DNA from: Burkholderia savannae
GTDB taxonomy: Bacteria; Pseudomonadota; Gammaproteobacteria; Burkholderiales; Burkholderiaceae
Direction of reading: 5' to 3'
DNA: 64,000 nucleotides
Assembly (NCBI RefSeq): GCF_001524445.2
Contig: NZ_CP013417.1
Location: 186,001 to 250,000, forward strand
The position numbers were made by a program, and so were the translations under genes. How positions within the stretch are numbered: the first letter of the stretch is position 1; each line of letters opens with the position of its first letter. The notes below the pieces were generated by a model. It searched no databases. It was not told the origin of the DNA and saw only the letters and a program-made list of their open reading frames with translations. Shown here in pieces: positions 1 to 64,000 of the stretch.

Positions 1-603
1 GAGATCCTCGTGCTGTGCGACGGCACGACCGATCCGTCGTGGGTCGCGATGGACCTCTTCTCGCAGGCCGAGCACGACGAGCTCGCGCAATCGATCCTGC
101 TGTGCCCGGACGACGGGTTCATCGAGCGCGTCGAGAAGGCGATCGACGAGCTGTTGCCGACGATGCCGCGCCGGGACGTGATCCGCGCGTCGCTCGAGGG
201 CCGCGGCGCGCTTGTCAAGGTGCGCGACATGGCCGAGGCGTGCAAGATCGCCAACGACATCGCGCCCGAGCACCTCGAAATCTCCGCGCTCGAGCCGCAG
301 CAATGGGGCAAGCAGATCCGCCATGCGGGCGCGATCTTTCTCGGCCGCTACACGAGCGAAAGCCTCGGCGACTACTGCGCGGGCCCGAACCACGTGCTGC
401 CGACGTCGCGCACCGCGCGTTTCTCGTCGCCGCTCGGCGTCTACGATTTCTTCAAGCGCTCGAGCGTGATCGAAGTGAGCGCCGAAGGCGCGCACACGCT
501 CGGCGAGATCGCATCGGAGCTCGCGTACGGCGAAGGATTGCAGGCGCACGCGAAGAGCGCCGAGTACCGGATGAAAGGGGCGGGCGACCGCCAGAAAGGC
601 TAA
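1..603 (+). CDS. hisD: Histidinol dehydrogenase, C-terminal part
   Basis: Histidinol dehydrogenase carries out the last two steps of histidine synthesis, the NAD-dependent oxidation of histidinol to histidine, in the cytoplasm. The reading frame is open from base 1, so the gene starts upstream of the window and only about the last 200 residues are seen. The catalytic Glu-His pair is in [10 protein letters not shown], and the typical [14 protein letters not shown] stretch follows. It is the first visible gene of a his operon. A spacer of 153 bp with no convincing gene separates it from hisC. Confidence 0.96.
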
Positions 604-756
604 AGGTAAGCCGGGCGCACCGGAAGCGCGATACGAGACCAGCCAACAACGACGACAACCCGAGACCGCCCGGCGAGGCGGCCCGCCGCGCGGCGCAGGC
701 GTCGCGCGAGGGCGCTTCGGCCGGGGCCACGCCGGCGCCTGCGCGCCGCTGCCGAC

Positions 757-1827
757 ATGACTACGCCAGAAGACATCATCCGCCGCGACGTGCTCGCGAT
801 GACGAGCTACCCGGTGCCGGACGCCACGGGCTTCGTGAAGCTCGACGCGATGGAGAACCCGTATTCGCTGCCCGCGCCGCTTGCGGCGGAGCTCGGCGAG
901 CGGCTCGCGCACGTCGCGCTGAACCGCTATCCGGCGCCGCGTCCCGCCGCGCTGATCGACAAGCTGCGCGCGGCGATGGGCGTGCCCGCCGCGTGCGACG
1001 TGCTGCTCGGCAACGGTTCCGACGAGATCATCAGCATGCTCGCGATGGCGTGCGCGAAGCCGGGCGCGAAAGTGCTCGCGCCGCTGCCGGGCTTCGTGAT
1101 GTACGAGCTGTCGGCGAAGTTCGCGCAGCTCGAGTTCGTCGGCGTGCCGCTCGCGGCGGATCTGACGCTCGACGTCGACGCGATGCTCGCGGCGATCGCC
1201 GAGCACCGGCCGGCGCTCGTCTATCTCGCCTATCCGAACAACCCGACGGGCACGCTGTATCCGGACGAGGACATCGAGCGGATCATCGCGGCGGCGAGCG
1301 CGAGCCTCGTCGTGATCGACGAGGCTTACCAGCCGTTCGCGCAGCGCAGCTGGCTGCCGCGCGCGGCGGCGTTCGACAACGTCGTCGTGATGCGCACGAT
1401 GTCGAAGCTCGGCCTCGCGGGCATTCGCCTCGGCTATCTGGTCGGGTTGCCCGCGTGGCTCGCGCAGTTCGACAAGGTGCGCCCGCCGTACAACGTGAAC
1501 GTGCTGACGCAGGCGGCGGCCGAATTCCTGCTCGAGCGCCTCGACGTGCTCGACGCGCAGGCCGCGCAACTGCGCGACGCGCGCGCGGCGCTCGCGCACG
1601 CGATCGGTGCGCTGCCGGGCGCGACGGTGTTCCCGAGCGCGGGCAATTTCCTGCTCGTGCGGGTGCCGGACGCGGCCGCCGTGTTCGACGTACTTTTGAC
1701 CGAGCGGGTGCTGATCAAAAACGTGAGTAAAATGCACCCATTGCTCGCCAATTGCGTGCGCGTAACGGTTGGGTCTCCCGAAGAAAACGCGCGCCTGCTG
1801 GCCGCATTGAAGTTGGCGCTGCCCTGA
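757..1827 (+). CDS. hisC: Histidinol-phosphate aminotransferase
   Basis: PLP enzyme (fold type I) that converts imidazole acetol phosphate and glutamate to histidinol phosphate. The 356-residue length is normal for the family. Visible motifs are the YPNNPTGT segment, the PLP-binding Asp in [10 protein letters not shown], and the Schiff-base lysine in [15 protein letters not shown]. The ATG at 757 opens the usual N-terminus. It lies between hisD and hisB in the same direction. Confidence 0.97.
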
Positions 1828-1891
1828 CGGGCCACCCCGGGGCGCCGCCTTTCCCGTCCCCCATTTACACCAGTCAATTCAAGGAATCACC

Positions 1892-2479
1892 ATGCGCGTG
1901 GCGGAAGTCGTTCGCAATACCAGCGAAACGCAGATCCGTGTGAAGCTCGACCTCGACGGCACCGGCAAGCAGAAGCTCGCGACGGGCGTCCCGTTCCTCG
2001 ACCATATGCTCGATCAGATCGCGCGCCATGGTCTCGTCGATCTCGACATCGAAGCGCATGGCGATACGCACATCGACGACCACCATACGGTCGAGGACGT
2101 CGGCATCACGCTCGGCCAGGCGGTCGCGAAGGCGATCGGCGACAAGAAGGGCATTCGCCGCTACGGCCATTCGTACGTGCCGCTCGACGAGGCGCTGTCG
2201 CGCGTCGTGATCGACTTCTCCGGGCGTCCGGGCCTCGAATTCCACGTGCCGTTCACGCGCGCGCGGATCGGCACGTTCGACGTCGACCTGTCGATCGAAT
2301 TCTTTCGCGGCTTCGTCAATCATGCGGGCGTGACGCTGCATATCGACAACCTGCGCGGCGTCAATGCGCACCATCAGCTCGAGACGGTGTTCAAGGCGTT
2401 CGGCCGCGCGCTCAGGATGGCGGTGGAGCTCGACGAGCGTGCGGCGGGGCAGATCCCGTCGACGAAGGGCAGCCTCTGA
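1892..2479 (+). CDS. hisB: Imidazoleglycerol-phosphate dehydratase
   Basis: Mn-dependent dehydratase that turns imidazole glycerol phosphate into imidazole acetol phosphate. At 195 residues it is the monofunctional form, without the phosphatase domain of enterobacterial HisB. The metal-binding histidine clusters [13 protein letters not shown] and [10 protein letters not shown] are present, as is [18 protein letters not shown] near the end. The SD-like AAGGAA precedes the ATG. Confidence 0.97.
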
Positions 2480-2534
2480 TTCCCGGCCGGAGCGAACACG
2501 ACCCCACTGGCCGCGGCGGCTGCGCCGGCTTGCG

Positions 2535-3155
2535 ATGGATCTGCTCAAATCGTTCATCTCCCTGCTCGCGCTGATCAATCCGCTCGGCGCGGTGCCGTTT
2601 TTCCTGAGCCTGACGGCGCAGCAGACGGAAGCCGAGCGGCGGCACACGATCCGCGTCGCGACGGTCTCCGTGTTCTGCGTGATCGCGGTGACGACGCTGC
2701 TCGGCCAGCAGATCATCGATTTCTTCGGGATCTCGGTGGGCTCGCTCGAGGCCGGCGGCGGGATCATCATGCTGCTGATGGCGATTTCGATGCTGAACGC
2801 GCAGATCGGCAACACCCGGTCGACGCCCGAGGAGCGCGACGAGGCGGAGTCGAAGAACAGCATCGCCGTCGTGCCGCTCGCGATTCCGCTGCTGACGGGG
2901 CCGGGCTCGATCAGCACGGTGATCGTCTACGCGGCGAACGCCCGGCACTGGTACGACCGGCTCGGGCTCGTCGCGATCGGCGCGGCGCTCGCGCTCATCT
3001 GTTTTTTCGCGATGCGGCTCGCCGAGCCGATCGCGCACTGGATCGGCCGCACCGGCATCAACATCGTCACGCGTCTGATGGGATTGATGCTGTCGGCGCT
3101 GGCGGTGGAATTCATCGTCGACGGACTGAAGGCATTGTTACCTGCACTGACATGA
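2535..3155 (+). CDS. MarC/YchE-family integral membrane protein
   Basis: A 206-residue protein made almost entirely of hydrophobic helices. The opening [21 protein letters not shown] segment, with its NP motif, is characteristic of the MarC family. The family has no settled function; the old link to antibiotic resistance was withdrawn. ATG 2535 is chosen because the frame upstream has no membrane-protein character. Its stop overlaps the hisH start (ATGA), so it is translated as part of the his operon although it has no known role in histidine synthesis. Confidence 0.9.
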
Positions 3156-3793
3156 AAACTTCGATTGCGATTGTGGATTATGGAATGGGCAACCTGCGCT
3201 CGGTCGCGCAGGCGCTCATGAAGGCGGAACCCGCCGCCGACGTGAAGATCGTCGACCGGCCCGAGGCGATCCGCGCGGCGGACCGCGTCGTGCTGCCGGG
3301 CCAGGGCGCGATGCCCGACTGCATGCGGTGCCTCGGCGAGTCCGGCCTGCAGGATGCGGTGATCGAGGCGTCGCGCGCGAAGCCGCTGCTCGGCGTGTGC
3401 GTGGGCGAGCAGATGCTGTTCGACTGGAGCGCCGAAGGCGACACGGAGGGCCTCGGCCTGTTGCCGGGCAAGGTGCTGCGCTTCGAGCTCGAAGGCCGGC
3501 TGCAGGACGACGGCTCCCGCTTCAAGGTGCCGCAGATGGGCTGGAACCGGGTGCATCAGACGCAGCCGCACCCGTTATGGGAAGGCGTGCCGGACGACGC
3601 GTACTTCTATTTCGTGCACAGCTACTACGTGGTGCCGGACAACCCGGCGCACGTCGCGGGCGAGACCCCGTACGGCGAGGTCTTTACGTCCGCGGTCGCG
3701 CGTGACAATCTCTTCGCGACCCAATTTCACCCGGAGAAGAGCGCCGAAGTGGGGCTGCGGCTATACCGGAATTTTGTCCACTGGAACCCCTGA
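3152..3793 (+). CDS. hisH: Imidazole glycerol phosphate synthase, glutaminase subunit
   Basis: Class I glutamine amidotransferase that supplies ammonia to HisF. The nucleophile Cys is in [12 protein letters not shown] and the partner His-Glu in ATQFHPEKS, and the length of 213 residues is normal. It starts within the marC stop codon. The cyclase partner hisF lies 1 kb downstream, after hisA. Confidence 0.97.
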
Positions 3794-3960
3794 ACGTGGC
3801 GCGAGAGCCACACCCGGCGGGTGCAAAACGCCCGCCGCACGGGCTTCGCGAGCGGATACGCAGAAAGAGTTGTACTAAACTAGCGAGACGGCGTCGCGCC
3901 GGATGGGCGGCGCACGTCTTTTGTGATCTCTTCATTTTTCCCTGACAACACCCGATTGCT

Positions 3961-4716
3961 ATGCTGCTGATTCCGGCCATCGATCTTAAAGACGGTCAGT
4001 GTGTGCGCCTCAAACAAGGCGATATGGACCAAGCGACGATTTTTTCCGAGGATCCTGCGGCGATGGCCCGTAAATGGGTCGATCTCGGCGCGCGGCGTCT
4101 GCATCTCGTCGACCTGAACGGCGCGTTCGCCGGCAAGCCGAAAAATCTCGAGGCGATCGAGGCGATCCTCGGCGAAGTGGGCGACGAAGTCCCCGTGCAA
4201 CTGGGCGGCGGCATCCGCAGCCTCGAGACGATCGAGAAGTACCTGGACGCCGGGCTGTCGTACGTGATCATCGGCACGGCGGCGGTGAAGGACCCGGGCT
4301 TCCTGCAGGACGCGTGCAGCGCGTTCGCGGGCAACATCATCGTCGGCCTCGACGCGAAGGACGGCAAGGTCGCCACCGACGGCTGGAGCAAGCTCACGGG
4401 CCATGAAGTGATCGATCTCGCGCGCAAGTTCGAGGATTACGGCGTCGAGTCGATCGTCTACACGGACATCGGCCGCGACGGGATGCTGCAAGGCATCAAC
4501 ATCGAGGCGACGGTGAAGCTCGCGCAGGCGGTCGGCATTCCGGTGATCGCGAGCGGCGGCCTGTCGAACATCGGCGACATCGAGAAGCTCTGCGAAGTGG
4601 AAGTCGAAGGTATCGAAGGCGTGATCTGCGGCCGCGCGATCTACTCGGGCGACCTCGATTTCGCCGCCGCGCAAAAGCGCGCGGACGAACTGAACGGCGA
4701 GCTCGACGACGCCTGA
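3961..4716 (+). CDS. hisA: Phosphoribosylformimino-5-aminoimidazole carboxamide ribotide isomerase
   Basis: TIM-barrel isomerase (ProFAR to PRFAR). The catalytic aspartates are in [10 protein letters not shown] and TDIGRDGM, and the phosphate-binding loops QLGGGIR and SGGLSN are visible. The start ATG at 3961 gives the standard [11 protein letters not shown]-terminus. A 167-bp spacer precedes it, the longest gap inside the operon, and no gene is seen in that spacer. Confidence 0.97.
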
Positions 4717-4798
4717 CGCGCCGCCTCGGCGCCACGCCTTTTCGCCCAGCCGTCCGCCGCGCGCGGACGGCATTACCCGCGGCATGCCGCGTAACATC

Positions 4799-5572
4799 AT
4801 GGCTCTAGCTAAACGCATCATCCCCTGTCTCGACGTGACCGCCGGGCGCGTCGTCAAGGGCGTCAATTTCGTCGAGCTGCGCGACGCGGGAGACCCCGTC
4901 GAGATCGCGCGGCGCTACGACGAGCAGGGCGCCGACGAACTCACGTTCCTCGACATCACCGCGACGTCGGACGGGCGCGACCTGATCCTGCCGATCATCG
5001 AGGCGGTCGCGTCGCAGGTGTTCATTCCGCTCACGGTGGGCGGCGGCGTGCGCGCGGTCGAGGACGTACGGCGCCTGCTGAACGCCGGCGCGGACAAGGT
5101 CAGCATGAACTCGTCGGCGGTCGCGAACCCGCAGCTCGTGCGCGACGCGGCCGACAAGTACGGCTCGCAGTGCATCGTCGTCGCGATCGACGCGAAGCGC
5201 GTGTCGGCCGAGGGCGAGCCGCCGCGCTGGGAGGTCTTCACGCACGGCGGCCGCAAGGGCACGGGCCTCGACGCGGTCGAGTGGGCGCGCAAGATGGCCG
5301 AGCTCGGCGCGGGCGAGATCCTGCTCACGAGCATGGACCGCGACGGCACGAAGGCGGGCTTCGATCTCGCGCTCACGCGCGCGGTGTCGGACGCGGTGCC
5401 CGTGCCCGTGATCGCGTCGGGCGGCGTCGGCTCGCTCGAGCACCTCGCGGCGGGCATCGTCGAAGGCCACGCGGACGCCGTGCTGGCCGCGAGCATTTTC
5501 CACTACGGCGAGCACACGGTCGGCGAGGCGAAGCGCTACATGGCCGAGCGTGGCATTGCGGTGAGGTTGTGA
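4799..5572 (+). CDS. hisF: Imidazole glycerol phosphate synthase, cyclase subunit
   Basis: TIM-barrel cyclase that makes imidazole glycerol phosphate and AICAR, working with HisH. The start is taken at ATG 4799 ([13 protein letters not shown]) because this is the usual N-terminus; an in-frame ATG 15 bp upstream is less likely. The conserved Asp residues are in [13 protein letters not shown] and TSMDRDGTK. It overlaps hisI by one base (TGATG). Confidence 0.97.
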
Positions 5573-5985
5573 TGAACGAAGCAGTGAAGCCGGGCGACTG
5601 GCTCGACAAGGTCCGCTGGGACGCGAACGGCCTCGTGCCGGTGATCGCGCAGGACGCGGCGACGAACGACGTGCTGATGTTCGCGTGGATGAACCGCGAC
5701 GCGTTGGCGAAGACGATCGAACTGAAGCGAGCGGTGTACTACTCGCGCTCGCGGCAGCGCCTGTGGTTCAAGGGCGAGGAGTCGGGCCACGTGCAGCACG
5801 TGCACGAAGTGCGGCTCGATTGCGACGAGGACGTCGTGCTGCTGAAGGTCGAGCAGGTCGCGGGCATCGCGTGCCACACGGGCCGGCGCTCGTGCTTTTT
5901 CCAGAAATTCGAGGGCACCGTCGACGGCGGCGAATGGGTCGCGGTCGATCCGGTGCTCAAAGATCCCGAACATATCTACAAATGA
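5572..5985 (+). CDS. hisI: Phosphoribosyl-AMP cyclohydrolase
   Basis: Zn-dependent enzyme that opens the purine ring of PR-AMP. The 137-residue length matches the single-domain HisI found in organisms with a separate HisE. The metal-site signatures are [12 protein letters not shown] and [13 protein letters not shown]. It is translationally coupled on both sides: TGATG with hisF and ATGA with hisE. Confidence 0.97.
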
Positions 5986-6350
5986 CGCAATCGACGATCG
6001 AAGACACGCTGCTGCGCTTGGCCGCCGTGATCGACAGCCGCAAGGGCGGCGATCCCGAGCAATCGTACGTGTCGCGCCTCTTTCACAAGGGCGACGACGC
6101 GGTCCTGAAGAAGATCGGCGAGGAAGCGACCGAGGTCGTGCTCGCCGCGAAGGACGTCCGCCAGGGCGGCGCGCCTTCCGCGCTCGTCGGCGAGATCGCG
6201 GACCTGTGGTTTCACTGCCTCGTCGCGCTGTCTCATTTCGACCTGAGCCCCGCCGACGTGATCGCCGAGCTCGAGCGCCGCGAAGGGATGTCGGGCATCG
6301 AGGAAAAGGCGCTGCGCAAGCGTCGCGAGCGCGAAGAAAATGGCGGGTGA
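5982..6350 (+). CDS. hisE: Phosphoribosyl-ATP pyrophosphatase
   Basis: Hydrolyses PR-ATP to PR-AMP and pyrophosphate. It is 122 residues long with the MazG-like helical fold, and the EE..E metal ligands are in [16 protein letters not shown] and the downstream ADLWFH helix. It overlaps hisI by four bases and is the last recognisable his gene here. Confidence 0.96.
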
Positions 6351-6402
6351 GCCGATGCGGCCACACGCCGCGTGAGATTTGTCATCAAAGGGGAATAGCA
6401 TC

Positions 6403-6792
6403 ATGCCAGAGTCGCCGAACCAATATCCGCCGTCGTTCCAGGGTGCGACCGAGGGCGAACGCCAGCAATCGTTGCGCACGCTGACGCACATCCTCTATCT
6501 GCTGTACGCGATTCACTGGTTGACGGGCGGCATCACGGGCATCGTCGCGATCATCATCAACTACGTGAAACGCGACGATGCGCTGGGCACCGCATACCAG
6601 GCCCATTTCGAATGGCAGATCCGTACGTTCTGGCGCGCGCTGATCGCGTATCTGATCGGTTTCGCGCTGCTGTTCGTCGGGATCGGCTTCATCGTGCTGG
6701 GCGCGGTGTGGATCTGGACGCTGTACCGTATCATTAAAGGCTGGCTGTACTTGAACGACAACAAGACGCTCGATCCACAGGCGTGGTTCTGA
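6403..6792 (+). CDS. DUF4870-type small membrane protein
   Basis: A 129-residue protein with a soluble N-terminus and three hydrophobic segments (about residues 22-45, 68-90 and 92-112). The pattern THILYLLYAIHWLTGGITGIVAIIINY..RDDA fits the DUF4870 family of bacterial inner-membrane proteins, which has no established function. ATG 6403 is preceded by AAGGGG, a good ribosome-binding site, which decides the start over an in-frame codon upstream. Confidence 0.8.
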   Translation: MPESPNQYPPSFQGATEGERQQSLRTLTHILYLLYAIHWLTGGITGIVAIIINYVKRDDALGTAYQAHFEWQIRTFWRALIAYLIGFALLFVGIGFIVLGAVWIWTLYRIIKGWLYLNDNKTLDPQAWF

Positions 6793-6820
6793 CGCGTTGC
6801 GGGACGCGTCGAGGAACACG

Positions 6821-7186
6821 ATGAGTCACGACCCGAATTGCCTGTTCTGCAAGATCGCGGCAGGCGAGATTCCGAGCACGAAGGTGCACGAGGACGACGA
6901 GTTCGTCGCCTTCCGGGACATCCGGCCCGCGGCCGACACGCACGTGCTCGTGATACCGCGCAAGCACGTGCCGACGCTGTCTTCCGTCACCGCGGACGAC
7001 GCGCCGCTGCTTGGTAGAATGATGGTTCTCGTCGCGCGGCTCGCCGAGCAGTTGGGTTGCGCGTACACGGGCGGCGAAACCGGGTTCCGGACGGTAATCA
7101 ACACCGGGCCGGGCGGCGGGCAGGAGGTCTATCACCTGCACGCGCATATTCTGGCCGGGCCGCGTCCGTGGCGCCGGATGGGATGA
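6821..7186 (+). CDS. HIT-family nucleotide hydrolase (HinT-like)
   Basis: A 121-residue histidine-triad protein that likely hydrolyses adenosine phosphoramidates. The C-terminal HLHAHILAG is the His-x-His-x-His catalytic triad, and the N-terminal CLFCKIAAGEIPS is typical of HinT proteins. The start ATG 6821 follows a GAGGA motif. It sits between the his operon and tatABC, as in related genomes. Confidence 0.94.
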   Translation: MSHDPNCLFCKIAAGEIPSTKVHEDDEFVAFRDIRPAADTHVLVIPRKHVPTLSSVTADDAPLLGRMMVLVARLAEQLGCAYTGGETGFRTVINTGPGGGQEVYHLHAHILAGPRPWRRMG

Positions 7187-7274
7187 GATGGCGGGCGGCC
7201 CGCCATCCGAACGAAGCCGGCACGGGGCCGGTGATTTGCGCCGCGAAACCGGCGAGGTTTAGGAGAGTTTCATC

Positions 7275-7508
7275 ATGGGCGGATTGAGTATTTGGCACTG
7301 GCTGATCGTGTTGCTGATCGTCGCGCTGGTGTTCGGCACGAAGAAGCTGCGCAATATCGGCAACGATCTCGGCAGTGCGGTCAAGGGTTTCAAGGATGGC
7401 ATGAAGGAGAGCGAAACCCCCGCTGACGCGCAGCAACTGCCGCGCTCGGGCTCGGTGAACGTCGACGCGAAGGACGCGGCGCGTTCGTCGGATTCGAACA
7501 AGGCGTGA
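7275..7508 (+). CDS. tatA: Twin-arginine translocase subunit TatA
   Basis: A 77-residue protein with one N-terminal membrane helix ([16 protein letters not shown]), the [10 protein letters not shown] hinge and an amphipathic helix, followed by a polar tail. TatA forms the variable-size pore for folded proteins. A good AGGAG lies upstream of the ATG. It is the first gene of tatABC. Confidence 0.96.
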
Positions 7509-7534
7509 CGCGCGGACACTGACGGGGCGTCGCG

Positions 7535-8062
7535 ATGCTCGATCTCGGTCTTTCGAAGATGGCGCTCATCGGCGTCGTCGCGCTCGTCGTGCTCGGCCCC
7601 GAGCGGCTGCCGCGCGTCGCGCGGACGGCGGGCGCGCTGTTCGGGCGCGCGCAGCGCTACATCAACGACGTGAAGGCGGAAGTCTCGCGCGAGATCGAGC
7701 TCGATGCGCTGCGCACGATGAAGACCGATTTCGAGCAGGCGGCGCGCAACGTCGAGAACACGATCCACGACAACCTGCGCGAGCACGAGCGCGATCTGAA
7801 CGCCGCGTGGAATTCGGCCGTGTCGTCGGGCGATTCGGCGGCCGCGGACGCATCGGGCGGCGCGCCCGCGTCGTTCGACGAGCCGTCGTGGCGCACCTTC
7901 GCCGCCGCGTCGGCGAAGCGCCGCAACTGGCGCGTGAAGAAGACGGTGACGCCCGTCTGGTACAAGCGCGCGACGATGCGCCGTACGCAGGTGCAGTCGG
8001 GCGCCGCGCGCGTCGCGCGACACCAGCCGGCGAGCCTGCGCCGTCCGGCGCGTTTCTTCTGA
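7535..8062 (+). CDS. tatB: Twin-arginine translocase subunit TatB
   Basis: A 175-residue protein with a TatA-like N-terminus (LGLSKMALIGVVALVVLGPERLPRVARTAG) whose FGPE-like hinge reads LGPERLP, the usual TatB form. A long charged helix follows. TatB joins TatC to make the substrate receptor. The C-terminal third is basic and variable. Confidence 0.95.
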   Translation: MLDLGLSKMALIGVVALVVLGPERLPRVARTAGALFGRAQRYINDVKAEVSREIELDALRTMKTDFEQAARNVENTIHDNLREHERDLNAAWNSAVSSGDSAAADASGGAPASFDEPSWRTFAAASAKRRNWRVKKTVTPVWYKRATMRRTQVQSGAARVARHQPASLRRPARFF

Positions 8063-8100
8063 TCGATGATCGGCGCTAGACACTTCAACCGAGGGCCGGC

Positions 8101-8883
8101 GTGAGCGACCCCCAGCACAATCCGGACGAAGGTCCGGAAGAAACCTTCATCTCCCATCTCGTCGAGCTGCGCGACCGCATCATCAAGGCGGGCGCGGCCG
8201 TGATCGTCGTGTTCCTCGGGCTCGTCTACTGGGCGCCCGACATCTTCCGGCTGCTTGCGCGGCCGCTGATGGAGAACCTGCCGAAGGGCGGCAAGATGAT
8301 CGTGACCGACGTCACCGGCTCGTTCTTCGTGCCGATGAAGGTGACGATGCTCGTCGCGCTCGTGATCGCGCTGCCGTTCGTGCTGTACCAGATCTGGGCC
8401 TTCGTGGCTCCCGGGCTCTACCAGCACGAGAAGAAGCTCGTCTTGCCGCTCGTCGGCAGCAGCTACTTCCTGTTTCTGTGCGGCATGGCGTTCGCGTACT
8501 TCCTCGTGTTTCCGACGATCTTCCGCGTGATGGCGCACTACAACGCGCCGCTCGGCGCCGAGATGTCGACCGACATCGACAATTACCTGAGTTTCGTGCT
8601 CGGGATGTTCATCGCGTTCGGGGTGACGTTCGAGGTGCCGATCGTCGTCGTCTTGCTCGTGCGGATGGGCGTGCTGACCGTGCAGAAGCTCAAGGAGATC
8701 CGGCCGTACGTGATCGTCGGCGCGTTCGTCGTCGCGGCCGTCGTGACGCCGCCCGACGTGTTCTCGCAGCTGATGCTCGCGCTGCCGCTCGTGCTGCTGT
8801 ACGAGGCGGGGATCATCGCGGCGCGGCTCTTCGTCAAGCCGCCGCCGAAGGAAGAGGACAAGGGCAAGGCCGCGGCGAGCTGA
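8101..8883 (+). CDS. tatC: Sec-independent protein translocase TatC
   Basis: A 260-residue polytopic inner-membrane protein with six helices that binds twin-arginine signal peptides. The family signature FISHLVELRDRIIKAG is at residues 16-31. The GTG at 8101 is used as start. One substrate may be encoded nearby: PetA, the Rieske protein, is a well-known Tat client. Confidence 0.96.
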   Translation: MSDPQHNPDEGPEETFISHLVELRDRIIKAGAAVIVVFLGLVYWAPDIFRLLARPLMENLPKGGKMIVTDVTGSFFVPMKVTMLVALVIALPFVLYQIWAFVAPGLYQHEKKLVLPLVGSSYFLFLCGMAFAYFLVFPTIFRVMAHYNAPLGAEMSTDIDNYLSFVLGMFIAFGVTFEVPIVVVLLVRMGVLTVQKLKEIRPYVIVGAFVVAAVVTPPDVFSQLMLALPLVLLYEAGIIAARLFVKPPPKEEDKGKAAAS

Positions 8884-9239
8884 ACGGGCCGACTCGGGGT
8901 GATCGAGAGGGGGGGGCGCCGGTTTCGCCCGGGGGAGGAGGCGCTGCCCAGGCGTGCTTCGGCGCGAATCCGGTACGCTGAAGAATCTTGCGGGGCGCGA
9001 TCGGCGGCGTCGGGGGCCGCACAGGCACCGTTTCAAGGTCCGCCCCGTTCCGCCGGTCGCGGCAGTCGGCGGGATCGGCGCATCGGAACGAAAAAGGCAA
9101 CCCATCGGGTTGCCTTTTTGTTTGCCGCCGCGCTACCGTAGGCGGATGCCACCGTCGACGCCACCCGGCCCGCGCCGGCATCGTCGCTCGGCCGCGCCGG
9201 GGGGCCAGGGCCGCTCCGAAGCGCGCGCCGCGCCGGCGC
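8884..9239. other. Intergenic region between tatC and the convergent protease gene
   Basis: About 356 bp without a supportable gene. It is GC-rich and contains the bidirectional hairpin terminator at 9090-9119. Short open frames are present on both strands but none has a ribosome-binding site or recognisable protein character. Confidence 0.7.
9090..9119. terminator. Bidirectional rho-independent terminator
   Basis: A perfect GGCAACCC/GGGTTGCC stem with an ATC loop is flanked by A5 on one side and T5 on the other, so it can end transcription from tatC (plus) and from the protease gene (minus). Confidence 0.9.
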
Positions 9240-10448
9240 TCACTGTTCCTCGTCGCTGTTCTGGTCGTCGAGCGCCTGTTTCGGCGGCGGCGGCCGCTTG
9301 CCGATCACGACCGTCACGTCGAGTTCCTTGCCCTTGCGCACGACATGCACCTTCGCCGGCGTGCCCGGCTTGATCTGCGCGACCACGTTTAGCAGCTTCG
9401 TCGTATCGGTGATTTCCTCGCCGTCGATCGACACGAGGATATCGCCCGGCTTGATCCCCGCCTTGTCGGCCGGGCCGCCTTGCAGCACGCCCGCCACGAT
9501 CGCGCCCGATTTTTGCGCGAGGCTGAACGATTCGGCGATCTCGGGCGTCACGTCCTGCGGCTCGACGCCGATCCAGCCGCGCGTGACGGCGCCCGTCGTG
9601 ATGATGCTCTCGAGCACGTTGCGCGCGGTCGACACGGGAATCGCGAAGCCGATGCCGAGCGAGCCGCCCGAGCGCGAGTAGATCGCCGTGTTGATGCCGA
9701 GCAGGTTGCCGTTCACGTCGACGAGCGCACCGCCCGAGTTGCCCGGATTGATCGGCGCGTCGGTCTGGATGAAATTCTCGAACGTGTTGATGCCGAGGTG
9801 GTTGCGCCCGAGCGCGCTGATGATCCCCATCGTCACCGTCTGGCCCACGCCGAACGGGTTGCCGATCGCGAGCACGACGTCGCCGACGCGCGCCTGGTCC
9901 GAGCGGCCGAGCGTGATCGTCGGCAGGTTCGTCATGTTGATCTTGAGCACCGCGAGATCGGTTTCCGGATCGCTGCCGATCACCTTCGCGGTGGCCGTGC
10001 GGCCGTCGGCGAGCGCGACTTCGATCTGGTCCGCGCCGTCGACGACGTGCTGGTTCGTTAGAATGTAACCCTCCGAGCTTACGATGACGCCCGACCCCAG
10101 ATTGGCAGCGGGCTCCTCCTGCTGCCGGCGCGCGTTGCGATCGCCGAAGAAATAGCGAAAGAGCGGGTCCTTCGCGCGCGGATCGGGCGGCAGCGAACCG
10201 TCCTTGCTGGAGAATACGTTGACGACCGCGGGCATCGCCTTCTGCGCGGCGTCCGCATACGAGGATTGAGCCGGGGCGCCTCCGACGCCGGGTGCGACTT
10301 CCCGCAGCGCGACGATCGGCGCCGCCAGCTGTTTGCCGAGTTGTCCCTGCCGTTGCAGCCATTGCGGCTTGAGCGTCGCCACGATGAACATCAGTGCCAG
10401 CAGCACCGTCACCGCTTGGGCGAAGAACAGCCAGAAGCGTCTAAGCAT
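9240..10448 (-). CDS. DegS/HhoB-like trypsin-type serine protease with one PDZ domain
   Basis: A 402-residue periplasmic protease anchored by an N-terminal membrane helix (about residues 4-24). The catalytic triad is visible as His in LTNQHVVDG, Asp in [10 protein letters not shown] and Ser in NPGNSGGAL. One PDZ domain (about residues 285-385) contains the [12 protein letters not shown] motif. A single PDZ and a membrane anchor point to the DegS type, which cleaves anti-sigma factors, rather than two-PDZ DegP. The exact substrate is not shown by the sequence. Confidence 0.92.
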
Positions 10449-10469
10449 TTGAAGATACTAGAGGTTTAT

Positions 10470-11216
10470 ATGGATCGGATCGAACTCGAATTGTACTTGA
10501 ACAATACCCTCGAAATTGAGCGGTTCAAGGACTACAGCCCGAACGGCCTCCAGGTGGAAGGCCGTCGCAAGATCGAAAAAATCGCCACCGGCGTGACGGC
10601 GTCGCTCGCGTTTCTCGATCGCGCCCTCGAATGGGGCGCGGACGCGGTGCTCGTCCATCACGGCTACTTCTGGCGCAACGAGGCGCCGCAGATCACCGGT
10701 CGCAAGTATCAGCGCCTGAAGCGCCTGCTCGCGAACGACCTGAACCTGTTCGCGTTCCACCTGCCGCTCGACGCGCACCCCGAACTCGGCAACAACGCGC
10801 AGCTCGGCGAGCGTCTTGGCCTGATCGCCGACGCCCGCTTCGGCGATCAGGATCTCGGCTGGCTCGCGACGTTGCCGATGTCCGTCTCGCTCGAACATTT
10901 CGCCGCGAAGGTCGAGAACACGCTCGGCCGCACGCCGCTCGTGCTGGGCGACCAGGACCAGCAACTGCGCCGCGTCGCGTGGTGCACGGGCGGCGCGCAA
11001 AGCTTCTTCGACGCGGCGATCGACGCGGGCGCCGACGTGTTCCTGACGGGCGAAGTATCCGAGTACGTGACGCACGCGGCGGCCGAGAGCGGCGTCGCAT
11101 TCGTTGCGGCGGGGCACCATGCGACCGAGCGATTCGGCATCCAGGCGCTCGGCCAGCATTTATCGGAGCGATTTGATCTCGAGCATATTTTTATCGATAT
11201 TCATAACCCGGTTTAA
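10470..11216 (+). CDS. NIF3-family (YbgI-like) dinuclear-metal protein
   Basis: A 248-residue protein of the NIF3/YbgI/DUF34 family, which forms a toroid with two metal ions. Metal ligands are visible in [23 protein letters not shown] and the C-terminal [12 protein letters not shown]. The biochemical role of the family is not settled. ATG 10470 is 21 bp from the divergent protease start, so the two genes probably share a promoter region. Confidence 0.93.
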
Positions 11217-11436
11217 CTGCGCGAATTGCCGCACCGCATCCAAACGGAAATGCCTTGCGGTGCGGATTTCGTCGATTATCGGACCTGGAATTTCGATAGC
11301 TCGGGGAAACCCTTGATTAATAATAGCTTCAGGAGGTATTTAACGTCCGGGTCTTGTAAATGCCGACTCCATTCGAGCAAACTAGCGGCGGTGTGAAATG
11401 TCGTGACGGAAATCCAACTCAGAATTGGGGCGTGTG

Positions 11437-12057
11437 ATGCGAGACAAAGAAGAGGAACACGTCGACAGCGGCCGCCGGACTTGGCTGATTGCGACATCGG
11501 TTGCGGGCGGCGTCGGTGGCGTCGCAACCGTGGTACCTTTCGCGGCGTCGTTGGCGCCGTCCACCAAGGCTAAGGCGGCCGGCGCGCCCGTCGAAGTCGA
11601 TATCGGCGCGCTCAAGCCGGGCGAAATGCTCACGGTTCCCTGGCGCGGCAAGCCGGTCTGGGTGCTGAACCGCACCGACGACATGCTCGCCGATGTCGTG
11701 AAGGCCGACAAGGAAGTCGCCGATCCGCAGTCGAAATCCCCGTACTCGATGCCGTTGCCGTCGTATTGCGCGAACGAGTACCGGTCGAGGACCGACCGCA
11801 AGAACATTCTCGTCGTCATGGCGGTGTGCACGCATCTCGGCTGCACGCCGAGCCAGCGTTTCACGCCGGGGCCGCAGCCGAACCTGCCCGACGATTGGCC
11901 GGGCGGCTTTCTCTGTCCGTGCCACGGCTCGACCTACGACCTCGCCGGCAGGGTCTTCAAGAACAAGCCGGCGCCGCAGAATCTGGACGTCCCGCCTTAC
12001 ATGTTCACGTCGGCCACGACGCTCGTGATCGGCAAGGACGAGAAAGGAGAAGCGTAA
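11437..12057 (+). CDS. petA: Ubiquinol-cytochrome c reductase, Rieske iron-sulfur subunit
   Basis: A 206-residue subunit of the cytochrome bc1 complex that carries electrons from ubiquinol to cytochrome c1. Cluster ligands are in VCTHLGCTP and CPCHGSTYD. The N-terminal anchor (about residues 11-34) is preceded by a DSGRRTWLI stretch; Rieske proteins are typical Tat substrates, although the twin arginine here is only RR followed by T. The 219 bp upstream hold no gene and are the likely promoter region. Confidence 0.96.
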   Translation: MRDKEEEHVDSGRRTWLIATSVAGGVGGVATVVPFAASLAPSTKAKAAGAPVEVDIGALKPGEMLTVPWRGKPVWVLNRTDDMLADVVKADKEVADPQSKSPYSMPLPSYCANEYRSRTDRKNILVVMAVCTHLGCTPSQRFTPGPQPNLPDDWPGGFLCPCHGSTYDLAGRVFKNKPAPQNLDVPPYMFTSATTLVIGKDEKGEA

Positions 12058-13440
12058 ATGGCGACCGACAATAAAGAGATCTCCACAACAGGCCTGCTCG
12101 GCTGGGTCGACCGGCGCTTTCCCCTCACTTCCACCTGGAAGCAACATCTTTCCGAGTACTACGCGCCGAAGAACTTCAACGTCTGGTATTTCTTCGGTTC
12201 GCTCGCGCTCCTCGTGCTCGTGAACCAGATCGTCACCGGCATCTTCCTGACGATGAACTACAAGCCCGACTCGACGCTCGCGTTCGCGTCGGTCGAGTAC
12301 ATCATGCGCGAAGTGCCGTGGGGCTGGCTCATTCGCTACATGCACTCGACGGGCGCGTCGATGTTCTTCGTCGTCGTCTACCTGCACATGTTCCGCGGCC
12401 TGCTGTACGGCTCGTACCGCAAGCCGCGCGAGCTCGTGTGGATCTTCGGCTGCGCGATCTTCCTGTGCCTGATGGCCGAGGCGTTCTTCGGCTACCTGCT
12501 GCCGTGGGGGCAGATGTCGTTCTGGGGCGCGCAGGTGATCGTGAACCTGTTCTCGGCGATCCCGTTCATCGGCCCGGACCTGTCGCTCTGGATTCGCGGC
12601 GATTACGTCGTGTCCGACGTCACGCTGAACCGCTTCTTCGCGTTCCACGTGATCGCGATTCCGCTCGTGCTGCTGCTGCTTGTCGTCGCGCACCTGATCG
12701 CGCTGCACGAAGTGGGGTCGAATAACCCGGACGGCATCGAGATCAAGGAGAAGAAGGACGACAAGGGCGTGCCGCTCGACGGCATTCCGTTCCACCCGTA
12801 CTACTCGGTGCACGACTTCTTCGGCGTTTGCGTGTTCCTGATGGTGTTCGCGGTGATCGTGTTCTTCATGCCGGAGATGGGCGGCTACTTCCTCGAGGCG
12901 AACAACTTCATTCCGGCGAACCCGCTGCAGACGCCGCCGGAAATCGCGCCCGTCTGGTACTTCACCGCGTTCTACGCGATGCTGCGCGCGACGACCGACC
13001 CGTTCAAGATCGTGCTGATGATCGTGATCGCGGCGCTCGGCCTTCTCGCGCTCGTGCGCGCGCGCGGCAAGTGGAAGATCGCGCTGCCCGCGCTCGCCGC
13101 GGCGCTCGTCGTCTTCATGTACCTCACCGAATCGAAGTTCTGGGGCGTCGTCGTGATGGGCGCGGCCGTCGTCACGCTGTTCTTCCTGCCGTGGCTCGAC
13201 CGCAGCCCGGTCAAATCGATCCGCTACCGGCCGTTCTTCCACAAGGTGTTCTTCGGGATCTTCGTCGCCGTGTTCATGACCCTCGCGTTCCTCGGCACGC
13301 GGCCGCCGTCGCCTGCCGCGACGCTGATCGCGCAGGTGTGCGCGCTCGTGTACTTCGCGTTCTTCCTCGGCATGCCGTTCTGGTCGCGGCTCGGCACATT
13401 CAAGCAGCCGCCCGAACGCGTGCGGTTCAAACCCCATTGA
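12058..13440 (+). CDS. petB: Cytochrome b of the bc1 complex
   Basis: A 460-residue polytopic haem b protein that holds the Qo and Qi quinone sites. Two pairs of haem-ligand histidines are present (MHSTGASMFFVVVYLHMFRG and FHVIAIPLVLLLLVVAHL). The Qo-site motif PEWY is replaced by the related PVWYF at IAPVWYFTAF, which is known in some proteobacteria. It begins directly at the petA stop codon. Confidence 0.96.
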   Translation: MATDNKEISTTGLLGWVDRRFPLTSTWKQHLSEYYAPKNFNVWYFFGSLALLVLVNQIVTGIFLTMNYKPDSTLAFASVEYIMREVPWGWLIRYMHSTGASMFFVVVYLHMFRGLLYGSYRKPRELVWIFGCAIFLCLMAEAFFGYLLPWGQMSFWGAQVIVNLFSAIPFIGPDLSLWIRGDYVVSDVTLNRFFAFHVIAIPLVLLLLVVAHLIALHEVGSNNPDGIEIKEKKDDKGVPLDGIPFHPYYSVHDFFGVCVFLMVFAVIVFFMPEMGGYFLEANNFIPANPLQTPPEIAPVWYFTAFYAMLRATTDPFKIVLMIVIAALGLLALVRARGKWKIALPALAAALVVFMYLTESKFWGVVVMGAAVVTLFFLPWLDRSPVKSIRYRPFFHKVFFGIFVAVFMTLAFLGTRPPSPAATLIAQVCALVYFAFFLGMPFWSRLGTFKQPPERVRFKPH

Positions 13441-13461
13441 CGTGAGCGAGGAGGTATTCGT

Positions 13462-14220
13462 ATGAAGAAATTGCTTTCGGCGCTCGCAATGTTTATTGTG
13501 TCGGCATGTCTGCTGACGAGCGCATCCGCGCGGGCCGAGGAGGGCGAATTTCCGCTCGACCGGGCGCCCGATAACACGGAGAATCTCGTCTCTTTGCAGC
13601 ATGGCGCGCAATTGTTTGTAAACTATTGCCTGAATTGCCATAGTGCGAACCTGATGCGCTACAACCGGCTGACGGATCTCGGCATCTCGCAGAAGGAGAT
13701 CGAGAAGAATCTCCTGTTCGCGACCGATAAGGTCGGCAGCACGATGTCCGTCGCGATGCGGCCGGAAGACGCGAAGAACTGGCTCGGCGTTGCGCCGCCG
13801 GATCTGTCCGTCGAGGCGCGCGCCCGCAGCCGTGATTGGCTCTACACGTATCTGCGCACTTTCTACCGCGACGATACGCGGCCGACGGGCTGGAACAACG
13901 TCGTGTTCCCGAACGTCGGCATGCCTCACGTGCTGTGGCAGCTTCAAGGGGAGCGCATTGCGAAATTCGAGGAAAAGAAGGACGAGGAAACGGGCGAGAA
14001 AGTGCGCAAGCTCGCCGGGTTCCAGCAGGTGACGCCCGGAACGCTTTCGCCGGTGGATTACGATGCCGCCGTCGGCGATCTGGTCGCGTACCTGAGCTGG
14101 ATGTCCGAGCCGGCGCAGCAGACCCGCAAACGCCTTGGCGTGTGGGTGCTGCTGTTCCTCGGTGTCCTGACTTTCTTCGCATGGCGGCTCAATGCCGCCT
14201 ACTGGAAAGATATCAAGTAA
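13462..14220 (+). CDS. petC: Cytochrome c1
   Basis: A 252-residue haem c subunit. It has an N-terminal signal peptide (about residues 1-25), the haem-binding NYCLNCHSAN and a C-terminal membrane anchor (WVLLFLGVLTFFAWRLNAAYW). The axial methionine is probably in the VGMPHVLW region or further on. It is the third gene of petABC, with GAGGAGG ahead of the start. Confidence 0.95.
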   Translation: MKKLLSALAMFIVSACLLTSASARAEEGEFPLDRAPDNTENLVSLQHGAQLFVNYCLNCHSANLMRYNRLTDLGISQKEIEKNLLFATDKVGSTMSVAMRPEDAKNWLGVAPPDLSVEARARSRDWLYTYLRTFYRDDTRPTGWNNVVFPNVGMPHVLWQLQGERIAKFEEKKDEETGEKVRKLAGFQQVTPGTLSPVDYDAAVGDLVAYLSWMSEPAQQTRKRLGVWVLLFLGVLTFFAWRLNAAYWKDIK

Positions 14221-14313
14221 TCACGCCGTGACTGGCGTGGGGCCAGCGCGCGGAAAAGCCCGCCAAGCGGCTTTTCCGCGCGCTGGCCCTCAGCTTTTTG
14301 AGGAAACGCAAAC

Positions 14314-14925
14314 ATGATGGTTCTGTATTCCGGCACGACTTGTCCGTTCTCCCAGCGTTGCCGGCTGGTGCTGTTCGAAAAGGGCATGGATTTCGAGATC
14401 CGCGACGTCGACCTGTTCAACAAGCCAGAAGACATCGCGGTGATGAACCCGTACGGACAGGTGCCGATTCTCGTCGAACGCGATCTGATCCTGTACGAAT
14501 CGAACATCATCAACGAGTACATCGACGAGCGTTTCCCGCATCCGCAACTGATGCCGGCCGATCCGGTGCAGCGCGCGCGCGCGCGCCTGTTCCTGCTCAA
14601 CTTCGAGAAGGAACTGTTCGTGCACGTGAGCACGCTCGAGAACGAGAAGGGCAAGGCGGCGGAAAAGAGCCACGAGAAGGCGCGTCTCGCGATTCGCGAT
14701 CGCCTGACGCAGCTCGCGCCGATCTTTCTGAAAAACAAGTACATGCTCGGCGAAGAATTCTCGATGCTCGACGTCGCGATCGCGCCGCTCTTGTGGCGCC
14801 TCGACCATTACGGGATCGAGCTGTCGAAGAACGCCGCGCCGCTGATGAAGTATGCAGAGCGGATCTTCAGCCGTCCTGCCTATATCGAAGCGCTGACGCC
14901 GTCCGAAAAGGTCATGCGTCGTTAA
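14314..14925 (+). CDS. sspA: Stringent starvation protein A (glutathione S-transferase fold)
   Basis: A 203-residue GST-like protein that binds RNA polymerase in proteobacteria. The thioredoxin-like half opens MMVLYSGTTCPFSQRCRLVL and the helical half ends RPAYIEALTPSEKVMRR. In betaproteobacteria it is regularly found between petC and sspB, as here. The petC-sspA spacer has an inverted repeat around GCGCGCGGAAAAG that may act as an attenuator. Confidence 0.95.
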   Translation: MMVLYSGTTCPFSQRCRLVLFEKGMDFEIRDVDLFNKPEDIAVMNPYGQVPILVERDLILYESNIINEYIDERFPHPQLMPADPVQRARARLFLLNFEKELFVHVSTLENEKGKAAEKSHEKARLAIRDRLTQLAPIFLKNKYMLGEEFSMLDVAIAPLLWRLDHYGIELSKNAAPLMKYAERIFSRPAYIEALTPSEKVMRR

Positions 14926-14990
14926 GAGCGGTATGTGACTGGGGAGCAGATGCGGCGGCGAGGCGCCGCCGTGTCCGTTTCCGTTCGAGG

Positions 14991-15530
14991 ATGGCGATGC
15001 AAGAGATTTCCACGAAGCCGTATTTGCTGCGCGCGCTCTACGAGTGGTGCACCGACAACGGATATACACCCCACATCGCGGTGCGGGTCGACAAGTCGAC
15101 CCGCGTGCCGCGCCAGTTCGTGCGCGACGGCGAGATCGTGTTGAACATCAGCTTCGAGGCGACGAGCCAGCTGCAGATGGGCAACGAATGGATCGAGTTC
15201 ACCGCGCGGTTCTCGGGCAAGGCGCACAAGATCGAGGTGCAAATCGCGAACGTGCTTGCGATCTACGCGCGCGAGAATGGGCAGGGGATGGCGTTTCAGG
15301 TCGACGCCGCGGCGGACTCCGGCGATGCTGACGGCGGCGAGGCGCTTGCCGCGGCGGAAGACGGCGGCGATGCCGGCGGGCAGGTTGCGGGCATCGGTGC
15401 GCGGGGCGAGGACGAGGCGGTGCCGGAACCCGGCGATCGCGCGGACGACGCGCCGAAGTCGGACGGCGACGGTGATGGCGATGACGATGGCGCGAAAGGC
15501 AACCGGCCTCGCCTCAAGATCGTGAAATGA
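14991..15530 (+). CDS. sspB: ClpXP adaptor SspB
   Basis: Adaptor that delivers ssrA-tagged proteins to ClpXP. The folded part (about residues 1-110) contains the SspB pattern KPYLLRALYEWC..NGYTPHI and ends FSGKAHKIEVQIANVLAIYARENGQGM. A long acidic, low-complexity linker and the ClpX-binding tail GNRPRLKIVK follow. The start is either ATG 14991 or ATG 14997. Confidence 0.95.
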   Translation: MAMQEISTKPYLLRALYEWCTDNGYTPHIAVRVDKSTRVPRQFVRDGEIVLNISFEATSQLQMGNEWIEFTARFSGKAHKIEVQIANVLAIYARENGQGMAFQVDAAADSGDADGGEALAAAEDGGDAGGQVAGIGARGEDEAVPEPGDRADDAPKSDGDGDGDDDGAKGNRPRLKIVK

Positions 15531-15550
15531 GGTAGAATTTTCGATTCCAC

Positions 15551-15626
15551 GCCGGCTTAGCTCATCAGGTAGAGCAGTTGATTTGTAATCATCAGGTGGC
15601 GGGTTCGAGTCCTGCAGCCGGCACCA
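15551..15626 (+). tRNA. tRNA-Thr (anticodon UGU)
   Basis: A 76-nt cloverleaf with acceptor arms GCCGGC...GCCGGC, encoded CCA end, T-arm GGTTCGAGTCC and anticodon loop TTTGTAA (TGT at 15584-15586). It marks the edge of the core genome. No second copy of its 3' end was found further right in the window. Confidence 0.97.
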
Positions 15627-15635
15627 ATACCGAAG

Positions 15636-15665
15636 CGGGTCCCAGAGATGGGGCCCGTTTTTTTT
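15636..15665 (+). terminator. Terminator of tRNA-Thr
   Basis: An 8-bp stem, CGGGTCCC with GGGGCCCG (one G-T pair), a 6-base loop and eight T residues, starting 10 bp after the tRNA. Confidence 0.88.
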
Positions 15666-15695
15666 GTTCTACAAAATCACGCACGTTCTACAAAA
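15666..15695 (+). repeat. Tandem 11-bp repeat behind tRNA-Thr
   Basis: GTTCTACAAAA occurs at 15666-15676 and again at 15685-15695, a 19-bp period. It lies in the stretch between the tRNA terminator and the prophage, outside the phage. It could be an arm-type site of an old tRNA-targeting integrase, but that is a guess. Confidence 0.5.
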
Positions 15696-15711
15696 CGACA
15701 AAAAGCACATC

Positions 15712-15716
15712 GGGAT
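15712..15716. repeat. Target-site duplication, copy next to the phage right end
   Basis: GGGAT directly abuts the TGT phage terminus at 15717. The same five bases follow the other terminus at 52905-52909. A 5-bp duplication is the signature of Mu-type transposition. Confidence 0.9.
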
Positions 15717-15798
15717 TGTAACGTCGCGCGCGATTTGTCACTAGTTTGCGCCGAAATTGACACCGCCTTGAAAGTACACTTCGCGCGCGATTTGTCAC
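15717..15798. other. Prophage right end (attR) with three transposase-site-like repeats
   Basis: An identical 18-bp repeat, TCGCGCGCGATTTGTCAC, is at 15724-15741 and 15781-15798. A divergent copy (GCGCCGAAATTGACACC core) lies between them at 15748-15764. Three sites in one orientation match the R1-R2-R3 plan of Mu. They are inferred to be MuA-type binding sites. Confidence 0.82.
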
Positions 15799-15802
15799 CA
15801 CC

Positions 15803-17821
15803 TTACAGTCCGAGCCGCTCCAGCTCACGCGGATGCTTCCGCCGGTATTCCGGGTAGTACTTCAAGCTCCCGGCAAGGCTGAGGTGGTGGTAATCGCTGT
15901 ACCGATAGATCGGCAGCCCGTCGAAATCGAGCCGGCACTTCCCGGCCGTGCAAGGCACGTCGTAGGTGTGGATGATCTTCAGATCCGGAAATCGCGCCTG
16001 AAGGCGTACCTGCATCGCGGCGATCGGGGCGTGCTGGTCGACGGCGATCTTGCTGTCGAATTCGCAAACGCGTTGCGGGTACGGAAACAGCAACCCGTTG
16101 TAGAACGCGCAATTCACCATGTTCTCCGGAATCATCGGCACGTCGTCGAGCATCACGACGCGCTTTCCGGCCGCTTGCAGCTTTTCGATGGTATTGCCGA
16201 GTTCCCGTTCGAGCTGTCCGGGCATGAACCCGTGCAGCGTCGGCTTGACGTCCGGCCCGACGCCGTCGTTCAGATAGTTCTGCCACGCGGCGGACATGAT
16301 GACCGTCCGGACGTCCTGCCGTGCCTGCGCATACGCCATCACCGCCTTGTCATGTTCGACGCATTGACGATGCGTGTCCTCAATGGCCGGGTCGGTCGCA
16401 TGTGCCGCCATCGCCTCGATCGGCGGGCAAAGCGTGAAGGCGACGTCGTGGACCGCCATGCCGCGATCCTTGCCAAGCACGTCAAAGAAATGGATCAGGT
16501 GATAGGCGTGCGAGTCTCCCCACAGAATCGCCTTGTTCGCTGCCGATGTCGCACCGAGCGTACACGCCGCTTCGTTCGAGATGCCCACCTGGGACCAGCA
16601 GGTCTTCGCACGCGGCATGTCGAAGAGCGCCGTGCCCGACCAGTACACGTTGCTGCGAATTGCCGCAGGATAGGCGAACAGGAATCCGTTCGTCAGTTTG
16701 CCGACGCCGGCGAGCACGCCGGTGGCGAGCAGCGGGGCCAGGACGACGCCGAGCAGCGACTGTCGTGTCGTCCAGTTTGCCCGCTGCACTCTCAGTTCGA
16801 GCCGGTGCGTCGCCGCTGCCAACGCGATTGCTCCGACGATCGCGGCCGCAAAGGCGGCTGGATCGGTCAGGCTCAAGCGTCGCAGCGCGAAAAAGATCGG
16901 CCAGTGCCAGAGATAGATCGGGTAGGAGATCCGACCGAGGAACACGCACACCGGGTTAGCAAGGATCGGGCTGGAGAATCGTGCTCGCCGGCCGGCGAAG
17001 ATGATCAGCGACGCGGCTACGCACGGCAACAGCGCCCCAAGCCCAGGGAATTGCGCTTCGCGGCTGGCACCGAGCACGCCCGCCGCGACGATCGCAAGGC
17101 CAGCGATCAGCAGCGTGTCATATAACGCATGTGGCTTCGTTTGCCGCTTACACCCGACAACGGCAAGCAGCACGCCGACAAGGAATTCGAACGCGCGATA
17201 CTGCGCGAAATAATAGGCACCGGGTGAATCCAGGTGATGGAACGTGACGGCCAGCGCCAGGGACGCCAGTGCGCTGCCCGCCAGCACGCCGATCAGCGTT
17301 GCCCGGCTGCGTCGGCGCAACAGGAAGAGTAGGACGGGCAGCACGAGATAGAACTGTTCTTCGACCGACAGCGACCACGTATGCAACAGCGGCTGATCAG
17401 CAGCCCGCCCGTCGAAGTACCCGGTCTGCTTCGACAGGTAGATGTTCGACGTCATGGTAGCCACCGCGAGGATATTCTTCGCGAGCTTGAAGGTATCTTC
17501 CGGAAAGACAAACAGGATGCTGAAGCAGAACGTGGCTATCAACATCAGGTACAACGCTGGGGCGAGACGCCTGGCGCGACGCGCATAGAACGCGCTGAAC
17601 GAAAATTGCCCGCGTGATAGGTCGCCTAGGATCGAATTGGCGACGACGAACCCCGAAATCACAAAGAAGATATCGACGCCGATGAAACCACCGGAGAACC
17701 CGGCGAAGCCGGCATGTGCGAGCACGACGGCCATGACCGCAATCGCACGAAGCCCGTCGATGTCCGGTCGATACTGCTGCTGTACGTGTGTGGTCCCGAT
17801 TGTTCTTGTGTCTTGAAGCAT
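15803..17821 (-). CDS. O-acyltransferase (acyltransferase 3 + SGNH), prophage cargo
   Basis: A 672-residue inner-membrane enzyme of the OafA/YrhL type. Residues about 17-345 form the ten-helix acyltransferase 3 domain, with the signature YRPDIDGLRAIAV, the catalytic-type His36 in VVLAHAGF and LHTWSLSVEEQFYL. A C-terminal periplasmic SGNH domain carries GDSH at 435-438 and the DYHHLS motif near the end. Such enzymes acetylate O-antigen or other surface glycans. It is the last gene before the right phage end, the usual place for lysogenic conversion genes in Mu-like phages. The acceptor is not shown by the sequence. Confidence 0.9.
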   Translation of the reverse strand: MLQDTRTIGTTHVQQQYRPDIDGLRAIAVMAVVLAHAGFAGFSGGFIGVDIFFVISGFVVANSILGDLSRGQFSFSAFYARRARRLAPALYLMLIATFCFSILFVFPEDTFKLAKNILAVATMTSNIYLSKQTGYFDGRAADQPLLHTWSLSVEEQFYLVLPVLLFLLRRRSRATLIGVLAGSALASLALAVTFHHLDSPGAYYFAQYRAFEFLVGVLLAVVGCKRQTKPHALYDTLLIAGLAIVAAGVLGASREAQFPGLGALLPCVAASLIIFAGRRARFSSPILANPVCVFLGRISYPIYLWHWPIFFALRRLSLTDPAAFAAAIVGAIALAAATHRLELRVQRANWTTRQSLLGVVLAPLLATGVLAGVGKLTNGFLFAYPAAIRSNVYWSGTALFDMPRAKTCWSQVGISNEAACTLGATSAANKAILWGDSHAYHLIHFFDVLGKDRGMAVHDVAFTLCPPIEAMAAHATDPAIEDTHRQCVEHDKAVMAYAQARQDVRTVIMSAAWQNYLNDGVGPDVKPTLHGFMPGQLERELGNTIEKLQAAGKRVVMLDDVPMIPENMVNCAFYNGLLFPYPQRVCEFDSKIAVDQHAPIAAMQVRLQARFPDLKIIHTYDVPCTAGKCRLDFDGLPIYRYSDYHHLSLAGSLKYYPEYRRKHPRELERLGL

Positions 17822-17908
17822 TGCCCGTTCTTGTCAAAAAGCGCGAGCCCGAAGGATATCAACCTTCAGGCATTGGTTCGATTTTTTAACAGCTCAGCTC
17901 TAAGCGGT

Positions 17909-17938
17909 CCGGCACAAATGTGCCAACTTGTGTGCCGG
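17909..17938. repeat. Inverted repeat between acyltransferase and fibre-assembly genes
   Basis: Perfect arms CCGGCACA (17909-17916) and TGTGCCGG (17931-17938), with a further TGTGCC half-site inside. No T-run follows on the minus strand, so an operator or RNA hairpin ahead of the cargo gene is more likely than a terminator. The rest of 17822-18004 holds nothing recognised. Confidence 0.5.
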
Positions 17939-18004
17939 TCGCCTTGTTTTATTGCTTTAGCGTTACCTTCAGTGCCAGATAGCGTCAGTGTTGTTAGATA
18001 TGGA

Positions 18005-18409
18005 TCACCGCCGGTGTACGTCGTTGCTTGGAGGCACCGGCCACTCGATGTTCATTGGAAACTCCGGCTGTTGTGGTATCTCGCGCAGCGCTTGTCGGTA
18101 AGCTGCCCACGTTTCCTTGGTATCAGTCGGCGCATCGGAAGCCTGTGTCCAATCGGATGCCGCGAGCAGCGTGTCCCGCTTCTCCCGCGCTTTGCTAGCG
18201 GCCTGTATCGGGCGTAATTGCTCTGCTCGAGTGAGAAGGTCGCCCACATACGGCGGGACAACCGAGCACTTCCACTCTGCAATGAATGCATCGCTGGACT
18301 GCTCGCCGGTAGCCGGATCGAGCGGATGCGCAACCCAGAAGTCTCGCCCATGAACCAAGTCTGGCCACCGTTCCTGGATAGCCAGAATCAGAAGTTCGTG
18401 CTCTACCAT
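18005..18409 (-). CDS. Tail fibre assembly protein
   Basis: A 134-residue protein whose C-terminal half (KREKRDTLLAASDWTQASD, then TKETWAAYRQALREIPQQ and a Pro-Trp-Pro end) matches the phage tail-fibre assembly/XkdW-like chaperone pattern. The start at ATG 18409 lies two bases after the fibre stop codon; upstream in-frame codons run into the fibre gene. The partner is presumably the fibre protein encoded just before it. Confidence 0.8.
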   Translation of the reverse strand: MVEHELLILAIQERWPDLVHGRDFWVAHPLDPATGEQSSDAFIAEWKCSVVPPYVGDLLTRAEQLRPIQAASKAREKRDTLLAASDWTQASDAPTDTKETWAAYRQALREIPQQPEFPMNIEWPVPPSNDVHRR

Positions 18410-18411
18410 TC

Positions 18412-19974
18412 TTATTGGTTCCTCAATCGAACGCAGCGGATGTACAACGCGCCAATCGAGTCTCCCGCTGGCCCCACCCACCCACCACATCGCACACCTT
18501 TCATTATCCAGGTGTCCGGAGCATCCACCTGATGTGGTCCATTACCGCCGTTACTCTTGATCGGCCCGAATTCCGCAAAGTCATACGGCTGGCACGTAGC
18601 GCCCGCATTAGCCTTTCCATTATCGCGGTTGTAGAGATCGTCTAGGATGCCGGACATCCACGAACCGCGATAAGCACACCAAAGGTTGCCGTCCGTGTTG
18701 AGCATTTGCTGACCCCGCATGAACATCGTGCCATAGTCATCGACCGACCACGTTACGAAGTTATAGGCGTTGTTGATGATCTCCAGGCCGCCACCATCGC
18801 GCGCTCGAAAGTACGTGCTAACGTCTTGGCCCTCTCGCCAGTTTCTGAGCTGGAAGTCCGCCTGCCAGCCTTGCTTACTGAGCGCCAAGCGGCCACCAAC
18901 GGTACCGCCGGACGTGTTCAGCTTCGAGTCAGGATCGAAGCTCATATCCGTCCACAGTTTTCCGTGATTTTGACCATTGATTGAAAGCCATGCGGCATTA
19001 CGCTCGTTGTTCGTCGTGAGCATGTACGGCACACCATCGCCGCTTTTTACGGCGAACCCTTGCACCCATTGCTGCGTCGCGTAGGTTCCCGATAGCGCTT
19101 GTACGAATGCCGTCGTCGCGAGTCGTGTCGAGTTATCCTTTGCATCCGGTGTCGGGGCTGTCGGCGCTCCAGTCAGCGCTGGCGAATCGAGTAGCGCGAC
19201 GCGCTGAAAATCGACCTCGGTCGAATACAGCGACGAAGCTGATCCCCCTTCCAACTTGATGCGACGGCAAGCGATCAGTCCGCGTGTGCCTTTCGGGTTT
19301 CCGTCCAGCACCTTGCGGATGCGCAGTTTTCGCGTGCCACGCGGAACGGCAGACGATGCACTCAAATACGTCCAACCCGCATCGGGAGGAGCCTTTAACT
19401 GCAGAGATTGCCCGAGAATCTTCGGCGGAGATGCGTCATCGTAGAATTCCGCATCGATATAGAAGCTTCCCCCGGTCAGTCCGCCAGCGAACAGTTCTGC
19501 TTGAAGACTGATCGTGACTCCATCGCCAAGCCCGACGAAGTCCGAGTAATCGACAAAGTAAACGACCTTACCGTCGAGATCACGATCAAGCGCCCAAAAC
19601 GTACCTTCGCCGTAGCTGCCAATGGCTGGTTTGAGCACAAGGCCGTTCGTATCGATGTTGGACGAGTTCCCGGAAAACCACGATGCGCTTCCGAATTCAG
19701 CCGACCCATTGAACAGCAGGTTCGGACTGTTGACTCCGTTGACCCGGCCACCCGTTTGGATGCCCCCCGCAATACTGTCCGTGTAAATTTTTCGGATGCC
19801 CTTCAGAAGCTGCTTGTTGTCGTTTGGATCAAGTTTCATCCCGACGCTTTCGGGTACGGCGGCAAGCTCTTCTTGAACGGTTTGCATGAAGTGGCGAGTA
19901 ACAACAGTCCCTTTGATCCCTTGCGAGGGATCGCCCGGATACCAGTTGCCATCAGGCGTGTTGATTCGTTGCAT
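18412..19974 (-). CDS. Tail fibre protein
   Basis: A 520-residue protein at the position of Mu gpS. The N-terminus (MQRINTPDGNWYPGDP..GIKGTVVTRHFMQTVQEELAAV) is the baseplate-attachment part typical of these fibres. The middle contains DNSTRLATTAFVQ, a repeat known in phage fibres. The end is Gly/Asn/Trp-rich and presumably contacts the host receptor. Its base composition is more AT-rich than the phage core genes, as expected for an exchangeable host-range gene. Confidence 0.88.
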   Translation of the reverse strand: MQRINTPDGNWYPGDPSQGIKGTVVTRHFMQTVQEELAAVPESVGMKLDPNDNKQLLKGIRKIYTDSIAGGIQTGGRVNGVNSPNLLFNGSAEFGSASWFSGNSSNIDTNGLVLKPAIGSYGEGTFWALDRDLDGKVVYFVDYSDFVGLGDGVTISLQAELFAGGLTGGSFYIDAEFYDDASPPKILGQSLQLKAPPDAGWTYLSASSAVPRGTRKLRIRKVLDGNPKGTRGLIACRRIKLEGGSASSLYSTEVDFQRVALLDSPALTGAPTAPTPDAKDNSTRLATTAFVQALSGTYATQQWVQGFAVKSGDGVPYMLTTNNERNAAWLSINGQNHGKLWTDMSFDPDSKLNTSGGTVGGRLALSKQGWQADFQLRNWREGQDVSTYFRARDGGGLEIINNAYNFVTWSVDDYGTMFMRGQQMLNTDGNLWCAYRGSWMSGILDDLYNRDNGKANAGATCQPYDFAEFGPIKSNGGNGPHQVDAPDTWIMKGVRCGGWVGPAGDSIGALYIRCVRLRNQ

Positions 19975-19976
19975 GG

Positions 19977-20549
19977 TTACTCTTCCTGGTAGATGAAGTA
20001 GACGAACGTGTCGGCTGGCTTCAGGTCTTGGAACACGGATTCGAGAATCGGGTCGGCAAACGTCAGCAGCGGCTCGCCAACCGCGCTTTCGTCAACACGG
20101 AAGTAGATTTCCAGTGAAGGCGAGCCGTGTACGGTTACACCCCATTGATAGACGATGTCCTCGATCCAGATCGCATCGCCGATCGCACCTTCGTCAACGC
20201 GAAATGGCTCCAGCTCGACGATTTCGATCCGGTAGCCCAGAGCGTTTGCCAGTCGCTTGAAGTACGCAATTGACATGCCGCCAGTCTCATTGACCTTGGC
20301 GACGACGGTCGATATGCGCTGTTGCAACGTCGCATCCACAGCCGGCGTGATGCCACACACACGCTCCCAATCTGGCAAGAGCTGGTGCGCAAAGAACGGC
20401 GTGATGCCGTTCACGATCGTTTCGGCGTCGGCGAGCGCGCGATCCAGCACCTTTCCTTCGGCAGTCAGCTCGGCCGCGAGACGCGGCTCACGCGGATCGT
20501 ATGAGACGGCAGGAATAAGCCGCCCGAGCAGTTCGGCGTGTTCGTTCAT
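19977..20549 (-). CDS. Baseplate protein, Mu gp48 / DUF2313 (YmfQ) type
   Basis: A 190-residue protein. The pattern LLPDWERVCGI...LQQRISTVVAKVNETGGMSIAYFKRLANALGY is characteristic of the YmfQ/DUF2313 family that closes the baseplate wedge and attaches the fibre. ATG 20549 overlaps the gp47 stop (ATGA), which decides the start. Confidence 0.88.
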   Translation of the reverse strand: MNEHAELLGRLIPAVSYDPREPRLAAELTAEGKVLDRALADAETIVNGITPFFAHQLLPDWERVCGITPAVDATLQQRISTVVAKVNETGGMSIAYFKRLANALGYRIEIVELEPFRVDEGAIGDAIWIEDIVYQWGVTVHGSPSLEIYFRVDESAVGEPLLTFADPILESVFQDLKPADTFVYFIYQEE

Positions 20550-21613
20550 GTCATCGTCCTCAACGTCACCTTGCCGAGCCGGCACCACTCGATCACCTGC
20601 GCATCGACCACTGGGACGACATTGGCCGTTGGGCTTTCAAGCACATAGTCTTCGATGCCAAGCGTATCGTTGATGACGCCGCCGATGCGGTTTCGAATGA
20701 CCATGTCGCCAGGAGACACGATCGCGTTATAGGCTGCGAGACCGGATTCGACAGCCGATTGAGCCGCGTCGAGCGTGATGCCGTTCAGCTTGACGGCCGC
20801 CGTGACGTCGTAGGGCTTGATCGACGGCACGACAACGCGTGCATCCTTGGCCCGCACCGGCCGCTGATCGTCAATGTGCGCCTGCACGGCTTTTAATACG
20901 TCATCCGAAGGTAGGCCATCTTCGGTCACGATAACGACGTCGACCGTGCCGAGCCCCCGACGCAACGGATAGACAAACGCGGCCGTTACGCCGGCCACCT
21001 CCATCGCCCATTGCCAGTAATCATATTTGTTGCCACCGGCCGGTGGACGACGAATGCGCTGCAGCAGACGTGCGAGCAAGCTGTCGAGCGTTTCGATTGC
21101 CGTGCCGCCACGAAGATTGACGATTGCCAGCGTCGCGTCGACGTTGACCGGAGGCACGGTGAGCGTGAGCGCATCGCCATCCTGGCGGTTTCCGTCGACA
21201 CCGGCGTCGACGGCCACCACACTGACGACGAGATTGCCCGTCGCGTCGAATGTGCCATCGCTCGTCGTTACATACGCCGTGCCGTCCTGGTACTTCGCGC
21301 TCAAACCGCTAGCGAGCTGGACACCGGGCTTGCCTGTTACGCGCACCGTGCCGCTGGCGACAACGGCTGGTTTGCGCTCGATGCCGCGCAGGCGTGCATG
21401 CAGGATGAGATTGTCCTCGTCGGCCGTGTCCGGGAATATCTGCTTCGCCGTCCAGACCTGGTGCGCATACAGCCCTTCGATCACGCTGGCCACGCCGCTC
21501 GCGCGCACATAGTGGTCGGAATCCGGGCCGATGTCGGCGTCGGAACGCTGGTTCTTGATCTCGCGCAGAATGTTCGCGCGGACCTGGTCGAGCGTCAGAA
21601 CAGTCGCCGGCAT
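20546..21613 (-). CDS. Baseplate wedge protein, Mu gp47 (gpJ-like)
   Basis: A 355-residue protein of the baseplate J family. The typical features are a helical N-terminus (LDQVRANILREIKNQRSDADIGPDSDHYVRASGVA), a central beta domain and the PPAGGNKYDYWQWAMEVAGV segment. It links the central hub to the fibre network. It is coupled to its neighbours on both sides. Confidence 0.9.
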   Translation of the reverse strand: MPATVLTLDQVRANILREIKNQRSDADIGPDSDHYVRASGVASVIEGLYAHQVWTAKQIFPDTADEDNLILHARLRGIERKPAVVASGTVRVTGKPGVQLASGLSAKYQDGTAYVTTSDGTFDATGNLVVSVVAVDAGVDGNRQDGDALTLTVPPVNVDATLAIVNLRGGTAIETLDSLLARLLQRIRRPPAGGNKYDYWQWAMEVAGVTAAFVYPLRRGLGTVDVVIVTEDGLPSDDVLKAVQAHIDDQRPVRAKDARVVVPSIKPYDVTAAVKLNGITLDAAQSAVESGLAAYNAIVSPGDMVIRNRIGGVINDTLGIEDYVLESPTANVVPVVDAQVIEWCRLGKVTLRTMT

Positions 21614-21963
21614 TACGACACCTTGACCGGATGCTGGAAGTGCTGAACGTCGCCTGTCGCGTCATGCACGTCGATGAGAAGAGCGAGCCAGCTTTTTTCG
21701 CCCGATGCGGACGACACCGATACCTTGCTCGCTCGCCCATCCTTGACCAGGGGCGCGAGCGCCTGCTCGGCATACTGGACTGCAAGGCGACGCACGCGAG
21801 GCGTATCCTTCTCTCGCGCAAGCGTGTGCAGCAGCGAGCCGACGTCCGGCGCGGCCCACCAGGAGCCGAGCGGTGTGGCGAGGCGGATATACACGGCGTT
21901 CGCGAGCGTCGTGGTCCGCGTGCCGGTATATCCGCCTGTTTGCGGGTTCAGAAGTGCGTCCAT
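21613..21963 (-). CDS. Baseplate protein, Mu gp46 (gpW/gp25-like)
   Basis: A 116-residue protein with the GP46 pattern: a YTGTRTTTLANAVYIRLATPLGSWWAAPDVGS start, then a conserved Arg/Ala helix. It belongs to the gp25-like sheath-initiator group, related also to type VI secretion TssE. The gap to the spike gene is 65 bp. Confidence 0.85.
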   Translation of the reverse strand: MDALLNPQTGGYTGTRTTTLANAVYIRLATPLGSWWAAPDVGSLLHTLAREKDTPRVRRLAVQYAEQALAPLVKDGRASKVSVSSASGEKSWLALLIDVHDATGDVQHFQHPVKVS

Positions 21964-22028
21964 GCCGCGATTGTGATCGCGCGCGCGTGGACAATTCAGA
22001 TGATGGAGGTCAGTGAGTGCCGCTGATG

Positions 22029-22631
22029 TCAGGCGACAGGGGTGCCCGTGATGCTGCCCGTTTCCGGATGCTTGTGGCCGTTGAAGCTCTTGCCGCTGAT
22101 CACGGCATCCTTGTCGACGTTCAGGCTGTCGATGCGCGCGCCGTCGCCACCCGACATCGACATGCCGCCCTTGCCGGTGATCTGCTCGGCCACGTTGAGC
22201 GCGTGATCCATATTGACGGTCGGCGTCTTGAAGTTGACCGATTCTTCGGCTTCGATGTTCAGCGTCTTCGTCTTGATGTCGATGACGCGGCCGCGAGCGA
22301 GGACGATGGAATCACCTTCGTCCGTGTACAGCGCCACCTCGCCAGCCTTCAACGCCTTCAACCGATACTGACCATGCTCGGTCGCGATGACGATTCCATG
22401 ACTCGTCTTGCCGCCGACCGGCACCACGACCATCATCGTGCCGGCCGGCGGCGAACTGGTGTAGCCGTAGTGTTGGAATAGTTCGAGGTCGACCATGTTC
22501 TCGCCAGCGAGACCTTCGCCGCGAACGGTCGCGGTCGGGCCGTTTGTCTGCACGCCACCGATCATTCCTCGGAAGGCTTGCCGAATGCCGGAAACCGCAC
22601 GCTGGATGCGCTTGTCGATGTCCTTGATCAT
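22029..22631 (-). CDS. Tail spike / membrane-piercing protein, Mu gp45 type
   Basis: A 200-residue protein with an OB-fold N-terminal half and a repetitive beta-helix C-terminal half. The tip contains His-Lys-His at residues 186-188; in Mu and P2 spikes an HxH motif binds iron at the needle tip. The start ATG 22631 overlaps the stop of the gp44-like gene (ATGA). Confidence 0.9.
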   Translation of the reverse strand: MIKDIDKRIQRAVSGIRQAFRGMIGGVQTNGPTATVRGEGLAGENMVDLELFQHYGYTSSPPAGTMMVVVPVGGKTSHGIVIATEHGQYRLKALKAGEVALYTDEGDSIVLARGRVIDIKTKTLNIEAEESVNFKTPTVNMDHALNVAEQITGKGGMSMSGGDGARIDSLNVDKDAVISGKSFNGHKHPETGSITGTPVA

Positions 22632-23758
22632 TTCATGATGCTCGCGTCGATGGTGGCGTCCGTGACTTCGATCGATGGTCCGCCGCGTTTCTTCTTCCGA
22701 TGCTTGCGGCCCGAATGCGGATGCGCGTCGAGAATCCACACGCCATCTTCCTTCAGGGTCAGCGTCGTGTGCGTGCCGCCTGGACGGCCACCCGTGAATC
22801 GACGCGCCATCAGGAAGTAGATGGCGTCGATCCCGTATTCCTCCCATACGACGTGCACCCGTTGGCCCGGCTTCCACAGCACGCCGTCCGAGGTTCGGTG
22901 TCCCTTGACGCTCGCGCGCAGCGTGTGCGCGGCGAGTGCCGAGTCGGAAATGATCTTGCGCGCACGCGCTTCGGCCGCTGCCAGATTGGGCGCGTCGTGG
23001 TCGACGACTATCTTGGGGCGGTACACCGGCACATCCTTGTCTTTCACGGTCGCCTTGATGGCGTGCTTGCCGGCCTTCGATCCGGTGCCGTGCGCCTGGC
23101 CGAGCACCGTGACTTCCGAGTGTCGCTCGGCGATCGACAAATCCTCGTCGAACCACTCGACGTTGTTGCCCTTACCATCCTCGCGCAGGATCAGGCTCGC
23201 GACGGGCGGGGCATTGTAGTCCGGCCCGCCGACCACGAGCGTGCCGTCCGGATCGAACCACGGCCACAAACCTTCACCCTCGGCCGCGTGAACGAGCGCG
23301 TCCCATGCCGTGTCACCCGGGTCGACGCTGATCTTGTCCCACGTCGACTGCGCGCGCGCCGTGTCGATACGAATCTTCCTGATCCCGAGCGGTTTAACGA
23401 TGTTCGCGACCACCTCCGCTAACGTGACCTGTTTAGCCGTGAAAATCGGTGCCGAGCAGTCGCGCAGGATCGCGGCATAGTCCCGGCCGCTGATCGACAG
23501 CGTCTTCTCGGTCTTGCTGGTGCGGCGACGCACCTGGTCGACGTAGCCGACGAGCACCGTGTCGTCGCCGACCTTCACCTGGACATGCGCGCCGGATTTG
23601 ACCGTGTCCGGCATCTTGCCGGCCGGGCGCGTGAGGCGCACGTCCCACGCGTCGGCCGGCGTCAGCAGATCGGAATCGATCGAATACGACGACCAGGCGC
23701 TGTGCGCCTTGCCACCGATCAGCAGCGTCACGTCGTCATTGGGCGAAGCCACGGACAA
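22628..23758 (-). CDS. Baseplate hub protein, Mu gp44 / gpP (late control D family)
   Basis: A 376-residue hub protein. The segments DVRLTRPAGKMPDTVKSGAHVQVKVGDD and VGYVDQVRRRTSKTEKTLSISGRD are typical of the gp44/gpD/gp27 fold. The spike encoded next sits on this hub. It overlaps the neighbouring genes. Confidence 0.9.
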   Translation of the reverse strand: MSVASPNDDVTLLIGGKAHSAWSSYSIDSDLLTPADAWDVRLTRPAGKMPDTVKSGAHVQVKVGDDTVLVGYVDQVRRRTSKTEKTLSISGRDYAAILRDCSAPIFTAKQVTLAEVVANIVKPLGIRKIRIDTARAQSTWDKISVDPGDTAWDALVHAAEGEGLWPWFDPDGTLVVGGPDYNAPPVASLILREDGKGNNVEWFDEDLSIAERHSEVTVLGQAHGTGSKAGKHAIKATVKDKDVPVYRPKIVVDHDAPNLAAAEARARKIISDSALAAHTLRASVKGHRTSDGVLWKPGQRVHVVWEEYGIDAIYFLMARRFTGGRPGGTHTTLTLKEDGVWILDAHPHSGRKHRKKKRGGPSIEVTDATIDASIMK

Positions 23759-25046
23759 TGTCTCCTCGCTGAATGAAGTTCGGATTGCGGATCTGTGAAT
23801 TCAGGCGCAGCAGCTCCGTCGAGCGCAAATAGTCTCCGTACCAGAGATGCGCCAGCAACGTGAGATTCGACGGCGCATCAACCGTGCGCGAAATGATCGG
23901 CGGCAGGACGTCGATCACCTTGATCGCCAGCTCCTGCACCGACAGTGCCGTCTCTTTTAACGGCTCGATAACGGGCCGAGCCTGTTCGACCGGCACGGCC
24001 GCGCGTACGGCGTCGATCGCGGCCTGGATCAATCCACGCGTATCGTTCGCGATCTGCTCGACCTGATCCGGCGTCAGCGTCGGGGTGTCGGCCTCATTCG
24101 CCAGGATGTCGGATGCAACGCTGGCCGTCACCGTGGCAACGACAACCGCCGTGACGGCCGTGACGAGCTGGATGTCCGATGCGTCAGCGGCAACGGTGCT
24201 AGGACGTGCCGGTGCATACGGCGTGGCGGGGTCGGTCGAGCTGCTGGGTGCGGCCGTCGTGGCCTGCGTGCCAGGAATGACGAGCGGCTGGCCAGCGGCC
24301 GACGCTGCAGGCAGCTTCACGACCGTCTTCATCTGGTCGCGCATGTCGTTCCAGTCAGACATGACGAGTCCTGGATCGAACGAACGGAAATCCGCGATAC
24401 CGCTGACCAGGCCGATCAGGTCCGACGCGAACGCGCCCGGCCAGGACAGATAATCGACCGTCGCACGTCGAAAGCCGACGACAAGCGCCGTGATCGGACC
24501 GAGCGCCTCGCTCAGGACATCGCGCAAAGCATTGAGTCGGCGCAGGCCAGCCTTCATCGTCTTGAGCAGGCCGACTGCTCGCTCGAACATGCTGGTGCCG
24601 GCATCCTGCGCGGTGGTCGCGAGCTGCGCGGCGGCGTCAGCGGTTTGCGTCGGCCGCTGCTCAATGAAGAACGGATTGGCCGGCGTCGAGCGCTTGAACC
24701 GCATCTCGATCACACACGCGTCGACGTTCTCGGCATCATGGGACACGTGCGCGCCAATGAGCTGCATGCTTGGCATCGACCCGAACACCGGATGGATCAG
24801 TTCGCCCGGCCCCTTGATCGCGAGTGCGCCGAGCAGCGCCTGCATCCGATCCTCGTAATCGTCGCCGAAGAAGATCGCGGTAATACTGGTGGTGTGCGCC
24901 TTCAGGCCGAGATCTTCAACGTCTTCGCCGTCGACGTGCGGCACCGCGTATTCAGCGGTATCGCGGTCGATCGTATCGTCCGTGTGCTGCGCGTCGAACG
25001 GAACGCCGCGAAACGAAGCATCGAGCAGGCTATCTTTCCATGCCAT
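23736..25046 (-). CDS. Mu gpN-like DNA circularisation / tail protein (gp43)
   Basis: A 436-residue protein. The N-terminus MAWKDSLLDASFRGVPF opens the DNA-circularisation N-terminal family of Mu-like phages. Residues 100-150 carry the usual SHDAENVDACVIEMRFKRSTPANPFF stretch. The start ATG 25046 lies at the stop of the tape-measure gene. It is needed for tail formation in Mu; the circularisation name is historical. Confidence 0.87.
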   Translation of the reverse strand: MAWKDSLLDASFRGVPFDAQHTDDTIDRDTAEYAVPHVDGEDVEDLGLKAHTTSITAIFFGDDYEDRMQALLGALAIKGPGELIHPVFGSMPSMQLIGAHVSHDAENVDACVIEMRFKRSTPANPFFIEQRPTQTADAAAQLATTAQDAGTSMFERAVGLLKTMKAGLRRLNALRDVLSEALGPITALVVGFRRATVDYLSWPGAFASDLIGLVSGIADFRSFDPGLVMSDWNDMRDQMKTVVKLPAASAAGQPLVIPGTQATTAAPSSSTDPATPYAPARPSTVAADASDIQLVTAVTAVVVATVTASVASDILANEADTPTLTPDQVEQIANDTRGLIQAAIDAVRAAVPVEQARPVIEPLKETALSVQELAIKVIDVLPPIISRTVDAPSNLTLLAHLWYGDYLRSTELLRLNSQIRNPNFIQRGDIVRGFAQ

Positions 25047-25047
25047 A

Positions 25048-27300
25048 TCAGAATCTCCGAGCCGCCTTTTGGCCAGCCATCGTGACGAAGTCGTAGAGGT
25101 GCTGGCCATCGAGGTTGATGGTGAAGTGTCCCTCGACAACAGGCGGCTTCTCGTCCTTCTTCTGCGCGAAGATCGCGTCGCCGATCATTTTGCCGAGCTT
25201 CTCCCCCCATTCGTGGCCGAAGTATCCGGCGACGGCCCCGACGCCCGCGCCGACGATGTTGCCTGCGACGGGAACGACCGAGCCAAGCGCCGCGCCGGTC
25301 GCCGCACCAGCAGCCATCCCGGCAAGACCACCAACAGCACCGCCGGCAACACCGACGTAAGCGGCTTTCTTCTCGTCAGCCGTCTTCGACTGATCGCCCG
25401 CGATCGAAAACGCCTCGAGGCCGCTTGCGATCGCCAGCAATGGGCCACCACGCGTGCCGATGGCTTTCGCCATGCCTGCGAACCGTGCGCCGAATCCCGC
25501 CGCGCTGGCCGCGCCTGCGACACCTGCGCTCGCCAGCCCGGCATCGGCTGCCGCCACGGCGCCGGCAGCGCGGCCGCCGGTCACAAACCGCATCAGACCC
25601 GCGCCCAGGAGGATGGCCGTCAGCCCTTCGAATGCGAGCGTGGTGCCGGCAATTGCTTTCGCGAGGCCCGGGTATTCCTTCGCATAGTTCGCGAGCTTCG
25701 ACGCCGCGTCGCCGAGCTGGTGATTCAATCCGCGCAGGGCGTCCATCTCCGCGATCTCGGCCTCGTTCTTGAGCTGCTGCGCCTTGAACCCGTCCATCGC
25801 TTTCACGACGTCGAAGTCGCCTGCGATCGTGCCGCCTCCGCGATCCCATTCGTGCATGGCGGCTTCATACACCTCCTGCCGCTTGTGCTTCTGCGTGATG
25901 TAGCCGGTCAGCGCCATCACTGACTGCTGGTTGCCGAACAGCTTGCCGATCGCCGAACCCTGCAGCAGGTTCGCCATGTCCGTCAGCAATTCCTTGTCCT
26001 CGCCCGGTTTGGCGGTTTTCAGTTTGCGCTGGATTTCCTGGTACTTCTTGTCGCTCTTGAAGATCGTCTCGATCGTCGCCTCTATCGCGTCGAGCATGTC
26101 GCCGCCGCGCGCCAGGGTCCGCATTTTGACGCCCTCGAAATCCTTGATGCCGGCGCGTTTCGCCGCGTGGGCCAGCTCCCGGCTCGACATCTGGTTGAGC
26201 AGGTCGGTCACGTTCGTGCCGGCCTGACCGGCAGTGCCAGCCGTGGACATTGCCGTTTCGTTCAGCGCCAGAATCTTCGCGTAGCCGCGCGCGCCCGAGA
26301 AACCCGCATTGCCTGCGGCCGCCATCTGCGCCGGAAGGTAATGGCTCAGGTCCGGGAACTTGAATTCACCCATGTGGCTGGCGACCGCCCCCATGTCCAG
26401 AACACGCCCGGTATCGTGCTCTTCAAAGCGCAAGTTCTGCACGGCCTTGACCGCGACGTTGCCCAGGTCGACCGGGTCGGCTCCCTCGGCTTGCGCACCT
26501 CGCTGCAGTTTCGGCAGAAGCTCGAACGCGGCTTTGTGTCCAAGCGCGTCGTGAGCCATCAGTTTTTCGAGGGATTCCATCGCTTGGTCGAGCGTCCCGC
26601 CACCCTCCTGAACAGCCGCGTAAACAACTGCTCGCAGCTCATCGGTGGCCTTCACGCGATCCTTCGGTGCAAGGTTGCGATAGCTGGTGTTCGCGATCAT
26701 CGCCAGATGCTGATCGAACCGCATTGCCTGGCCCACCGGGCCGGACAGCACGCGCGCGCCCGCATAGGCTCCGGCAATCCCTTCACCGACACGCAGCATG
26801 CCGTGCGAGCCGCGAGCCAGTAGGCTTTCCCGTTCGACCGTCTTGCCAAGTTCCTTGTTCAGCTCAGCGACCTTGCGCTGAACGGCTGCGAATGCACGAG
26901 CTTGTTCGTTCGACGACGAGAAGCCGGCCCGCGCGAGTCGGTTGTACGACGCGACCGTCTGATCGATTTCGCGCCGGATCGTCTGTTCCGATCGAATGTC
27001 GAGCTGCTGACGGGCATTGGCGAGCCGTTGCGACCCGGTCAGCACGTTACGGTTCGCGCGCTGATACGCAGCCTCGGTCTGCGCGACATTGCGTTGCACG
27101 GCTTGCTCGGCCTGCGCGCTCTGCGTCATGCGGACGTTGTACAGCATCCGGCTCGTCGACACGGCGACGCGCGACGCGTCGGTATAGGTCTGCGTCGTCT
27201 GGCGCACGCTGCGCTGGACATTGCGTTCGGATTGCTGCGCCGGTGCGGACACCTGGTCGCGCATCCGAATGGTCATGCCGACGGCGAGATCGCGAGACAT
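25048..27300 (-). CDS. Tail tape measure protein
   Basis: A 750-residue protein that sets tail length. It is rich in predicted coiled coil over residues 1-180 (long Gln/Arg/Ala runs). Hydrophobic Gly/Ala segments at about 560-690 include GVAGGAVGGLAGMAAGAATG, thought to insert into the host membrane during DNA entry. It sits directly after the frameshifted chaperone pair, the fixed position for this gene. Confidence 0.92.
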   Translation of the reverse strand: MSRDLAVGMTIRMRDQVSAPAQQSERNVQRSVRQTTQTYTDASRVAVSTSRMLYNVRMTQSAQAEQAVQRNVAQTEAAYQRANRNVLTGSQRLANARQQLDIRSEQTIRREIDQTVASYNRLARAGFSSSNEQARAFAAVQRKVAELNKELGKTVERESLLARGSHGMLRVGEGIAGAYAGARVLSGPVGQAMRFDQHLAMIANTSYRNLAPKDRVKATDELRAVVYAAVQEGGGTLDQAMESLEKLMAHDALGHKAAFELLPKLQRGAQAEGADPVDLGNVAVKAVQNLRFEEHDTGRVLDMGAVASHMGEFKFPDLSHYLPAQMAAAGNAGFSGARGYAKILALNETAMSTAGTAGQAGTNVTDLLNQMSSRELAHAAKRAGIKDFEGVKMRTLARGGDMLDAIEATIETIFKSDKKYQEIQRKLKTAKPGEDKELLTDMANLLQGSAIGKLFGNQQSVMALTGYITQKHKRQEVYEAAMHEWDRGGGTIAGDFDVVKAMDGFKAQQLKNEAEIAEMDALRGLNHQLGDAASKLANYAKEYPGLAKAIAGTTLAFEGLTAILLGAGLMRFVTGGRAAGAVAAADAGLASAGVAGAASAAGFGARFAGMAKAIGTRGGPLLAIASGLEAFSIAGDQSKTADEKKAAYVGVAGGAVGGLAGMAAGAATGAALGSVVPVAGNIVGAGVGAVAGYFGHEWGEKLGKMIGDAIFAQKKDEKPPVVEGHFTINLDGQHLYDFVTMAGQKAARRF

Positions 27301-27302
27301 TC

Positions 27303-27829
27303 CTATTTACCCTTGCGGCGTTTGCGCCGCATGCTTTTAACGGTCGGCCCGGTCTTCCCGGGGCGACCGTTCGAACCCTGTCCGCGCAGCGTGGCGAACG
27401 CGGACAGGTAACCCTCCAGCTCCGGTTCGCTCAGGTTCCGGACTCGCTCTTCGCTGAACCCGCAGGGTCCGAGGATGAGGACGGCGAGTCGGAAGTTGCG
27501 AAGGTGGGTTTCCTTTCCTTTCGCTTTTTTTTGAGCAGTTCCTGCTTGGCGTACAACTGGTCATAGTCGACGTCGATCGCCGTGCCGATCAGCTCCGGCG
27601 TGATCTCTTCCTTCGGGACGGTGCCGAGCGACAGCAGGCATGACGAGATGATCGCCGCGTTGACGCGCATGTTCGACACGCCGCCGCCGAGGATCGACGG
27701 ATGCTCATAGGCCGAGATGTTGTCGTCGACCGTCGCGAGACGCAGCTCGAAGTCGTAGTGATACTGGCCACTGCCGGCCGGATATTCGATGCCGTAGTCC
27801 AGCGAACCCTTTTCCGTCATGATGCTCAT
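27303..27829 (-). CDS. Tail assembly chaperone, long form made by -1 frameshift
   Basis: The short frame (27431-27829, 132 residues) contains CTC AAA AAA AAG at 27535-27524. The final A AAA AAG (within 27530-27524) is a canonical -1 slippery heptamer. A slip there continues through a frame open to TAG at 27305-27303, ending in a basic tail (SMRRKRRKGK). This short-plus-extended arrangement before the tape measure gene is the rule in long-tailed phages (lambda G/GT, Mu gp41/gp42). The ratio of the two forms controls chaperoning of the tape measure. Confidence 0.82.
27431..27829 (-). CDS. Tail assembly chaperone, short form (Mu gp41-like)
   Basis: A 132-residue protein read without frameshift. 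It starts MSIMTEKGSLDYGIEYPAG and includes VSNMRVNAAIISSCLLSLGTVPKEEITPELI, the tail-assembly chaperone pattern of Mu-like phages. The last 25 residues after the slippery site are Ser-rich and are replaced in the long form. It overlaps the tube gene by four bases. Confidence 0.85.
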   Translation of the reverse strand: MSIMTEKGSLDYGIEYPAGSGQYHYDFELRLATVDDNISAYEHPSILGGGVSNMRVNAAIISSCLLSLGTVPKEEITPELIGTAIDVDYDQLYAKQELLKKKRKERKPTFATSDSPSSSSDPAGSAKSESGT

Positions 27830-28203
27830 TCCGTCACCCGTCGAGTCGAGAAGATGGTGAGGTCGCGGCGCGCCTCGTTTTCCACGCTGTACTGATCGCC
27901 CATGTCGAGCGTGACGCAGTCGTAATAGCTCACGCGCTGGCCGCCGGGCGACACCGGGAACATGGTCAGCTTGCCGCCCTCCATGTTGAACCAGTCGATC
28001 TCGTCGCCGTCGAGCGGGATCACGACCGTCATCTTCAGCTCGTGTTCCTCGACGCCACGCGCGAAGCCCTTGACGCGGCCCGTGCGATTCATCGTCTTGA
28101 CCGGCTTCTTGCCGGTCTTCGACGTTGGCGACACGCTCACGACCTCGGCCTCCTGGCCGTCGACCTCGAGCACGATCGCGCCAACGTATTCTTCCAATGC
28201 CAT
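27826..28203 (-). CDS. Tail tube protein (Mu gpM-like)
   Basis: A 125-residue protein at the fixed position after the sheath gene. Its NRTGRVKGFARGVEEHELKMTVVIPLDGDEIDW segment is typical of the Mu tube family. It forms the inner tube of the contractile tail. Confidence 0.88.
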   Translation of the reverse strand: MALEEYVGAIVLEVDGQEAEVVSVSPTSKTGKKPVKTMNRTGRVKGFARGVEEHELKMTVVIPLDGDEIDWFNMEGGKLTMFPVSPGGQRVSYYDCVTLDMGDQYSVENEARRDLTIFSTRRVTE

Positions 28204-28232
28204 GGCTGGCTCCTATAGTGTTGCGAAGGGTG

Positions 28233-29654
28233 TTACAGGATCAGGTCGATCCGGCCGGCGAACACGTGCAACCCGTTCACGACGTCGCACGGGATCGCAG
28301 CATTGAGCTGGTTGACGTCCTGCAGATCGCGCTCGACGATCAGCTTGTCCTTGTTCGCGTCGACGTTCTCGATGATTTCCAGCTCTTCCAGCTTGTAGAG
28401 CACATCGAGCAGTTCGCTGCGCACCTTCGGCGGCGTCTTCTCCGACTGCTTCTCGCGCGGAAACCGCAGCGCAATGCGCTGCTGACACGCCTTGCGAACG
28501 TAGTCAAGCGTGCGGATCGTCGTGATGTCGAGCAGCGCCGGATCGTCGATGCCCTGTGCATCCTTTGTGTACGTCGTGATTGACCGGACGATCTGCACAG
28601 CGTTGCCCGGGCCGATCTCGAACGGCGTCACGCCGTTGTGCAGCGCTTTCTCCTGCTCGGTGCGCCCGGGCTGCGACGGGATCGGCGTCACGTCGAGACC
28701 GGTCAGCGCGAGCGTGTTCAGCGGCCGAGCCGGGTCCGTCTCGCTGGCAATGACAGCCGCATAGGCGGCGGCGATCTCGGCCGGCAAGCACACCGAACCC
28801 GGGTGCCAGCCGATCGTGATCCGGCCCGCGTCGAGGTCGCCGGCCAGCGTGGTCGCGGTGGCGAGCGTCGCGGGCGTGCCAGCGACGCTCACTGCCGGAC
28901 GCTGTTCGAGCGGCCCCGAGATGCTGTCCAGGTGCGTGCGCAGCTTCGTCAGTGATTCCTTCGTCGGCCAGCACGTCACATACACGTTGTACTTCGCGCC
29001 GTACACGGCCGCGAGCGCCAGGGCGATGTCGGGATCGTTCAGGCCGCCCGTGAACGCCGTGATCGTCGCCGTGACGCCGGCTGCCTGGTTGAGCTGCGAC
29101 AGGACCATGTCATTGCCGAACGCGCCCTTGTTCTTCGTCGTCAACGTCACCTTGCCGTTGACCGAATCCGCCGTGACTGGCAGCGCCGTCTTCTGCGCGA
29201 TCTGAGCCGCGAGACGCGTGGCAATCGCCGTTTCCGTGTCGGTCGCGTACACGGCGATGTCGACCCGGGTGTTGCCGATGATCAGCGCGAACGCGCCATC
29301 GGCCGTCGCTGGCCCCTTGAACTCGACCGATCCCTTGGCCGGTTGGCCGGCCTGCGCGTCGTCGACGGCGATGACCGTCAGGCTGACGTATTTGTTCGCC
29401 GTGATCGCCGCGACGGCCGCGATGTGCGCGAGCGAGCCTGCGCCGAAGTACAGCGCCGCCTGGTCGCCGGAGAACACATCGACCGGCTTCAGCGCCGGGA
29501 CAGTGCCGTCAGCGGTACGCTGCCCGACGATGATCACGGTCTGGTCGTTCGCCGGCAGCGTACGCACGGCGAGTTTCGTGTTGTATTCGAAGTACTTGCC
29601 CGGCTTGCGGATGCCCGACGGGATCGTATCGAAAGCGATGTTTTGGCTTGCCAT
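28233..29654 (-). CDS. Contractile tail sheath protein (Mu gpL-like)
   Basis: A 473-residue sheath protein. The start is MASQNIAFDTIPSGIRKPGKYFEYN, the middle has the SLTVIAVDD..KGSVEF beta region, and the C-terminus has the conserved DYVRKACQQRIALRFPREK segment that builds the inner sheath layer. Neighbouring tube and chaperone genes confirm the call and a myovirus morphology. Confidence 0.93.
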   Translation of the reverse strand: MASQNIAFDTIPSGIRKPGKYFEYNTKLAVRTLPANDQTVIIVGQRTADGTVPALKPVDVFSGDQAALYFGAGSLAHIAAVAAITANKYVSLTVIAVDDAQAGQPAKGSVEFKGPATADGAFALIIGNTRVDIAVYATDTETAIATRLAAQIAQKTALPVTADSVNGKVTLTTKNKGAFGNDMVLSQLNQAAGVTATITAFTGGLNDPDIALALAAVYGAKYNVYVTCWPTKESLTKLRTHLDSISGPLEQRPAVSVAGTPATLATATTLAGDLDAGRITIGWHPGSVCLPAEIAAAYAAVIASETDPARPLNTLALTGLDVTPIPSQPGRTEQEKALHNGVTPFEIGPGNAVQIVRSITTYTKDAQGIDDPALLDITTIRTLDYVRKACQQRIALRFPREKQSEKTPPKVRSELLDVLYKLEELEIIENVDANKDKLIVERDLQDVNQLNAAIPCDVVNGLHVFAGRIDLIL

Positions 29655-29657
29655 CAG

Positions 29658-29885
29658 TTAGGTTCCTTTCGCGGCCTTTTTGGCACTCGATTCAACCGCG
29701 GGACTCGGCGCGACGTCGACGCTCGACTCCACGGCCGGCGCAGCTTCCACAACCAGATCGCCGTCGGCGACGCGGCGGTGGTAATAGGCGGTATCCGGCA
29801 CATCGACGGCTTCAGCGTCCGTGATGTACTGGCGCGATGCGTGTTCCTTCGGGACACGCAACCCGGAACGGGCTTTCACTTTCAT
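29658..29885 (-). CDS. DUF2635 small protein (Mu gp38-like)
   Basis: A 75-residue protein. MKVKARSGLRVPKE...YITDAEAVDVPDTAYYHRRVADGDLV is the DUF2635 pattern, found directly upstream of the sheath gene in Mu-like phages. Its role is unknown. The tail after residue 50 is a low-complexity Ala/Ser/Pro stretch. Confidence 0.83.
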   Translation of the reverse strand: MKVKARSGLRVPKEHASRQYITDAEAVDVPDTAYYHRRVADGDLVVEAAPAVESSVDVAPSPAVESSAKKAAKGT

Positions 29886-30550
29886 GGTTGCTCCTTCATC
29901 TCAATGTGATCCACCGCATCGGCCGGGCGATCGGTGCCGGGTTGCAGGTAGTAGCGCAGCAGCGTCGACTTCCAGTCCGGCGTCGGTGGATCGAGCTGAC
30001 CTTCGTATTGCTCGAACACCTCGCCGAGCGGCCCTTCGACGCTGCCTTGCGGAAATGCACCGACGAACAGCGTGTCTTCGACCCACGCGGTATGAAATTC
30101 GAGCGCGTAGACCGACATGGCGTCGTTACGGACCTTCGTGTTGAACAGCGTGCGAATCGCGCCCGGCGCGAAATGCCGGATCGGCAGGCCCATGTCCTGC
30201 TCGTTCAGGAGGTAGCGGACGGCCGAGATCAGCAGGTTCGTGCCGACCTCGATCTGCGCCGGCCCGCCGTGCCGACTGGTTTCTTCGTTCCGAACGCTGC
30301 GTGCGCCGACCATCACGACGAAGGTCGCCTCGGCCTTCCACTTCGAGCGACTCGTCGCGACGGGATCGGTGCGCTTCACGCCGCCAAACGTCACCCACGC
30401 AGCCGGGAAGCGCCGCACGACGGTGTCCAATTCTTCGTCGTCGAATTCCCCGCCGTAGGTCTTGACCTCGGCGACCATCTTGCCGAGGCCGCGCGTGAGG
30501 CGGTCGACGACGCCAAGCTCAACTGCAGTGACGATCGGGACGTAGGGCAT
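29882..30550 (-). CDS. Mu gp37-like protein (DUF1834), tail completion
   Basis: A 222-residue protein at the gp37 position, overlapping gp38 by four bases. The central YLLNEQDMGLPIRHFAPGAIRTLFN stretch is typical of DUF1834. By position it probably belongs to the tail-terminator or joining group; the sequence alone does not prove it. Confidence 0.8.
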   Translation of the reverse strand: MPYVPIVTAVELGVVDRLTRGLGKMVAEVKTYGGEFDDEELDTVVRRFPAAWVTFGGVKRTDPVATSRSKWKAEATFVVMVGARSVRNEETSRHGGPAQIEVGTNLLISAVRYLLNEQDMGLPIRHFAPGAIRTLFNTKVRNDAMSVYALEFHTAWVEDTLFVGAFPQGSVEGPLGEVFEQYEGQLDPPTPDWKSTLLRYYLQPGTDRPADAVDHIEMKEQP

Positions 30551-30554
30551 GGCG

Positions 30555-30968
30555 TTATCGGTTCTCGCGAGCGAACACGCGCGTGCCTGTCACGAACTGG
30601 ACAGAGTTGTCGGGTTGCGGAATCGAACCCGTCGTCGTCGAGCCGAGCGTGACGTCGCCGGTCGCGACGAGCTTCAGGAATGCGATCGCGGCCTTGTAAC
30701 GCTTGTCGATTTCGTCGGTCATGACGGTTTCGCCGCCGCACAGGCGATAGCGCGCGATGTCGCAACACACGCCCGCGAGCATCTTCGGTTGCGGATCGAG
30801 CGGCAGCGCGTACCGGCCCGCCAGATACGTATCGATCTCGGCGGATGCCTCGTCGAGCGCATCGGCCAGCACGACGGCGTTCACGTCGCCGGTGCGTTCG
30901 CGATCGGACAGCGAGATCGCCTCGCGCTGTCCGAAGCGACCGATCATGAATTCGACGGTGGCGTACAT
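30555..30968 (-). CDS. Mu gp36-like protein (DUF1320), head-tail connection
   Basis: A 137-residue protein. YATVEFMIGRFGQREAISLSDRE followed by EASAEIDTYLAGRYALPL and CCDIARYRL is the DUF1320 signature. Proteins of this group are related in position and fold to phage head-tail adaptors. Confidence 0.86.
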   Translation of the reverse strand: MYATVEFMIGRFGQREAISLSDRERTGDVNAVVLADALDEASAEIDTYLAGRYALPLDPQPKMLAGVCCDIARYRLCGGETVMTDEIDKRYKAAIAFLKLVATGDVTLGSTTTGSIPQPDNSVQFVTGTRVFARENR

Positions 30969-30974
30969 GGCGCG

Positions 30975-31529
30975 TTAGCTCTTCTTGCCGGCCGACTGCG
31001 TGGACTTGCCGCCGGATTTCGCGGCTTCCTGCTCGGCCTCGAATGCCTGGATGCGCGCGAGCAGATCGTTTTCGCGCGTGACGAGGCCCGCGTGGCGCTC
31101 GTCGAATTCGGCAATGCGGCGTTTCAGGTCCGCTTCGGCAGCTTCGAATTCGTCTTCGGCGGCCTTCAGATCGCCCTCGCGCAGCTTGATCGACGCTTCG
31201 CGCTGCGCCAGCTCCGCTTCGATGTCGGCCAGCGCCAGCGCACGCTTCGCGTCGTCTTCGCTCACGTCGAGCGTCAGCGTGTCTGCATTTGCGAGCGCGG
31301 CGATCACGTGGTCGGCGTCGTGGTGCGGGAGCGCCGCCGCTTCTTCGTCGCTGAGATGGATCGCCGTGTCGACCACGACCAGGGACTTGTCGGCGACGAT
31401 TGCGGCGTGTGCGTCCGGATGAAGCGCAGCCAGCGCGATCGTTTTCGGCACGATCCCGAACACATGGCCAGCGCGGCGAAACCCTTCCTTGGCCGACGCC
31501 ACCTTGATCGCCGGATGTTTCTTGCTCAT
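30975..31529 (-). CDS. Mu gp35 / HI1506-like protein with coiled coil
   Basis: A 184-residue protein. The N-terminal 70 residues (GFRRAGHVFG...TIALAALHPDAHAAIVADKSLVV) match the small HI1506-type Mu-like protein. A charged coiled coil (about residues 95-165, Glu/Ala/Arg heptads) and a Lys/Ser tail extend it beyond the usual length. The start ATG 31529 follows AGGAG. Function unknown; the gene sits between capsid and connector genes. Confidence 0.75.
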   Translation of the reverse strand: MSKKHPAIKVASAKEGFRRAGHVFGIVPKTIALAALHPDAHAAIVADKSLVVVDTAIHLSDEEAAALPHHDADHVIAALANADTLTLDVSEDDAKRALALADIEAELAQREASIKLREGDLKAAEDEFEAAEADLKRRIAEFDERHAGLVTRENDLLARIQAFEAEQEAAKSGGKSTQSAGKKS

Positions 31530-31657
31530 GAACCTCTCCTGTGAATTCGAACCCAACCGGAGCCCACCATTGCGCCGCAGCTCCGGGACGGTCTTCCTCC
31601 GCGCTTATCGGCGTCGCGCGGCCGTCTCTCGCGGGGGTGTTATCCCGGTGTGTCCTG

Positions 31658-32551
31658 CTATGCCAGCCAGGGCGTCGCCAATAGATCGGCCGAACCCTTC
31701 CAGACGTTGGTCGCGCCGTAGTTGTTCGCATCGGCGTTGAGGATCTTCCGGCCGCGCCCCTCATACATCGGCGGCACGACCAGGAGCGACGGTCGGATGC
31801 CGAGCGGGCGGCCGTTGTCGCCCTTCATGCTGGTCATTGCCTGGCGAGCGGCCTCGTAGCTGTCTTCGTTCAGCTCGTCCTGCGATGCATACGCGAGTTG
31901 CCAAAGTGCGAAGCCGACGTTGCAACGTGCGTCGACGCCGTAGCGGAGCGCGTTCGCCGAGAACACGACTTCGTCGGTTTCCTGGTCCATAGCCACGAAG
32001 TTGTACGGCTTGCGCTGCTGCAAGATGATCGGCTTGACGACGCGCGTCATATCAAGCAAATACCAGGTCGGGCCAGTGCCTGCCTTGAAGTTCGAGACGG
32101 AACCGACCGTGCCGTTTTCCTGCACGACCGGATGATCGGTATCGAAAAAATATTGACCGTCGTAGCAGGTTTTCGTCGCACCTTGCTTGAGCAAGCCGAA
32201 CACCAGCTCGTCCGGATGCTGCTTCGCGTCGAGGCCGAGCTGCGCCATAGCCGGCTTGTAAATGCCGTAGGTATCGTCCTCGACCGTGGTGCGGCCGACT
32301 GTGACTGTGTTCTCAAACGATTTGTTCTTGATCGAGAAATCGTGGGACGTCAGGTTCTGAAGAACACGGTCGCCGATCCACTCGCGAAAGCGTGTGGTCT
32401 GGCCGAGCCACGGATAGACTTCCTGCGAAGTGGTCGACGGCACTGGCATCGCCACGCGATTCCAGTCGGACGGCGCGCCGTCGAAGGCTTGCTGGAATAC
32501 GGTGTTGTATCCCGTGAACAGGGCGCGCAAGTTGGCGCGATTGATTTCCAT
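31658..32551 (-). CDS. Major capsid protein (Mu gpT-like)
   Basis: A 297-residue coat protein. The N-terminus MEINRANLRALFTGYNTVFQQAF and the VYPWLGQTTRFREWIGDRVLQNL and HPDELVFGLLKQG segments are hallmarks of the Mu T family (HK97 fold). It follows the protease/scaffold and decoration genes. Confidence 0.93.
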   Translation of the reverse strand: MEINRANLRALFTGYNTVFQQAFDGAPSDWNRVAMPVPSTTSQEVYPWLGQTTRFREWIGDRVLQNLTSHDFSIKNKSFENTVTVGRTTVEDDTYGIYKPAMAQLGLDAKQHPDELVFGLLKQGATKTCYDGQYFFDTDHPVVQENGTVGSVSNFKAGTGPTWYLLDMTRVVKPIILQQRKPYNFVAMDQETDEVVFSANALRYGVDARCNVGFALWQLAYASQDELNEDSYEAARQAMTSMKGDNGRPLGIRPSLLVVPPMYEGRGRKILNADANNYGATNVWKGSADLLATPWLA

Positions 32552-32595
32552 GTGCGTTCCTTATGGAGTAGTCGATTGGGGTGTAGCGGATCGCG

Positions 32596-33006
32596 TTAGA
32601 ACGCTATCCAGACGCCGCCCGGGTCGATGTCGACCACGGTGCCGGCGACCGAGCGCTTGCCGCCGCCGTCCGTCTTCGCGACGGTCTGGTCGTCGACGAT
32701 GTACGCGGTCGAGCCGATGTCCTTCAGCGTGAGTTGATCAGCGCCGGCCGAATTCGCGACACGCCACTGGCCGCGCCGGATCGTCACGTTCGTCGCGCCG
32801 TCCGCGCCGGCCGTGTTGTCGATCTGCTCCTGGACGATGCCCGCGCCCTTGAGCGTGGTCGATTCCGCGCCCTTGGTCGCGAAGCCGGTCGCCGTGTCGA
32901 TCGCGGCGATCGCGCCGACAAAGAACAGCACGCCGCTCTTGGCCGGGTAGCTGAACAGCAGGCCGGCGCGATGGACGGTGTCGCGGTCGGCAGTCAATGC
33001 AGTCAT
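32596..33006 (-). CDS. Capsid decoration-like protein (DUF2190-like)
   Basis: A 136-residue small beta-rich protein (RAGLLFSYPAKSGVLFFVGAIAAID...KDIGSTAYIVDD...GTVVDIDPGGVWIAF). This composition and the place between scaffold and major capsid fit the DUF2190-like decoration proteins. It is probably a head protein; direct proof is absent. Confidence 0.7.
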   Translation of the reverse strand: MTALTADRDTVHRAGLLFSYPAKSGVLFFVGAIAAIDTATGFATKGAESTTLKGAGIVQEQIDNTAGADGATNVTIRRGQWRVANSAGADQLTLKDIGSTAYIVDDQTVAKTDGGGKRSVAGTVVDIDPGGVWIAF

Positions 33007-33048
33007 GTGAATCTCCTGGTGGAAGTGAAACGAGCGGCCACGCGACCG

Positions 33049-33609
33049 TCAGGCGGCCGGCTGCGACGTCTTGTAGGTCGCAGGGTCGAGGCCGAGCGCC
33101 TTACACACGGCGAGTTCTTCGGCCGACAGCGCGGCAGCGCCCGTTTTGTCATCGGCCGGCGGGTTGCCGCCCGTCTGCGTGCCGCCGAGCGCTTGGATCG
33201 GTTGAGCGGTCGAGATGAATTGCTTCAGCGCGGCGACGTTGCTCTTGCCCAGGTCGCGCGCCCAGCCTTCCTGCGCAGGCAGCAGGCGGCCGTTCTTCAG
33301 CGCGGCCGTCACCAGTTCCTCGACTTCGTTGCCGGCGAGCTTCGCGTTGGCCGCGTCGAGCTGCGTGCGCAGGTCGGTCATGACCGCGATCGGCACGAAG
33401 CGCGCCGGGTCGGCCTGGTTTGCCGTGAGCGTGGCGATCTGGCTGCGCTGCGCGTCGAGCAACGCCGGCAGGTTGGCGCTCGCGGCCGCGACGCCCTGGC
33501 CGCCGGACAGCGATTCGATCAGCTTCTTGAGCTGGGCCGTGACGTCATCGGCGGTCGCGCCGACCGGCATGTTCAGCAGCCAGCGCAGTTGTTCCAGGAG
33601 TTCTTCCAT
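33049..33609 (-). CDS. Probable internally started scaffold protein (Mu gpZ-like)
   Basis: In-frame start ATG 33609 (MEELLEQLRWLLNMPVGA) with a GAGG ribosome-binding motif and the same stop as the protease. The product would be 186 residues, mostly helical (DLRTQLDAANAKLAGNEVEE), like a scaffold. Inferred from Mu practice and from the start signals. Confidence 0.55.
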   Translation of the reverse strand: MEELLEQLRWLLNMPVGATADDVTAQLKKLIESLSGGQGVAAASANLPALLDAQRSQIATLTANQADPARFVPIAVMTDLRTQLDAANAKLAGNEVEELVTAALKNGRLLPAQEGWARDLGKSNVAALKQFISTAQPIQALGGTQTGGNPPADDKTGAAALSAEELAVCKALGLDPATYKTSQPAA

Positions 33610-34158
33610 ATTGGGAACCTCGGTAGGTAGGACAGTGGAAAGCGCCGCGTGCGCGGCGGAGTCGAATGCGTGCATCGCCGCCGAGCAGGCAGCCGTGAGC
33701 TGCACCTCGTCGAGACAGTCGAGCGCGGGGTCGTTGGTCAGCGCCGCATTGAGCAGCGCGGTCACGTTGCCCGCCTTGTCAAAGGCGAACACGGGAGAGA
33801 TGTAGGCGTATTCGTCGGCGTCGAGCATCAAGGAAGCGCGAGCGGTCCATTTGACGTCGGTCGCGTACAGACCATCGCCTTCACGCCATTCCAGCGTCTT
33901 GAACCACGCGGCGGCCGGCGCGGGCTGGCCGTTCGTCGCCGCGTTCAGCGTCTGGTGCTCATAGTCGATCACATAGCGGGTCTGGCGCGCGCTGGCCGCC
34001 GCGATGAGGCGTTCCGCGCCAGCCGCATCGAGCCGCCACGCTGCGCATTGGGTCGGCCGGCCGTCCCGCGCACGGAACTCGCCGGCCGGCAGCAGCTTGA
34101 GCGTCGTGCCGGTGGATTGGATTTGCGCCGAAAGCGCCGCGATGAAGAAAGTAGCCAT
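33049..34158 (-). CDS. Capsid maturation protease with C-terminal scaffold (Mu gpI/gpZ)
   Basis: A 369-residue protein. Residues about 1-180 form the protease part (PAGEFRARDGRP, YVIDYEHQTL, EYAYISPVFAFD). The second half is a helical scaffold. An in-frame ATG at 33609 with GAGG about 8 bases ahead would make the scaffold alone, as Mu makes Z from within I. ATG 34158 is the start because the frame upstream has no family character. Confidence 0.9.
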   Translation of the reverse strand: MATFFIAALSAQIQSTGTTLKLLPAGEFRARDGRPTQCAAWRLDAAGAERLIAAASARQTRYVIDYEHQTLNAATNGQPAPAAAWFKTLEWREGDGLYATDVKWTARASLMLDADEYAYISPVFAFDKAGNVTALLNAALTNDPALDCLDEVQLTAACSAAMHAFDSAAHAALSTVLPTEVPNMEELLEQLRWLLNMPVGATADDVTAQLKKLIESLSGGQGVAAASANLPALLDAQRSQIATLTANQADPARFVPIAVMTDLRTQLDAANAKLAGNEVEELVTAALKNGRLLPAQEGWARDLGKSNVAALKQFISTAQPIQALGGTQTGGNPPADDKTGAAALSAEELAVCKALGLDPATYKTSQPAA

Positions 34159-34224
34159 GCCGCCATGGTGGCGGCCAGTAGCGGGCCTGACGAGCTGGCA
34201 GAGGTCAGTTGGGCCTGCCGTCAT

Positions 34225-34475
34225 CCGCCACGAGGGGGCCGCTATACTGCGCGCATGGAAAAAATCTCATGCGCCGGGCGTATCTCGCACTGGCGATTTT
34301 CGGTTTTCCCGAGCCCGAACAGTTTTTCTCAACACCCTCCCGATAAGAAATCGTTTTTAACGGGGGGTTTAAACAACGTGGCGGGCTTCGCCAGTCCTGA
34401 CCTATACCTCGGCAACCCCACAGTATCCCAGCGGCTTCTAGGCCCTAATTTTCCATTTCGGCCTTTTGCCGCCAC
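34225..34475. other. Gap with a plus-strand promoter-like site and a Com-like remnant
   Basis: The minus-strand head operon has only a 12-codon frame here. On the plus strand TATACT at 34243-34248 is followed 6 bases later by ATG 34255 and an 82-codon frame (to 34503) that begins MEKISCAG. The first residues, and shifted-frame pieces downstream such as ARTVFLNTLP, recall the zinc-finger Com proteins of Mu-like phages. The cysteine pattern is incomplete, so it is at best a degenerate com. Confidence 0.35.
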
Positions 34476-35060
34476 TCAAGCATCGAATAGGCGGCGCAGG
34501 TAGGTGGAAACCTCCGACTCGATCCCGATATTGTCCGCCTCGGTCAGCACGAAGAACGGACGCGCCGGAATCTTGATCGTCCAGCCCTGGCTGCGGGTCC
34601 ATTTCACGATCTTGACCTGCTTGTGGCCGTTCTTCGCGAACACGGCCAGGTGCGGGTGGTTCGCTTGGCGCATGATCATGCCGTCGCGGCCCTTGCGCAA
34701 TCTAACGTAGCCGGACATGGGATGGCGCTGGATCGTGCCGCCGAACTGGTGGATCGCCGCGTATACGACATTAGTGCCGACGCGGGCGGACGTGGCGTCG
34801 TGCGTCGACGTGACGCTCGACGCGAGTCGGCCCGAGCGCTGCAGAATCTTGCCAGTGCCGGCTTCCTCGCGGCGGCGCTTGAGCGTCTTCGGACTCAACC
34901 CGAGCCACTTCGGCCGCCCCTGTTGCGCGAAATTCTCTTCGACTGCGTCGAGCATCAGCGCGGCGATCAGCGACGTGATCGGCGAGGCATCCTGCATCAG
35001 CGCGTACACCCGCGCCATCGCCGCCTCGTACTGCGTGTCATCGACCTGGGTTTCAATCAT
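34476..35060 (-). CDS. Mu gpG-like virion morphogenesis protein
   Basis: A 194-residue protein. VEENFAQQGRPKWLGLSPKTLKRRRE..GKILQRSGRLASSVTSTHD..RVGTNVVYAAIHQFGGTI is the classical gpG / tail-completion pattern, and IPARPFFVLTEAD ends the family domain. It lies between F and the protease, as in Mu. No clear ribosome-binding site precedes the ATG. Confidence 0.9.
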   Translation of the reverse strand: MIETQVDDTQYEAAMARVYALMQDASPITSLIAALMLDAVEENFAQQGRPKWLGLSPKTLKRRREEAGTGKILQRSGRLASSVTSTHDATSARVGTNVVYAAIHQFGGTIQRHPMSGYVRLRKGRDGMIMRQANHPHLAVFAKNGHKQVKIVKWTRSQGWTIKIPARPFFVLTEADNIGIESEVSTYLRRLFDA

Positions 35061-35163
35061 CGGCTATACTCTGTTGATACCGATTGCAGTCGCACAAGCT
35101 TCCGACTGACGCGACCAAAGGAACTGCACGGTGGCCCGCGACGAGTCGGCGTCGCGGGCTTTT
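35061..35163 (+). ncRNA. Candidate short plus-strand RNA with its own terminator
   Basis: On the strand opposite to the late operon, TATACT (35065-35070) has TCGACC 18 bp upstream. About 60 bp further on, a 9-bp stem (GCCCGCGAC 35134-35142 / GTCGCGGGC 35151-35159) with T4 looks like a terminator in plus orientation. The predicted RNA would be about 85-90 nt. It fills the F-G gap, which has no coding frame. Purely inferred. Confidence 0.35.
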
Positions 35164-36477
35164 CTATTTGCGGTACGCCAGAAAGCCGTCACGCTGCTTC
35201 TCTATATAGCGACGGCGCGCTTCCTCGCCGCGCTCGACGTTCGCCATCATGGCCGTCGACCCGGCCCAGCCGTCCTGGCCCAGCTCGAACACGCTCAGAC
35301 CGTATTGCGCGCCAGCCTGGCCGTCGATCAACCAGGACTTGATGTAGCGCCGTTTGAGCAACCACGCCCCGGGCTGCGCGCGACTCTCTTCCCACCGCAG
35401 CCATACCTCGTCCGGTTCCTGGATCGCCCGCGCGAGCAGCGACATATACGCGCCGCGCCCATCCTTGTCCGCCTTCCAGCTTCCGTCGCCGGCCTGGAAC
35501 AGATCCTCCGAGATCGTGACGGCCGAGCGCGTGACGTCCTTGAATACCTTCGACTCGCCGAGCTGCAGGCCGAACTCCCGCAGGAACGCCTGCGCGTATT
35601 GCTGCGGGGGAAGGCCGGCCGGCAGCATGGTCGACGCCGGCACCGGGGTCGGCGTCGGCAACGTCGGCAGCTCGACGCCGGACGGGAAGGTGCGCGGCAA
35701 GCTGTCGGACGGCGGCGGTGTGAACGGCTTCATCCACTGCGCGCCGGGGTTCGAGCTGAAACCCGGGTCCGGCAGCAGCTTCTGACCGGTGGCCGGGTCT
35801 TTATAGGCGAGCGCGGGCTGCTTCACGCCCGAGCGATCGACAATCTCGACCTCGACGATGTTCCCCGTGCTGTCGCGTACCGGGATACCGTTCTGTTCGA
35901 CATACGCGCGCGTGCGGGTCCGCACGCGGCATCGGCACCGGTAGCCGTTCGGCGGATAGAACGTCAGCCAGAACGGATCGTCGTACCGGTAGATCGCGCC
36001 GGCGAGCGCGCGGTGCGCCGGCCGCGTGCGGCTATCGAGCACCGCGACGTACTCCCAATACGGATGCGTGTCGACCTGCTCGAGCTGCGTTGCGTAGCGG
36101 CCGGCCATGTAGGCCGACTGCATGTTGGTCTGGAAGATCGTCTGCAGGCGACGGGGCGTGAGCCGCTTGCCCTCGATCTCGCCAGTGTCCGGGTCGACTA
36201 TTACGCCCTGGCCGAGCCAGCCCTTACGCTCCAGGACCGGCGAGAGCTGCCGTTTAAACTCGTCGAACGTCGTGCCCTTTTTTAACGACGTCGTGAGCGC
36301 CTGGCGAATGTCCTGCAGCACGTCGACCTTCATCACGCCGGCAACCGTGAACGCCTTCGCGTGCGCCTCGGCGGCGACGTCCTGCCAGCGGAATCCGATC
36401 TGGTAGCCCTTCGACTCGAAGTAGGCGATCGCTTTCTCCGGTTCGAGGCCGATCGCGTAGGCCAGATCAACCGCCAT
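35164..36477 (-). CDS. Head morphogenesis protein gpF with C-terminal nuclease-like domain
   Basis: A 437-residue protein. Residues about 60-215 are the Mu F/SPP1 gp7 minor head domain (RLQTIFQTNMQSAYMAGRY, VLDSRTRPAHRALAG, PNGYRCRCRVRT). A Pro-rich linker at about 245-300 leads to a C-terminal domain (FKDVTRSAVTISEDLF, AIQEPDEVWLRWEES, YIKSWLIDG) resembling the PBECR group of phage-borne RNase-like domains. Such domains are thought to be virion-packaged effectors or processing enzymes. It overlaps the portal gene. Confidence 0.85.
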   Translation of the reverse strand: MAVDLAYAIGLEPEKAIAYFESKGYQIGFRWQDVAAEAHAKAFTVAGVMKVDVLQDIRQALTTSLKKGTTFDEFKRQLSPVLERKGWLGQGVIVDPDTGEIEGKRLTPRRLQTIFQTNMQSAYMAGRYATQLEQVDTHPYWEYVAVLDSRTRPAHRALAGAIYRYDDPFWLTFYPPNGYRCRCRVRTRTRAYVEQNGIPVRDSTGNIVEVEIVDRSGVKQPALAYKDPATGQKLLPDPGFSSNPGAQWMKPFTPPPSDSLPRTFPSGVELPTLPTPTPVPASTMLPAGLPPQQYAQAFLREFGLQLGESKVFKDVTRSAVTISEDLFQAGDGSWKADKDGRGAYMSLLARAIQEPDEVWLRWEESRAQPGAWLLKRRYIKSWLIDGQAGAQYGLSVFELGQDGWAGSTAMMANVERGEEARRRYIEKQRDGFLAYRK

Positions 36478-38056
36478 TCAGCCGCCCCCACACGTCGGCC
36501 ACGAAGATGCAGTGCGCGAGCAGCTCCTGCATCGCCGTATCGTCCATGTCCGGCTGCGCTTCGAGCAGCATCTCGATCGCCTCGTCAGGCGTCGCGCCCC
36601 GACGTAGCGCCGCGATCGCCGGTCCGAGCGTGGCGCGCAGCGCCTCGGTGATCGCGTCGGCCGGCAGCGCGGCGATCGTCTGATCCAGTTCGTCCTGATC
36701 GGGATAGACGATCTCGCCGGCTGCGTTGCGCAGCACGGCGCGATACCGCATCTTCGCGGTACGCGGCAGCTCGTCGACACGTTCCTCGGGCGGCAGCGCC
36801 ATCTGCGGCTTCGGCACCGTGAGGATGTCCTCGCCGTCCTTCGGCTCCGGGATCATGAGCTTGTCCTGCGCCCACTGGCGGCCGATTTTCATTCCGGCTC
36901 CGACGAACTTCGGAATCGCATCGGCATACAGCGCCAAGTCCGCAGGGTCGCGGGTGTCGAATTCGAAACGCGGGCAGCGGCGTGGGTCGGATGCGCCGAA
37001 GTTCAGCGCCGACAGCATGTAACAGAGGCTCGTGAGCGTGCGCTGCGCCTGGCGGGCATCCGACGTCAACAGATCCTGCCGCACCTCGTTGTGCGTCTTG
37101 CCGAGCGCGTTCGTCGACGTCTTGCCGTCGGCCTGCGACGTAAGCGTGCCACCGAGGATCGCCTTCGACACGCTCTTCTCGCACCAGTTGATCATCGCCT
37201 CGAACGGGTCTTTCGTGCCGTCGGACGCTTCCTGGAACTCGATCATCATCCCCTCCGGGATGATGCCGGCCGCGTTGTGGCCGATCTCGGCGACCGCACG
37301 CAGCAGCGTGGCTTTCTCTTCCTTCGTCGAGCCCGGCGGATACTTGCCGACACGCAGCGGCAAGCCGTAGATTTCGAGGAACTCGGCCAGGTCCGATACG
37401 GCATAGGTCTTGAACAGGTACGGCCACGCCAACACGCGGTGCAGACCTGCACGGGTCAGATAGCCACTCTTCGCGCGATGCTTGTGCACGAGCCATCCGA
37501 ACGGCCAGAGCGGTTGGCCGTCCGACGAGTTGTCACGCAGACGCAGATCGTTGCCGTCGTACAGCGGCGTGCGGAACCAGCGCTGCGGCCGGTGAGTAAG
37601 CGTTTTCGGGAGCCATACCTTCTCGACCTGGTGCCACTCGATCTCCTGCGCCGAGAAACCGTGGCCGACCGCGTCCATCAGATCGAATAGCACGTCGTCG
37701 AAGTTGGCGATGTCGGTGAACCACTCATCCAACTGCGCGGTTTGCTTTTTCTCTTCGGCGCTGGCATTCGCGGGTGCGACGATGTTCCAGTCGAGCGTGA
37801 GCAGCGCGCGCTTGCGCTTGCTCATCTCGGCGAACAGGTGCGCGTCGCGTTCCTCCATGTCGACGAACAGATCAGACTGCGCCATCAGGTCGCCATACTC
37901 GGCGGCTTCCAGAATCGAATGCAGCTTCTTCGGCGTGAGGCCCCGCGACGGATGCTGCGCGAAATCGCGCGTGATCCAGCCGAGCTTCGACGTCTGCGGT
38001 TCGGACAGCACTTCGCGCTGGATCGGCTGTCCGTACATATCAAGAATTTGAGCCAT
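36467..38056 (-). CDS. Portal protein (Mu gp29-like, DUF935)
   Basis: A 529-residue portal. Family features are LTPKKLHSILEAAEYGDLMAQSDLFVDMEERDAHLFAEMSKRK near the start, the YDGNDLRLRDN region and GGTLTSQADGKTSTNALGKTHNEVRQDLL in the stem. GAGGAA seven bases upstream of ATG 38056 decides the start over an in-frame codon 15 bp earlier. Confidence 0.93.
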   Translation of the reverse strand: MAQILDMYGQPIQREVLSEPQTSKLGWITRDFAQHPSRGLTPKKLHSILEAAEYGDLMAQSDLFVDMEERDAHLFAEMSKRKRALLTLDWNIVAPANASAEEKKQTAQLDEWFTDIANFDDVLFDLMDAVGHGFSAQEIEWHQVEKVWLPKTLTHRPQRWFRTPLYDGNDLRLRDNSSDGQPLWPFGWLVHKHRAKSGYLTRAGLHRVLAWPYLFKTYAVSDLAEFLEIYGLPLRVGKYPPGSTKEEKATLLRAVAEIGHNAAGIIPEGMMIEFQEASDGTKDPFEAMINWCEKSVSKAILGGTLTSQADGKTSTNALGKTHNEVRQDLLTSDARQAQRTLTSLCYMLSALNFGASDPRRCPRFEFDTRDPADLALYADAIPKFVGAGMKIGRQWAQDKLMIPEPKDGEDILTVPKPQMALPPEERVDELPRTAKMRYRAVLRNAAGEIVYPDQDELDQTIAALPADAITEALRATLGPAIAALRRGATPDEAIEMLLEAQPDMDDTAMQELLAHCIFVADVWGRLNGG

Positions 38057-38067
38057 GTTCAGTTTCC

Positions 38068-39855
38068 TCAATAGCCGCGCCGGCTCGACAGCGGATAGTC
38101 ATAGTCGTCGTCATCGTGATCGGCACCGCGCTCGATCGGCCGGGACGTGACCGCCTCGTAACCGTCCGTGATGCCGTAGCCGCGCGACTGCGCGATCATC
38201 CAAAGAATGTGCAGCGCGGTCAGGCCGTCAAAGTGGTGATGGCCCTGCGGCTCCGGCCATTCATCCAGCTCGGCGAGCAGCGCAGTTTGCGTCGCGTGGA
38301 ACAAAATCGATGGCGTAATGCGATCCGTGACGAACGGCTCCAATGAATCGATCCGCAACTCGGGTGCGACGCTCGCCGTGACGCCGACGAGCGGTAACGG
38401 CACGCCGGCCCGCAATGCGGCCTTGATCAGATCCTGTCGCGCCCATTCATACGCATTGTTGTTTTCGAAGCCGAACGCGCGGCACCGGAATTCACGTTGA
38501 ACCTTGATCAGGTCAGCTTCGAGCTTCGACGGCACGCGGCGCTTGATCTCCGCGTGGATGACATGCAGCTTGCGACTGACGATGTCCAGACCGCCGACCA
38601 AGATCGCGGACGGGTCCGACTTCCTGCCTTGCCCCATCGATGGATCGCACGCGCCGAACATCAACCAGGACTGCAATCGCTGCACCCAGAACGTGATGTG
38701 ACCGAACACCTTGTCTTCTTCGGTGCGCGGATCGCCCTGCATCTCGGTCGCGAACGCGCGCGGCGATTTCGCACGCTGACGCATCAGATAGAACAGCGTG
38801 CGCACCGATGGCCACGACGTGACGGCGCCGGCGTCCATCTCGGCCCGGTGCTCCAGGTAGAACTGATACGACGGGAGATCGGTGTCGGCGATCGCCTCAC
38901 CACGCGCGGCGGCCTCTTCGATCGCCGGCTTGTCGTCGTTGAGCATCAGCGCTTCGCACTGCTGCCACAGATCCATGTTCGTCGGCATCTGCGCGATCGC
39001 GCGGAAGTGGTGGACGATATGCCCGATCGTGCGCTTCGCGCGCGAGATCGGATCATCCTTGTCCAGCACCGTGCCGACGCCGATGTATTTCACGCTGCCG
39101 TCCGGCGGGCCGAGGTAGTCGATCGCCTTTTCCAGCCACGTCCAGCGGTTCTGGCGCTCGGTCGGACTCTTCGCCTCGGCGTCGGTGATCAGATCATCGC
39201 CCATCAGCACCTTCGGCCGGCTGGCACCGTGGAACGTCCCGCGAATCGCTTGCTCGGCACCGAACGGCTCGACCTTGACGCCGTTCTTCGTGACGAACTC
39301 GCCGACCTTCCACATTGGTCCCTTGCCGCACACCTCGGGGAAGTCGAGCTGAAGCGCTGCGTTAGCGGTCAGCTCGGTTTTAACCACTTCGAGCAGCTTC
39401 GTCGGCAGCGATGTTTCCGCGCCGAGCAGGATGACGTAGTCGAGGAACGGCGGCAGCTCGCCGGTCCAGCCGATCTCGCGTCGGACTTCCTCGCGCTGCA
39501 GCAGCCCCTGCACGATGATGTACACCGGGCCGATCTTCGTGCACATCGACGACTTCGCCTCGCCGCGCGGCGCGACCCACCATTCACGCGTGCCGCCGGC
39601 CTGGCGCAGCAGCTTCGGAAACCGGCCACAGAAGTGCGCCTGGAACAACGACGGCGTACCGCGAATGTGGTGCGGGAAGTACGTGTAGGCGAAGAACTGG
39701 TAATCGCCGTCGACGAGCACGCGGCGGCGGCGCTCCGCGCGCGCAGCCGGCGACGGATCGAGGCCCGTTGCATGGGCCTCGATATCGCGCCGCAGCTCGG
39801 CCTGCAGCTCGGCGATTTCCTTGTGGAAATCCTTCTCAGTGAACTTCTGGACCAT
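38068..39855 (-). CDS. Terminase large subunit (Mu gp28-like)
   Basis: A 595-residue packaging motor. The Walker-A-like loop is WVAPRGEAKSS at residues about 93-103. The nuclease domain starts with the acidic FGACDPSMGQGRKSDPSA, and further acidic positions follow near GLTALHILW. ATG 39855 (MVQKF) is preferred because the frame upstream is arginine-rich noise overlapping the neighbouring gene. Confidence 0.92.
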   Translation of the reverse strand: MVQKFTEKDFHKEIAELQAELRRDIEAHATGLDPSPAARAERRRRVLVDGDYQFFAYTYFPHHIRGTPSLFQAHFCGRFPKLLRQAGGTREWWVAPRGEAKSSMCTKIGPVYIIVQGLLQREEVRREIGWTGELPPFLDYVILLGAETSLPTKLLEVVKTELTANAALQLDFPEVCGKGPMWKVGEFVTKNGVKVEPFGAEQAIRGTFHGASRPKVLMGDDLITDAEAKSPTERQNRWTWLEKAIDYLGPPDGSVKYIGVGTVLDKDDPISRAKRTIGHIVHHFRAIAQMPTNMDLWQQCEALMLNDDKPAIEEAAARGEAIADTDLPSYQFYLEHRAEMDAGAVTSWPSVRTLFYLMRQRAKSPRAFATEMQGDPRTEEDKVFGHITFWVQRLQSWLMFGACDPSMGQGRKSDPSAILVGGLDIVSRKLHVIHAEIKRRVPSKLEADLIKVQREFRCRAFGFENNNAYEWARQDLIKAALRAGVPLPLVGVTASVAPELRIDSLEPFVTDRITPSILFHATQTALLAELDEWPEPQGHHHFDGLTALHILWMIAQSRGYGITDGYEAVTSRPIERGADHDDDDYDYPLSSRRGY

Positions 39856-39856
39856 G

Positions 39857-40054
39857 TCAGTCCGCCTTCGCGTCGAGCAGCGCCTGATAGACCTTGTACA
39901 CATCGACGCCGTCATACAGATTGTGCGTCACATAGATCACGTTGCCGGTCACCGTCTCAACAACGAGGCGCGTATCGCGATCACGGTGTTCGATACGGGC
40001 ACTAACGACGTGAACAGGATTCACCGCGTTGTCGCGGGTCAGTTTAATCAGCAT
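39857..40054 (-). CDS. Small hypothetical protein between terminase genes
   Basis: A 65-residue protein, compact and beta-rich (VVSARIEHRDRDTRLVVETVTGNVIYVTHNLYDGVDVYKVYQALLDA). Not recognised. It is tightly packed between the two terminase genes, with no space for another start, so it is likely expressed. Confidence 0.65.
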   Translation of the reverse strand: MLIKLTRDNAVNPVHVVSARIEHRDRDTRLVVETVTGNVIYVTHNLYDGVDVYKVYQALLDAKAD

Positions 40055-40063
40055 GTCATCACC

Positions 40064-40561
40064 TCAACCATAGGCGGTGGCCAACTCGTCGCCGAACGGG
40101 CCGAGGACATCGGCGAACGCGCCGACGTGTTCCGGATGCCGATCCTTGATGAATGTAGCCAGGCGCTGCACGACGCCCATCGCGATCGCCAGCTCGTTCG
40201 TCTCCGGCAGGATGCGTTTCGATGCGTTGATCGTCTTGTTGTACGCATCGGCGAGACTCGCGAGCAGCGCGACCTTGTCGGCCGGCTTCATCTCCGCACC
40301 GTCCAGTTCGTCCATCGTCGCTTGATATTGCGTGACCAGGCCGGCCAGCATCTGACGGGCCGCGCCTTCAATGCCACCGCCCGCGATGAGCTGCGCTGCC
40401 TGGGCCTTGTCCCAATCGTCACCGGCCGCGCGCGCATCGTCCTTCCAGCGCCGAGCCGTCGACGAATTGACGCCGCTCTTTAGCGCGGCGACTTCGAGCG
40501 ACAGACGATCGAACACGAAAGCTCGACGCACCTTGTCGCGCACTTCCTTCGGGTAGGCCAT
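40064..40561 (-). CDS. Terminase small subunit (Mu gp27-like, DUF1804)
   Basis: A 165-residue protein. MAYPKEVRDKVRRAFVFDRLSLEVAALKSGVNSSTARRWKDDA is a helix-turn-helix typical of DUF1804 small terminases. The rest is helical, for oligomer formation. It recognises the phage DNA for packaging together with the large subunit. Confidence 0.9.
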   Translation of the reverse strand: MAYPKEVRDKVRRAFVFDRLSLEVAALKSGVNSSTARRWKDDARAAGDDWDKAQAAQLIAGGGIEGAARQMLAGLVTQYQATMDELDGAEMKPADKVALLASLADAYNKTINASKRILPETNELAIAMGVVQRLATFIKDRHPEHVGAFADVLGPFGDELATAYG

Positions 40562-40566
40562 GCGCG

Positions 40567-40776
40567 TTAAATTCCCAGCTTCGCGCGGGCAAACGAGATA
40601 CCCATCGCGACGATGCCACCGGCCACGGCACCCGCGCCAGCACCGGCGACCGCCCCGTATTTGATCGAGCGCTTCTCGACGTTGGCGAACTGATTCTTCA
40701 GCTCACTCATCCCTGCATCGATCTTCTTCAGCAGCAGCATTTCAGGGCTGTCGCTCGGCTTCACGTCCTCGGTCAT
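40567..40776 (-). CDS. Small protein with glycine-rich membrane segment (Mu gp26 region)
   Basis: A 69-residue protein with a charged N-terminal helix and a Gly/Ala-rich hydrophobic C-terminus (GAVAGAGAGAVAGGIVAMG). Not assigned to a named family here. It overlaps the previous gene by four bases. Possibly a lysis or membrane accessory protein. Confidence 0.65.
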   Translation of the reverse strand: MTEDVKPSDSPEMLLLKKIDAGMSELKNQFANVEKRSIKYGAVAGAGAGAVAGGIVAMGISFARAKLGI

Positions 40777-41075
40777 GGTTTGTCCTGTTTTCTGTCCAGC
40801 TTGGTGTTGATGTCAGTCAGCTTTTGATCGATGCTGCGCAGACCGTCTCGGAATTCGTCGCGCATGGCCTGATTCTCGGAGCGAGGGACGTATTCACGCG
40901 CCACCATCTCGCGGAACGCAGCGATGTCGCGCTGGATGTTGGCGTCCCTGGCCTCGTTGTCTTCCAACTTCTTCAGGACGCTCCGGATCACAACGCCGCC
41001 GAAGAGGTTGACCGCTCCGAGTAGAAGCGTGATGACGCCCATAAAAATCGCGGCCGGATCGAATGTCACTTGCAC
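40773..41075 (-). CDS. Single-pass membrane protein with coiled coil (Mu gp25-like)
   Basis: A 100-residue protein. The N-terminal membrane helix (AAIFMGVITLLLGAVNLFGGVVI) is followed by a charged coiled coil (KKLEDNEARDANIQRDIAAF...DQKLTDINTKLDRK). The layout matches the gp25-like protein of Mu-type phages, of unknown role. Confidence 0.72.
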   Translation of the reverse strand: MQVTFDPAAIFMGVITLLLGAVNLFGGVVIRSVLKKLEDNEARDANIQRDIAAFREMVAREYVPRSENQAMRDEFRDGLRSIDQKLTDINTKLDRKQDKP

Positions 41076-41299
41076 GCATACCTCCGGTTGATAACCTGCT
41101 CACGACGCTCCTGGCATTCAATGCAGAATCGGCAGCCCGGTACCGCGCGTCGACGTTCCTCGGGAATTGGTTCGCCGCATGCATCGTTCTGGCAGAACGC
41201 TTCCGAACTGGCAGTGCTGCGAGTGGGTCGCGTTGCCGCCGCGATCGCGAGCGCGCGGTACTGTTCTTCGATGTCGCTCGCGTGGTCAAAGTCATCCAT
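41066..41299 (-). CDS. TraR/DksA-type zinc-finger protein
   Basis: A 77-residue protein. A C4 finger, FCQNDACGEPIPEERR..PGCRFCIECQERRE, is the DksA/TraR zinc motif. Small phage and plasmid TraR-like proteins bind the RNA polymerase secondary channel. The ATG follows the Rz stop directly. Confidence 0.85.
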   Translation of the reverse strand: MDDFDHASDIEEQYRALAIAAATRPTRSTASSEAFCQNDACGEPIPEERRRAVPGCRFCIECQERREQVINRRYACK

Positions 41300-41920
41300 C
41301 TATTGCTTGTCCTCTTGCTCCGGAAGCGCGGCCTTCACCGCCTTCAATTTCGATTCGGTGTTTCGGGCGCGGGTCGCGTAGTCGACGACCCAGTCGAGGA
41401 CGTCGGCTTGTGATACCCCGGAGTCAGCGGCGGCATCGGCGTCGGGTCCGACAACAGCAGAGGCGGTATCGGTGCTTGTCGGCACTGCGGAATCACCAGC
41501 GTCGGCGATGCCTGCGGCGTCGTTCCACACGCGGACAAAGCCACGGCTGAACACACAGCCAACGACAGGCGACGCAGTTTGCAGGGCAGTGGCCGGCGTG
41601 CTACGGCGAGGTTGCGCGACATGATCGATTCGCTCCTTCAGCGCCGTCGCGGTCTGTGCGACGGCGGTTTGAACAGTGAGATAGCCGGACTCCACGGCTG
41701 ACGCACGTGTCACGTCGGCCGCGTACTTGCCGAATGCGTCGCTCGCGGCCGACGTGGATGCATGCTCGACGGACGCACGGTAGTCGGCCAACGCCTTGTC
41801 ACCATGTGCAGTCGCAACGCTGTAGCCGTGCTGGTAGGTTTTCGCGAAGGCGGACGCGAGCAGTGCGGCAATGACGATGCCTGCGGCCAGCTTCCCGTAC
41901 TTACAGATTGCTATCGTCAT
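41300..41920 (-). CDS. Inner-membrane spanin (Rz-like)
   Basis: A 206-residue protein with an N-terminal membrane helix (KLAAGIVIAALLASAFA) and a periplasmic helical part (VEHASTSAASDAFGKYAADVTRASAVESGYLTVQTAVAQTATALKERIDH), typical of Rz proteins. The start is ATG 41920, overlapping the holin gene. Together with the lipoprotein encoded inside it, it fuses inner and outer membranes at lysis. Confidence 0.8.
   Translation of the reverse strand: MTIAICKYGKLAAGIVIAALLASAFAKTYQHGYSVATAHGDKALADYRASVEHASTSAASDAFGKYAADVTRASAVESGYLTVQTAVAQTATALKERIDHVAQPRRSTPATALQTASPVVGCVFSRGFVRVWNDAAGIADAGDSAVPTSTDTASAVVGPDADAAADSGVSQADVLDWVVDYATRARNTESKLKAVKAALPEQEDKQ
41344..41622 (-). CDS. Outer-membrane spanin lipoprotein (Rz1-like), nested in Rz
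   Basis: A 92-residue frame lying wholly inside the Rz gene in another frame. It has a basic N-terminus, a hydrophobic segment and the lipobox LSAC (SLAVCSAVALSACGTTP), followed by a Pro-rich tail (QAPIPPLLLSDPTPMPPLTPG), the classic Rz1 profile. The embedded arrangement is well known for spanin pairs. Confidence 0.85.
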   Translation of the reverse strand: MSRNLAVARRPLPCKLRRLSLAVCSAVALSACGTTPQASPTLVIPQCRQAPIPPLLLSDPTPMPPLTPGYHKPTSSTGSSTTRPAPETPNRN

Positions 41921-42146
41921 TTGCCCTTTCCTTGGAGGGACGGCCGCGCCATGCGGCGAGCGCCTGGATGACTGCGGAATAGCCGCCAACGCAACCGAGA
42001 TAGATCAACCAAGTATCGAACGTGAGCTGATTACGGATGCCCTGATAGATGAACATGCCAGTCGCGACGGCCGACGCGATGTTCGGCCAGAGCTTCGCGT
42101 GCGAAAGCTTGCCGTCGTGGCCAGTGATGAGATCGGTGAGACTCAT
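41901..42146 (-). CDS. Holin-like membrane protein (DUF2644 type)
   Basis: An 81-residue protein with two hydrophobic segments (about residues 20-38 and 45-65) and a short charged tail. HDGKLSHAKLWPNIASAVATGMFIYQGI is characteristic of DUF2644-like proteins of Mu phages. Its place between endolysin and spanins supports a holin role. Confidence 0.78.
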   Translation of the reverse strand: MSLTDLITGHDGKLSHAKLWPNIASAVATGMFIYQGIRNQLTFDTWLIYLGCVGGYSAVIQALAAWRGRPSKERANDDSNL

Positions 42147-42150
42147 GGAG

Positions 42151-42645
42151 TCAGCTTGCCGTCAGGAACAGCGTGCGCTCGGCGCGACGACGGCGCGTCA
42201 GTCCGGCCATCGGCTTTCCACCTGCCTTGTCCCACAGCAGGAACTGTTCGGCCGCGCCTGCATAATCCTTCGCGCGCAGCTTCCGGAGAAGCGTCGACGA
42301 GCCACCGGAACGCAGATACACCAGGCCGTCCTTGACGCCCGGCTTGCCAGGACCGATGTTGAATACAAACGACACCAGCGCATCGAACTGACTTTGCGTC
42401 AGTTCGAGATCGAAGTCATTGATGATGTCCTCTCCGCGTGTACGGATGTCTTGTGCGAAGAGCATGTCGGACACTGCCTGCGTGATCTTCAACCCCTTGT
42501 AGACGTCCGGTCCGGTGTGGCCGCGCCCGATCGTCCAGGGTGCGCCACCCGTCGCAGGATCGGGGTACGCTTCGAGACGATCGCTCTCGAAATCCTCGAT
42601 CAGATTGCAGCCGGCGGGGGACAGTCGTTGTTGCTTCATTGCCAT
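42151..42645 (-). CDS. Phage lysozyme (GH24 endolysin)
   Basis: A 164-residue muramidase. The catalytic region is LIEDFESDRLEAYPDPATGGAPWTIGRGHTG, with the catalytic Glu in DFES and the Thr in GHTG. QFDALVSFVFNIG is the family core. The N-terminus is not hydrophobic, so this is not a SAR endolysin and should need the holin. GGAG fits ATG 42639 best; ATG 42645 is also possible. Confidence 0.93.
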   Translation of the reverse strand: MAMKQQRLSPAGCNLIEDFESDRLEAYPDPATGGAPWTIGRGHTGPDVYKGLKITQAVSDMLFAQDIRTRGEDIINDFDLELTQSQFDALVSFVFNIGPGKPGVKDGLVYLRSGGSSTLLRKLRAKDYAGAAEQFLLWDKAGGKPMAGLTRRRRAERTLFLTAS

Positions 42646-42663
42646 CTCCGATTGAATGGCACG

Positions 42664-42710
42664 ACTGTAGGCTGCGTGTAGCGGACACCTTAGTGGATCA
42701 GTGTCAGTGC
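42664..42710 (-). promoter_or_regulatory. Candidate Mor-dependent late promoter
   Basis: Between the early-operon terminator and the lysozyme gene the minus strand shows TACAGT (42669-42664) as a -10, no good -35, and an imperfect dyad GACAC-12 bp-GTGTC (42684-42705). Activator-dependent promoters with a dyad near -35 are the rule for Mor/C control in Mu. Inferred. Confidence 0.45.
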
Positions 42711-42712
42711 AA

Positions 42713-42739
42713 ACAAAAAGCCCCGCACGCGGCGGGGCT
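42713..42739 (-). terminator. Terminator of the early/middle operon
   Basis: Perfect 8-bp stem AGCCCCGC/GCGGGGCT with a 5-base loop, followed on the minus strand by CTTTTTGTTT. It separates mor from the lysis genes. Confidence 0.9.
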
Positions 42740-42766
42740 TCGTTTAATCATGGCGGGATTCTAACG

Positions 42767-43201
42767 CTAGAACAACTCCGCCTGGGGAACGGTGCGTTCA
42801 GATGCGTCGGCGCGCTTGAGGATGCGCCAAACATGTCGGTCGGCCATCTGATAGCGAAGTGCGAGCTGCGCGACAGCGTGGTTTGCAGCATGGTCGCGGG
42901 TCAGCATGTCGAACTCTGCCCGAATGCTCCGATACATCAGTTCACGCATGGCTTTCACGCAACGCGGAATGTACAACACGTCACCTCCGAAATGCGCCGT
43001 AAGCTGATCGGCCGCTTCCGGGCCTACGATCTCGGCAAGCGCCTCGTAACGGATTTCGCCGAGACGCGAGCGGCGCAGCGCGACCGGGAACGTCGTGCCG
43101 CCGAGCTGCTCGACCAGGCGTACCGTCGTCGGCAGACCGATCAGCTTGACGATCGTCTTCACGACGTCGGGCAACAGGTGTTCGACACCATCGAACTTCA
43201 T
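42767..43201 (-). CDS. Mor-type middle operon transcription activator
   Basis: A 144-residue protein. The C-terminal helix-turn-helix (NHAVAQLALRYQMADRHVWRILKRA) and the central GGDVLYIPRCVKAMRELMYRSIRAEFD match the Mor/C family. It should switch on the lytic operons beyond the terminator. It overlaps the gemA-like gene by four bases. Confidence 0.9.
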   Translation of the reverse strand: MKFDGVEHLLPDVVKTIVKLIGLPTTVRLVEQLGGTTFPVALRRSRLGEIRYEALAEIVGPEAADQLTAHFGGDVLYIPRCVKAMRELMYRSIRAEFDMLTRDHAANHAVAQLALRYQMADRHVWRILKRADASERTVPQAELF

Positions 43202-43596
43202 GCCGACCTCCGCTTCGCATCGTATTGCAGCGCGGCGATGAGCTTGCCGAGCATCACGTCGTCACAGAACTCGATCGCGTCGACCTTGCAGATTCGCTTC
43301 ACCATGCCGCCGACGTAATCCCACGGACGGCCAGCGTCAGCTAGCAGCGCTTCAATCTTGCGAATCTGAGCGGCACGCGGCTGCGCAACGTGCGGTCGAC
43401 GGCCGGCATCGCGCTTCGGTTTGAAGCCGCAGCGCTCGAAGTGCTTCAGCAGCTTGTGCGCCCCCTCCGGAGTCAGGTCTTTCGACGAGCCGACGCCGGC
43501 GATGCTGCGAAGCACCGTGCGGTATTCGTCGTCGGTCATCGCGAGCTGTTGTTTGGCGATGTGGATTTTGGCTATCGTTGTTTTCGCGATCAGCAT
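43198..43596 (-). CDS. GemA-like regulatory protein (Mu gp16, DUF1018)
   Basis: A 132-residue protein. IAKIHIAKQQLAMTDDEYRTVLRSIAGVGSSKDLTPEGAHKLLKHFERCGFKPK is the DUF1018/GemA signature. In Mu, GemA affects host gyrase and cell functions. The start ATG 43596 shares one base with the stop of a 28-codon gene upstream. Confidence 0.9.
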   Translation of the reverse strand: MLIAKTTIAKIHIAKQQLAMTDDEYRTVLRSIAGVGSSKDLTPEGAHKLLKHFERCGFKPKRDAGRRPHVAQPRAAQIRKIEALLADAGRPWDYVGGMVKRICKVDAIEFCDDVMLGKLIAALQYDAKRRSA

Positions 43597-43682
43597 CACG
43601 ACCTCCACCAGCGCCGCAGTTCCTTGCGGCAAAGACAGACCAGGAAGACGATCCCGGCCAGGATGACGGCGATGTCAGACAT
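43596..43682 (-). CDS. 28-residue membrane miniprotein
   Basis: MSDIAVILAGIVFLVCLCRK...WWRS: one hydrophobic helix with a basic tail. Its start overlaps the upstream gene by 8 bp and its stop shares a base with the GemA start (TGATG), so translation is probably coupled. Not recognised; coupling and composition are the only support. Confidence 0.5.
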   Translation of the reverse strand: MSDIAVILAGIVFLVCLCRKELRRWWRS

Positions 43683-44133
43683 GGGCCGCATCCGATTCAG
43701 TCACATCGACCGACGTGTTAACCACCACCCCAACCGAGACGAGCGAAACCGACTGGTTGACACGAGCGAAGTGGCGCAGCATCGCTCCCGGTGCGCTCCA
43801 TGTAGGCATGAAGATCGTCGCGGTCTTGTCCAGGTCCGGGAAGTACTTCCGGGCCTTCCGCTTGCCGAATTGCTTCTCGATGTTCGCGCGCTGCGATGGT
43901 GTGTACGCGCAGATCTTCGTAGGCCGATAGAACCGATGTTCGGGCGCATCTGCCTTCAGATAGCTTCCCCGGAACCAGCCGTTCACGTAGACCATCAAGT
44001 CATAGCGACGCGGCTTCGTTCGCTGCACCTGAATCGTGACCGTGTCACCATCGCAGCGAAGCACGACGCACCCATACGGAAACGACAGTTCCGTGTCGAT
44101 TTTCTCGATGTCTTCTCGCGAGAGTTTTGACAT
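43675..44133 (-). CDS. Hypothetical early phage protein
   Basis: A 152-residue protein with a beta-rich start (FPYGCVVLRCDGDTVTIQVQRTKPRRYDLMVYVNGWFRG) and a basic middle (KQFGKRKARKYFP). Not recognised. It is part of the tightly packed early operon between DUF3164 and GemA. Confidence 0.68.
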   Translation of the reverse strand: MSKLSREDIEKIDTELSFPYGCVVLRCDGDTVTIQVQRTKPRRYDLMVYVNGWFRGSYLKADAPEHRFYRPTKICAYTPSQRANIEKQFGKRKARKYFPDLDKTATIFMPTWSAPGAMLRHFARVNQSVSLVSVGVVVNTSVDVTESDAAHV

Positions 44134-44142
44134 GGCTCCTCC

Positions 44143-44700
44143 CTATACCGGTTTCGCCGCCTGTGCGGGAGCGCGAGATTCGAGCGCTTCGATCGCGGCG
44201 AGGATCGGATTGTTAGCGCTCGACCATTCGCCAACATCCACCTCGAGGAGCTTTCCGACCGATTCGGCTAGGCGCGTGCCGTCCTCTTCCATCTGGTCGC
44301 GCTCGTCGATCGTCCGCGAAAGAACGCGCTCGAGCGCCTCTTCCGCCCCCGACTCGTTGGCGGACGCGGCGCGGGCATTCATCGCCGCAGCGATTTCCGT
44401 GGCAATAGAATCAGTGATCGCAACAGCAAGCTTGGCGTCTCCGCTCCAAATCTCGCGCGCGTGCGCAACAACTTTGATGTGACGTGGTGACCGCTCGTTC
44501 GCCGGCGCTGCCGGTGCGGGACGTGACAGCATCGGGTTGAGGCGCAGAACTGCATTCCAGAACTCGCGAGCCGCGTCGTCGACGGTCAGGTGGTCGGCAA
44601 TAGTCACACGGCCGTCGTCGGCGATCGTGATGATCGGTTGGACCGATTGATCTAGCGACGTGAAGGCGATGCTAACGGTGCAATCGTCTTTGTAGGACAT
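44143..44700 (-). CDS. Hypothetical early phage protein
   Basis: A 185-residue protein. VTIADHLTVDDAAREFWNAVLRLNP is a compact helical motif, and the second half is an acidic Ala/Glu-rich helix. Not recognised. Directly downstream of the DUF3164 gene. Confidence 0.68.
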   Translation of the reverse strand: MSYKDDCTVSIAFTSLDQSVQPIITIADDGRVTIADHLTVDDAAREFWNAVLRLNPMLSRPAPAAPANERSPRHIKVVAHAREIWSGDAKLAVAITDSIATEIAAAMNARAASANESGAEEALERVLSRTIDERDQMEEDGTRLAESVGKLLEVDVGEWSSANNPILAAIEALESRAPAQAAKPV

Positions 44701-44713
44701 GGCTATGTACCTC

Positions 44714-45331
44714 TCAGATTGCCGCGAGATCGAGACTGATCGCGCGATATTCTTCCGTCTCGTCGACGCGCTCGTACAGCCGAATATATGGCTTGCTGCC
44801 CGTCACTCGAATGCTGTCGACGATCGCACGCATCGCCTTGGTCCACTTCGGATCGTCGATCGCGAGGCGGCGCAACGCGAGAATGCGCCCGGTGTTCACG
44901 TTGCCTTCCTTGTCGACCTGGAACGCTTCGTTGATCAGCACCTTGACCTTGTCGTTACTGCCTTCGGTCCATTCGCGCAGGCACTCGTCGATCAGTTCCT
45001 TCGCCGCCTGCAGGCGCTCGTCGAACTGAAGGTGTTCGGCGATCTGGCGCACGATCTTGTAGCGACCGTCGAACGTGATGAGCGAAATGTTGCCCTTCGC
45101 GCCACCGACCTTGACGCCGTATTGCTCATGGCTAGTTGCGACGAACGCAGCGATGTCGCCGAATGCACGCGTCTTGAACTCAGCCATCTCCGACTGAAGA
45201 CGCCTGGCTTCGGCCACCAACGACGTGATCGTTTGATCACGCAACTGGTCGATCGGCTCGACCAGCGATTCCGGAATGAGGCGGCCACGTGCGTCTTTTA
45301 CGTAGCCGACCGGGATTTGATTCTTCGTCAT
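44714..45331 (-). CDS. DUF3164-family protein
   Basis: A 205-residue protein. VGYVKDARGRLIPESLV at the start and GVKVGGAKGNISLITFDGRYKI...LRRLAIDDPKWTKAMRAI are typical of DUF3164, a family common in the early region of Mu-like phages. Role unknown, possibly a replication accessory factor. Confidence 0.85.
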   Translation of the reverse strand: MTKNQIPVGYVKDARGRLIPESLVEPIDQLRDQTITSLVAEARRLQSEMAEFKTRAFGDIAAFVATSHEQYGVKVGGAKGNISLITFDGRYKIVRQIAEHLQFDERLQAAKELIDECLREWTEGSNDKVKVLINEAFQVDKEGNVNTGRILALRRLAIDDPKWTKAMRAIVDSIRVTGSKPYIRLYERVDETEEYRAISLDLAAI

Positions 45332-45364
45332 AGCGTGTTCCTGGTAGGAAAATGGATTGACCGG

Positions 45365-45670
45365 TCAGTGCATGCGCCAGAGGTTCTTGCTCTCGATCGC
45401 CTCTTCGATCTTCTCTCGCACGCGCGGCCGCTCCGACAGATACTCATCTAGACATTCGGCGAGGCCAGTGATATCTCCCTGAACGTGCAGCGTCAGGAGG
45501 TGATTCACTGCACCAACCATTTGCGAACCAATCTCGTCGTACTGTGCGATCTTGGTCAGAAGTTGCTGCACCGTTGCGTTCGCGCGGCGCAACTCGCATC
45601 GCAGTTCGGCCACACTGCTTAATGCCTCGGGGTTGGTCAGGGTTTGGCCTTGGGTGATATGGATAGTCAT
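45365..45670 (-). CDS. Hypothetical early phage protein, helical
   Basis: A 101-residue protein, mostly coiled-coil-like helix (VAELRCELRRANATVQQLLTKIAQ). Not recognised. It overlaps the preceding winged-helix gene by four bases. Confidence 0.65.
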   Translation of the reverse strand: MTIHITQGQTLTNPEALSSVAELRCELRRANATVQQLLTKIAQYDEIGSQMVGAVNHLLTLHVQGDITGLAECLDEYLSERPRVREKIEEAIESKNLWRMH

Positions 45671-46104
45671 GCTTGTGCTCCCGCGATCGCTTCGATGTTG
45701 ATGCAGTCGACGAACTTGAGCAGACGAGACGTTTCCTCGCGCGTCAGCTCGATCGTCTTCCGTCCCTTGGTTACCGTGAGGCGGCCGGCCGTCGAGAAGC
45801 CGCAGACGAAATCACCAGGCGCGGCATCGGTCGGAGTAAATGCCGGTGCTTTTCGCGCGGCTTTTGTCACGGTCTGTTTCGTGCCGTCGAACTCGCGCAC
45901 AAGATCGTCGCTCGGGTAGTACAGATTGATCGGGGACGAGCCATCCATGACCTTCTTGTCGCGGATCACGCGCCCCTGGCGGATGTACGGATCGATGCGC
46001 GGCTGGATGTCCTTCGCATCCACGTCGAGCTGCTCGGCGAGCTGCGCGCCGGACGAACCCGGGTGGTCGATGATGGCCTGGAGAATCTGCTGTACGGATG
46101 CCAT
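45667..46104 (-). CDS. Winged-helix DNA-binding early protein
   Basis: A 145-residue protein. The N-terminal MASVQQILQAIIDHPGSSGAQLAEQLDVDAKDIQPRIDPYIRQGRVIRDK is a MarR/IclR-like winged helix. The C-terminus (GRKTIELTREETSRLLKFV) is a second small helical unit. AAAGGA with six-base spacing selects ATG 46104 over the TTG upstream. Probably a regulator of the early or middle genes. Confidence 0.72.
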   Translation of the reverse strand: MASVQQILQAIIDHPGSSGAQLAEQLDVDAKDIQPRIDPYIRQGRVIRDKKVMDGSSPINLYYPSDDLVREFDGTKQTVTKAARKAPAFTPTDAAPGDFVCGFSTAGRLTVTKGRKTIELTREETSRLLKFVDCINIEAIAGAQA

Positions 46105-46115
46105 GTTCATTCCTT

Positions 46116-46433
46116 TCAAGAGAGGGTTTGATATGCCTTGATGAGCTTGCGAGCGGCAGAAACTCCCTGCCAGAACTCTTCCGTTGACTTCTCTTTGATG
46201 AGACGTTTCGCCATCGAAATCGCAGCGGCTTGCGTCTTGCCACTTGCAATACGAAAGCCTGTGCCAACGTGCGTCACGACAAATGCCGGCTCGCCCGCCG
46301 TTGTTGCAACCGGATTGGCATGAGCAGCAAACAGCTCCGTCGGATATTCGGGAAAATCGATGCGGTCGCCATCGACCGCAATACGACGGGCACGACGCCC
46401 TTCGTCAGAGCATGTGAAAACGTGTAGCTTCAT
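46116..46433 (-). CDS. Hypothetical early phage protein
   Basis: A 105-residue protein. MKLHVFTCSDEGRRARRIAVDGDRIDFPEYPTELFAAHANPV then VVTHVGTGFRIASGKTQAAAISMAKRLI. Small alpha/beta protein, not recognised. Confidence 0.65.
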   Translation of the reverse strand: MKLHVFTCSDEGRRARRIAVDGDRIDFPEYPTELFAAHANPVATTAGEPAFVVTHVGTGFRIASGKTQAAAISMAKRLIKEKSTEEFWQGVSAARKLIKAYQTLS

Positions 46434-46487
46434 AAAAGGACTCCTAATATAGTTTGATGATCTTCGGGAAAGGCGCTGCTTCTGTTT

Positions 46488-46796
46488 TTAGTGTCCTCGC
46501 TCCGTCCATAGCACACGGATCTCGCCGACCTTGAACTGGCCGGTGCGGTAACGTGAGACGCCCGAGCCACCCGTGCGGTAGTACGTGGCTTCACCTTTCG
46601 CGATCATGTCGGCGCAGACCTCGCAGTTCTGCACCTGGATCGTCGGCTTCGAGCCGTTCGAGAACTCGATGCCGATGACCGTGAAGCCCTGCGTGGTGAG
46701 CGTCTCGATCGTCGCTGCAAGACGCAGTGCCGTGAGCTGCATGAGCTGATTGATCGGTGGCACGGGCGAATTGAGGGCGTTACAGTTCGTCGTCAC
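46488..46796 (-). CDS. Hypothetical early phage protein with CxxC pair
   Basis: A 102-residue protein with a helical N-terminal half, then VQNCEVCADMIAKGEATYYRTGGSGVSRYRTGQF. The single Cys-x-x-Cys suggests a weak metal site or redox pair. Not recognised. It starts in the stop codon of the HTH gene. Confidence 0.65.
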   Translation of the reverse strand: MTTNCNALNSPVPPINQLMQLTALRLAATIETLTTQGFTVIGIEFSNGSKPTIQVQNCEVCADMIAKGEATYYRTGGSGVSRYRTGQFKVGEIRVLWTERGH

Positions 46797-47125
46797 TTGG
46801 ACTCTCCTTTAACGGGGCGCAGCGGGCAGTTGCGGCACGTGCGCCAGTGGCTCAGTTCCATCGGGTTATTGATCGGGGCGCGGCGATTGGCGAAGGACAC
46901 GCATACCGTCAGCGAGATCGGCTGCCCGGTATGCGTGCACTGCACCTGTCCGAACGTCTTCAGGACGCGGGCGGCGACGCGATCGGTGTTGCCGGGGTAT
47001 TTGCCCGACAGGACAAGCGAAACGGTCGTTCGTGAGACGTCGAGCAGCTTGGCCACGTTGGTTTGCGACGTCGCGGCGACAGCCTCGCGAAGCATGGCGA
47101 GCCAGTCCGGATCAGCATGCGTCAT
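46793..47125 (-). CDS. Helix-turn-helix transcriptional regulator
   Basis: A 110-residue protein. LREAVAATSQTNVAKLLDVSRTTVSLVLSGKYPG is a LacI/XRE-like helix-turn-helix. The C-terminus holds cysteines (CRNCPLRP) that could bind zinc. ATG 47125 overlaps the previous gene by 14 bp and is preferred to an upstream in-frame start. Confidence 0.75.
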   Translation of the reverse strand: MTHADPDWLAMLREAVAATSQTNVAKLLDVSRTTVSLVLSGKYPGNTDRVAARVLKTFGQVQCTHTGQPISLTVCVSFANRRAPINNPMELSHWRTCRNCPLRPVKGESK

Positions 47126-47738
47126 GGTCCGGCTCCTCTTGCCATACGACCTTCCCAAGGTTCGGGTCGTAGACCGATTTCGTGCGCTGGATCATCGGCG
47201 GGCGCGGGCCGGTGTACTTCGATGCGATCAGGCGATACCGAGCCTGTTTCGCGCCCTTGCCACGGATGTATGCGTGACCCGAATCAACGAGTGTCAGGTA
47301 GCCGGCATGCGACAGGCATTTGACGTAGGACTGCGCCGTCGAGTCGGTGATCGCGACGTCGGGCGTCGACGCACGCATAGCCAGCTCGCGCGGCGTGAAG
47401 TCGCCCATGATGCGCATCGTGCGCCACATATGTTCGTTGCCACGCGACTGCATGACGGGCTGGCCCTTGCGATCGAGACGCGGGGCTTCGACACCGACGT
47501 CGCGGACGAGGCGATAGTGCTTCCGATCACTGATCGCCTTGCGCTCGCCGATCTGCTCGACGTACTCGCCGCGTTCCAGCGCTTGCAAATACGTCTGAAC
47601 GGTCGCCTTGTCGATGTCGGCAGCACGGACGATGCTGTGCGGGGTGAAGTCGTCTCGCTGGCTGCGAATCGCTTCCCATACACGCTGTCGCGGACCCTTG
47701 CCGCCGGTCAGTTCGAGGTGGGCGGGTTTTCTAGCCAT
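47112..47738 (-). CDS. Protein with two winged-helix-like units
   Basis: A 208-residue protein. Two similar halves each look like a winged helix: RQRVWEAIRSQRDDFTPHSIVRAADIDKATVQTYLQALERGEYVE and WRTMRIMGDFTPRELAMRASTPDVAITDSTAQSYVKCLSHAGYL. It follows the transposase pair and is probably a DNA-binding early protein. Confidence 0.72.
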   Translation of the reverse strand: MARKPAHLELTGGKGPRQRVWEAIRSQRDDFTPHSIVRAADIDKATVQTYLQALERGEYVEQIGERKAISDRKHYRLVRDVGVEAPRLDRKGQPVMQSRGNEHMWRTMRIMGDFTPRELAMRASTPDVAITDSTAQSYVKCLSHAGYLTLVDSGHAYIRGKGAKQARYRLIASKYTGPRPPMIQRTKSVYDPNLGKVVWQEEPDHDAC

Positions 47739-47961
47739 GTTTGCCTCCCTTCACAACAGCCAGAGCAGCGAGCGCGATGCAAGTCAGCGCAGCGAACAGC
47801 ACGACGACCGTCCAGGTAGCCAGATCGATCCAGGTCGACGGGATCAGCAATCCGGCCAGGAGTGCAGCGAGTGCCACTGCGGACACGCGAGCGACGAACT
47901 GAATCGCTCGACCGGCATCGGCGGCGGCATTCGCTTCGGGTGTGATGTGGTGGTCGATCAT
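47731..47961 (-). CDS. Small two-helix membrane protein
   Basis: A 76-residue protein. Two hydrophobic helices (FVARVSAVALAALLAGLLIP and ATWTVVVLFAALTCIALAALAVV) and short polar ends. Start ATG 47961 lies 8 bases after the ATPase gene. Unknown role; possibly superinfection or early membrane function. Confidence 0.7.
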   Translation of the reverse strand: MIDHHITPEANAAADAGRAIQFVARVSAVALAALLAGLLIPSTWIDLATWTVVVLFAALTCIALAALAVVKGGKHG

Positions 47962-47968
47962 GTCGACC

Positions 47969-48715
47969 TCACACGCGGCGCTTCGGCGCTTCGCCGGTGT
48001 ACAGCTCGCGCTTGCCCCACTGCGCGAGGTCGATCGCATCCTTGCCGGCCATCAACGCTTCCTCCTGGATGCGTTCGAGATTCACGCAGACGCGACGCAC
48101 GGACCCGTGCGCCAGTTCGACGAGCCGCGTGAGCAGATCGTCCGCAACCGTGATGTGTCGGCAATACAGCGTCGCGAGCTGGCGAGCGTCGTCGATCGTG
48201 ACGGGCTGTGCCGGCACCCAGGCCAGCACGCGGCCGTGCATACGCTCCCACTTCTTGAGTTTGATCGGCAGCGCTTCCTCGCCGATCATCAAGATCGGTG
48301 CCTGGCTCGACTCGTACAGATCGCGGACCAGCTCGACCGCGTTGCGGTCGACCAGGTGATCCATCTCGTCGATGATCAGCGGCCGGCCGGACGCGGCCAG
48401 TTCTTCGGCGACCTGATCGGCCATCTCGGGGATCGTGCCGCCGGGTTTGATACCCATCTCGAACAGGATCGCTTTCAGGAAATGCTTCTTCGTCCAGACC
48501 GACTTCGCCTGCACGTAGCGCGCGCGGCGAGCGTTCGCCACGTAGTTCGCGGCCATGCTCTTGCCGTAGCCGGACGGGCCGTAAAAGCACACGAGACCGG
48601 GCAGGTTCGCGCTGCGCGAGACAGCTCGCTCGATCGCGATGTCGCACAGGTTCAGGTTGGTGATTTGAGCGACGCCGCCTACAATCGGTTTGAGCGTGGA
48701 TTCGAGTTGTGTCAT
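47969..48715 (-). CDS. AAA ATPase, transposition protein B (ExeA/MuB-like)
   Basis: A 248-residue ATPase. Walker A GPSGYGKS at 46-53, Walker B PLIIDEMD at 112-119. It corresponds to the ExeA-like B protein of BcepMu-type phages and acts with the transposase in target choice and replication. CAGGAG precedes the ATG. Confidence 0.92.
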   Translation of the reverse strand: MTQLESTLKPIVGGVAQITNLNLCDIAIERAVSRSANLPGLVCFYGPSGYGKSMAANYVANARRARYVQAKSVWTKKHFLKAILFEMGIKPGGTIPEMADQVAEELAASGRPLIIDEMDHLVDRNAVELVRDLYESSQAPILMIGEEALPIKLKKWERMHGRVLAWVPAQPVTIDDARQLATLYCRHITVADDLLTRLVELAHGSVRRVCVNLERIQEEALMAGKDAIDLAQWGKRELYTGEAPKRRV

Positions 48716-48732
48716 GCTTGCTCCTGTTGGTG

Positions 48733-50916
48733 TTACTGATGGCTGGCGAGCTGCAACTCTTCAGCCTGTTCCGCGCGGCGCTTTTGCGCCGCAAATTCTT
48801 TGCTCAACGCGTATCTGCCGTACCACTGCAATTCGTCCTGGTCCGGAATGCCTCCTGTTTCGATGTGTTCGTTCAGGGTCTGCCACCGGGCAAATCGCAG
48901 TTCGGGTGTTTCCGGAAGCTGAAACACGGTGGCGGTTTCAGTGACGGCTTCCGGTTCCGATTGCGGTTCAAGGACCATGGGCGCGGCCGGTTCGATGTCG
49001 ATCACTGGCTCGACGTCCACAAAGCGCCGACTCAGCGCGTCGCGCGTGATGTCGCCGAACCCTGGGATCGTGATGACCTCGGGCGTTTCGAGGGTGAGTG
49101 CCGGTTGGCCACGACGTTCCGCCTCGACCTCGTCGAGCTTCACTTGCAGGCGATTCGCTCGCGCATCGGCACGCTTCTCGCGAGCCTGTTCGACAGCGGA
49201 CTGCGGCATGTAGGCCCGTTCGTTCGCGCCGGCCTCGGCCTGGCAGATGTAGCGACCGTCGAGCGCGTAAATCCAGACGAACCGCGCATCGTTGATGTCG
49301 TAAGCGACTTGAACTTCTTCGTCGTGGAATTCGAGCAGCTCCTGCGGATTCGAATACCGGTGATTCAGGAACCGAACCTCGCCGCGCGCGACGGTGCGCT
49401 TGATACGCGGCCGGAATACCATGCGCGCATCGTGTTCGTCGAGCGTGTCGGCCTGCCAACCTTGCGCGCCATGTGCCGCCCACGCTTCATTGGGTGACAT
49501 GTGCCGACGCTTGCCGGTGTTTGGATCACGGATGACGGGTAGCGTGCTATGGGGACGGTCGTTGTACGCGTCGACCTGTTCCTGGCAAAACTGGATGAAC
49601 GCGTCCCATCCCATCAGCGAGATCGCGCCGCCGTGCTTGAGAGCGTCGCGCGTGATCTTGAACATCACGTGCTTGGCCTGGCGGTCCATGTCCACGCCCA
49701 TGTACGACGGCAGCGTCTTCGCGGCGGCGACCCACAGCGTCTGGTGAAGGCGCTCGACGACACCTCGTGCCTGCGAGTTGTACGGAATCGAGTGCGTGAC
49801 GACGAAGCCCAGGCGACCCTGGACGCCGACGCCTTCGTCTTTCAGCAATGCGTTCTTGTAGCCGGACCCGTTGTCGACGTAGAACATGCTCGGCACGCCG
49901 CACTTGAGTACTGCGGTACTCAGCGCGTCGAGCACGGCGAACGACGACTCGGCCAGGTCGAGCGAGATGCCGACCGCGCGTCGCGTGGCGACGTCGATAA
50001 TCGACGTGATCTCCGGCCGGAACGGCCGACCGTGCAGCGGGTGCTGTACCTCCGCGTCGAACGTATGACCGTCGGCCGACCAGATGTCGTTCGGCAGCAG
50101 CTTGTCGAACGTGCGGCGGATAAACGGCAGCATGGTCTTCAGTTCGCGCGATCCCATACGCCCGGTCTGCAACGTCACGCTGCCGAGCTTGTCGAGGAAG
50201 CGTCGGACCTGATGGACGCTCGGCACGTCGTAGGTGACCCGCTGCACCGCGCATGCCGTCGTGAAGTCACGATAGGCTTGCTCGACCGACGGCTTCTGCG
50301 GCTGCTGATAGTGTTCGAGGAAGAGCTTCGCCCACGCCGGGATCACGAAGCTCGACTTCGGAATCTTCGGCGCGAGAGAGCCTTGTTTCGCGAGGCCGAG
50401 ATAGCGCTTCAGCGTGCGGATGCTCGGGAATTCGTCACCCTTGCGACCGCGCGCATCTTTGGCCGCGCGCAACATGGCTGTCAGGTGATCGTCGAGCGTG
50501 CCGAGGCGCGCCTGCGTGAGCAGCGTGTGCATCGCCGCCTCGCGCGAGACACGGCATTGCGTCATGATGCGATCGAGCATCGACAAGATGCCCTTGCGCG
50601 CATCGGCGCGCAGGCGCTGCACATCGGTCTCGACGAGCTGCAGTTGCTGCTCGCGGCGGATGATCGCCTGCGGCTTCGCTTCGGGCATCGTCCCGACGAG
50701 CGCGGTTGACGCTCGGCGGCGGATTTCTGCTTGTGCGTCGACGGGCAGGCTTTCGAGCGCATATTCGAGGCCGCCACCGCGACCCTCGCGTTTCCGAAAC
50801 GACCAAGCCGCCGATTTCGCGCGCAGTTTGACACCTTGCATCGTGGTCGGAAGGCTCGGCAAGTTCATGCCCGCCAGTTCTGCGGCGGCGTAGTGCGATT
50901 TGACGACGGCCTGCAT
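48733..50916 (-). CDS. DDE transposase A (MuA-like)
   Basis: A 727-residue transposase. An N-terminal DNA-binding part precedes the rve catalytic core with Asp in IWSADGHTF (about 282), Asp in FYVDNGSGY (about 348) and Glu in GVVERLHQ (about 388). A beta-barrel and C-terminal B-binding region follow. All catalytic residues are present, so it should be active. ATG 50916 shares a base with the upstream stop; GTG 50919 is an alternative start. Confidence 0.94.
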   Translation of the reverse strand: MQAVVKSHYAAAELAGMNLPSLPTTMQGVKLRAKSAAWSFRKREGRGGGLEYALESLPVDAQAEIRRRASTALVGTMPEAKPQAIIRREQQLQLVETDVQRLRADARKGILSMLDRIMTQCRVSREAAMHTLLTQARLGTLDDHLTAMLRAAKDARGRKGDEFPSIRTLKRYLGLAKQGSLAPKIPKSSFVIPAWAKLFLEHYQQPQKPSVEQAYRDFTTACAVQRVTYDVPSVHQVRRFLDKLGSVTLQTGRMGSRELKTMLPFIRRTFDKLLPNDIWSADGHTFDAEVQHPLHGRPFRPEITSIIDVATRRAVGISLDLAESSFAVLDALSTAVLKCGVPSMFYVDNGSGYKNALLKDEGVGVQGRLGFVVTHSIPYNSQARGVVERLHQTLWVAAAKTLPSYMGVDMDRQAKHVMFKITRDALKHGGAISLMGWDAFIQFCQEQVDAYNDRPHSTLPVIRDPNTGKRRHMSPNEAWAAHGAQGWQADTLDEHDARMVFRPRIKRTVARGEVRFLNHRYSNPQELLEFHDEEVQVAYDINDARFVWIYALDGRYICQAEAGANERAYMPQSAVEQAREKRADARANRLQVKLDEVEAERRGQPALTLETPEVITIPGFGDITRDALSRRFVDVEPVIDIEPAAPMVLEPQSEPEAVTETATVFQLPETPELRFARWQTLNEHIETGGIPDQDELQWYGRYALSKEFAAQKRRAEQAEELQLASHQ

Positions 50917-51398
50917 CACTCGGCCTCCGCATCATCGAACCGCAGCTCAGGCGCGCGATCCTTCGTGACGTTCTCGCGGTGGTAGCCGGCCTGGGTCATC
51001 GCGCAGGTCAGTGCCGCGATTGCTTCGGCCTGTTCGTGGCCGGATGCGTAGTAGCGGCAAAGCACAGCCGCCGCGTCGGCAAACGCGCTTTGCAAGGATG
51101 CGAGATCGGAGACGCCGGGGCGACGGCCGGTCGGAATCTCGATGACGACGCGGCGGCCGTCCGCAACGCACAGGTATTCGCTGACGAAGCGTGCGCCGCA
51201 GAATTCTTCGAATTGACGCACGCGGTTCAGCGGCATCGACGTCTCGGCGAGCCAGCGATACAGCGTTTTTACTTCGACGCCCATCAGATCGGCCAGCACC
51301 TTCGCCGGCCGGCGGCGCTCGTCAGCATGTTGAACGCACAACTCGAAAGCCTCACTCAGGCTTGTCGCGTGCAGGGATTTCCAGGTCCGTTTTCTCAT
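50916..51398 (-). CDS. Early regulatory protein with helix-turn-helix
   Basis: A 160-residue protein. LSEAFELCVQHADERRRPAKVLADLMGVEVKTLYRWLAETSMP is a helix-turn-helix of the CII-like kind found next to transposase genes in BcepMu-type phages. The C-terminal half is helical. ATG 51398 is chosen; the frame upstream is arginine/proline noise. Confidence 0.75.
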   Translation of the reverse strand: MRKRTWKSLHATSLSEAFELCVQHADERRRPAKVLADLMGVEVKTLYRWLAETSMPLNRVRQFEEFCGARFVSEYLCVADGRRVVIEIPTGRRPGVSDLASLQSAFADAAAVLCRYYASGHEQAEAIAALTCAMTQAGYHRENVTKDRAPELRFDDAEAE

Positions 51399-51459
51399 CG
51401 TCGTGTCGTCCAGGTCGGGAATCGCGCCGATAGCGCGTCGGGATCGGGGTGCGTACGAT

Positions 51460-51780
51460 TCAATCCATTGCAACGGCGGCCGAACGCACAGTGCGGGGCG
51501 CACAAACAGGGGAGGACGGTGACAAAACGGGCGTAAAATTTCGTTTCTCGTATCGGCTCGGCCAGATTGCCTCTGGCGGAACGCCGATCGTTTCAGCAAT
51601 TAGCTTCTCGGCGTTCGGATACGCCGTGCGAAGCGCGTTGCGCAAGGTTCCAGGCGCATATCCGTGATGGATTGAAAGAGCGCGAAGGGACCAGCCGGCC
51701 TTTTTCACGGCGGCGATGATGTCCGCCTGATGCCAATCGGATCGTTGGGCGGTCTTTTTTGGGACATTTTCATGCCTCAT
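51460..51780 (-). CDS. Ner-like DNA-binding regulator
   Basis: A 106-residue protein. RSDWHQADIIAAVKKAGWSLRALSIHHGYAPGTLRNALRTAYPNAEKLIAETIGVPPEAIWPSRY is the Ner/Nlp family domain. Ner turns down early transcription in Mu. GGAG six bases ahead selects ATG 51780. It diverges from the repressor gene. Confidence 0.85.
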   Translation of the reverse strand: MRHENVPKKTAQRSDWHQADIIAAVKKAGWSLRALSIHHGYAPGTLRNALRTAYPNAEKLIAETIGVPPEAIWPSRYEKRNFTPVLSPSSPVCAPRTVRSAAVAMD

Positions 51781-51927
51781 GGCGTACTCCATGCGGTTCG
51801 TCATGAAGCAATTAAACCCGAACGGAACGCGAAAATCAACCCTTTCGGGTTGTTTATTGTTCCGATCGGACTTGTCATCACCCCGATTGGGTGATTTTCC
51901 CTTGTAAATCAACCATTTGTACGGAAG
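51781..51927. promoter_or_regulatory. Divergent early promoter/operator region
   Basis: A 147-bp AT-richer region between ner and the repressor. It holds several palindromes: CAACCCTTTCGGGTTG (51836-51851), TTCCGATCGGA (51860-51870) and TCACCCCGATTGGGTGA (51877-51893). GTTCCGATCGG recurs at 51965 inside the repressor gene. These are good candidates for repressor and Ner binding sites. Confidence 0.75.
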
Positions 51928-52707
51928 ATGAAAGCAACAATGGAGCGAGATGCCCCTCTTTCAAGTTCCGATCGGGATGTTGAAACCTTCAACAAGCAGG
52001 TCGGCGAGAGGCTGCGTCGTGTCCGAACGGACGTGTTGAAGACGTCGATCGCCGAGATGGCAGCTACCTTCGGCATTGGCACCAGCACAATTCAACGGTA
52101 CGAGAACGGGGAGCGGACTCCCGACGCGTTCTTTCTTCGGCAAGTCGCCGAGCGAGCCGGGGTTCCGATCAACTCGCTGTTTGGCCAGGAGCCTGAGGTA
52201 GCTCCCACCGCCTTCACCGAGGGGCGATCTGACGACGCGCAGCCCCAAAGCGCATGTTTCGATACGATGGGAAACCCGGTCGACATCGCCGAGTTCGTGT
52301 TTATCCCGCGTTACAACGTGAAAGCCGCCGCTGGGCACGGGGCGTCGTTGGGCGACGGCAAACCTCCGCTGGCGATGGCTTTCCGGCGATATTGGGTCGA
52401 CAATTACCTACGGATCAACCCGAAAGATTTGGCTGTGATCGCAGTAAAGGGCGACTCCATGGAAGGGGTGCTGAGTGATCGGGACGTAATCTTGGTCAAC
52501 CAAGCGGATACCCGACCAGGCGCAGGTTTGTACGTGCTGAGAATGGACGGGGAGCTGTTTGTGAAACGTCTTCAGCGGCTTCCGGAGGGGAGGCTCGAAG
52601 TAAGTAGCGCCAACGAGGCGTACCGGCCGTTTACGGTTGATATGGCGTCGCCGCCAAGCGACTTCGAGATCATCGGCCGCGTTGTCTGGGTGGGCCGGCA
52701 AATATAG
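51928..52707 (+). CDS. Phage repressor, HTH plus S24 (LexA/CI-like) domain
   Basis: A 259-residue protein. An XRE-type helix-turn-helix at about 38-62 (TSIAEMAATFGIGTSTIQRYENGERTP) is followed by an S24 peptidase domain with catalytic Ser177 (VKGDSMEG) and Lys213 (ELFVKRLQR). Ala135-Gly136 in AAAGHG is a likely self-cleavage site. This suggests SOS-responsive induction, unlike Mu's own repressor. It is the only plus-strand gene of known function in the prophage and is transcribed toward the left end. Confidence 0.93.
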   Translation: MKATMERDAPLSSSDRDVETFNKQVGERLRRVRTDVLKTSIAEMAATFGIGTSTIQRYENGERTPDAFFLRQVAERAGVPINSLFGQEPEVAPTAFTEGRSDDAQPQSACFDTMGNPVDIAEFVFIPRYNVKAAAGHGASLGDGKPPLAMAFRRYWVDNYLRINPKDLAVIAVKGDSMEGVLSDRDVILVNQADTRPGAGLYVLRMDGELFVKRLQRLPEGRLEVSSANEAYRPFTVDMASPPSDFEIIGRVVWVGRQI

Positions 52708-52904
52708 GTGGTGTGGATAACTTCCACTCCCCGCCTATTCTGGTGTCAAAATCTTTGCGAAATCCGCGCATTTCGCAGTCATTTCTCGCAGAATCCTTCG
52801 CGCACCGCCGCGACCGCCGAAATTGCCCGACGCCTTGTGCGGCGGGCGTTCGAGCGCTTTTCTAGTCCGGATTCTGGCGGTGTCAAATCGAGCACCTCCC
52901 CACA
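52708..52904. other. Prophage left end (attL) with transposase-site-like repeats
   Basis: GGTGTCAAATCG (52879-52890) sits exactly as far from the terminus at 52904 as the matching repeat at the right end. A second copy, GGTGTCAAAATC, is at 52742-52753. GCCGAAATTG (52816-52825) repeats the core of the divergent right-end site in the other orientation. A weak hairpin near 52824-52862 with TTTT may end repressor transcription. No gene is seen. Confidence 0.82.
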
Positions 52905-52909
52905 GGGAT
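52905..52909. repeat. Target-site duplication, copy next to the phage left end
   Basis: GGGAT directly follows the CA-3' terminus at 52904 and repeats 15712-15716. Confidence 0.9.
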
Positions 52910-52911
52910 GG

Positions 52912-52917
52912 CATACT
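52912..52917 (+). promoter_or_regulatory. Possible -10 element of the three-gene operon
   Basis: CATACT lies 11 bp before the GTG start. With the prophage removed, ACGACA would lie 18 bp upstream, giving a plausible promoter that the phage has split. Inferred. Confidence 0.35.
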
Positions 52918-52927
52918 GCCCATGTAA

Positions 52928-53965
52928 GTGACCGACCAACAATTGATAAGCGTCATCGATATGGCAGAGACCTACAACATCGGGGAAATCGCGACGCGCG
53001 TATCCGAAGATATCTTCGAGTACTTCAGGTGGAATATTCACCCCGCCACCAACCACAATTTTGCCTGCCTGAACGACGACCATAAGACCGCGGGTGGATC
53101 AAAGAAGCAGACGCACCCGACCGATGTCGTCTTCTATTACGACGATCCGTATCTGGGCCGAAAGGTCTATCTGAACACCGATCTCAAAAGCTACGGACAG
53201 TCATCTATCAACCAGAGCACATTGCGTAATGCACTGCGTTCTTTAGCGATTTCCGTCCAGTGTGCGTGCGCTTCGGACGAGTGGCGAACGAGGCATGTGG
53301 TGGATGTCTCGGAACCCTATGAGGTTCGCGGGTTGCTTTTTCTGCATAACCACGATCATGACTTCAAGCATGACCTAGCGGAAACCATGCGCAAGATCGA
53401 TGTTTCCGCCCTGCCCATCGCGGAAAACACATACCTGCATGTGCTTGGGCCACTGGATATCAATCGCCTGTACTCAGTTGCAAACGACCTGAGTCGTCTG
53501 TTGCAGCGCAAGGAAATATCCGACGACTACACGTTCTATTATCCAGACCTCGTTCTATGGCGTCGGCACGGCGAGGTTTGGGGGCAAGCCGCGACAGTTG
53601 AAACCCTGAACGCACCGTACTGCGTAATTAAACACAATGGTACGGATAAGGGAAAGCCTGGCTACGTGATCTATTACAACCGGCCGGGTGATTCGGCCAT
53701 GGAGTTCGAGTATTTTCTCGACAGTCTGTCTCGACTGCAATTGCTGGACAAAGACGCACAGGTGCGCGTTCGCGTGAGTCATAAGCAGCCGAGCGATCAG
53801 ATTCAAAGTAATTTTTTGGTAGCCAAGCACCGATACAGCAAGGCATGGGGTTTCGAGGCGACAAGGGCGGCAACACTGGACGCCATTAAGCTCGAACACG
53901 TTGTCGCCGTCACGGACAATTATTCTCCTGCAAAGCTCGGTTGGCGCGATGGAGAAAATGGATGA
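52928..53965 (+). CDS. Operon protein 1, PD-(D/E)xK nuclease-like, function unknown
   Basis: A 345-residue soluble protein, not recognised as a named family. Residues 60-95 show a pattern like a PD-(D/E)xK nuclease core: Pro64-Thr-Asp66, hydrophobic strand, then Asp85-Leu-Lys87 in YLNTDLKSY, followed by a helix and preceded by Glu27/Glu31 in an N-terminal helix. The rest is mixed alpha/beta with no signal or membrane segment. The start is GTG 52928, or ATG 52961 eleven codons on; neither has a strong ribosome-binding site. The gene is far more AT-rich than the core genome and is coupled to the next gene (ATGA). Confidence 0.8.
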   Translation: MTDQQLISVIDMAETYNIGEIATRVSEDIFEYFRWNIHPATNHNFACLNDDHKTAGGSKKQTHPTDVVFYYDDPYLGRKVYLNTDLKSYGQSSINQSTLRNALRSLAISVQCACASDEWRTRHVVDVSEPYEVRGLLFLHNHDHDFKHDLAETMRKIDVSALPIAENTYLHVLGPLDINRLYSVANDLSRLLQRKEISDDYTFYYPDLVLWRRHGEVWGQAATVETLNAPYCVIKHNGTDKGKPGYVIYYNRPGDSAMEFEYFLDSLSRLQLLDKDAQVRVRVSHKQPSDQIQSNFLVAKHRYSKAWGFEATRAATLDAIKLEHVVAVTDNYSPAKLGWRDGENG

Positions 53966-55080
53966 AAAAGCCGCCTCATGGACCCTCGATTTATTACGCA
54001 ACGGACAAGAATGTGTTCGATGCGTTGAATCAACATCGGGTTGATCAAGCGACGATACGTCAATTGTTTGCCGACAGAAATGTTTTGGTTTCGAAGTATA
54101 CCGATAAGTCGGAACTCGCGAAATACTTCAGCAGGCTGGTGCATGATTATCAGGATCATCAGCGAATAGCAGCTCGCCTCGGCGTTGCTAATCGCCGAGA
54201 AAAGGTGACTGCGGTAGAGATTACAACGCCCATTGATGTGAATCAGATCGAAACGGCTATTTCTGCAATCAAGGTCGAACTAGAGAAGGAAGGCGACGTT
54301 GTTTTGATCACCAGAGACGGAGATGACATCGCATTGGTTGTCCAGTATTCCGAGGTGGATTACGCTAAAACTGAATTCAAGCAGGTTCAGCATAAGGACG
54401 GTGTAATTCAGTTCAAGAAAGAGGATGGTGCGTATGTTGTTAGAAATTCGCAAAATGAATACATAAACAAAGTTCGAGAGGCTGTTTTTTCTTCGGTCGA
54501 AAAGAGAAATTCCATAAAGCTGGATCGCCGCGTCGTTTCATTGTATGACGTGGTGTTGCCTAGCTTGAGAAGTGAATTTTTCTATAATTTGATTCACGGC
54601 ATCGAAGGAATGGGTAAGTACGATGTAACCGAGCTGTACGTATACCGCAATACTCCAGAAGAGTCAGACGAAGACGATGAGCAGGAGCTTTCCGACGATG
54701 ACATCGGTAACAATGAGGTGCAGGACAGCCGAATCGAGCGGATTGCATTGCGCGGAAAAGGGGTGGAGCAGTCGCAGGAACTGAAGGACATCATTAGCAA
54801 GTCCGCAGATTTCTACACGATTCGAACCGTGTGGAAGGTTAGGGAAGCAATGGGCGAGGGACACGTTTTCGAACTTGATGCACATTTTGCAAATGCGCGA
54901 GACTGCACTGGATTCTCATATCTTGTTCGCGGCGTTTACCCGTGCGAAGACGGGATGGTCAGCAAAAAACGCCGCAGTCCGAGACCAGACGAGGTTGAGC
55001 GGTTATCGTCACTCATCGAGAAAGCGTCCAAGAAGTGCGCTGAAGATATTTGGACTAAATCGACCCCTCCGAAGACTTGA
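53962..55080 (+). CDS. Operon protein 2, function unknown
   Basis: A 372-residue soluble protein, not recognised. The N-terminal part (about 1-75) is helical with a YFSRLVHDYQDHQRIAARLGVANRREKV helix. A beta-rich middle includes DVVLITRDGDDIALVVQYSEVD. An acidic loop (EESDEDDEQELSDDDI) lies at about residues 233-248. The start is ATG 53962, overlapping the stop of gene 1. The codon use and low GC match gene 1 and gene 3, so the three probably travelled together. Confidence 0.8.
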   Translation: MKKPPHGPSIYYATDKNVFDALNQHRVDQATIRQLFADRNVLVSKYTDKSELAKYFSRLVHDYQDHQRIAARLGVANRREKVTAVEITTPIDVNQIETAISAIKVELEKEGDVVLITRDGDDIALVVQYSEVDYAKTEFKQVQHKDGVIQFKKEDGAYVVRNSQNEYINKVREAVFSSVEKRNSIKLDRRVVSLYDVVLPSLRSEFFYNLIHGIEGMGKYDVTELYVYRNTPEESDEDDEQELSDDDIGNNEVQDSRIERIALRGKGVEQSQELKDIISKSADFYTIRTVWKVREAMGEGHVFELDAHFANARDCTGFSYLVRGVYPCEDGMVSKKRRSPRPDEVERLSSLIEKASKKCAEDIWTKSTPPKT

Positions 55081-55084
55081 CATC

Positions 55085-55774
55085 ATGACCTTGCGATTCA
55101 AATGGTATAGGCTCGCGCTTCCTTTCGGAGTATCGAACTTGGTTCGTGAGCTTCTCAATTTTCCGCTCACATCCGAATCGGATTGCGGGTTTCGCCCGAG
55201 AAAATCAGACGAGACCGGCGATTGCCTTCGTTTCGCATGGCGCTCGACAGTATCTGCGATTGCGTTCGATGAAGATGGCAATCCCCGTGCCGAGTCCGTA
55301 TCTACGATTAATTTTGTAGACATCAAATTTTTTTCGAGAGGCGAAGCAGTGTTTCTGCGGGTGGACAACCCGGGGAAATCGGTGAAGACGCTTATGAACG
55401 AATTGGGGCGAATCGCGGGATATGGATTTTCAATTCAACCCATGGTTTTCGGTGATTCTACGACGCCGCCATTCTTTGATAAGTTTGATCAAATTCGCTT
55501 GGTGGGTTTGAAGCTAATCAACGTAGTATTTGACCGGCACGTGGTCGGGCGGGTCGAACTCGCCTCCAAGGAGGGAATCGACCTCAAGGCAATTTGGGAA
55601 ACCACGGGCAAGACCTATGTGGTCGACACGGCGACGTACGAAGTGACGGCCCGTATGATCAAAGGTCAATTGTCGTTTAGCAAAGGAGGGTTGGTAAAAG
55701 TGACGGACCGACTTGCTCCGCAATTCCTCGATTTCTTTGAAGGCGCGATAGAGGAAATCGCCGAGTCCCGCTAA
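55085..55774 (+). CDS. Operon protein 3, function unknown
   Basis: A 229-residue soluble protein, not recognised. It begins MTLRFKWYRLALPFGVSNLVRELLNFP and contains IAFDEDGNPRAESVSTINFVDIKFFSRGEAVFLRVDNPGKS, a beta-rich stretch. ATG 55085 lies 4 bases after the stop of gene 2; the open frame further upstream overlaps gene 2 and is not used. Last gene of the operon; it converges on the recombinase remnant. Confidence 0.78.
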   Translation: MTLRFKWYRLALPFGVSNLVRELLNFPLTSESDCGFRPRKSDETGDCLRFAWRSTVSAIAFDEDGNPRAESVSTINFVDIKFFSRGEAVFLRVDNPGKSVKTLMNELGRIAGYGFSIQPMVFGDSTTPPFFDKFDQIRLVGLKLINVVFDRHVVGRVELASKEGIDLKAIWETTGKTYVVDTATYEVTARMIKGQLSFSKGGLVKVTDRLAPQFLDFFEGAIEEIAESR

Positions 55775-55820
55775 AGTGACGAGCTAGCGGGTCTCACAGG
55801 CAGCCAAGCTTGCAAGTGGT

Positions 55821-56255
55821 TCACCTAGTTGGCGTGATCTTAGCGCCGCGCTTTCGCACATAGTGCTCGGTCATCGCTACGCTCCCATGCCCGAGCAGGG
55901 CCTGTGCGCTTCGCAGGTCGGTTGCGCTTTCTTTGTCAGTGCCCGCCTTGGCCCGCAGGTCCCGAAACTGAAACGCTTCTTTCGCGATACCGGCTGCATC
56001 CCGTGCGCGGTCAAATCGAAATCGTAACGCTGAGCGTCCCAGTGGCCGCCCATGTTCGTCGACGATAAGGCGTGTTGACCTAGGGTTGTGTGCGGTTTTT
56101 CTACTAGCAAGTTGTGCAAGTAGCTCGGCACGTTCGCCGACAACTTCAATGCGCAGACGCGCCCCGGTTTTATTCTGTCGGACCCAGACCACGCCGTCGC
56201 GAACGTCTCGCTTATCCATCTTCAATACGTCGGCCGGCCGTTGCCCCTCGTACAC
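55821..56255 (-). pseudogene. Phage-type tyrosine recombinase, C-terminal part
   Basis: A 144-residue open frame that carries the whole catalytic half: Arg in EGQRPADVLK, RDLRAKAG, LLGHGSVAMTEHYVR with His and the Tyr nucleophile. The N-terminal core-binding half is missing. The frame breaks at about 56255, where an IS3-type sequence on the other strand begins. It is probably the integrase of the island at tRNA-Thr, inactivated by an insertion and deletion. Confidence 0.85.
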
Positions 56256-56581
56256 TGTTGTGTGATAACGGCTCGGAATTTACGAGTCAGGTGATGGACC
56301 TGTGAGCTTACCATCAAAAGGTCGAGATTGCCTTCAGTCGGCCCGGCAAGCCAACGGACAACGCATTCGTGGAGTCGTTCAACGGCACGCTGCGCGATGA
56401 ATGCCTGAACGCGCACTGGTTTACATCGTTGGCCGATGCCAGGGCGCAGATTGAGCGATGGCGGGTCGAGTACAACGAGAGTCGGCCTCACAGGGCTCTC
56501 GGTGAAGTGGCGCCTGCCGAATACGCCCGTCAGTTGGGCCTGCAGGCCCAACTGACGGACCAACAGAAAGCCGAAGACTAA
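56256..56581 (+). pseudogene. IS3-family transposase OrfB, 3' part
   Basis: It reads LLCDNGSEFTSQVMDL, a TGA stop at about 56302, then AYHQKVEIAFSRPGKPTDNAFVESFNGTLRDECLNAHWF...NESRPHRALGEVAPAEYARQ. These are the second Asp and the Glu motifs of the IS3 DDE domain. The 5' part is absent and one stop interrupts it. Its junction with the recombinase marks the deletion point. Confidence 0.87.
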
Positions 56582-56617
56582 CATTGCTGCTGGCACTGAA
56601 AGCCGGTACCGCTCAGG

Positions 56618-56737
56618 GGAAACAAACTCTTCGACGGCGGCGGCCTGTTTCCGGATCTGCGTCCCGGCGGTTCAAAGAAGTGGCGGCTTGGGTATCAATT
56701 CAACGGCAACGAAAACCAGCTGACGTTCGGCGACTAA
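56618..56737 (+). pseudogene. P4-type integrase N-terminal fragment (DUF4102)
   Basis: A 38-codon stretch reads NKLFDGGGLFPDLRPGGSKKWRLGYQFNGNENQLTFGD and then stops. This is the arm-binding N-terminal domain of P4-like integrases (typically KLSDGGGLFL.V.P.GSK.WRL.YRF.GKE..L.LG.YP). It is on the opposite strand to the recombinase C-terminal part, so it comes from a different integrase or was inverted. Confidence 0.8.
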
Positions 56738-56808
56738 CCGCAGCTGCTTGCATTCGAAACCGGACCAGGCGAATGGCCGGATGCGAGCGACTGCCGACGG
56801 GAACCCAA

Positions 56809-58371
56809 TCATGTGGGGGAGACCCGCGAAACCTTGTTTCGGCCGGTCGCCTTGGCGTTGTACAGCGCCTCGTCCGCGGCCTTGATCACCGCGCTCACAT
56901 CGCCGTCCTGCTCCGGCGCCCAACTGGCCGCACCGATGCTGGCGGTGACACGTCCGTATTCGCTGCCTGCGTGCTCGATCGCCAGTTCGCTGATCGCCGT
57001 GCGGATTTGCTCGGCGATCAGCGCGGCACCCGCAGGAGGGGTGTCGGGCAGCACCACCACGAACTCCTCTCCACCGTACCGTGCTGCGGTGTCCGCCGGG
57101 CGCCGGATGTTCTCCCCGATGCATCGTGCCACCGCAGCCAGCGCGTCATCGCCCGCTTGATGCCCGTAGGTGTCGTTGAAGGCTTTGAACCAGTCAATAT
57201 CGACGAACAGCAGCGAAAACACGCTGCGAGTGCGGCAGGCGCGGCGCCACTCGTGATCAAGAATCTCGCCTAGCGTGCGGCGGTTATGGAGTCCGGTCAG
57301 TCCGTCCATCCGTGCGAGGAGCTGCAGCTCGGATTCCGCGAGCATCCGGCGTCGCAACTGGGCGCCCATCAGGAAGGACAGCGCGACGAAGCTCAGGCCG
57401 AATGCAACCATCAGCGAGCCGATCGTCAGAGCGCGCTTGCGCCAGGCTGCGAAGATGTCTTGCTCGGCTTCGGCCACCATGATGATCAGCGGCAAATGCG
57501 GGAAATTTCGGAAGAAGTACAGGCGGCGCACGCCGTCGATCGACGCCGTGTCCAAGAAGCTGCCTTCTGGTGCCGACCTGAAACGCTGGAACGTGCTGGC
57601 CTTGCTGATGTCGCGCCCTATCGTGTGTACGTCGTACGGCTGGCGCATCACCATGATGCCGTCCGTGCCGATCAGGGACACGGCTCCGTGCGGCCCGAGC
57701 GACAGCCCGGCGAACAGCGCGTGGAAGTACTCGAGATTGACCGCGATCAGTACGATACCGGCGAACGACCCGTCCGGATGCGACAGGCGCCGGCTCAGCG
57801 CGATGCTTGGCGAGCCGCCGCGCAACCGTGAATGATAGGGAGCGCTAACGTACAAGCCAGCATCCGGATTGTCGCGCTGGATGATGAAATACTTGCGATC
57901 GGCAAAGTTGCCCTTGCGCGGTACGTCGCTGCCCGAGTCGATCGTGATGTTGCCCGCCGCATCCAGCACCAGCACGGAGCCGAGATATTTCGCGGTTGCA
58001 GCCCGATCGAACAGCAGCTCGCGGCGCAGACGAGGCGGCAACGCCAGCATGTCCGGGTCGCGCATGCCGTCGACCACCGCCTCTAGGGACAGGGCATACA
58101 ACTCGAAATTGCGTTCGATATCCCGCTCGGCAATCAGCGCGAGGTTGCGCGACGTTTCGCGGGCGCGCTCCATTGCGTCGAGCCGACCTTGGTACAGTAC
58201 CGTTGCGCTTAAGGCGGTCATGACCAACGCGAAGAACATCCCGCCACAAAGAATCGCCAGCGGCGCCAGCCGGCCGCGCTGCAAGCGACCGGAAAAGGAC
58301 GGAGGCCCCCAGTTCTCTTTCGTTATGGTCTCCAATATCCCCTCGAAGCCTTCACGCAAATCGGTCTGCAC
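56809..58371 (-). CDS. Membrane sensor diguanylate cyclase
   Basis: A 520-residue inner-membrane protein. A first membrane helix at about 36-58, a periplasmic dCache-like sensor (about 60-310, RNLALIAERDIERNFELYALSLEAVVDGM), a second helix at about 318-340 and a GGDEF domain. The active site is intact as YGGEEF (432-437) and an inhibitory RxxD site is present at 424-427 (RPAD), so it should make c-di-GMP and be product-inhibited. High-GC codon use like the core genome. It lies isolated amid remnants. Confidence 0.94.
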   Translation of the reverse strand: MQTDLREGFEGILETITKENWGPPSFSGRLQRGRLAPLAILCGGMFFALVMTALSATVLYQGRLDAMERARETSRNLALIAERDIERNFELYALSLEAVVDGMRDPDMLALPPRLRRELLFDRAATAKYLGSVLVLDAAGNITIDSGSDVPRKGNFADRKYFIIQRDNPDAGLYVSAPYHSRLRGGSPSIALSRRLSHPDGSFAGIVLIAVNLEYFHALFAGLSLGPHGAVSLIGTDGIMVMRQPYDVHTIGRDISKASTFQRFRSAPEGSFLDTASIDGVRRLYFFRNFPHLPLIIMVAEAEQDIFAAWRKRALTIGSLMVAFGLSFVALSFLMGAQLRRRMLAESELQLLARMDGLTGLHNRRTLGEILDHEWRRACRTRSVFSLLFVDIDWFKAFNDTYGHQAGDDALAAVARCIGENIRRPADTAARYGGEEFVVVLPDTPPAGAALIAEQIRTAISELAIEHAGSEYGRVTASIGAASWAPEQDGDVSAVIKAADEALYNAKATGRNKVSRVSPT

Positions 58372-58889
58372 GGACGCGACGCTTGCCGGAACAAGAAGCC
58401 TTGCGTCGATTGGAAGACGCTGAACGGCCTTTCAGTCCCTCCTTGGAAAGAGCCGCGGATCGGATTGGTTCCCGCGGCATTATCGGCAATTGGGTCTGCT
58501 TGGTTTATTCATATTATATGTGCGATGAGTTTGCCTTCCAGCACCTGCCGTGGCCGTCTCTTGAAGCCGTTCCGCCGGTGCCTTGCAACCTGTAGTCCTC
58601 GATAATTCAACAGACGAAGGTTTGGTGGACGCAGGACGAACAGAAATCGGATATCTCCCGACGGTTCGGAATCGCCCTCGTCTTCCCTGTCAGACTATGG
58701 ACCAGGCAGAGCAAACAATCCCGACTCCCTGAAGTGGAATTCAGGGGCGTAACGCCATATGAATAACGCGAGTCGGCGGCGATGGAATCGAAATCACGGT
58801 CGGCTGAATGCAAGCAAGGTTACAGACCGTAACCGTGCGCCCTTAATTCCGGTTTCTCAACCAGTGGCCGATGCGAGCGGTTAAACGGT
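58372..58889. other. Gap upstream of the diguanylate cyclase
   Basis: About 520 bp with no supportable gene. The part near 58,400-58,530 is AT-richer and probably holds the promoter of the cyclase. I see no repeat or RNA. Confidence 0.6.
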
Positions 58890-59204
58890 TCAGCGGTTCA
58901 CGGAGCGTAACGGCCGATTGCGCACGAACTCGCGATCGGCGTCGGCGAGACCAAGCACGACGCGACCCGGATGCTGCGCGAGCGGGCCGCCCGGCTCGGC
59001 GGGCGTTTTCTGGCCTTCCTGGCGGACACGCGCGATGCGCGACAGTCGCTCGTCGAAGCCGATCGCGAGCCCCGCGTCGTCTACGTCGATGCACAGATAC
59101 CGCGCCGTGCGCAGCTTCCGAAACTTCGCCTCGTACTTCACGCGGCCGGCTTTGTCGCGCGAGTGCTTGCCGCCGAGCTTCACCTTCCGAGGCGCATACG
59201 CTGA
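58890..59204 (-). pseudogene. P2-type tail completion protein gpS, fragment
   Basis: The frame AYAPRKVKLGGKHSRDKAGRVKYEAKFRKLRTARYL, then LAIGFDERLSRIARVRQEGQ and PGRVVLGLADADREFV, matches the conserved C-terminal two thirds of phage P2 gpS / virion morphogenesis proteins. Both ends are cut. No other P2 tail gene is visible, so it is a leftover of a lost P2-like prophage. Confidence 0.75.
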
Positions 59205-59930
59205 TGCTCGACGGCGTGCCGAAGTCCGTCTTGCGCCAGCGCTTGTGCATCAATTATCGGCGATTACACATTCTGGTGGAGTGCGAGGGCATCCACGCGA
59301 ACCACAAGCGCGTGCATTGCCGCCTATACCGTGAAGCGGGACTGGCCGTGCGGCGTCGTCGCCTGCGCCACGGCGTGATGATTGAACGCGCGCAGCCGGC
59401 TTTGCCGAATAGATCCAACGAGGTTGGGCCAATCGATTTCGTGATGGACGCACTTCGAACGGGTGGCGTGTGAAGTGTTTGACCATCGTCGACGATTTCA
59501 TAAAGGAGGCTGTCGATATCGTCGTGGACGACGGCATCTCGGGCTTGTATATCGCTCGAGTGCTGGGCAGTGCAGTGCGTTTCCGAGGCTATCCCAAAGC
59601 GCTGCGAACGAGCCTGGGACCCGAGTTTACGAGCCGTGCGCTCGCCCAATGGGCCTACCCAACGGCGTGACGTTGAAATTGATTCAAGCTGGCAAGCCGA
59701 CGCAGAATGCGTACATCGAATCGTTCAATGGCAAGTTCCGCGATGAATGCCTAAACAAGCACTGGTTCACGAGCCTCGCGCATGCTCGCGACGGTCATCG
59801 CGGCATGACGCCTGGACTACAACGAGGAACGCACCGAATTACCTTTCGCCTGCGGCGTTTGCGGCGAAGCATCGGGCAGCGGATGCTCCTGCCGTGTTCC
59901 AGGGGCTGGTAAAGGAGCTTTACTAGAAGA
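59205..59930 (+). pseudogene. IS3-family (IS407-like) transposase OrfB, frameshifted
   Basis: Pieces in different frames follow one another: NYRRLHILVECEGIHANHKRVHCRLYREAGLAVRRRR (59250-59360), LKCLTIVDDFIKEAVDIVVDDGIS...GPEFTSRALAQWAY (59470-59655), then VTLKLIQAGKPTQNAYIESFNGKFRDECLNKHWF (59668-59770) and a degraded end. Together they make an OrfB broken by at least three frameshifts. Confidence 0.85.
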
Positions 59931-60163
59931 CCGTTGGCCCTAATGAAGCGGGCAGGTCAGGGGGGATGGTTTCGCAATTTGCGCGTATGGCATACCCCCG
60001 ATTCGGAACGAAAGCTGGACCTCTTACCGACGCCAAGTACCGCAATGCGAGGTTCAATGAGATCGGGGGAAGCAAAATCTCCGATAGCAGTCGTCAATGA
60101 AATCAAGAAATGAGCGGCAATCAAGACTTCGAATGTCGCCCGAGTTTTGAACGAGCGATCGTT

Positions 60164-61771
60164 TCAATTGATCGGCATGCCGATGGGCGCAGCCTTATTA
60201 CCATTCACTGCATAGAGACGGACCTGGGGATGCGTAAAGTCATTAGGAATCTCGAAGGAAAAGCCCGATCGCAGAAGCAAGTCGGAATCGTAGTGAGTGG
60301 CGACGTCGCGGCGCTCGAACTGCTGTGAGGGTGCGACGTTGATGACGCGATTTCCCGAGGTGGCGACGATGAACTCGGCGGCTAGCCCACCGTCTCGAAG
60401 TGCCGCCCAGCCGGAGTATGTGATGCCTGTTGCCGTTGTGGTCACGGCGTCAATGTTGCCGCCGGCCCCTTGAGTGCCGGAAGCCGACGCTAGCATTCGG
60501 CCCCCGGCCAGGAATTTGATCGATCCTCCATTCGAGACGACGCGGACGTCGGCTCCGAGGAATTCGTTGCTTCGGCGATGTGTATCCCTTTCCGTGGTGG
60601 TGAACTTTCGGTCGTGATGAATTCTGTCGATCGTTTCGTATAAGTCGGGCTTGGGGACTGCGTACATCGATCGCTCGACGCGTTCTTCAATGACGAGTTC
60701 AGGTTTTTCCTGAGCCACCATTTTTGCGAGGATGTCGGAGTTCGGTATGGTCCATGCGTACACGACTCGTCCATAATTCTGCGAAAAATACGGAATGACG
60801 GAGTTGAAGTACGAATCTCTGAATACCAGCACAGTTCCACTTTTGCCGGGGCAGGTTGTCGCGAAAAGGCTCGTCGGATAGTTCGGCATCGAGAAGCCCA
60901 ACGGCCATTGAGCTTGGCGATGGATCGTGCATTCGGGCGAAAGGAGCTTCTTCGGCTGATACGTCGTTTCCACGACAGGAATCCGGATCATTCGCGACAT
61001 ATCCGTGCTTCCAATGTCCGATTGAGCCGAGGGCGCCACAGTCATAAAAGTCGTGTTTTCGTACGCATAGGGATGGGGTGATCCGATGGACTGCATGAGA
61101 TCACGGTATCCAATATAAGCGCCGTACGGGGTCCAATGGGTATCGGTATGGAAGAAGAGATCTGGGTTTCCATCCGATTTGTGGGCAATCAGTGACTGGC
61201 TTGGATTGATGAAATAAGGTGTCTCTCCAAGATAGCCTTCGAGTTCTTGCAGTCTGGACGGCCCTTTCCCTTGCACCTGTCGTGGCAGGTATTCCGGATA
61301 GATCGTGTTCTTGTCAGGGCCGACCATGAAGCGATAGCCGATACCTTGATCTTTGAGCCACGTGTAACGCTGCTCAAGAGCCAGCTTCCAATCACGGAGC
61401 TCAGTGCCCGAAAATCGAGCCGTACGCTCGATATCCGGGCGGCTTCCCACGTCGGAGATAAAAAGCCAGTCGCCGTGGCCGGCGATCACCTGCTGTGTTC
61501 CAGACAGATGGAACACCTTATACATCAAGTAGCTGTGCAGGCTGAGGAAGACATTTCGGAACCCGAAGCGATCATTAACGTATGCGTCGAGGTCTTTGGG
61601 GAAGCTTTCAAGCCCGTGAGTGCTGAACTCCATGGAAGGAAACGTCGCTAGCCTCCGTTCCTCCGAGTTCTTTCCGTCGCTGAACCACATGGTAACGAAC
61701 GGGACGGAAATGGCCGCTACGAAGGCGGCGGCCATGATCAGATTGACCAGTCTCTTGCGGCGCATACTCAA
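60164..61771 (-). CDS. AlgJ/AlgX-like O-acetyltransferase (SGNH)
   Basis: A 535-residue periplasmic protein with an uncleaved or signal-type N-terminal helix (residues 9-30). The SGNH-like site of AlgX/AlgJ is visible: Asp210-Thr-His212-Trp in FFHTDTHWTPYGAY and Ser320 in LVFRDSYFNS. It would transfer acetyl groups, handed over by the neighbouring MBOAT protein, to a surface polysaccharide. An extra C-terminal beta region (about 400-535) exceeds the AlgJ core. AT-rich like its partner and unlike the core genome. The 230 bp downstream hold nothing recognised. Confidence 0.88.
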   Translation of the reverse strand: MSMRRKRLVNLIMAAAFVAAISVPFVTMWFSDGKNSEERRLATFPSMEFSTHGLESFPKDLDAYVNDRFGFRNVFLSLHSYLMYKVFHLSGTQQVIAGHGDWLFISDVGSRPDIERTARFSGTELRDWKLALEQRYTWLKDQGIGYRFMVGPDKNTIYPEYLPRQVQGKGPSRLQELEGYLGETPYFINPSQSLIAHKSDGNPDLFFHTDTHWTPYGAYIGYRDLMQSIGSPHPYAYENTTFMTVAPSAQSDIGSTDMSRMIRIPVVETTYQPKKLLSPECTIHRQAQWPLGFSMPNYPTSLFATTCPGKSGTVLVFRDSYFNSVIPYFSQNYGRVVYAWTIPNSDILAKMVAQEKPELVIEERVERSMYAVPKPDLYETIDRIHHDRKFTTTERDTHRRSNEFLGADVRVVSNGGSIKFLAGGRMLASASGTQGAGGNIDAVTTTATGITYSGWAALRDGGLAAEFIVATSGNRVINVAPSQQFERRDVATHYDSDLLLRSGFSFEIPNDFTHPQVRLYAVNGNKAAPIGMPIN

Positions 61772-61772
61772 G

Positions 61773-63254
61773 TCAAAAGCGGAAATAGATGAACGGGTTA
61801 TACGTTCCGGCGGCCATCTCGGCGGCGCAGATCGTCAATATAGCAAGCACCGCGATCAAGCGAATGTAAACGTAATTCGGATTCTGTGCGAATGCCGATA
61901 ACGCCAGAATGTTCGCCGGCAGCGGTTCATTCGAATGCGAAGGAAATCTTCGTTCGCGCCAATCTCTCGCAAGCGAAATTGCAAGCGGAGTCGACAGGAT
62001 GGCACCCAGGGCGATGGTTGCAAAAACCTGTGCATTCAAATAGAAGCCAATTTGCGGAGTGAACCAACTGGCTTTGGTAAATCCGAACATGGCGGCCACG
62101 TAAGAGCATGCGTAAGAGAAACTGTCCGCCCGAAAGAACACCCAGCCAATCATTACCATCATGATCGTGTAAATCCAGCCGACAAATTTCGGCATCGCAT
62201 CCAGCCATTTACCGATTCGGGTGCGTTCCAGCACAAGCAATGATCCGTGGAACGCGCCCCAGAAGACAAAGTTCCAGCTTGCTCCATGCCACAGCCCGCA
62301 CAGCAGAAAAACCGTGAACAAATTGATTCGCATGCGCAATGGAGATGTGCGGTTACCGCCAAGCGGGATGTAAAGGTAGTCGCGAAACCACGTGGATAGC
62401 GAGATATGCCACCGGCGCCAGAATTCTCGTACCGAGGTTGAGATATAGGGGTAATTGAAGTTCTCGGTGAGTTCGAATCCGAACATTCGGGCGAGCCCGA
62501 TTGCCATATCGGAATATCCTGAAAAATCAAAGTAGATCTGAAGCGTGTAGCAGACGATGCCGAACCATGCCATGGGCGTTGAGATGCCCTCCGGCGGAAG
62601 GGCGAAGATGCTGTCCGCAGCCTGCCCCAGGACGTTTGCGATCAATACCTTTTTGCCCAGTCCGAACGCGAAACGCTCGACTCCCGAACTGAAGCGCTCG
62701 AGTGTGTTGCGTCGATGCAAAATCTGCTCGGCTATATCGTGATAGCGAATGATCGGCCCGGCAACCAGTTGAGGAAATAGGGAGATATAAAGCCCCATGT
62801 CAAGAGGGTTGCGTAGCGCGTCTGCTTCCTTCCGATATATGTCTACAATGTATGAAATCGAGTGAAAGGTGAAAAAAGAAATGCCGATGGGCAATACGGT
62901 TTCGACGATGCTGGTATGCTTTCCGAGTAGGAAATTGATTAGGCTATCTAAATTGCTTGTTAAAAAGAATGCATACTTATAGTAGATGAGTGCGAGAAGA
63001 TTGATCGTGACGCCGAATGTCAATATCACGAACTGTAGCTTGCGTGAACTAGCGCGGGCGATAAGGAGGCCGATGATCCAGTTGAAGATGATGGATGCCG
63101 CCATCAACAGCAGATATTTTGGCTCGCCCCATGCGTAAAAAGTCAGGCTTGCAATCAGCAGCCAGATGTTGCGAAGCCGGTATGTCAGTGCCCAATAGAG
63201 CCCCAGCGTGATGGGCAGAAACACGTAGAGAAATATTGCCGAGCTAAAAACCAC
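61773..63254 (-). CDS. MBOAT O-acyltransferase, AlgI-like
   Basis: A 493-residue polytopic membrane protein. The MVFSSAIFLYVFLPITLGLYW start, REFWRRWHISLSTWFRDYLYIPLGGNR and the catalytic His323 in LLCGLWHGASWNFVFWG are hallmarks of AlgI. It passes acetyl groups across the inner membrane. It ends one base before the AlgJ-like gene, so the two form an operon. No glycan polymerase genes are present in the window. Confidence 0.92.
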   Translation of the reverse strand: MVFSSAIFLYVFLPITLGLYWALTYRLRNIWLLIASLTFYAWGEPKYLLLMAASIIFNWIIGLLIARASSRKLQFVILTFGVTINLLALIYYKYAFFLTSNLDSLINFLLGKHTSIVETVLPIGISFFTFHSISYIVDIYRKEADALRNPLDMGLYISLFPQLVAGPIIRYHDIAEQILHRRNTLERFSSGVERFAFGLGKKVLIANVLGQAADSIFALPPEGISTPMAWFGIVCYTLQIYFDFSGYSDMAIGLARMFGFELTENFNYPYISTSVREFWRRWHISLSTWFRDYLYIPLGGNRTSPLRMRINLFTVFLLCGLWHGASWNFVFWGAFHGSLLVLERTRIGKWLDAMPKFVGWIYTIMMVMIGWVFFRADSFSYACSYVAAMFGFTKASWFTPQIGFYLNAQVFATIALGAILSTPLAISLARDWRERRFPSHSNEPLPANILALSAFAQNPNYVYIRLIAVLAILTICAAEMAAGTYNPFIYFRF

Positions 63255-63643
63255 GTGGTCCCCGTATTTCTGAGCTAGGCGAGCGGGCCTCGTTGCCGGA
63301 CGCCAGCGGTTGAAAATGTTGGCGGATTATAATACACGGCTGGTTCCTGCGACTCGAGCCAGGCAGCGACGTATCCGGCAGGCTGTCCCGGACGTGCGAT
63401 CAAGCGTTTGCCGTCGAGTCTTTTGATTTCCAATAATTGTCGGATTAATGGTGTCCGCTCGAGGTTGCGGCATCATGCATGTCGCTTGATGCGTCGATGC
63501 TTGGGACTCCGGTGGTGTTGGACGGAGCGAAGCGCAGTTCAACACAGCAGGAAGTGCAAAAAGCACTCCGTGACCGCCGCACGTACTTTCGCGACCGCCG
63601 CGTTTCGCATCGAACTGTTCCGCCAATCCAATTCGATCGGATA
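63255..63643. other. Gap between the acetylation operon and the LysR gene
   Basis: About 390 bp without a supportable gene. It starts AT-rich (TATAATAC near 63329, a possible promoter) and returns to high GC toward the LysR gene, so the right boundary of the foreign DNA is probably here. No copy of the tRNA-Thr 3' end is seen. Confidence 0.55.
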
Positions 63644-64000
63644 TTAGGAAAGACTCACCGGACTCGCAACGAGCCGAAGCCCCGTCACGGCCGCGATTGC
63701 CGCCGCGGCATGCGCCGGAATGGTCGCGAAGGTCCGCGGTCCTTTGAGCAGAAAGGGCAGCGCGGCAAAGTGCGCCGTCGGCGCGATCGCATTTCGCTTG
63801 AGCCCGAGCGCGGCGAGCGCTTCGTCGACGATGCCGACCACGCCGCCGGGCGACACGAGAACATGTCCCGGCGAAACGTATTCGTCGAGCGTCAGTGCCT
63901 GGCCGACGCTCGAGAGCATGTCGCCGTCGAGCGGGCACGCATAGCCGCCGTACGCCAGAGCCTGATCGCCGAGCAAGCGTGAGCCGAGGCCGCCGTCAAG
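63644..64000 (-). CDS. LysR-family transcriptional regulator, C-terminal part
   Basis: The frame is open to the window edge, so only the last 118 or so residues are seen, and the gene begins beyond base 64000. HVLVSPGGVVGIVDEALAALGLKR and FATIPAHAAAAIAAVTGLRLVASP are typical of the effector-binding domain of LysR regulators. High-GC, core-like codon use. The DNA-binding half is outside the window. Confidence 0.88.
   Translation of the reverse strand, partial: LDGGLGSRLLGDQALAYGGYACPLDGDMLSSVGQALTLDEYVSPGHVLVSPGGVVGIVDEALAALGLKRNAIAPTAHFAALPFLLKGPRTFATIPAHAAAAIAAVTGLRLVASPVSLS

What the first reader, a model, noticed from the sequence alone, without database searches (positions are those of the whole stretch)
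52928..55774. Unrecognised three-gene operon at a tRNA-Thr island site, candidate defence module
Seen: three plus-strand genes with a 4-bp overlap and a 4-bp gap, markedly AT-rich against a high-GC chromosome, no signal peptides or membrane helices. Protein 1 has a pattern (Glu27/31, Pro64-x-Asp66, Asp85-x-Lys87) like a PD-(D/E)xK nuclease. Proteins 2 and 3 match nothing I know. Known: cargo between a tRNA and an integrase is often anti-phage or conflict genes. Inference: a nuclease effector with two partner proteins, possibly a sensor and an inhibitor or adaptor. It is not phage cargo, because the phage boundary lies upstream of it.
Basis: partly seen in the sequence, partly recalled or inferred. 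Interest (0 to 1): 0.78.

Follow-up and report, generated by a model that had tools for sequence, protein, structure and literature searches.

The report
Three-gene phage-defence module (3HP family)
Three bacterial genes on a tRNA-linked genomic island form a distant member of a known but unexplained anti-phage system; its parts look like a DNA-cutting enzyme plus two proteins shaped like a known DNA-encircling ring, which suggests how it may detect and destroy phage DNA.

The parts
52961..53965 (+). Hp1: 334-aa PD-(D/E)xK-type nuclease, remote relative of GapS4a (alternative GTG start 52928)
   Evidence: PADLOC Hp1 1.6e-71; phrog_7059 4.2e-102; GapS4a model 39.7 bits, below cut-off 270; motif D55, D74-x-K76 46 of 46
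53962..55080 (+). Hp2: 372 aa, N-terminal helical part plus RdgC-like fold (residues 79-365); weak relative of GapS4b
55085..55774 (+). Hp3: 229 aa, RdgC-like fold; divergent Hp3 missed by PADLOC's model
15551..15626 (+). tRNA-Thr(TGT), integration site of islands in the genus
15717..52904 (.). Mu-like prophage lying between tRNA-Thr and the trio (not part of the module)
   Evidence: TG...CA ends, 5-bp duplication GGGAT at 15712-15716 and 52905-52909, the only such match in the end regions scanned; two other copies of the left end stop at 52904/52905; MuA and repressor
55821..56255 (-). C-terminal remnant of a tyrosine recombinase (island integrase)
   Evidence: PF00589 6e-18, profile 34-169 of 172; DNA matches an ORF beside tRNA-Thr in G072

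Best explanation
The operon is a divergent 3HP-family anti-phage module carried by a decayed tRNA-Thr island. Shown here: a strictly conserved gene trio, an invariant PD-(D/E)xK motif in Hp1, remote similarity of Hp1 and (weaker) Hp2 to the GapS4a/GapS4b pair, and RdgC-like predicted folds for Hp2 and Hp3. Inferred: Hp2 and Hp3 pair into a two-subunit ring or horseshoe that encircles DNA, as RdgC homodimers and yeast Iml3-Chl4 heterodimers do. Also inferred: this ring recognises a phage DNA state (free ends, or recombination or replication intermediates) and places or releases Hp1, which cuts DNA and stops infection, possibly at the cost of the cell.
Confidence: 0.5

Rival explanations
1. Toxin-antitoxin logic: Hp1 is a toxic nuclease held off by Hp2 and/or Hp3; phage infection breaks the inhibitor and frees the nuclease. 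DNA binding by the partners is incidental.
For: Tight overlapping operon on mobile elements; Hp3 evolves fastest (mean identity 0.22 against 0.42 for Hp1), as expected of a part that meets phage proteins.
Against: Nuclease first, two large partners, both RdgC-like; GapS4a has a single partner gene at the one locus seen. Conserved basic residues in Hp3 point to nucleic acid.
Confidence: 0.2
2. Constitutive exclusion: Hp2/Hp3 load Hp1 on any linear incoming DNA, a restriction-like nuclease that spares the circular chromosome, with no switch.
For: A ring that threads on DNA ends would tell linear from circular DNA; no methylase model matched the trio.
Against: RdgC itself binds circular DNA (title of a reference); host DNA has ends during replication and repair. 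The paper's text names P1 alone, of a panel of eight phages, for the three-gene system (the heat map was not seen), narrower than any-linear-DNA exclusion would predict.
Confidence: 0.2
3. Not defence here: a mobile-element housekeeping module (recombination or replication control) that incidentally blocks P1.
For: RdgC and RexA have recombination or lysis-lysogeny roles; 48 of the 90 loci come from viral contigs.
Against: 42 loci come from genome contigs; the tRNA-Thr site's other cargo includes AbiE, HEC-01 and a DNA methylase; the trio sits in the variable slot of P2-like phages; protection was reported.
Confidence: 0.08

Closest known systems
3HP / Rst_3HP (Rousset et al. 2022, PMC9122126; PADLOC Hp1, Hp2, Hp3)
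   Same: Same three homologous genes in the same order; same nuclease motif; on mobile elements.
   Different: The window's Hp1 is 41% identical to the P2-phage type, Hp2 27% and Hp3 16%; its Hp3 gives no hit to PADLOC's Hp3 model; it sits at a tRNA-Thr island, not in the P2 hotspot.
GAPS4 (GapS4a/GapS4b)
   Same: Hp1 and, more weakly, Hp2 resemble the two proteins at a GapS4a locus; Hp1 shares C36, H41, H52, D55, C101.
   Different: Hp1 scores 39.7 bits against a cut-off of 270; the one GapS4 locus seen has no Hp3; D74-x-K76 is not aligned with a D-x-K there.
RdgC (E. coli, PDB 2owl)
   Same: Fold match over 209 of 229 residues of Hp3 and over Hp2 79-365.
   Different: No significant sequence similarity; RdgC is one gene whose product forms a homodimer, with no nuclease partner known to me.
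Iml3-Chl4 / CENP-L-CENP-N
   Same: Two different subunits of the RdgC fold; Iml3, CENP-L and CENP-N/Chl4-type chains appear among the matches. The Iml3-Chl4 heterodimer contacts centromeric DNA.
   Different: Eukaryotic kinetochore proteins; no nuclease.
Lambda RexA/RexB exclusion
   Different: RexB is a membrane protein (recalled); no membrane stretch is seen in the trio.

Membership tests
3HP (Rst_3HP) | Hp1 homologue | tested here: met
   PADLOC PDLC03004 1.6e-71
3HP (Rst_3HP) | Hp2 homologue directly downstream | tested here: met
   PADLOC PDLC03005 1.6e-41; 4-bp overlap
3HP (Rst_3HP) | Hp3 homologue as third gene | tested here: met
   PADLOC's own Hp3 model gives no hit at E 1. The profile of the window protein's family hits L060 Hp3 at 4.4e-14 and L051 Hp3 at 1.1e-9, and these are PADLOC Hp3 at 3.5e-157 and 9.9e-10
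3HP (Rst_3HP) | Protection against phages | not testable with these tools
   Reported for a P2-hotspot three-gene system against P1; not for this copy
PD-(D/E)xK nucleases | Conserved D...(D/E)xK active-site residues | tested here: met
   D55, D74, K76 in 46 of 46
PD-(D/E)xK nucleases | Core fold | not tested
PF26115 is precomputed on the 120 homologues listed of 279, one source calls P0016 a GAPS4 PD-(D/E)XK domain protein, and one E. coli record calls its Hp1 a PD-(D/E)XK nuclease domain protein
GAPS4 | First gene above the GapS4a model cut-off | tested here: not met
   39.7 bits against 270
GAPS4 | Two genes only (recalled; and the one locus seen) | tested here: not met
   Third gene present in 83 of 84 loci; no Hp3 match at GapS4a locus L160
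RdgC (PF04381) | Hit to the family model | tested here: not met
   No PF04381 hit of Hp2 or Hp3 at E 1; hhalign probability 0.7 and 2.4
RdgC fold | Overall fold | tested here: met
RdgC fold | Ring-shaped dimer binding DNA | not testable with these tools
   No complex prediction or assay available
RexAB | Membrane partner RexB | tested here: not met
   No 19-residue hydropathy above 1.07 in the trio

The most novel reading that the evidence does not exclude
3HP systems are bacterial immune machines built on a two-subunit RdgC-like DNA ring, the prokaryotic counterpart of the Iml3-Chl4 (CENP-L-N) pair, that senses the state of phage DNA and delivers a GapS4a-type nuclease. GAPS4 would be the simpler form with one ring gene, and Rex a cousin that couples the same sensor fold to a membrane effector.
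Probability: 0.4. Interest if true: 0.8.

Novelty: new member of a known kind. Interest (0 to 1): 0.6.

Why it matters
A three-gene 3HP set was reported to protect against P1, and 83 complete trios were found here, yet a 2024 survey lists 3HP under 'Unknown'. A nuclease plus two RdgC-fold partners gives it a concrete, testable mechanism. It also ties together GAPS4, Rex exclusion, RdgC and an inner-kinetochore fold. In addition, PADLOC's Hp3 model missed the Hp3 of the window and of both other copies of its branch that I scanned (L019, L005).

Tried and rejected
Phage-cargo idea: I first took the trio for the left-end cargo of the Mu-like prophage, since it follows the repressor. Rejected: the prophage ends at 52904.

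RdgC by sequence: hhalign of Hp3 and Hp2 against 11 RdgC proteins was not significant; only predicted folds link them. Hp2 and Hp3 do not match each other by profile (probability 0.1). The Hp2 HMM does not find GapS4b; only profile-profile comparison does.

No PDB relative by sequence for any of the three, single or profile; the weak rows looked unrelated. No Pfam family passed its cut-off for the trio (this Pfam copy lacks PF26115). Single-protein scans of viral contigs with Hp1 and Hp3 confirmed nothing, nor did Hp3 searches of phages and plasmids or the A1 scan; the deeper Hp1 alignment did. Hp3 was found in none of the 64 other genomes of the genus searched and only in the own genome among 369 of the class, although protein databases hold copies in named Burkholderia and Paraburkholderia. 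GapS4a above cut-off was found in 0 of 299 and 1 of 369 genomes.

Literature: 'gaps4a', 'GAPS4 + anti-phage' and 'PADLOC + Hp1 + Hp2' gave no paper; 'GAPS4' alone gave 137 papers, of which the 20 listed look unrelated by title. GAPS4 as a two-gene system is therefore recalled. The library lacks most subscription papers and bioRxiv as such, so I cannot say that the 3HP mechanism is unpublished.

Full report
What is there. Three genes read from the plus strand: Hp1 (ATG 52961 to 53965; GTG 52928 is possible), Hp2 (53962-55080) and Hp3 (55085-55774), with a 4-bp overlap and a 4-bp gap. The stretch is 50.0% GC against 61.9% for the window, as low as 3 of 1224 windows of that size. The aligned homologues of protein 1 begin at (M/V)(A/S)ET, which favours the ATG.

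Surroundings. The only tRNA found, tRNA-Thr(TGT), is at 15551-15626. Between it and the trio lies a Mu-like prophage: MuA-type transposase 48733-50919 and an S24-type repressor 51928-52707. Its ends are TG at 15717 and CA at 52904, flanked by GGGAT at 15712-15716 and 52905-52909; this was the only such 5-base match between the two end regions scanned. Two relatives of this left end, one elsewhere in the same genome and one in another genome of the genus, are similar up to 52904 and 52905 and no further. So the trio lies outside the phage, and without the phage its start codon would be 141 bp from the tRNA. On the other side is the C-terminal part of a tyrosine recombinase (55821-56255, minus). 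It abuts sequence that occurs elsewhere in the same genome (56243-56615, 97% identical) and looks like an IS3-type remnant by eye.

tRNA-Thr as an island site. The tRNA region was found in 65 of 65 genomes of the genus, and at least 14 of the 64 others carry a second copy of the tRNA's end on the same contig within about 40 kb (my count, whose list was cut). I fetched the site in 13 relatives (L121-L133): 11 picked because they have such a repeat, and the two closest genomes (L123, L124), which show none in the 6 kb fetched. Of 93 ORFs in those 11 islands I scanned the 64 larger ones: HEC-01A/B, AbiEi/AbiEii, a DNA cytosine methylase and DarT are among the matches, of which the first 25 of 219 PADLOC and of 29 Pfam families were shown. 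In G072 an ORF whose DNA matches the integrase remnant stands beside the tRNA with cargo between them, the slot that the trio occupies here. In the own genome no second copy of the 25-base tRNA end exists within 2 mismatches, so this island looks decayed.

Identity. PADLOC calls protein 1 Hp1 (1.6e-71) and protein 2 Hp2 (1.6e-41); protein 3 gets nothing but matches phrog_5850 (3.7e-18). A locus from a viral contig (L060) scores 791, 820 and 519 bits with PADLOC Hp1, Hp2 and Hp3. The profile of protein 3 and 14 relatives hits the L060 Hp3 at 4.4e-14, so protein 3 is a divergent Hp3. Vibrio phage record PQ189388.1 labels its trio Rst_3HP Hp1, Hp2, Hp3. A 2024 survey lists 3HP under 'Unknown' and cites Rousset et al. 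for it (passages only). Section 10 of that paper, read in full, says that a P2-hotspot system of three genes without clear domains protects against P1; that this is 3HP is my inference from these labels. In an E. coli prophage and a Klebsiella Peduoviridae phage the trio sits between the portal and replication endonuclease genes, the hotspot of that paper. Two filamentous Pseudomonas phages also carry it. All five of these records have Hp1, Hp2 and Hp3 by profile. In E. coli, 18 of 5426 complete genomes match the L060 trio, 17 over at least 80% of it.

Synteny. Loci were chosen with Hp1 alone: 42 from genomes and 48 from viral contigs, some nearly identical. Of these 90, 84 have at least 1900 bp after Hp1, and 83 of the 84 hold Hp2 and Hp3 on the same strand in order; the exception, L044, is a 298-bp partial match. 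The six others end too soon. Across 46 non-redundant loci (window included) mean pairwise identity is 0.42 for Hp1, 0.33 for Hp2 and 0.22 for Hp3. The three genes are one unit, and Hp3 changes fastest.

Hp1. C36, H41, H52, P53, D55, D74, K76, C101, E214 and E248 are the same in 46 of 46 non-redundant homologues. The NCBIfam GapS4a model matches weakly (3.4e-10, 39.7 bits, cut-off 270). A GapS4a above cut-off (347 bits) was found in 1 of 369 genomes of the class; its neighbour, taken as GapS4b by position, overlaps it, and no Hp3 match lies on that 5.5-kb contig. Profile comparison links Hp1 to GapS4a (score 47.7, probability 86.7) and Hp2 to GapS4b (42.7, 72.0). The best of 150 decoy proteins scored 25.8 and 30.3, the best of 150 shuffles 25.4 and 23.4; the cross comparisons gave probabilities of 0.4 or less. 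HMMER agrees for Hp1 (7.4e-9) but does not find GapS4b with the Hp2 model, so that half is weaker. The Hp1 alignment keeps C36, H41, H52, D55 and C101; D74-x-K76 does not fall on a D-x-K of GapS4a.

How it may work. RdgC homodimers form rings that bind DNA; Iml3-Chl4 is a heterodimer of the same fold that contacts DNA; RexA is a DNA-binding exclusion protein with RdgC homology (PMC11077077, passages). Two different RdgC-fold proteins encoded side by side with a nuclease therefore suggest a heterodimeric DNA ring that carries or unlocks Hp1. What is sensed is open: DNA ends, recombination or replication intermediates. Pairing, DNA binding and cutting are inference. I put 3HP membership at about 0.95, nuclease activity at 0.85, the RdgC fold of Hp3 at 0.85 and of Hp2 at 0.75, and the ring-plus-nuclease mechanism at about 0.5.

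Verdict. A new, divergent member of a known anti-phage system, in a tRNA-Thr island site of the genus. The locus itself is ordinary as defence cargo; the value lies in the mechanistic reading, which joins 3HP, GAPS4, RdgC and Rex and can be tested with the E. coli copy.

Noticed in passing
15717-52904: Mu-like prophage with exact ends and 5-bp duplication GGGAT; a related left end exists at G000:C1:2466688-2466890 (91% identical). Completeness of the prophage was not tested.
   Followed up: partly
51928-52960: The prophage repressor gene is co-oriented and ends 253 bp before the Hp1 ATG, and the prophage end lies 56 bp before it, so the insertion may have cut the trio from its promoter or coupled it to lysogeny.
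   Followed up: no
15803-17821: Long minus-strand ORF at the prophage's right end that looks by eye like a membrane acyltransferase, a possible surface-conversion gene.
   Followed up: no
55821-56615: Island integrase reduced to its C-terminal part, abutting a repeated IS3-like remnant; island probably immobile.
   Followed up: partly
   Followed up: partly
L121-L133: tRNA-Thr islands of the genus carry varied cargo: matches to HEC-01, AbiE, a DNA methylase, DarT, a Zot-domain protein and TsiV-type immunity proteins.
   Followed up: partly
L142, L143 (OR621021.1, OR621024.1): Two filamentous Pseudomonas phages carry the whole trio near a genome end; the third gene in one is annotated RdgC-like exonuclease.
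   Followed up: partly
56809-58371: Minus-strand ORF resembling a GGDEF-type protein by eye; DNA in this stretch matches many places in the genus.
   Followed up: no
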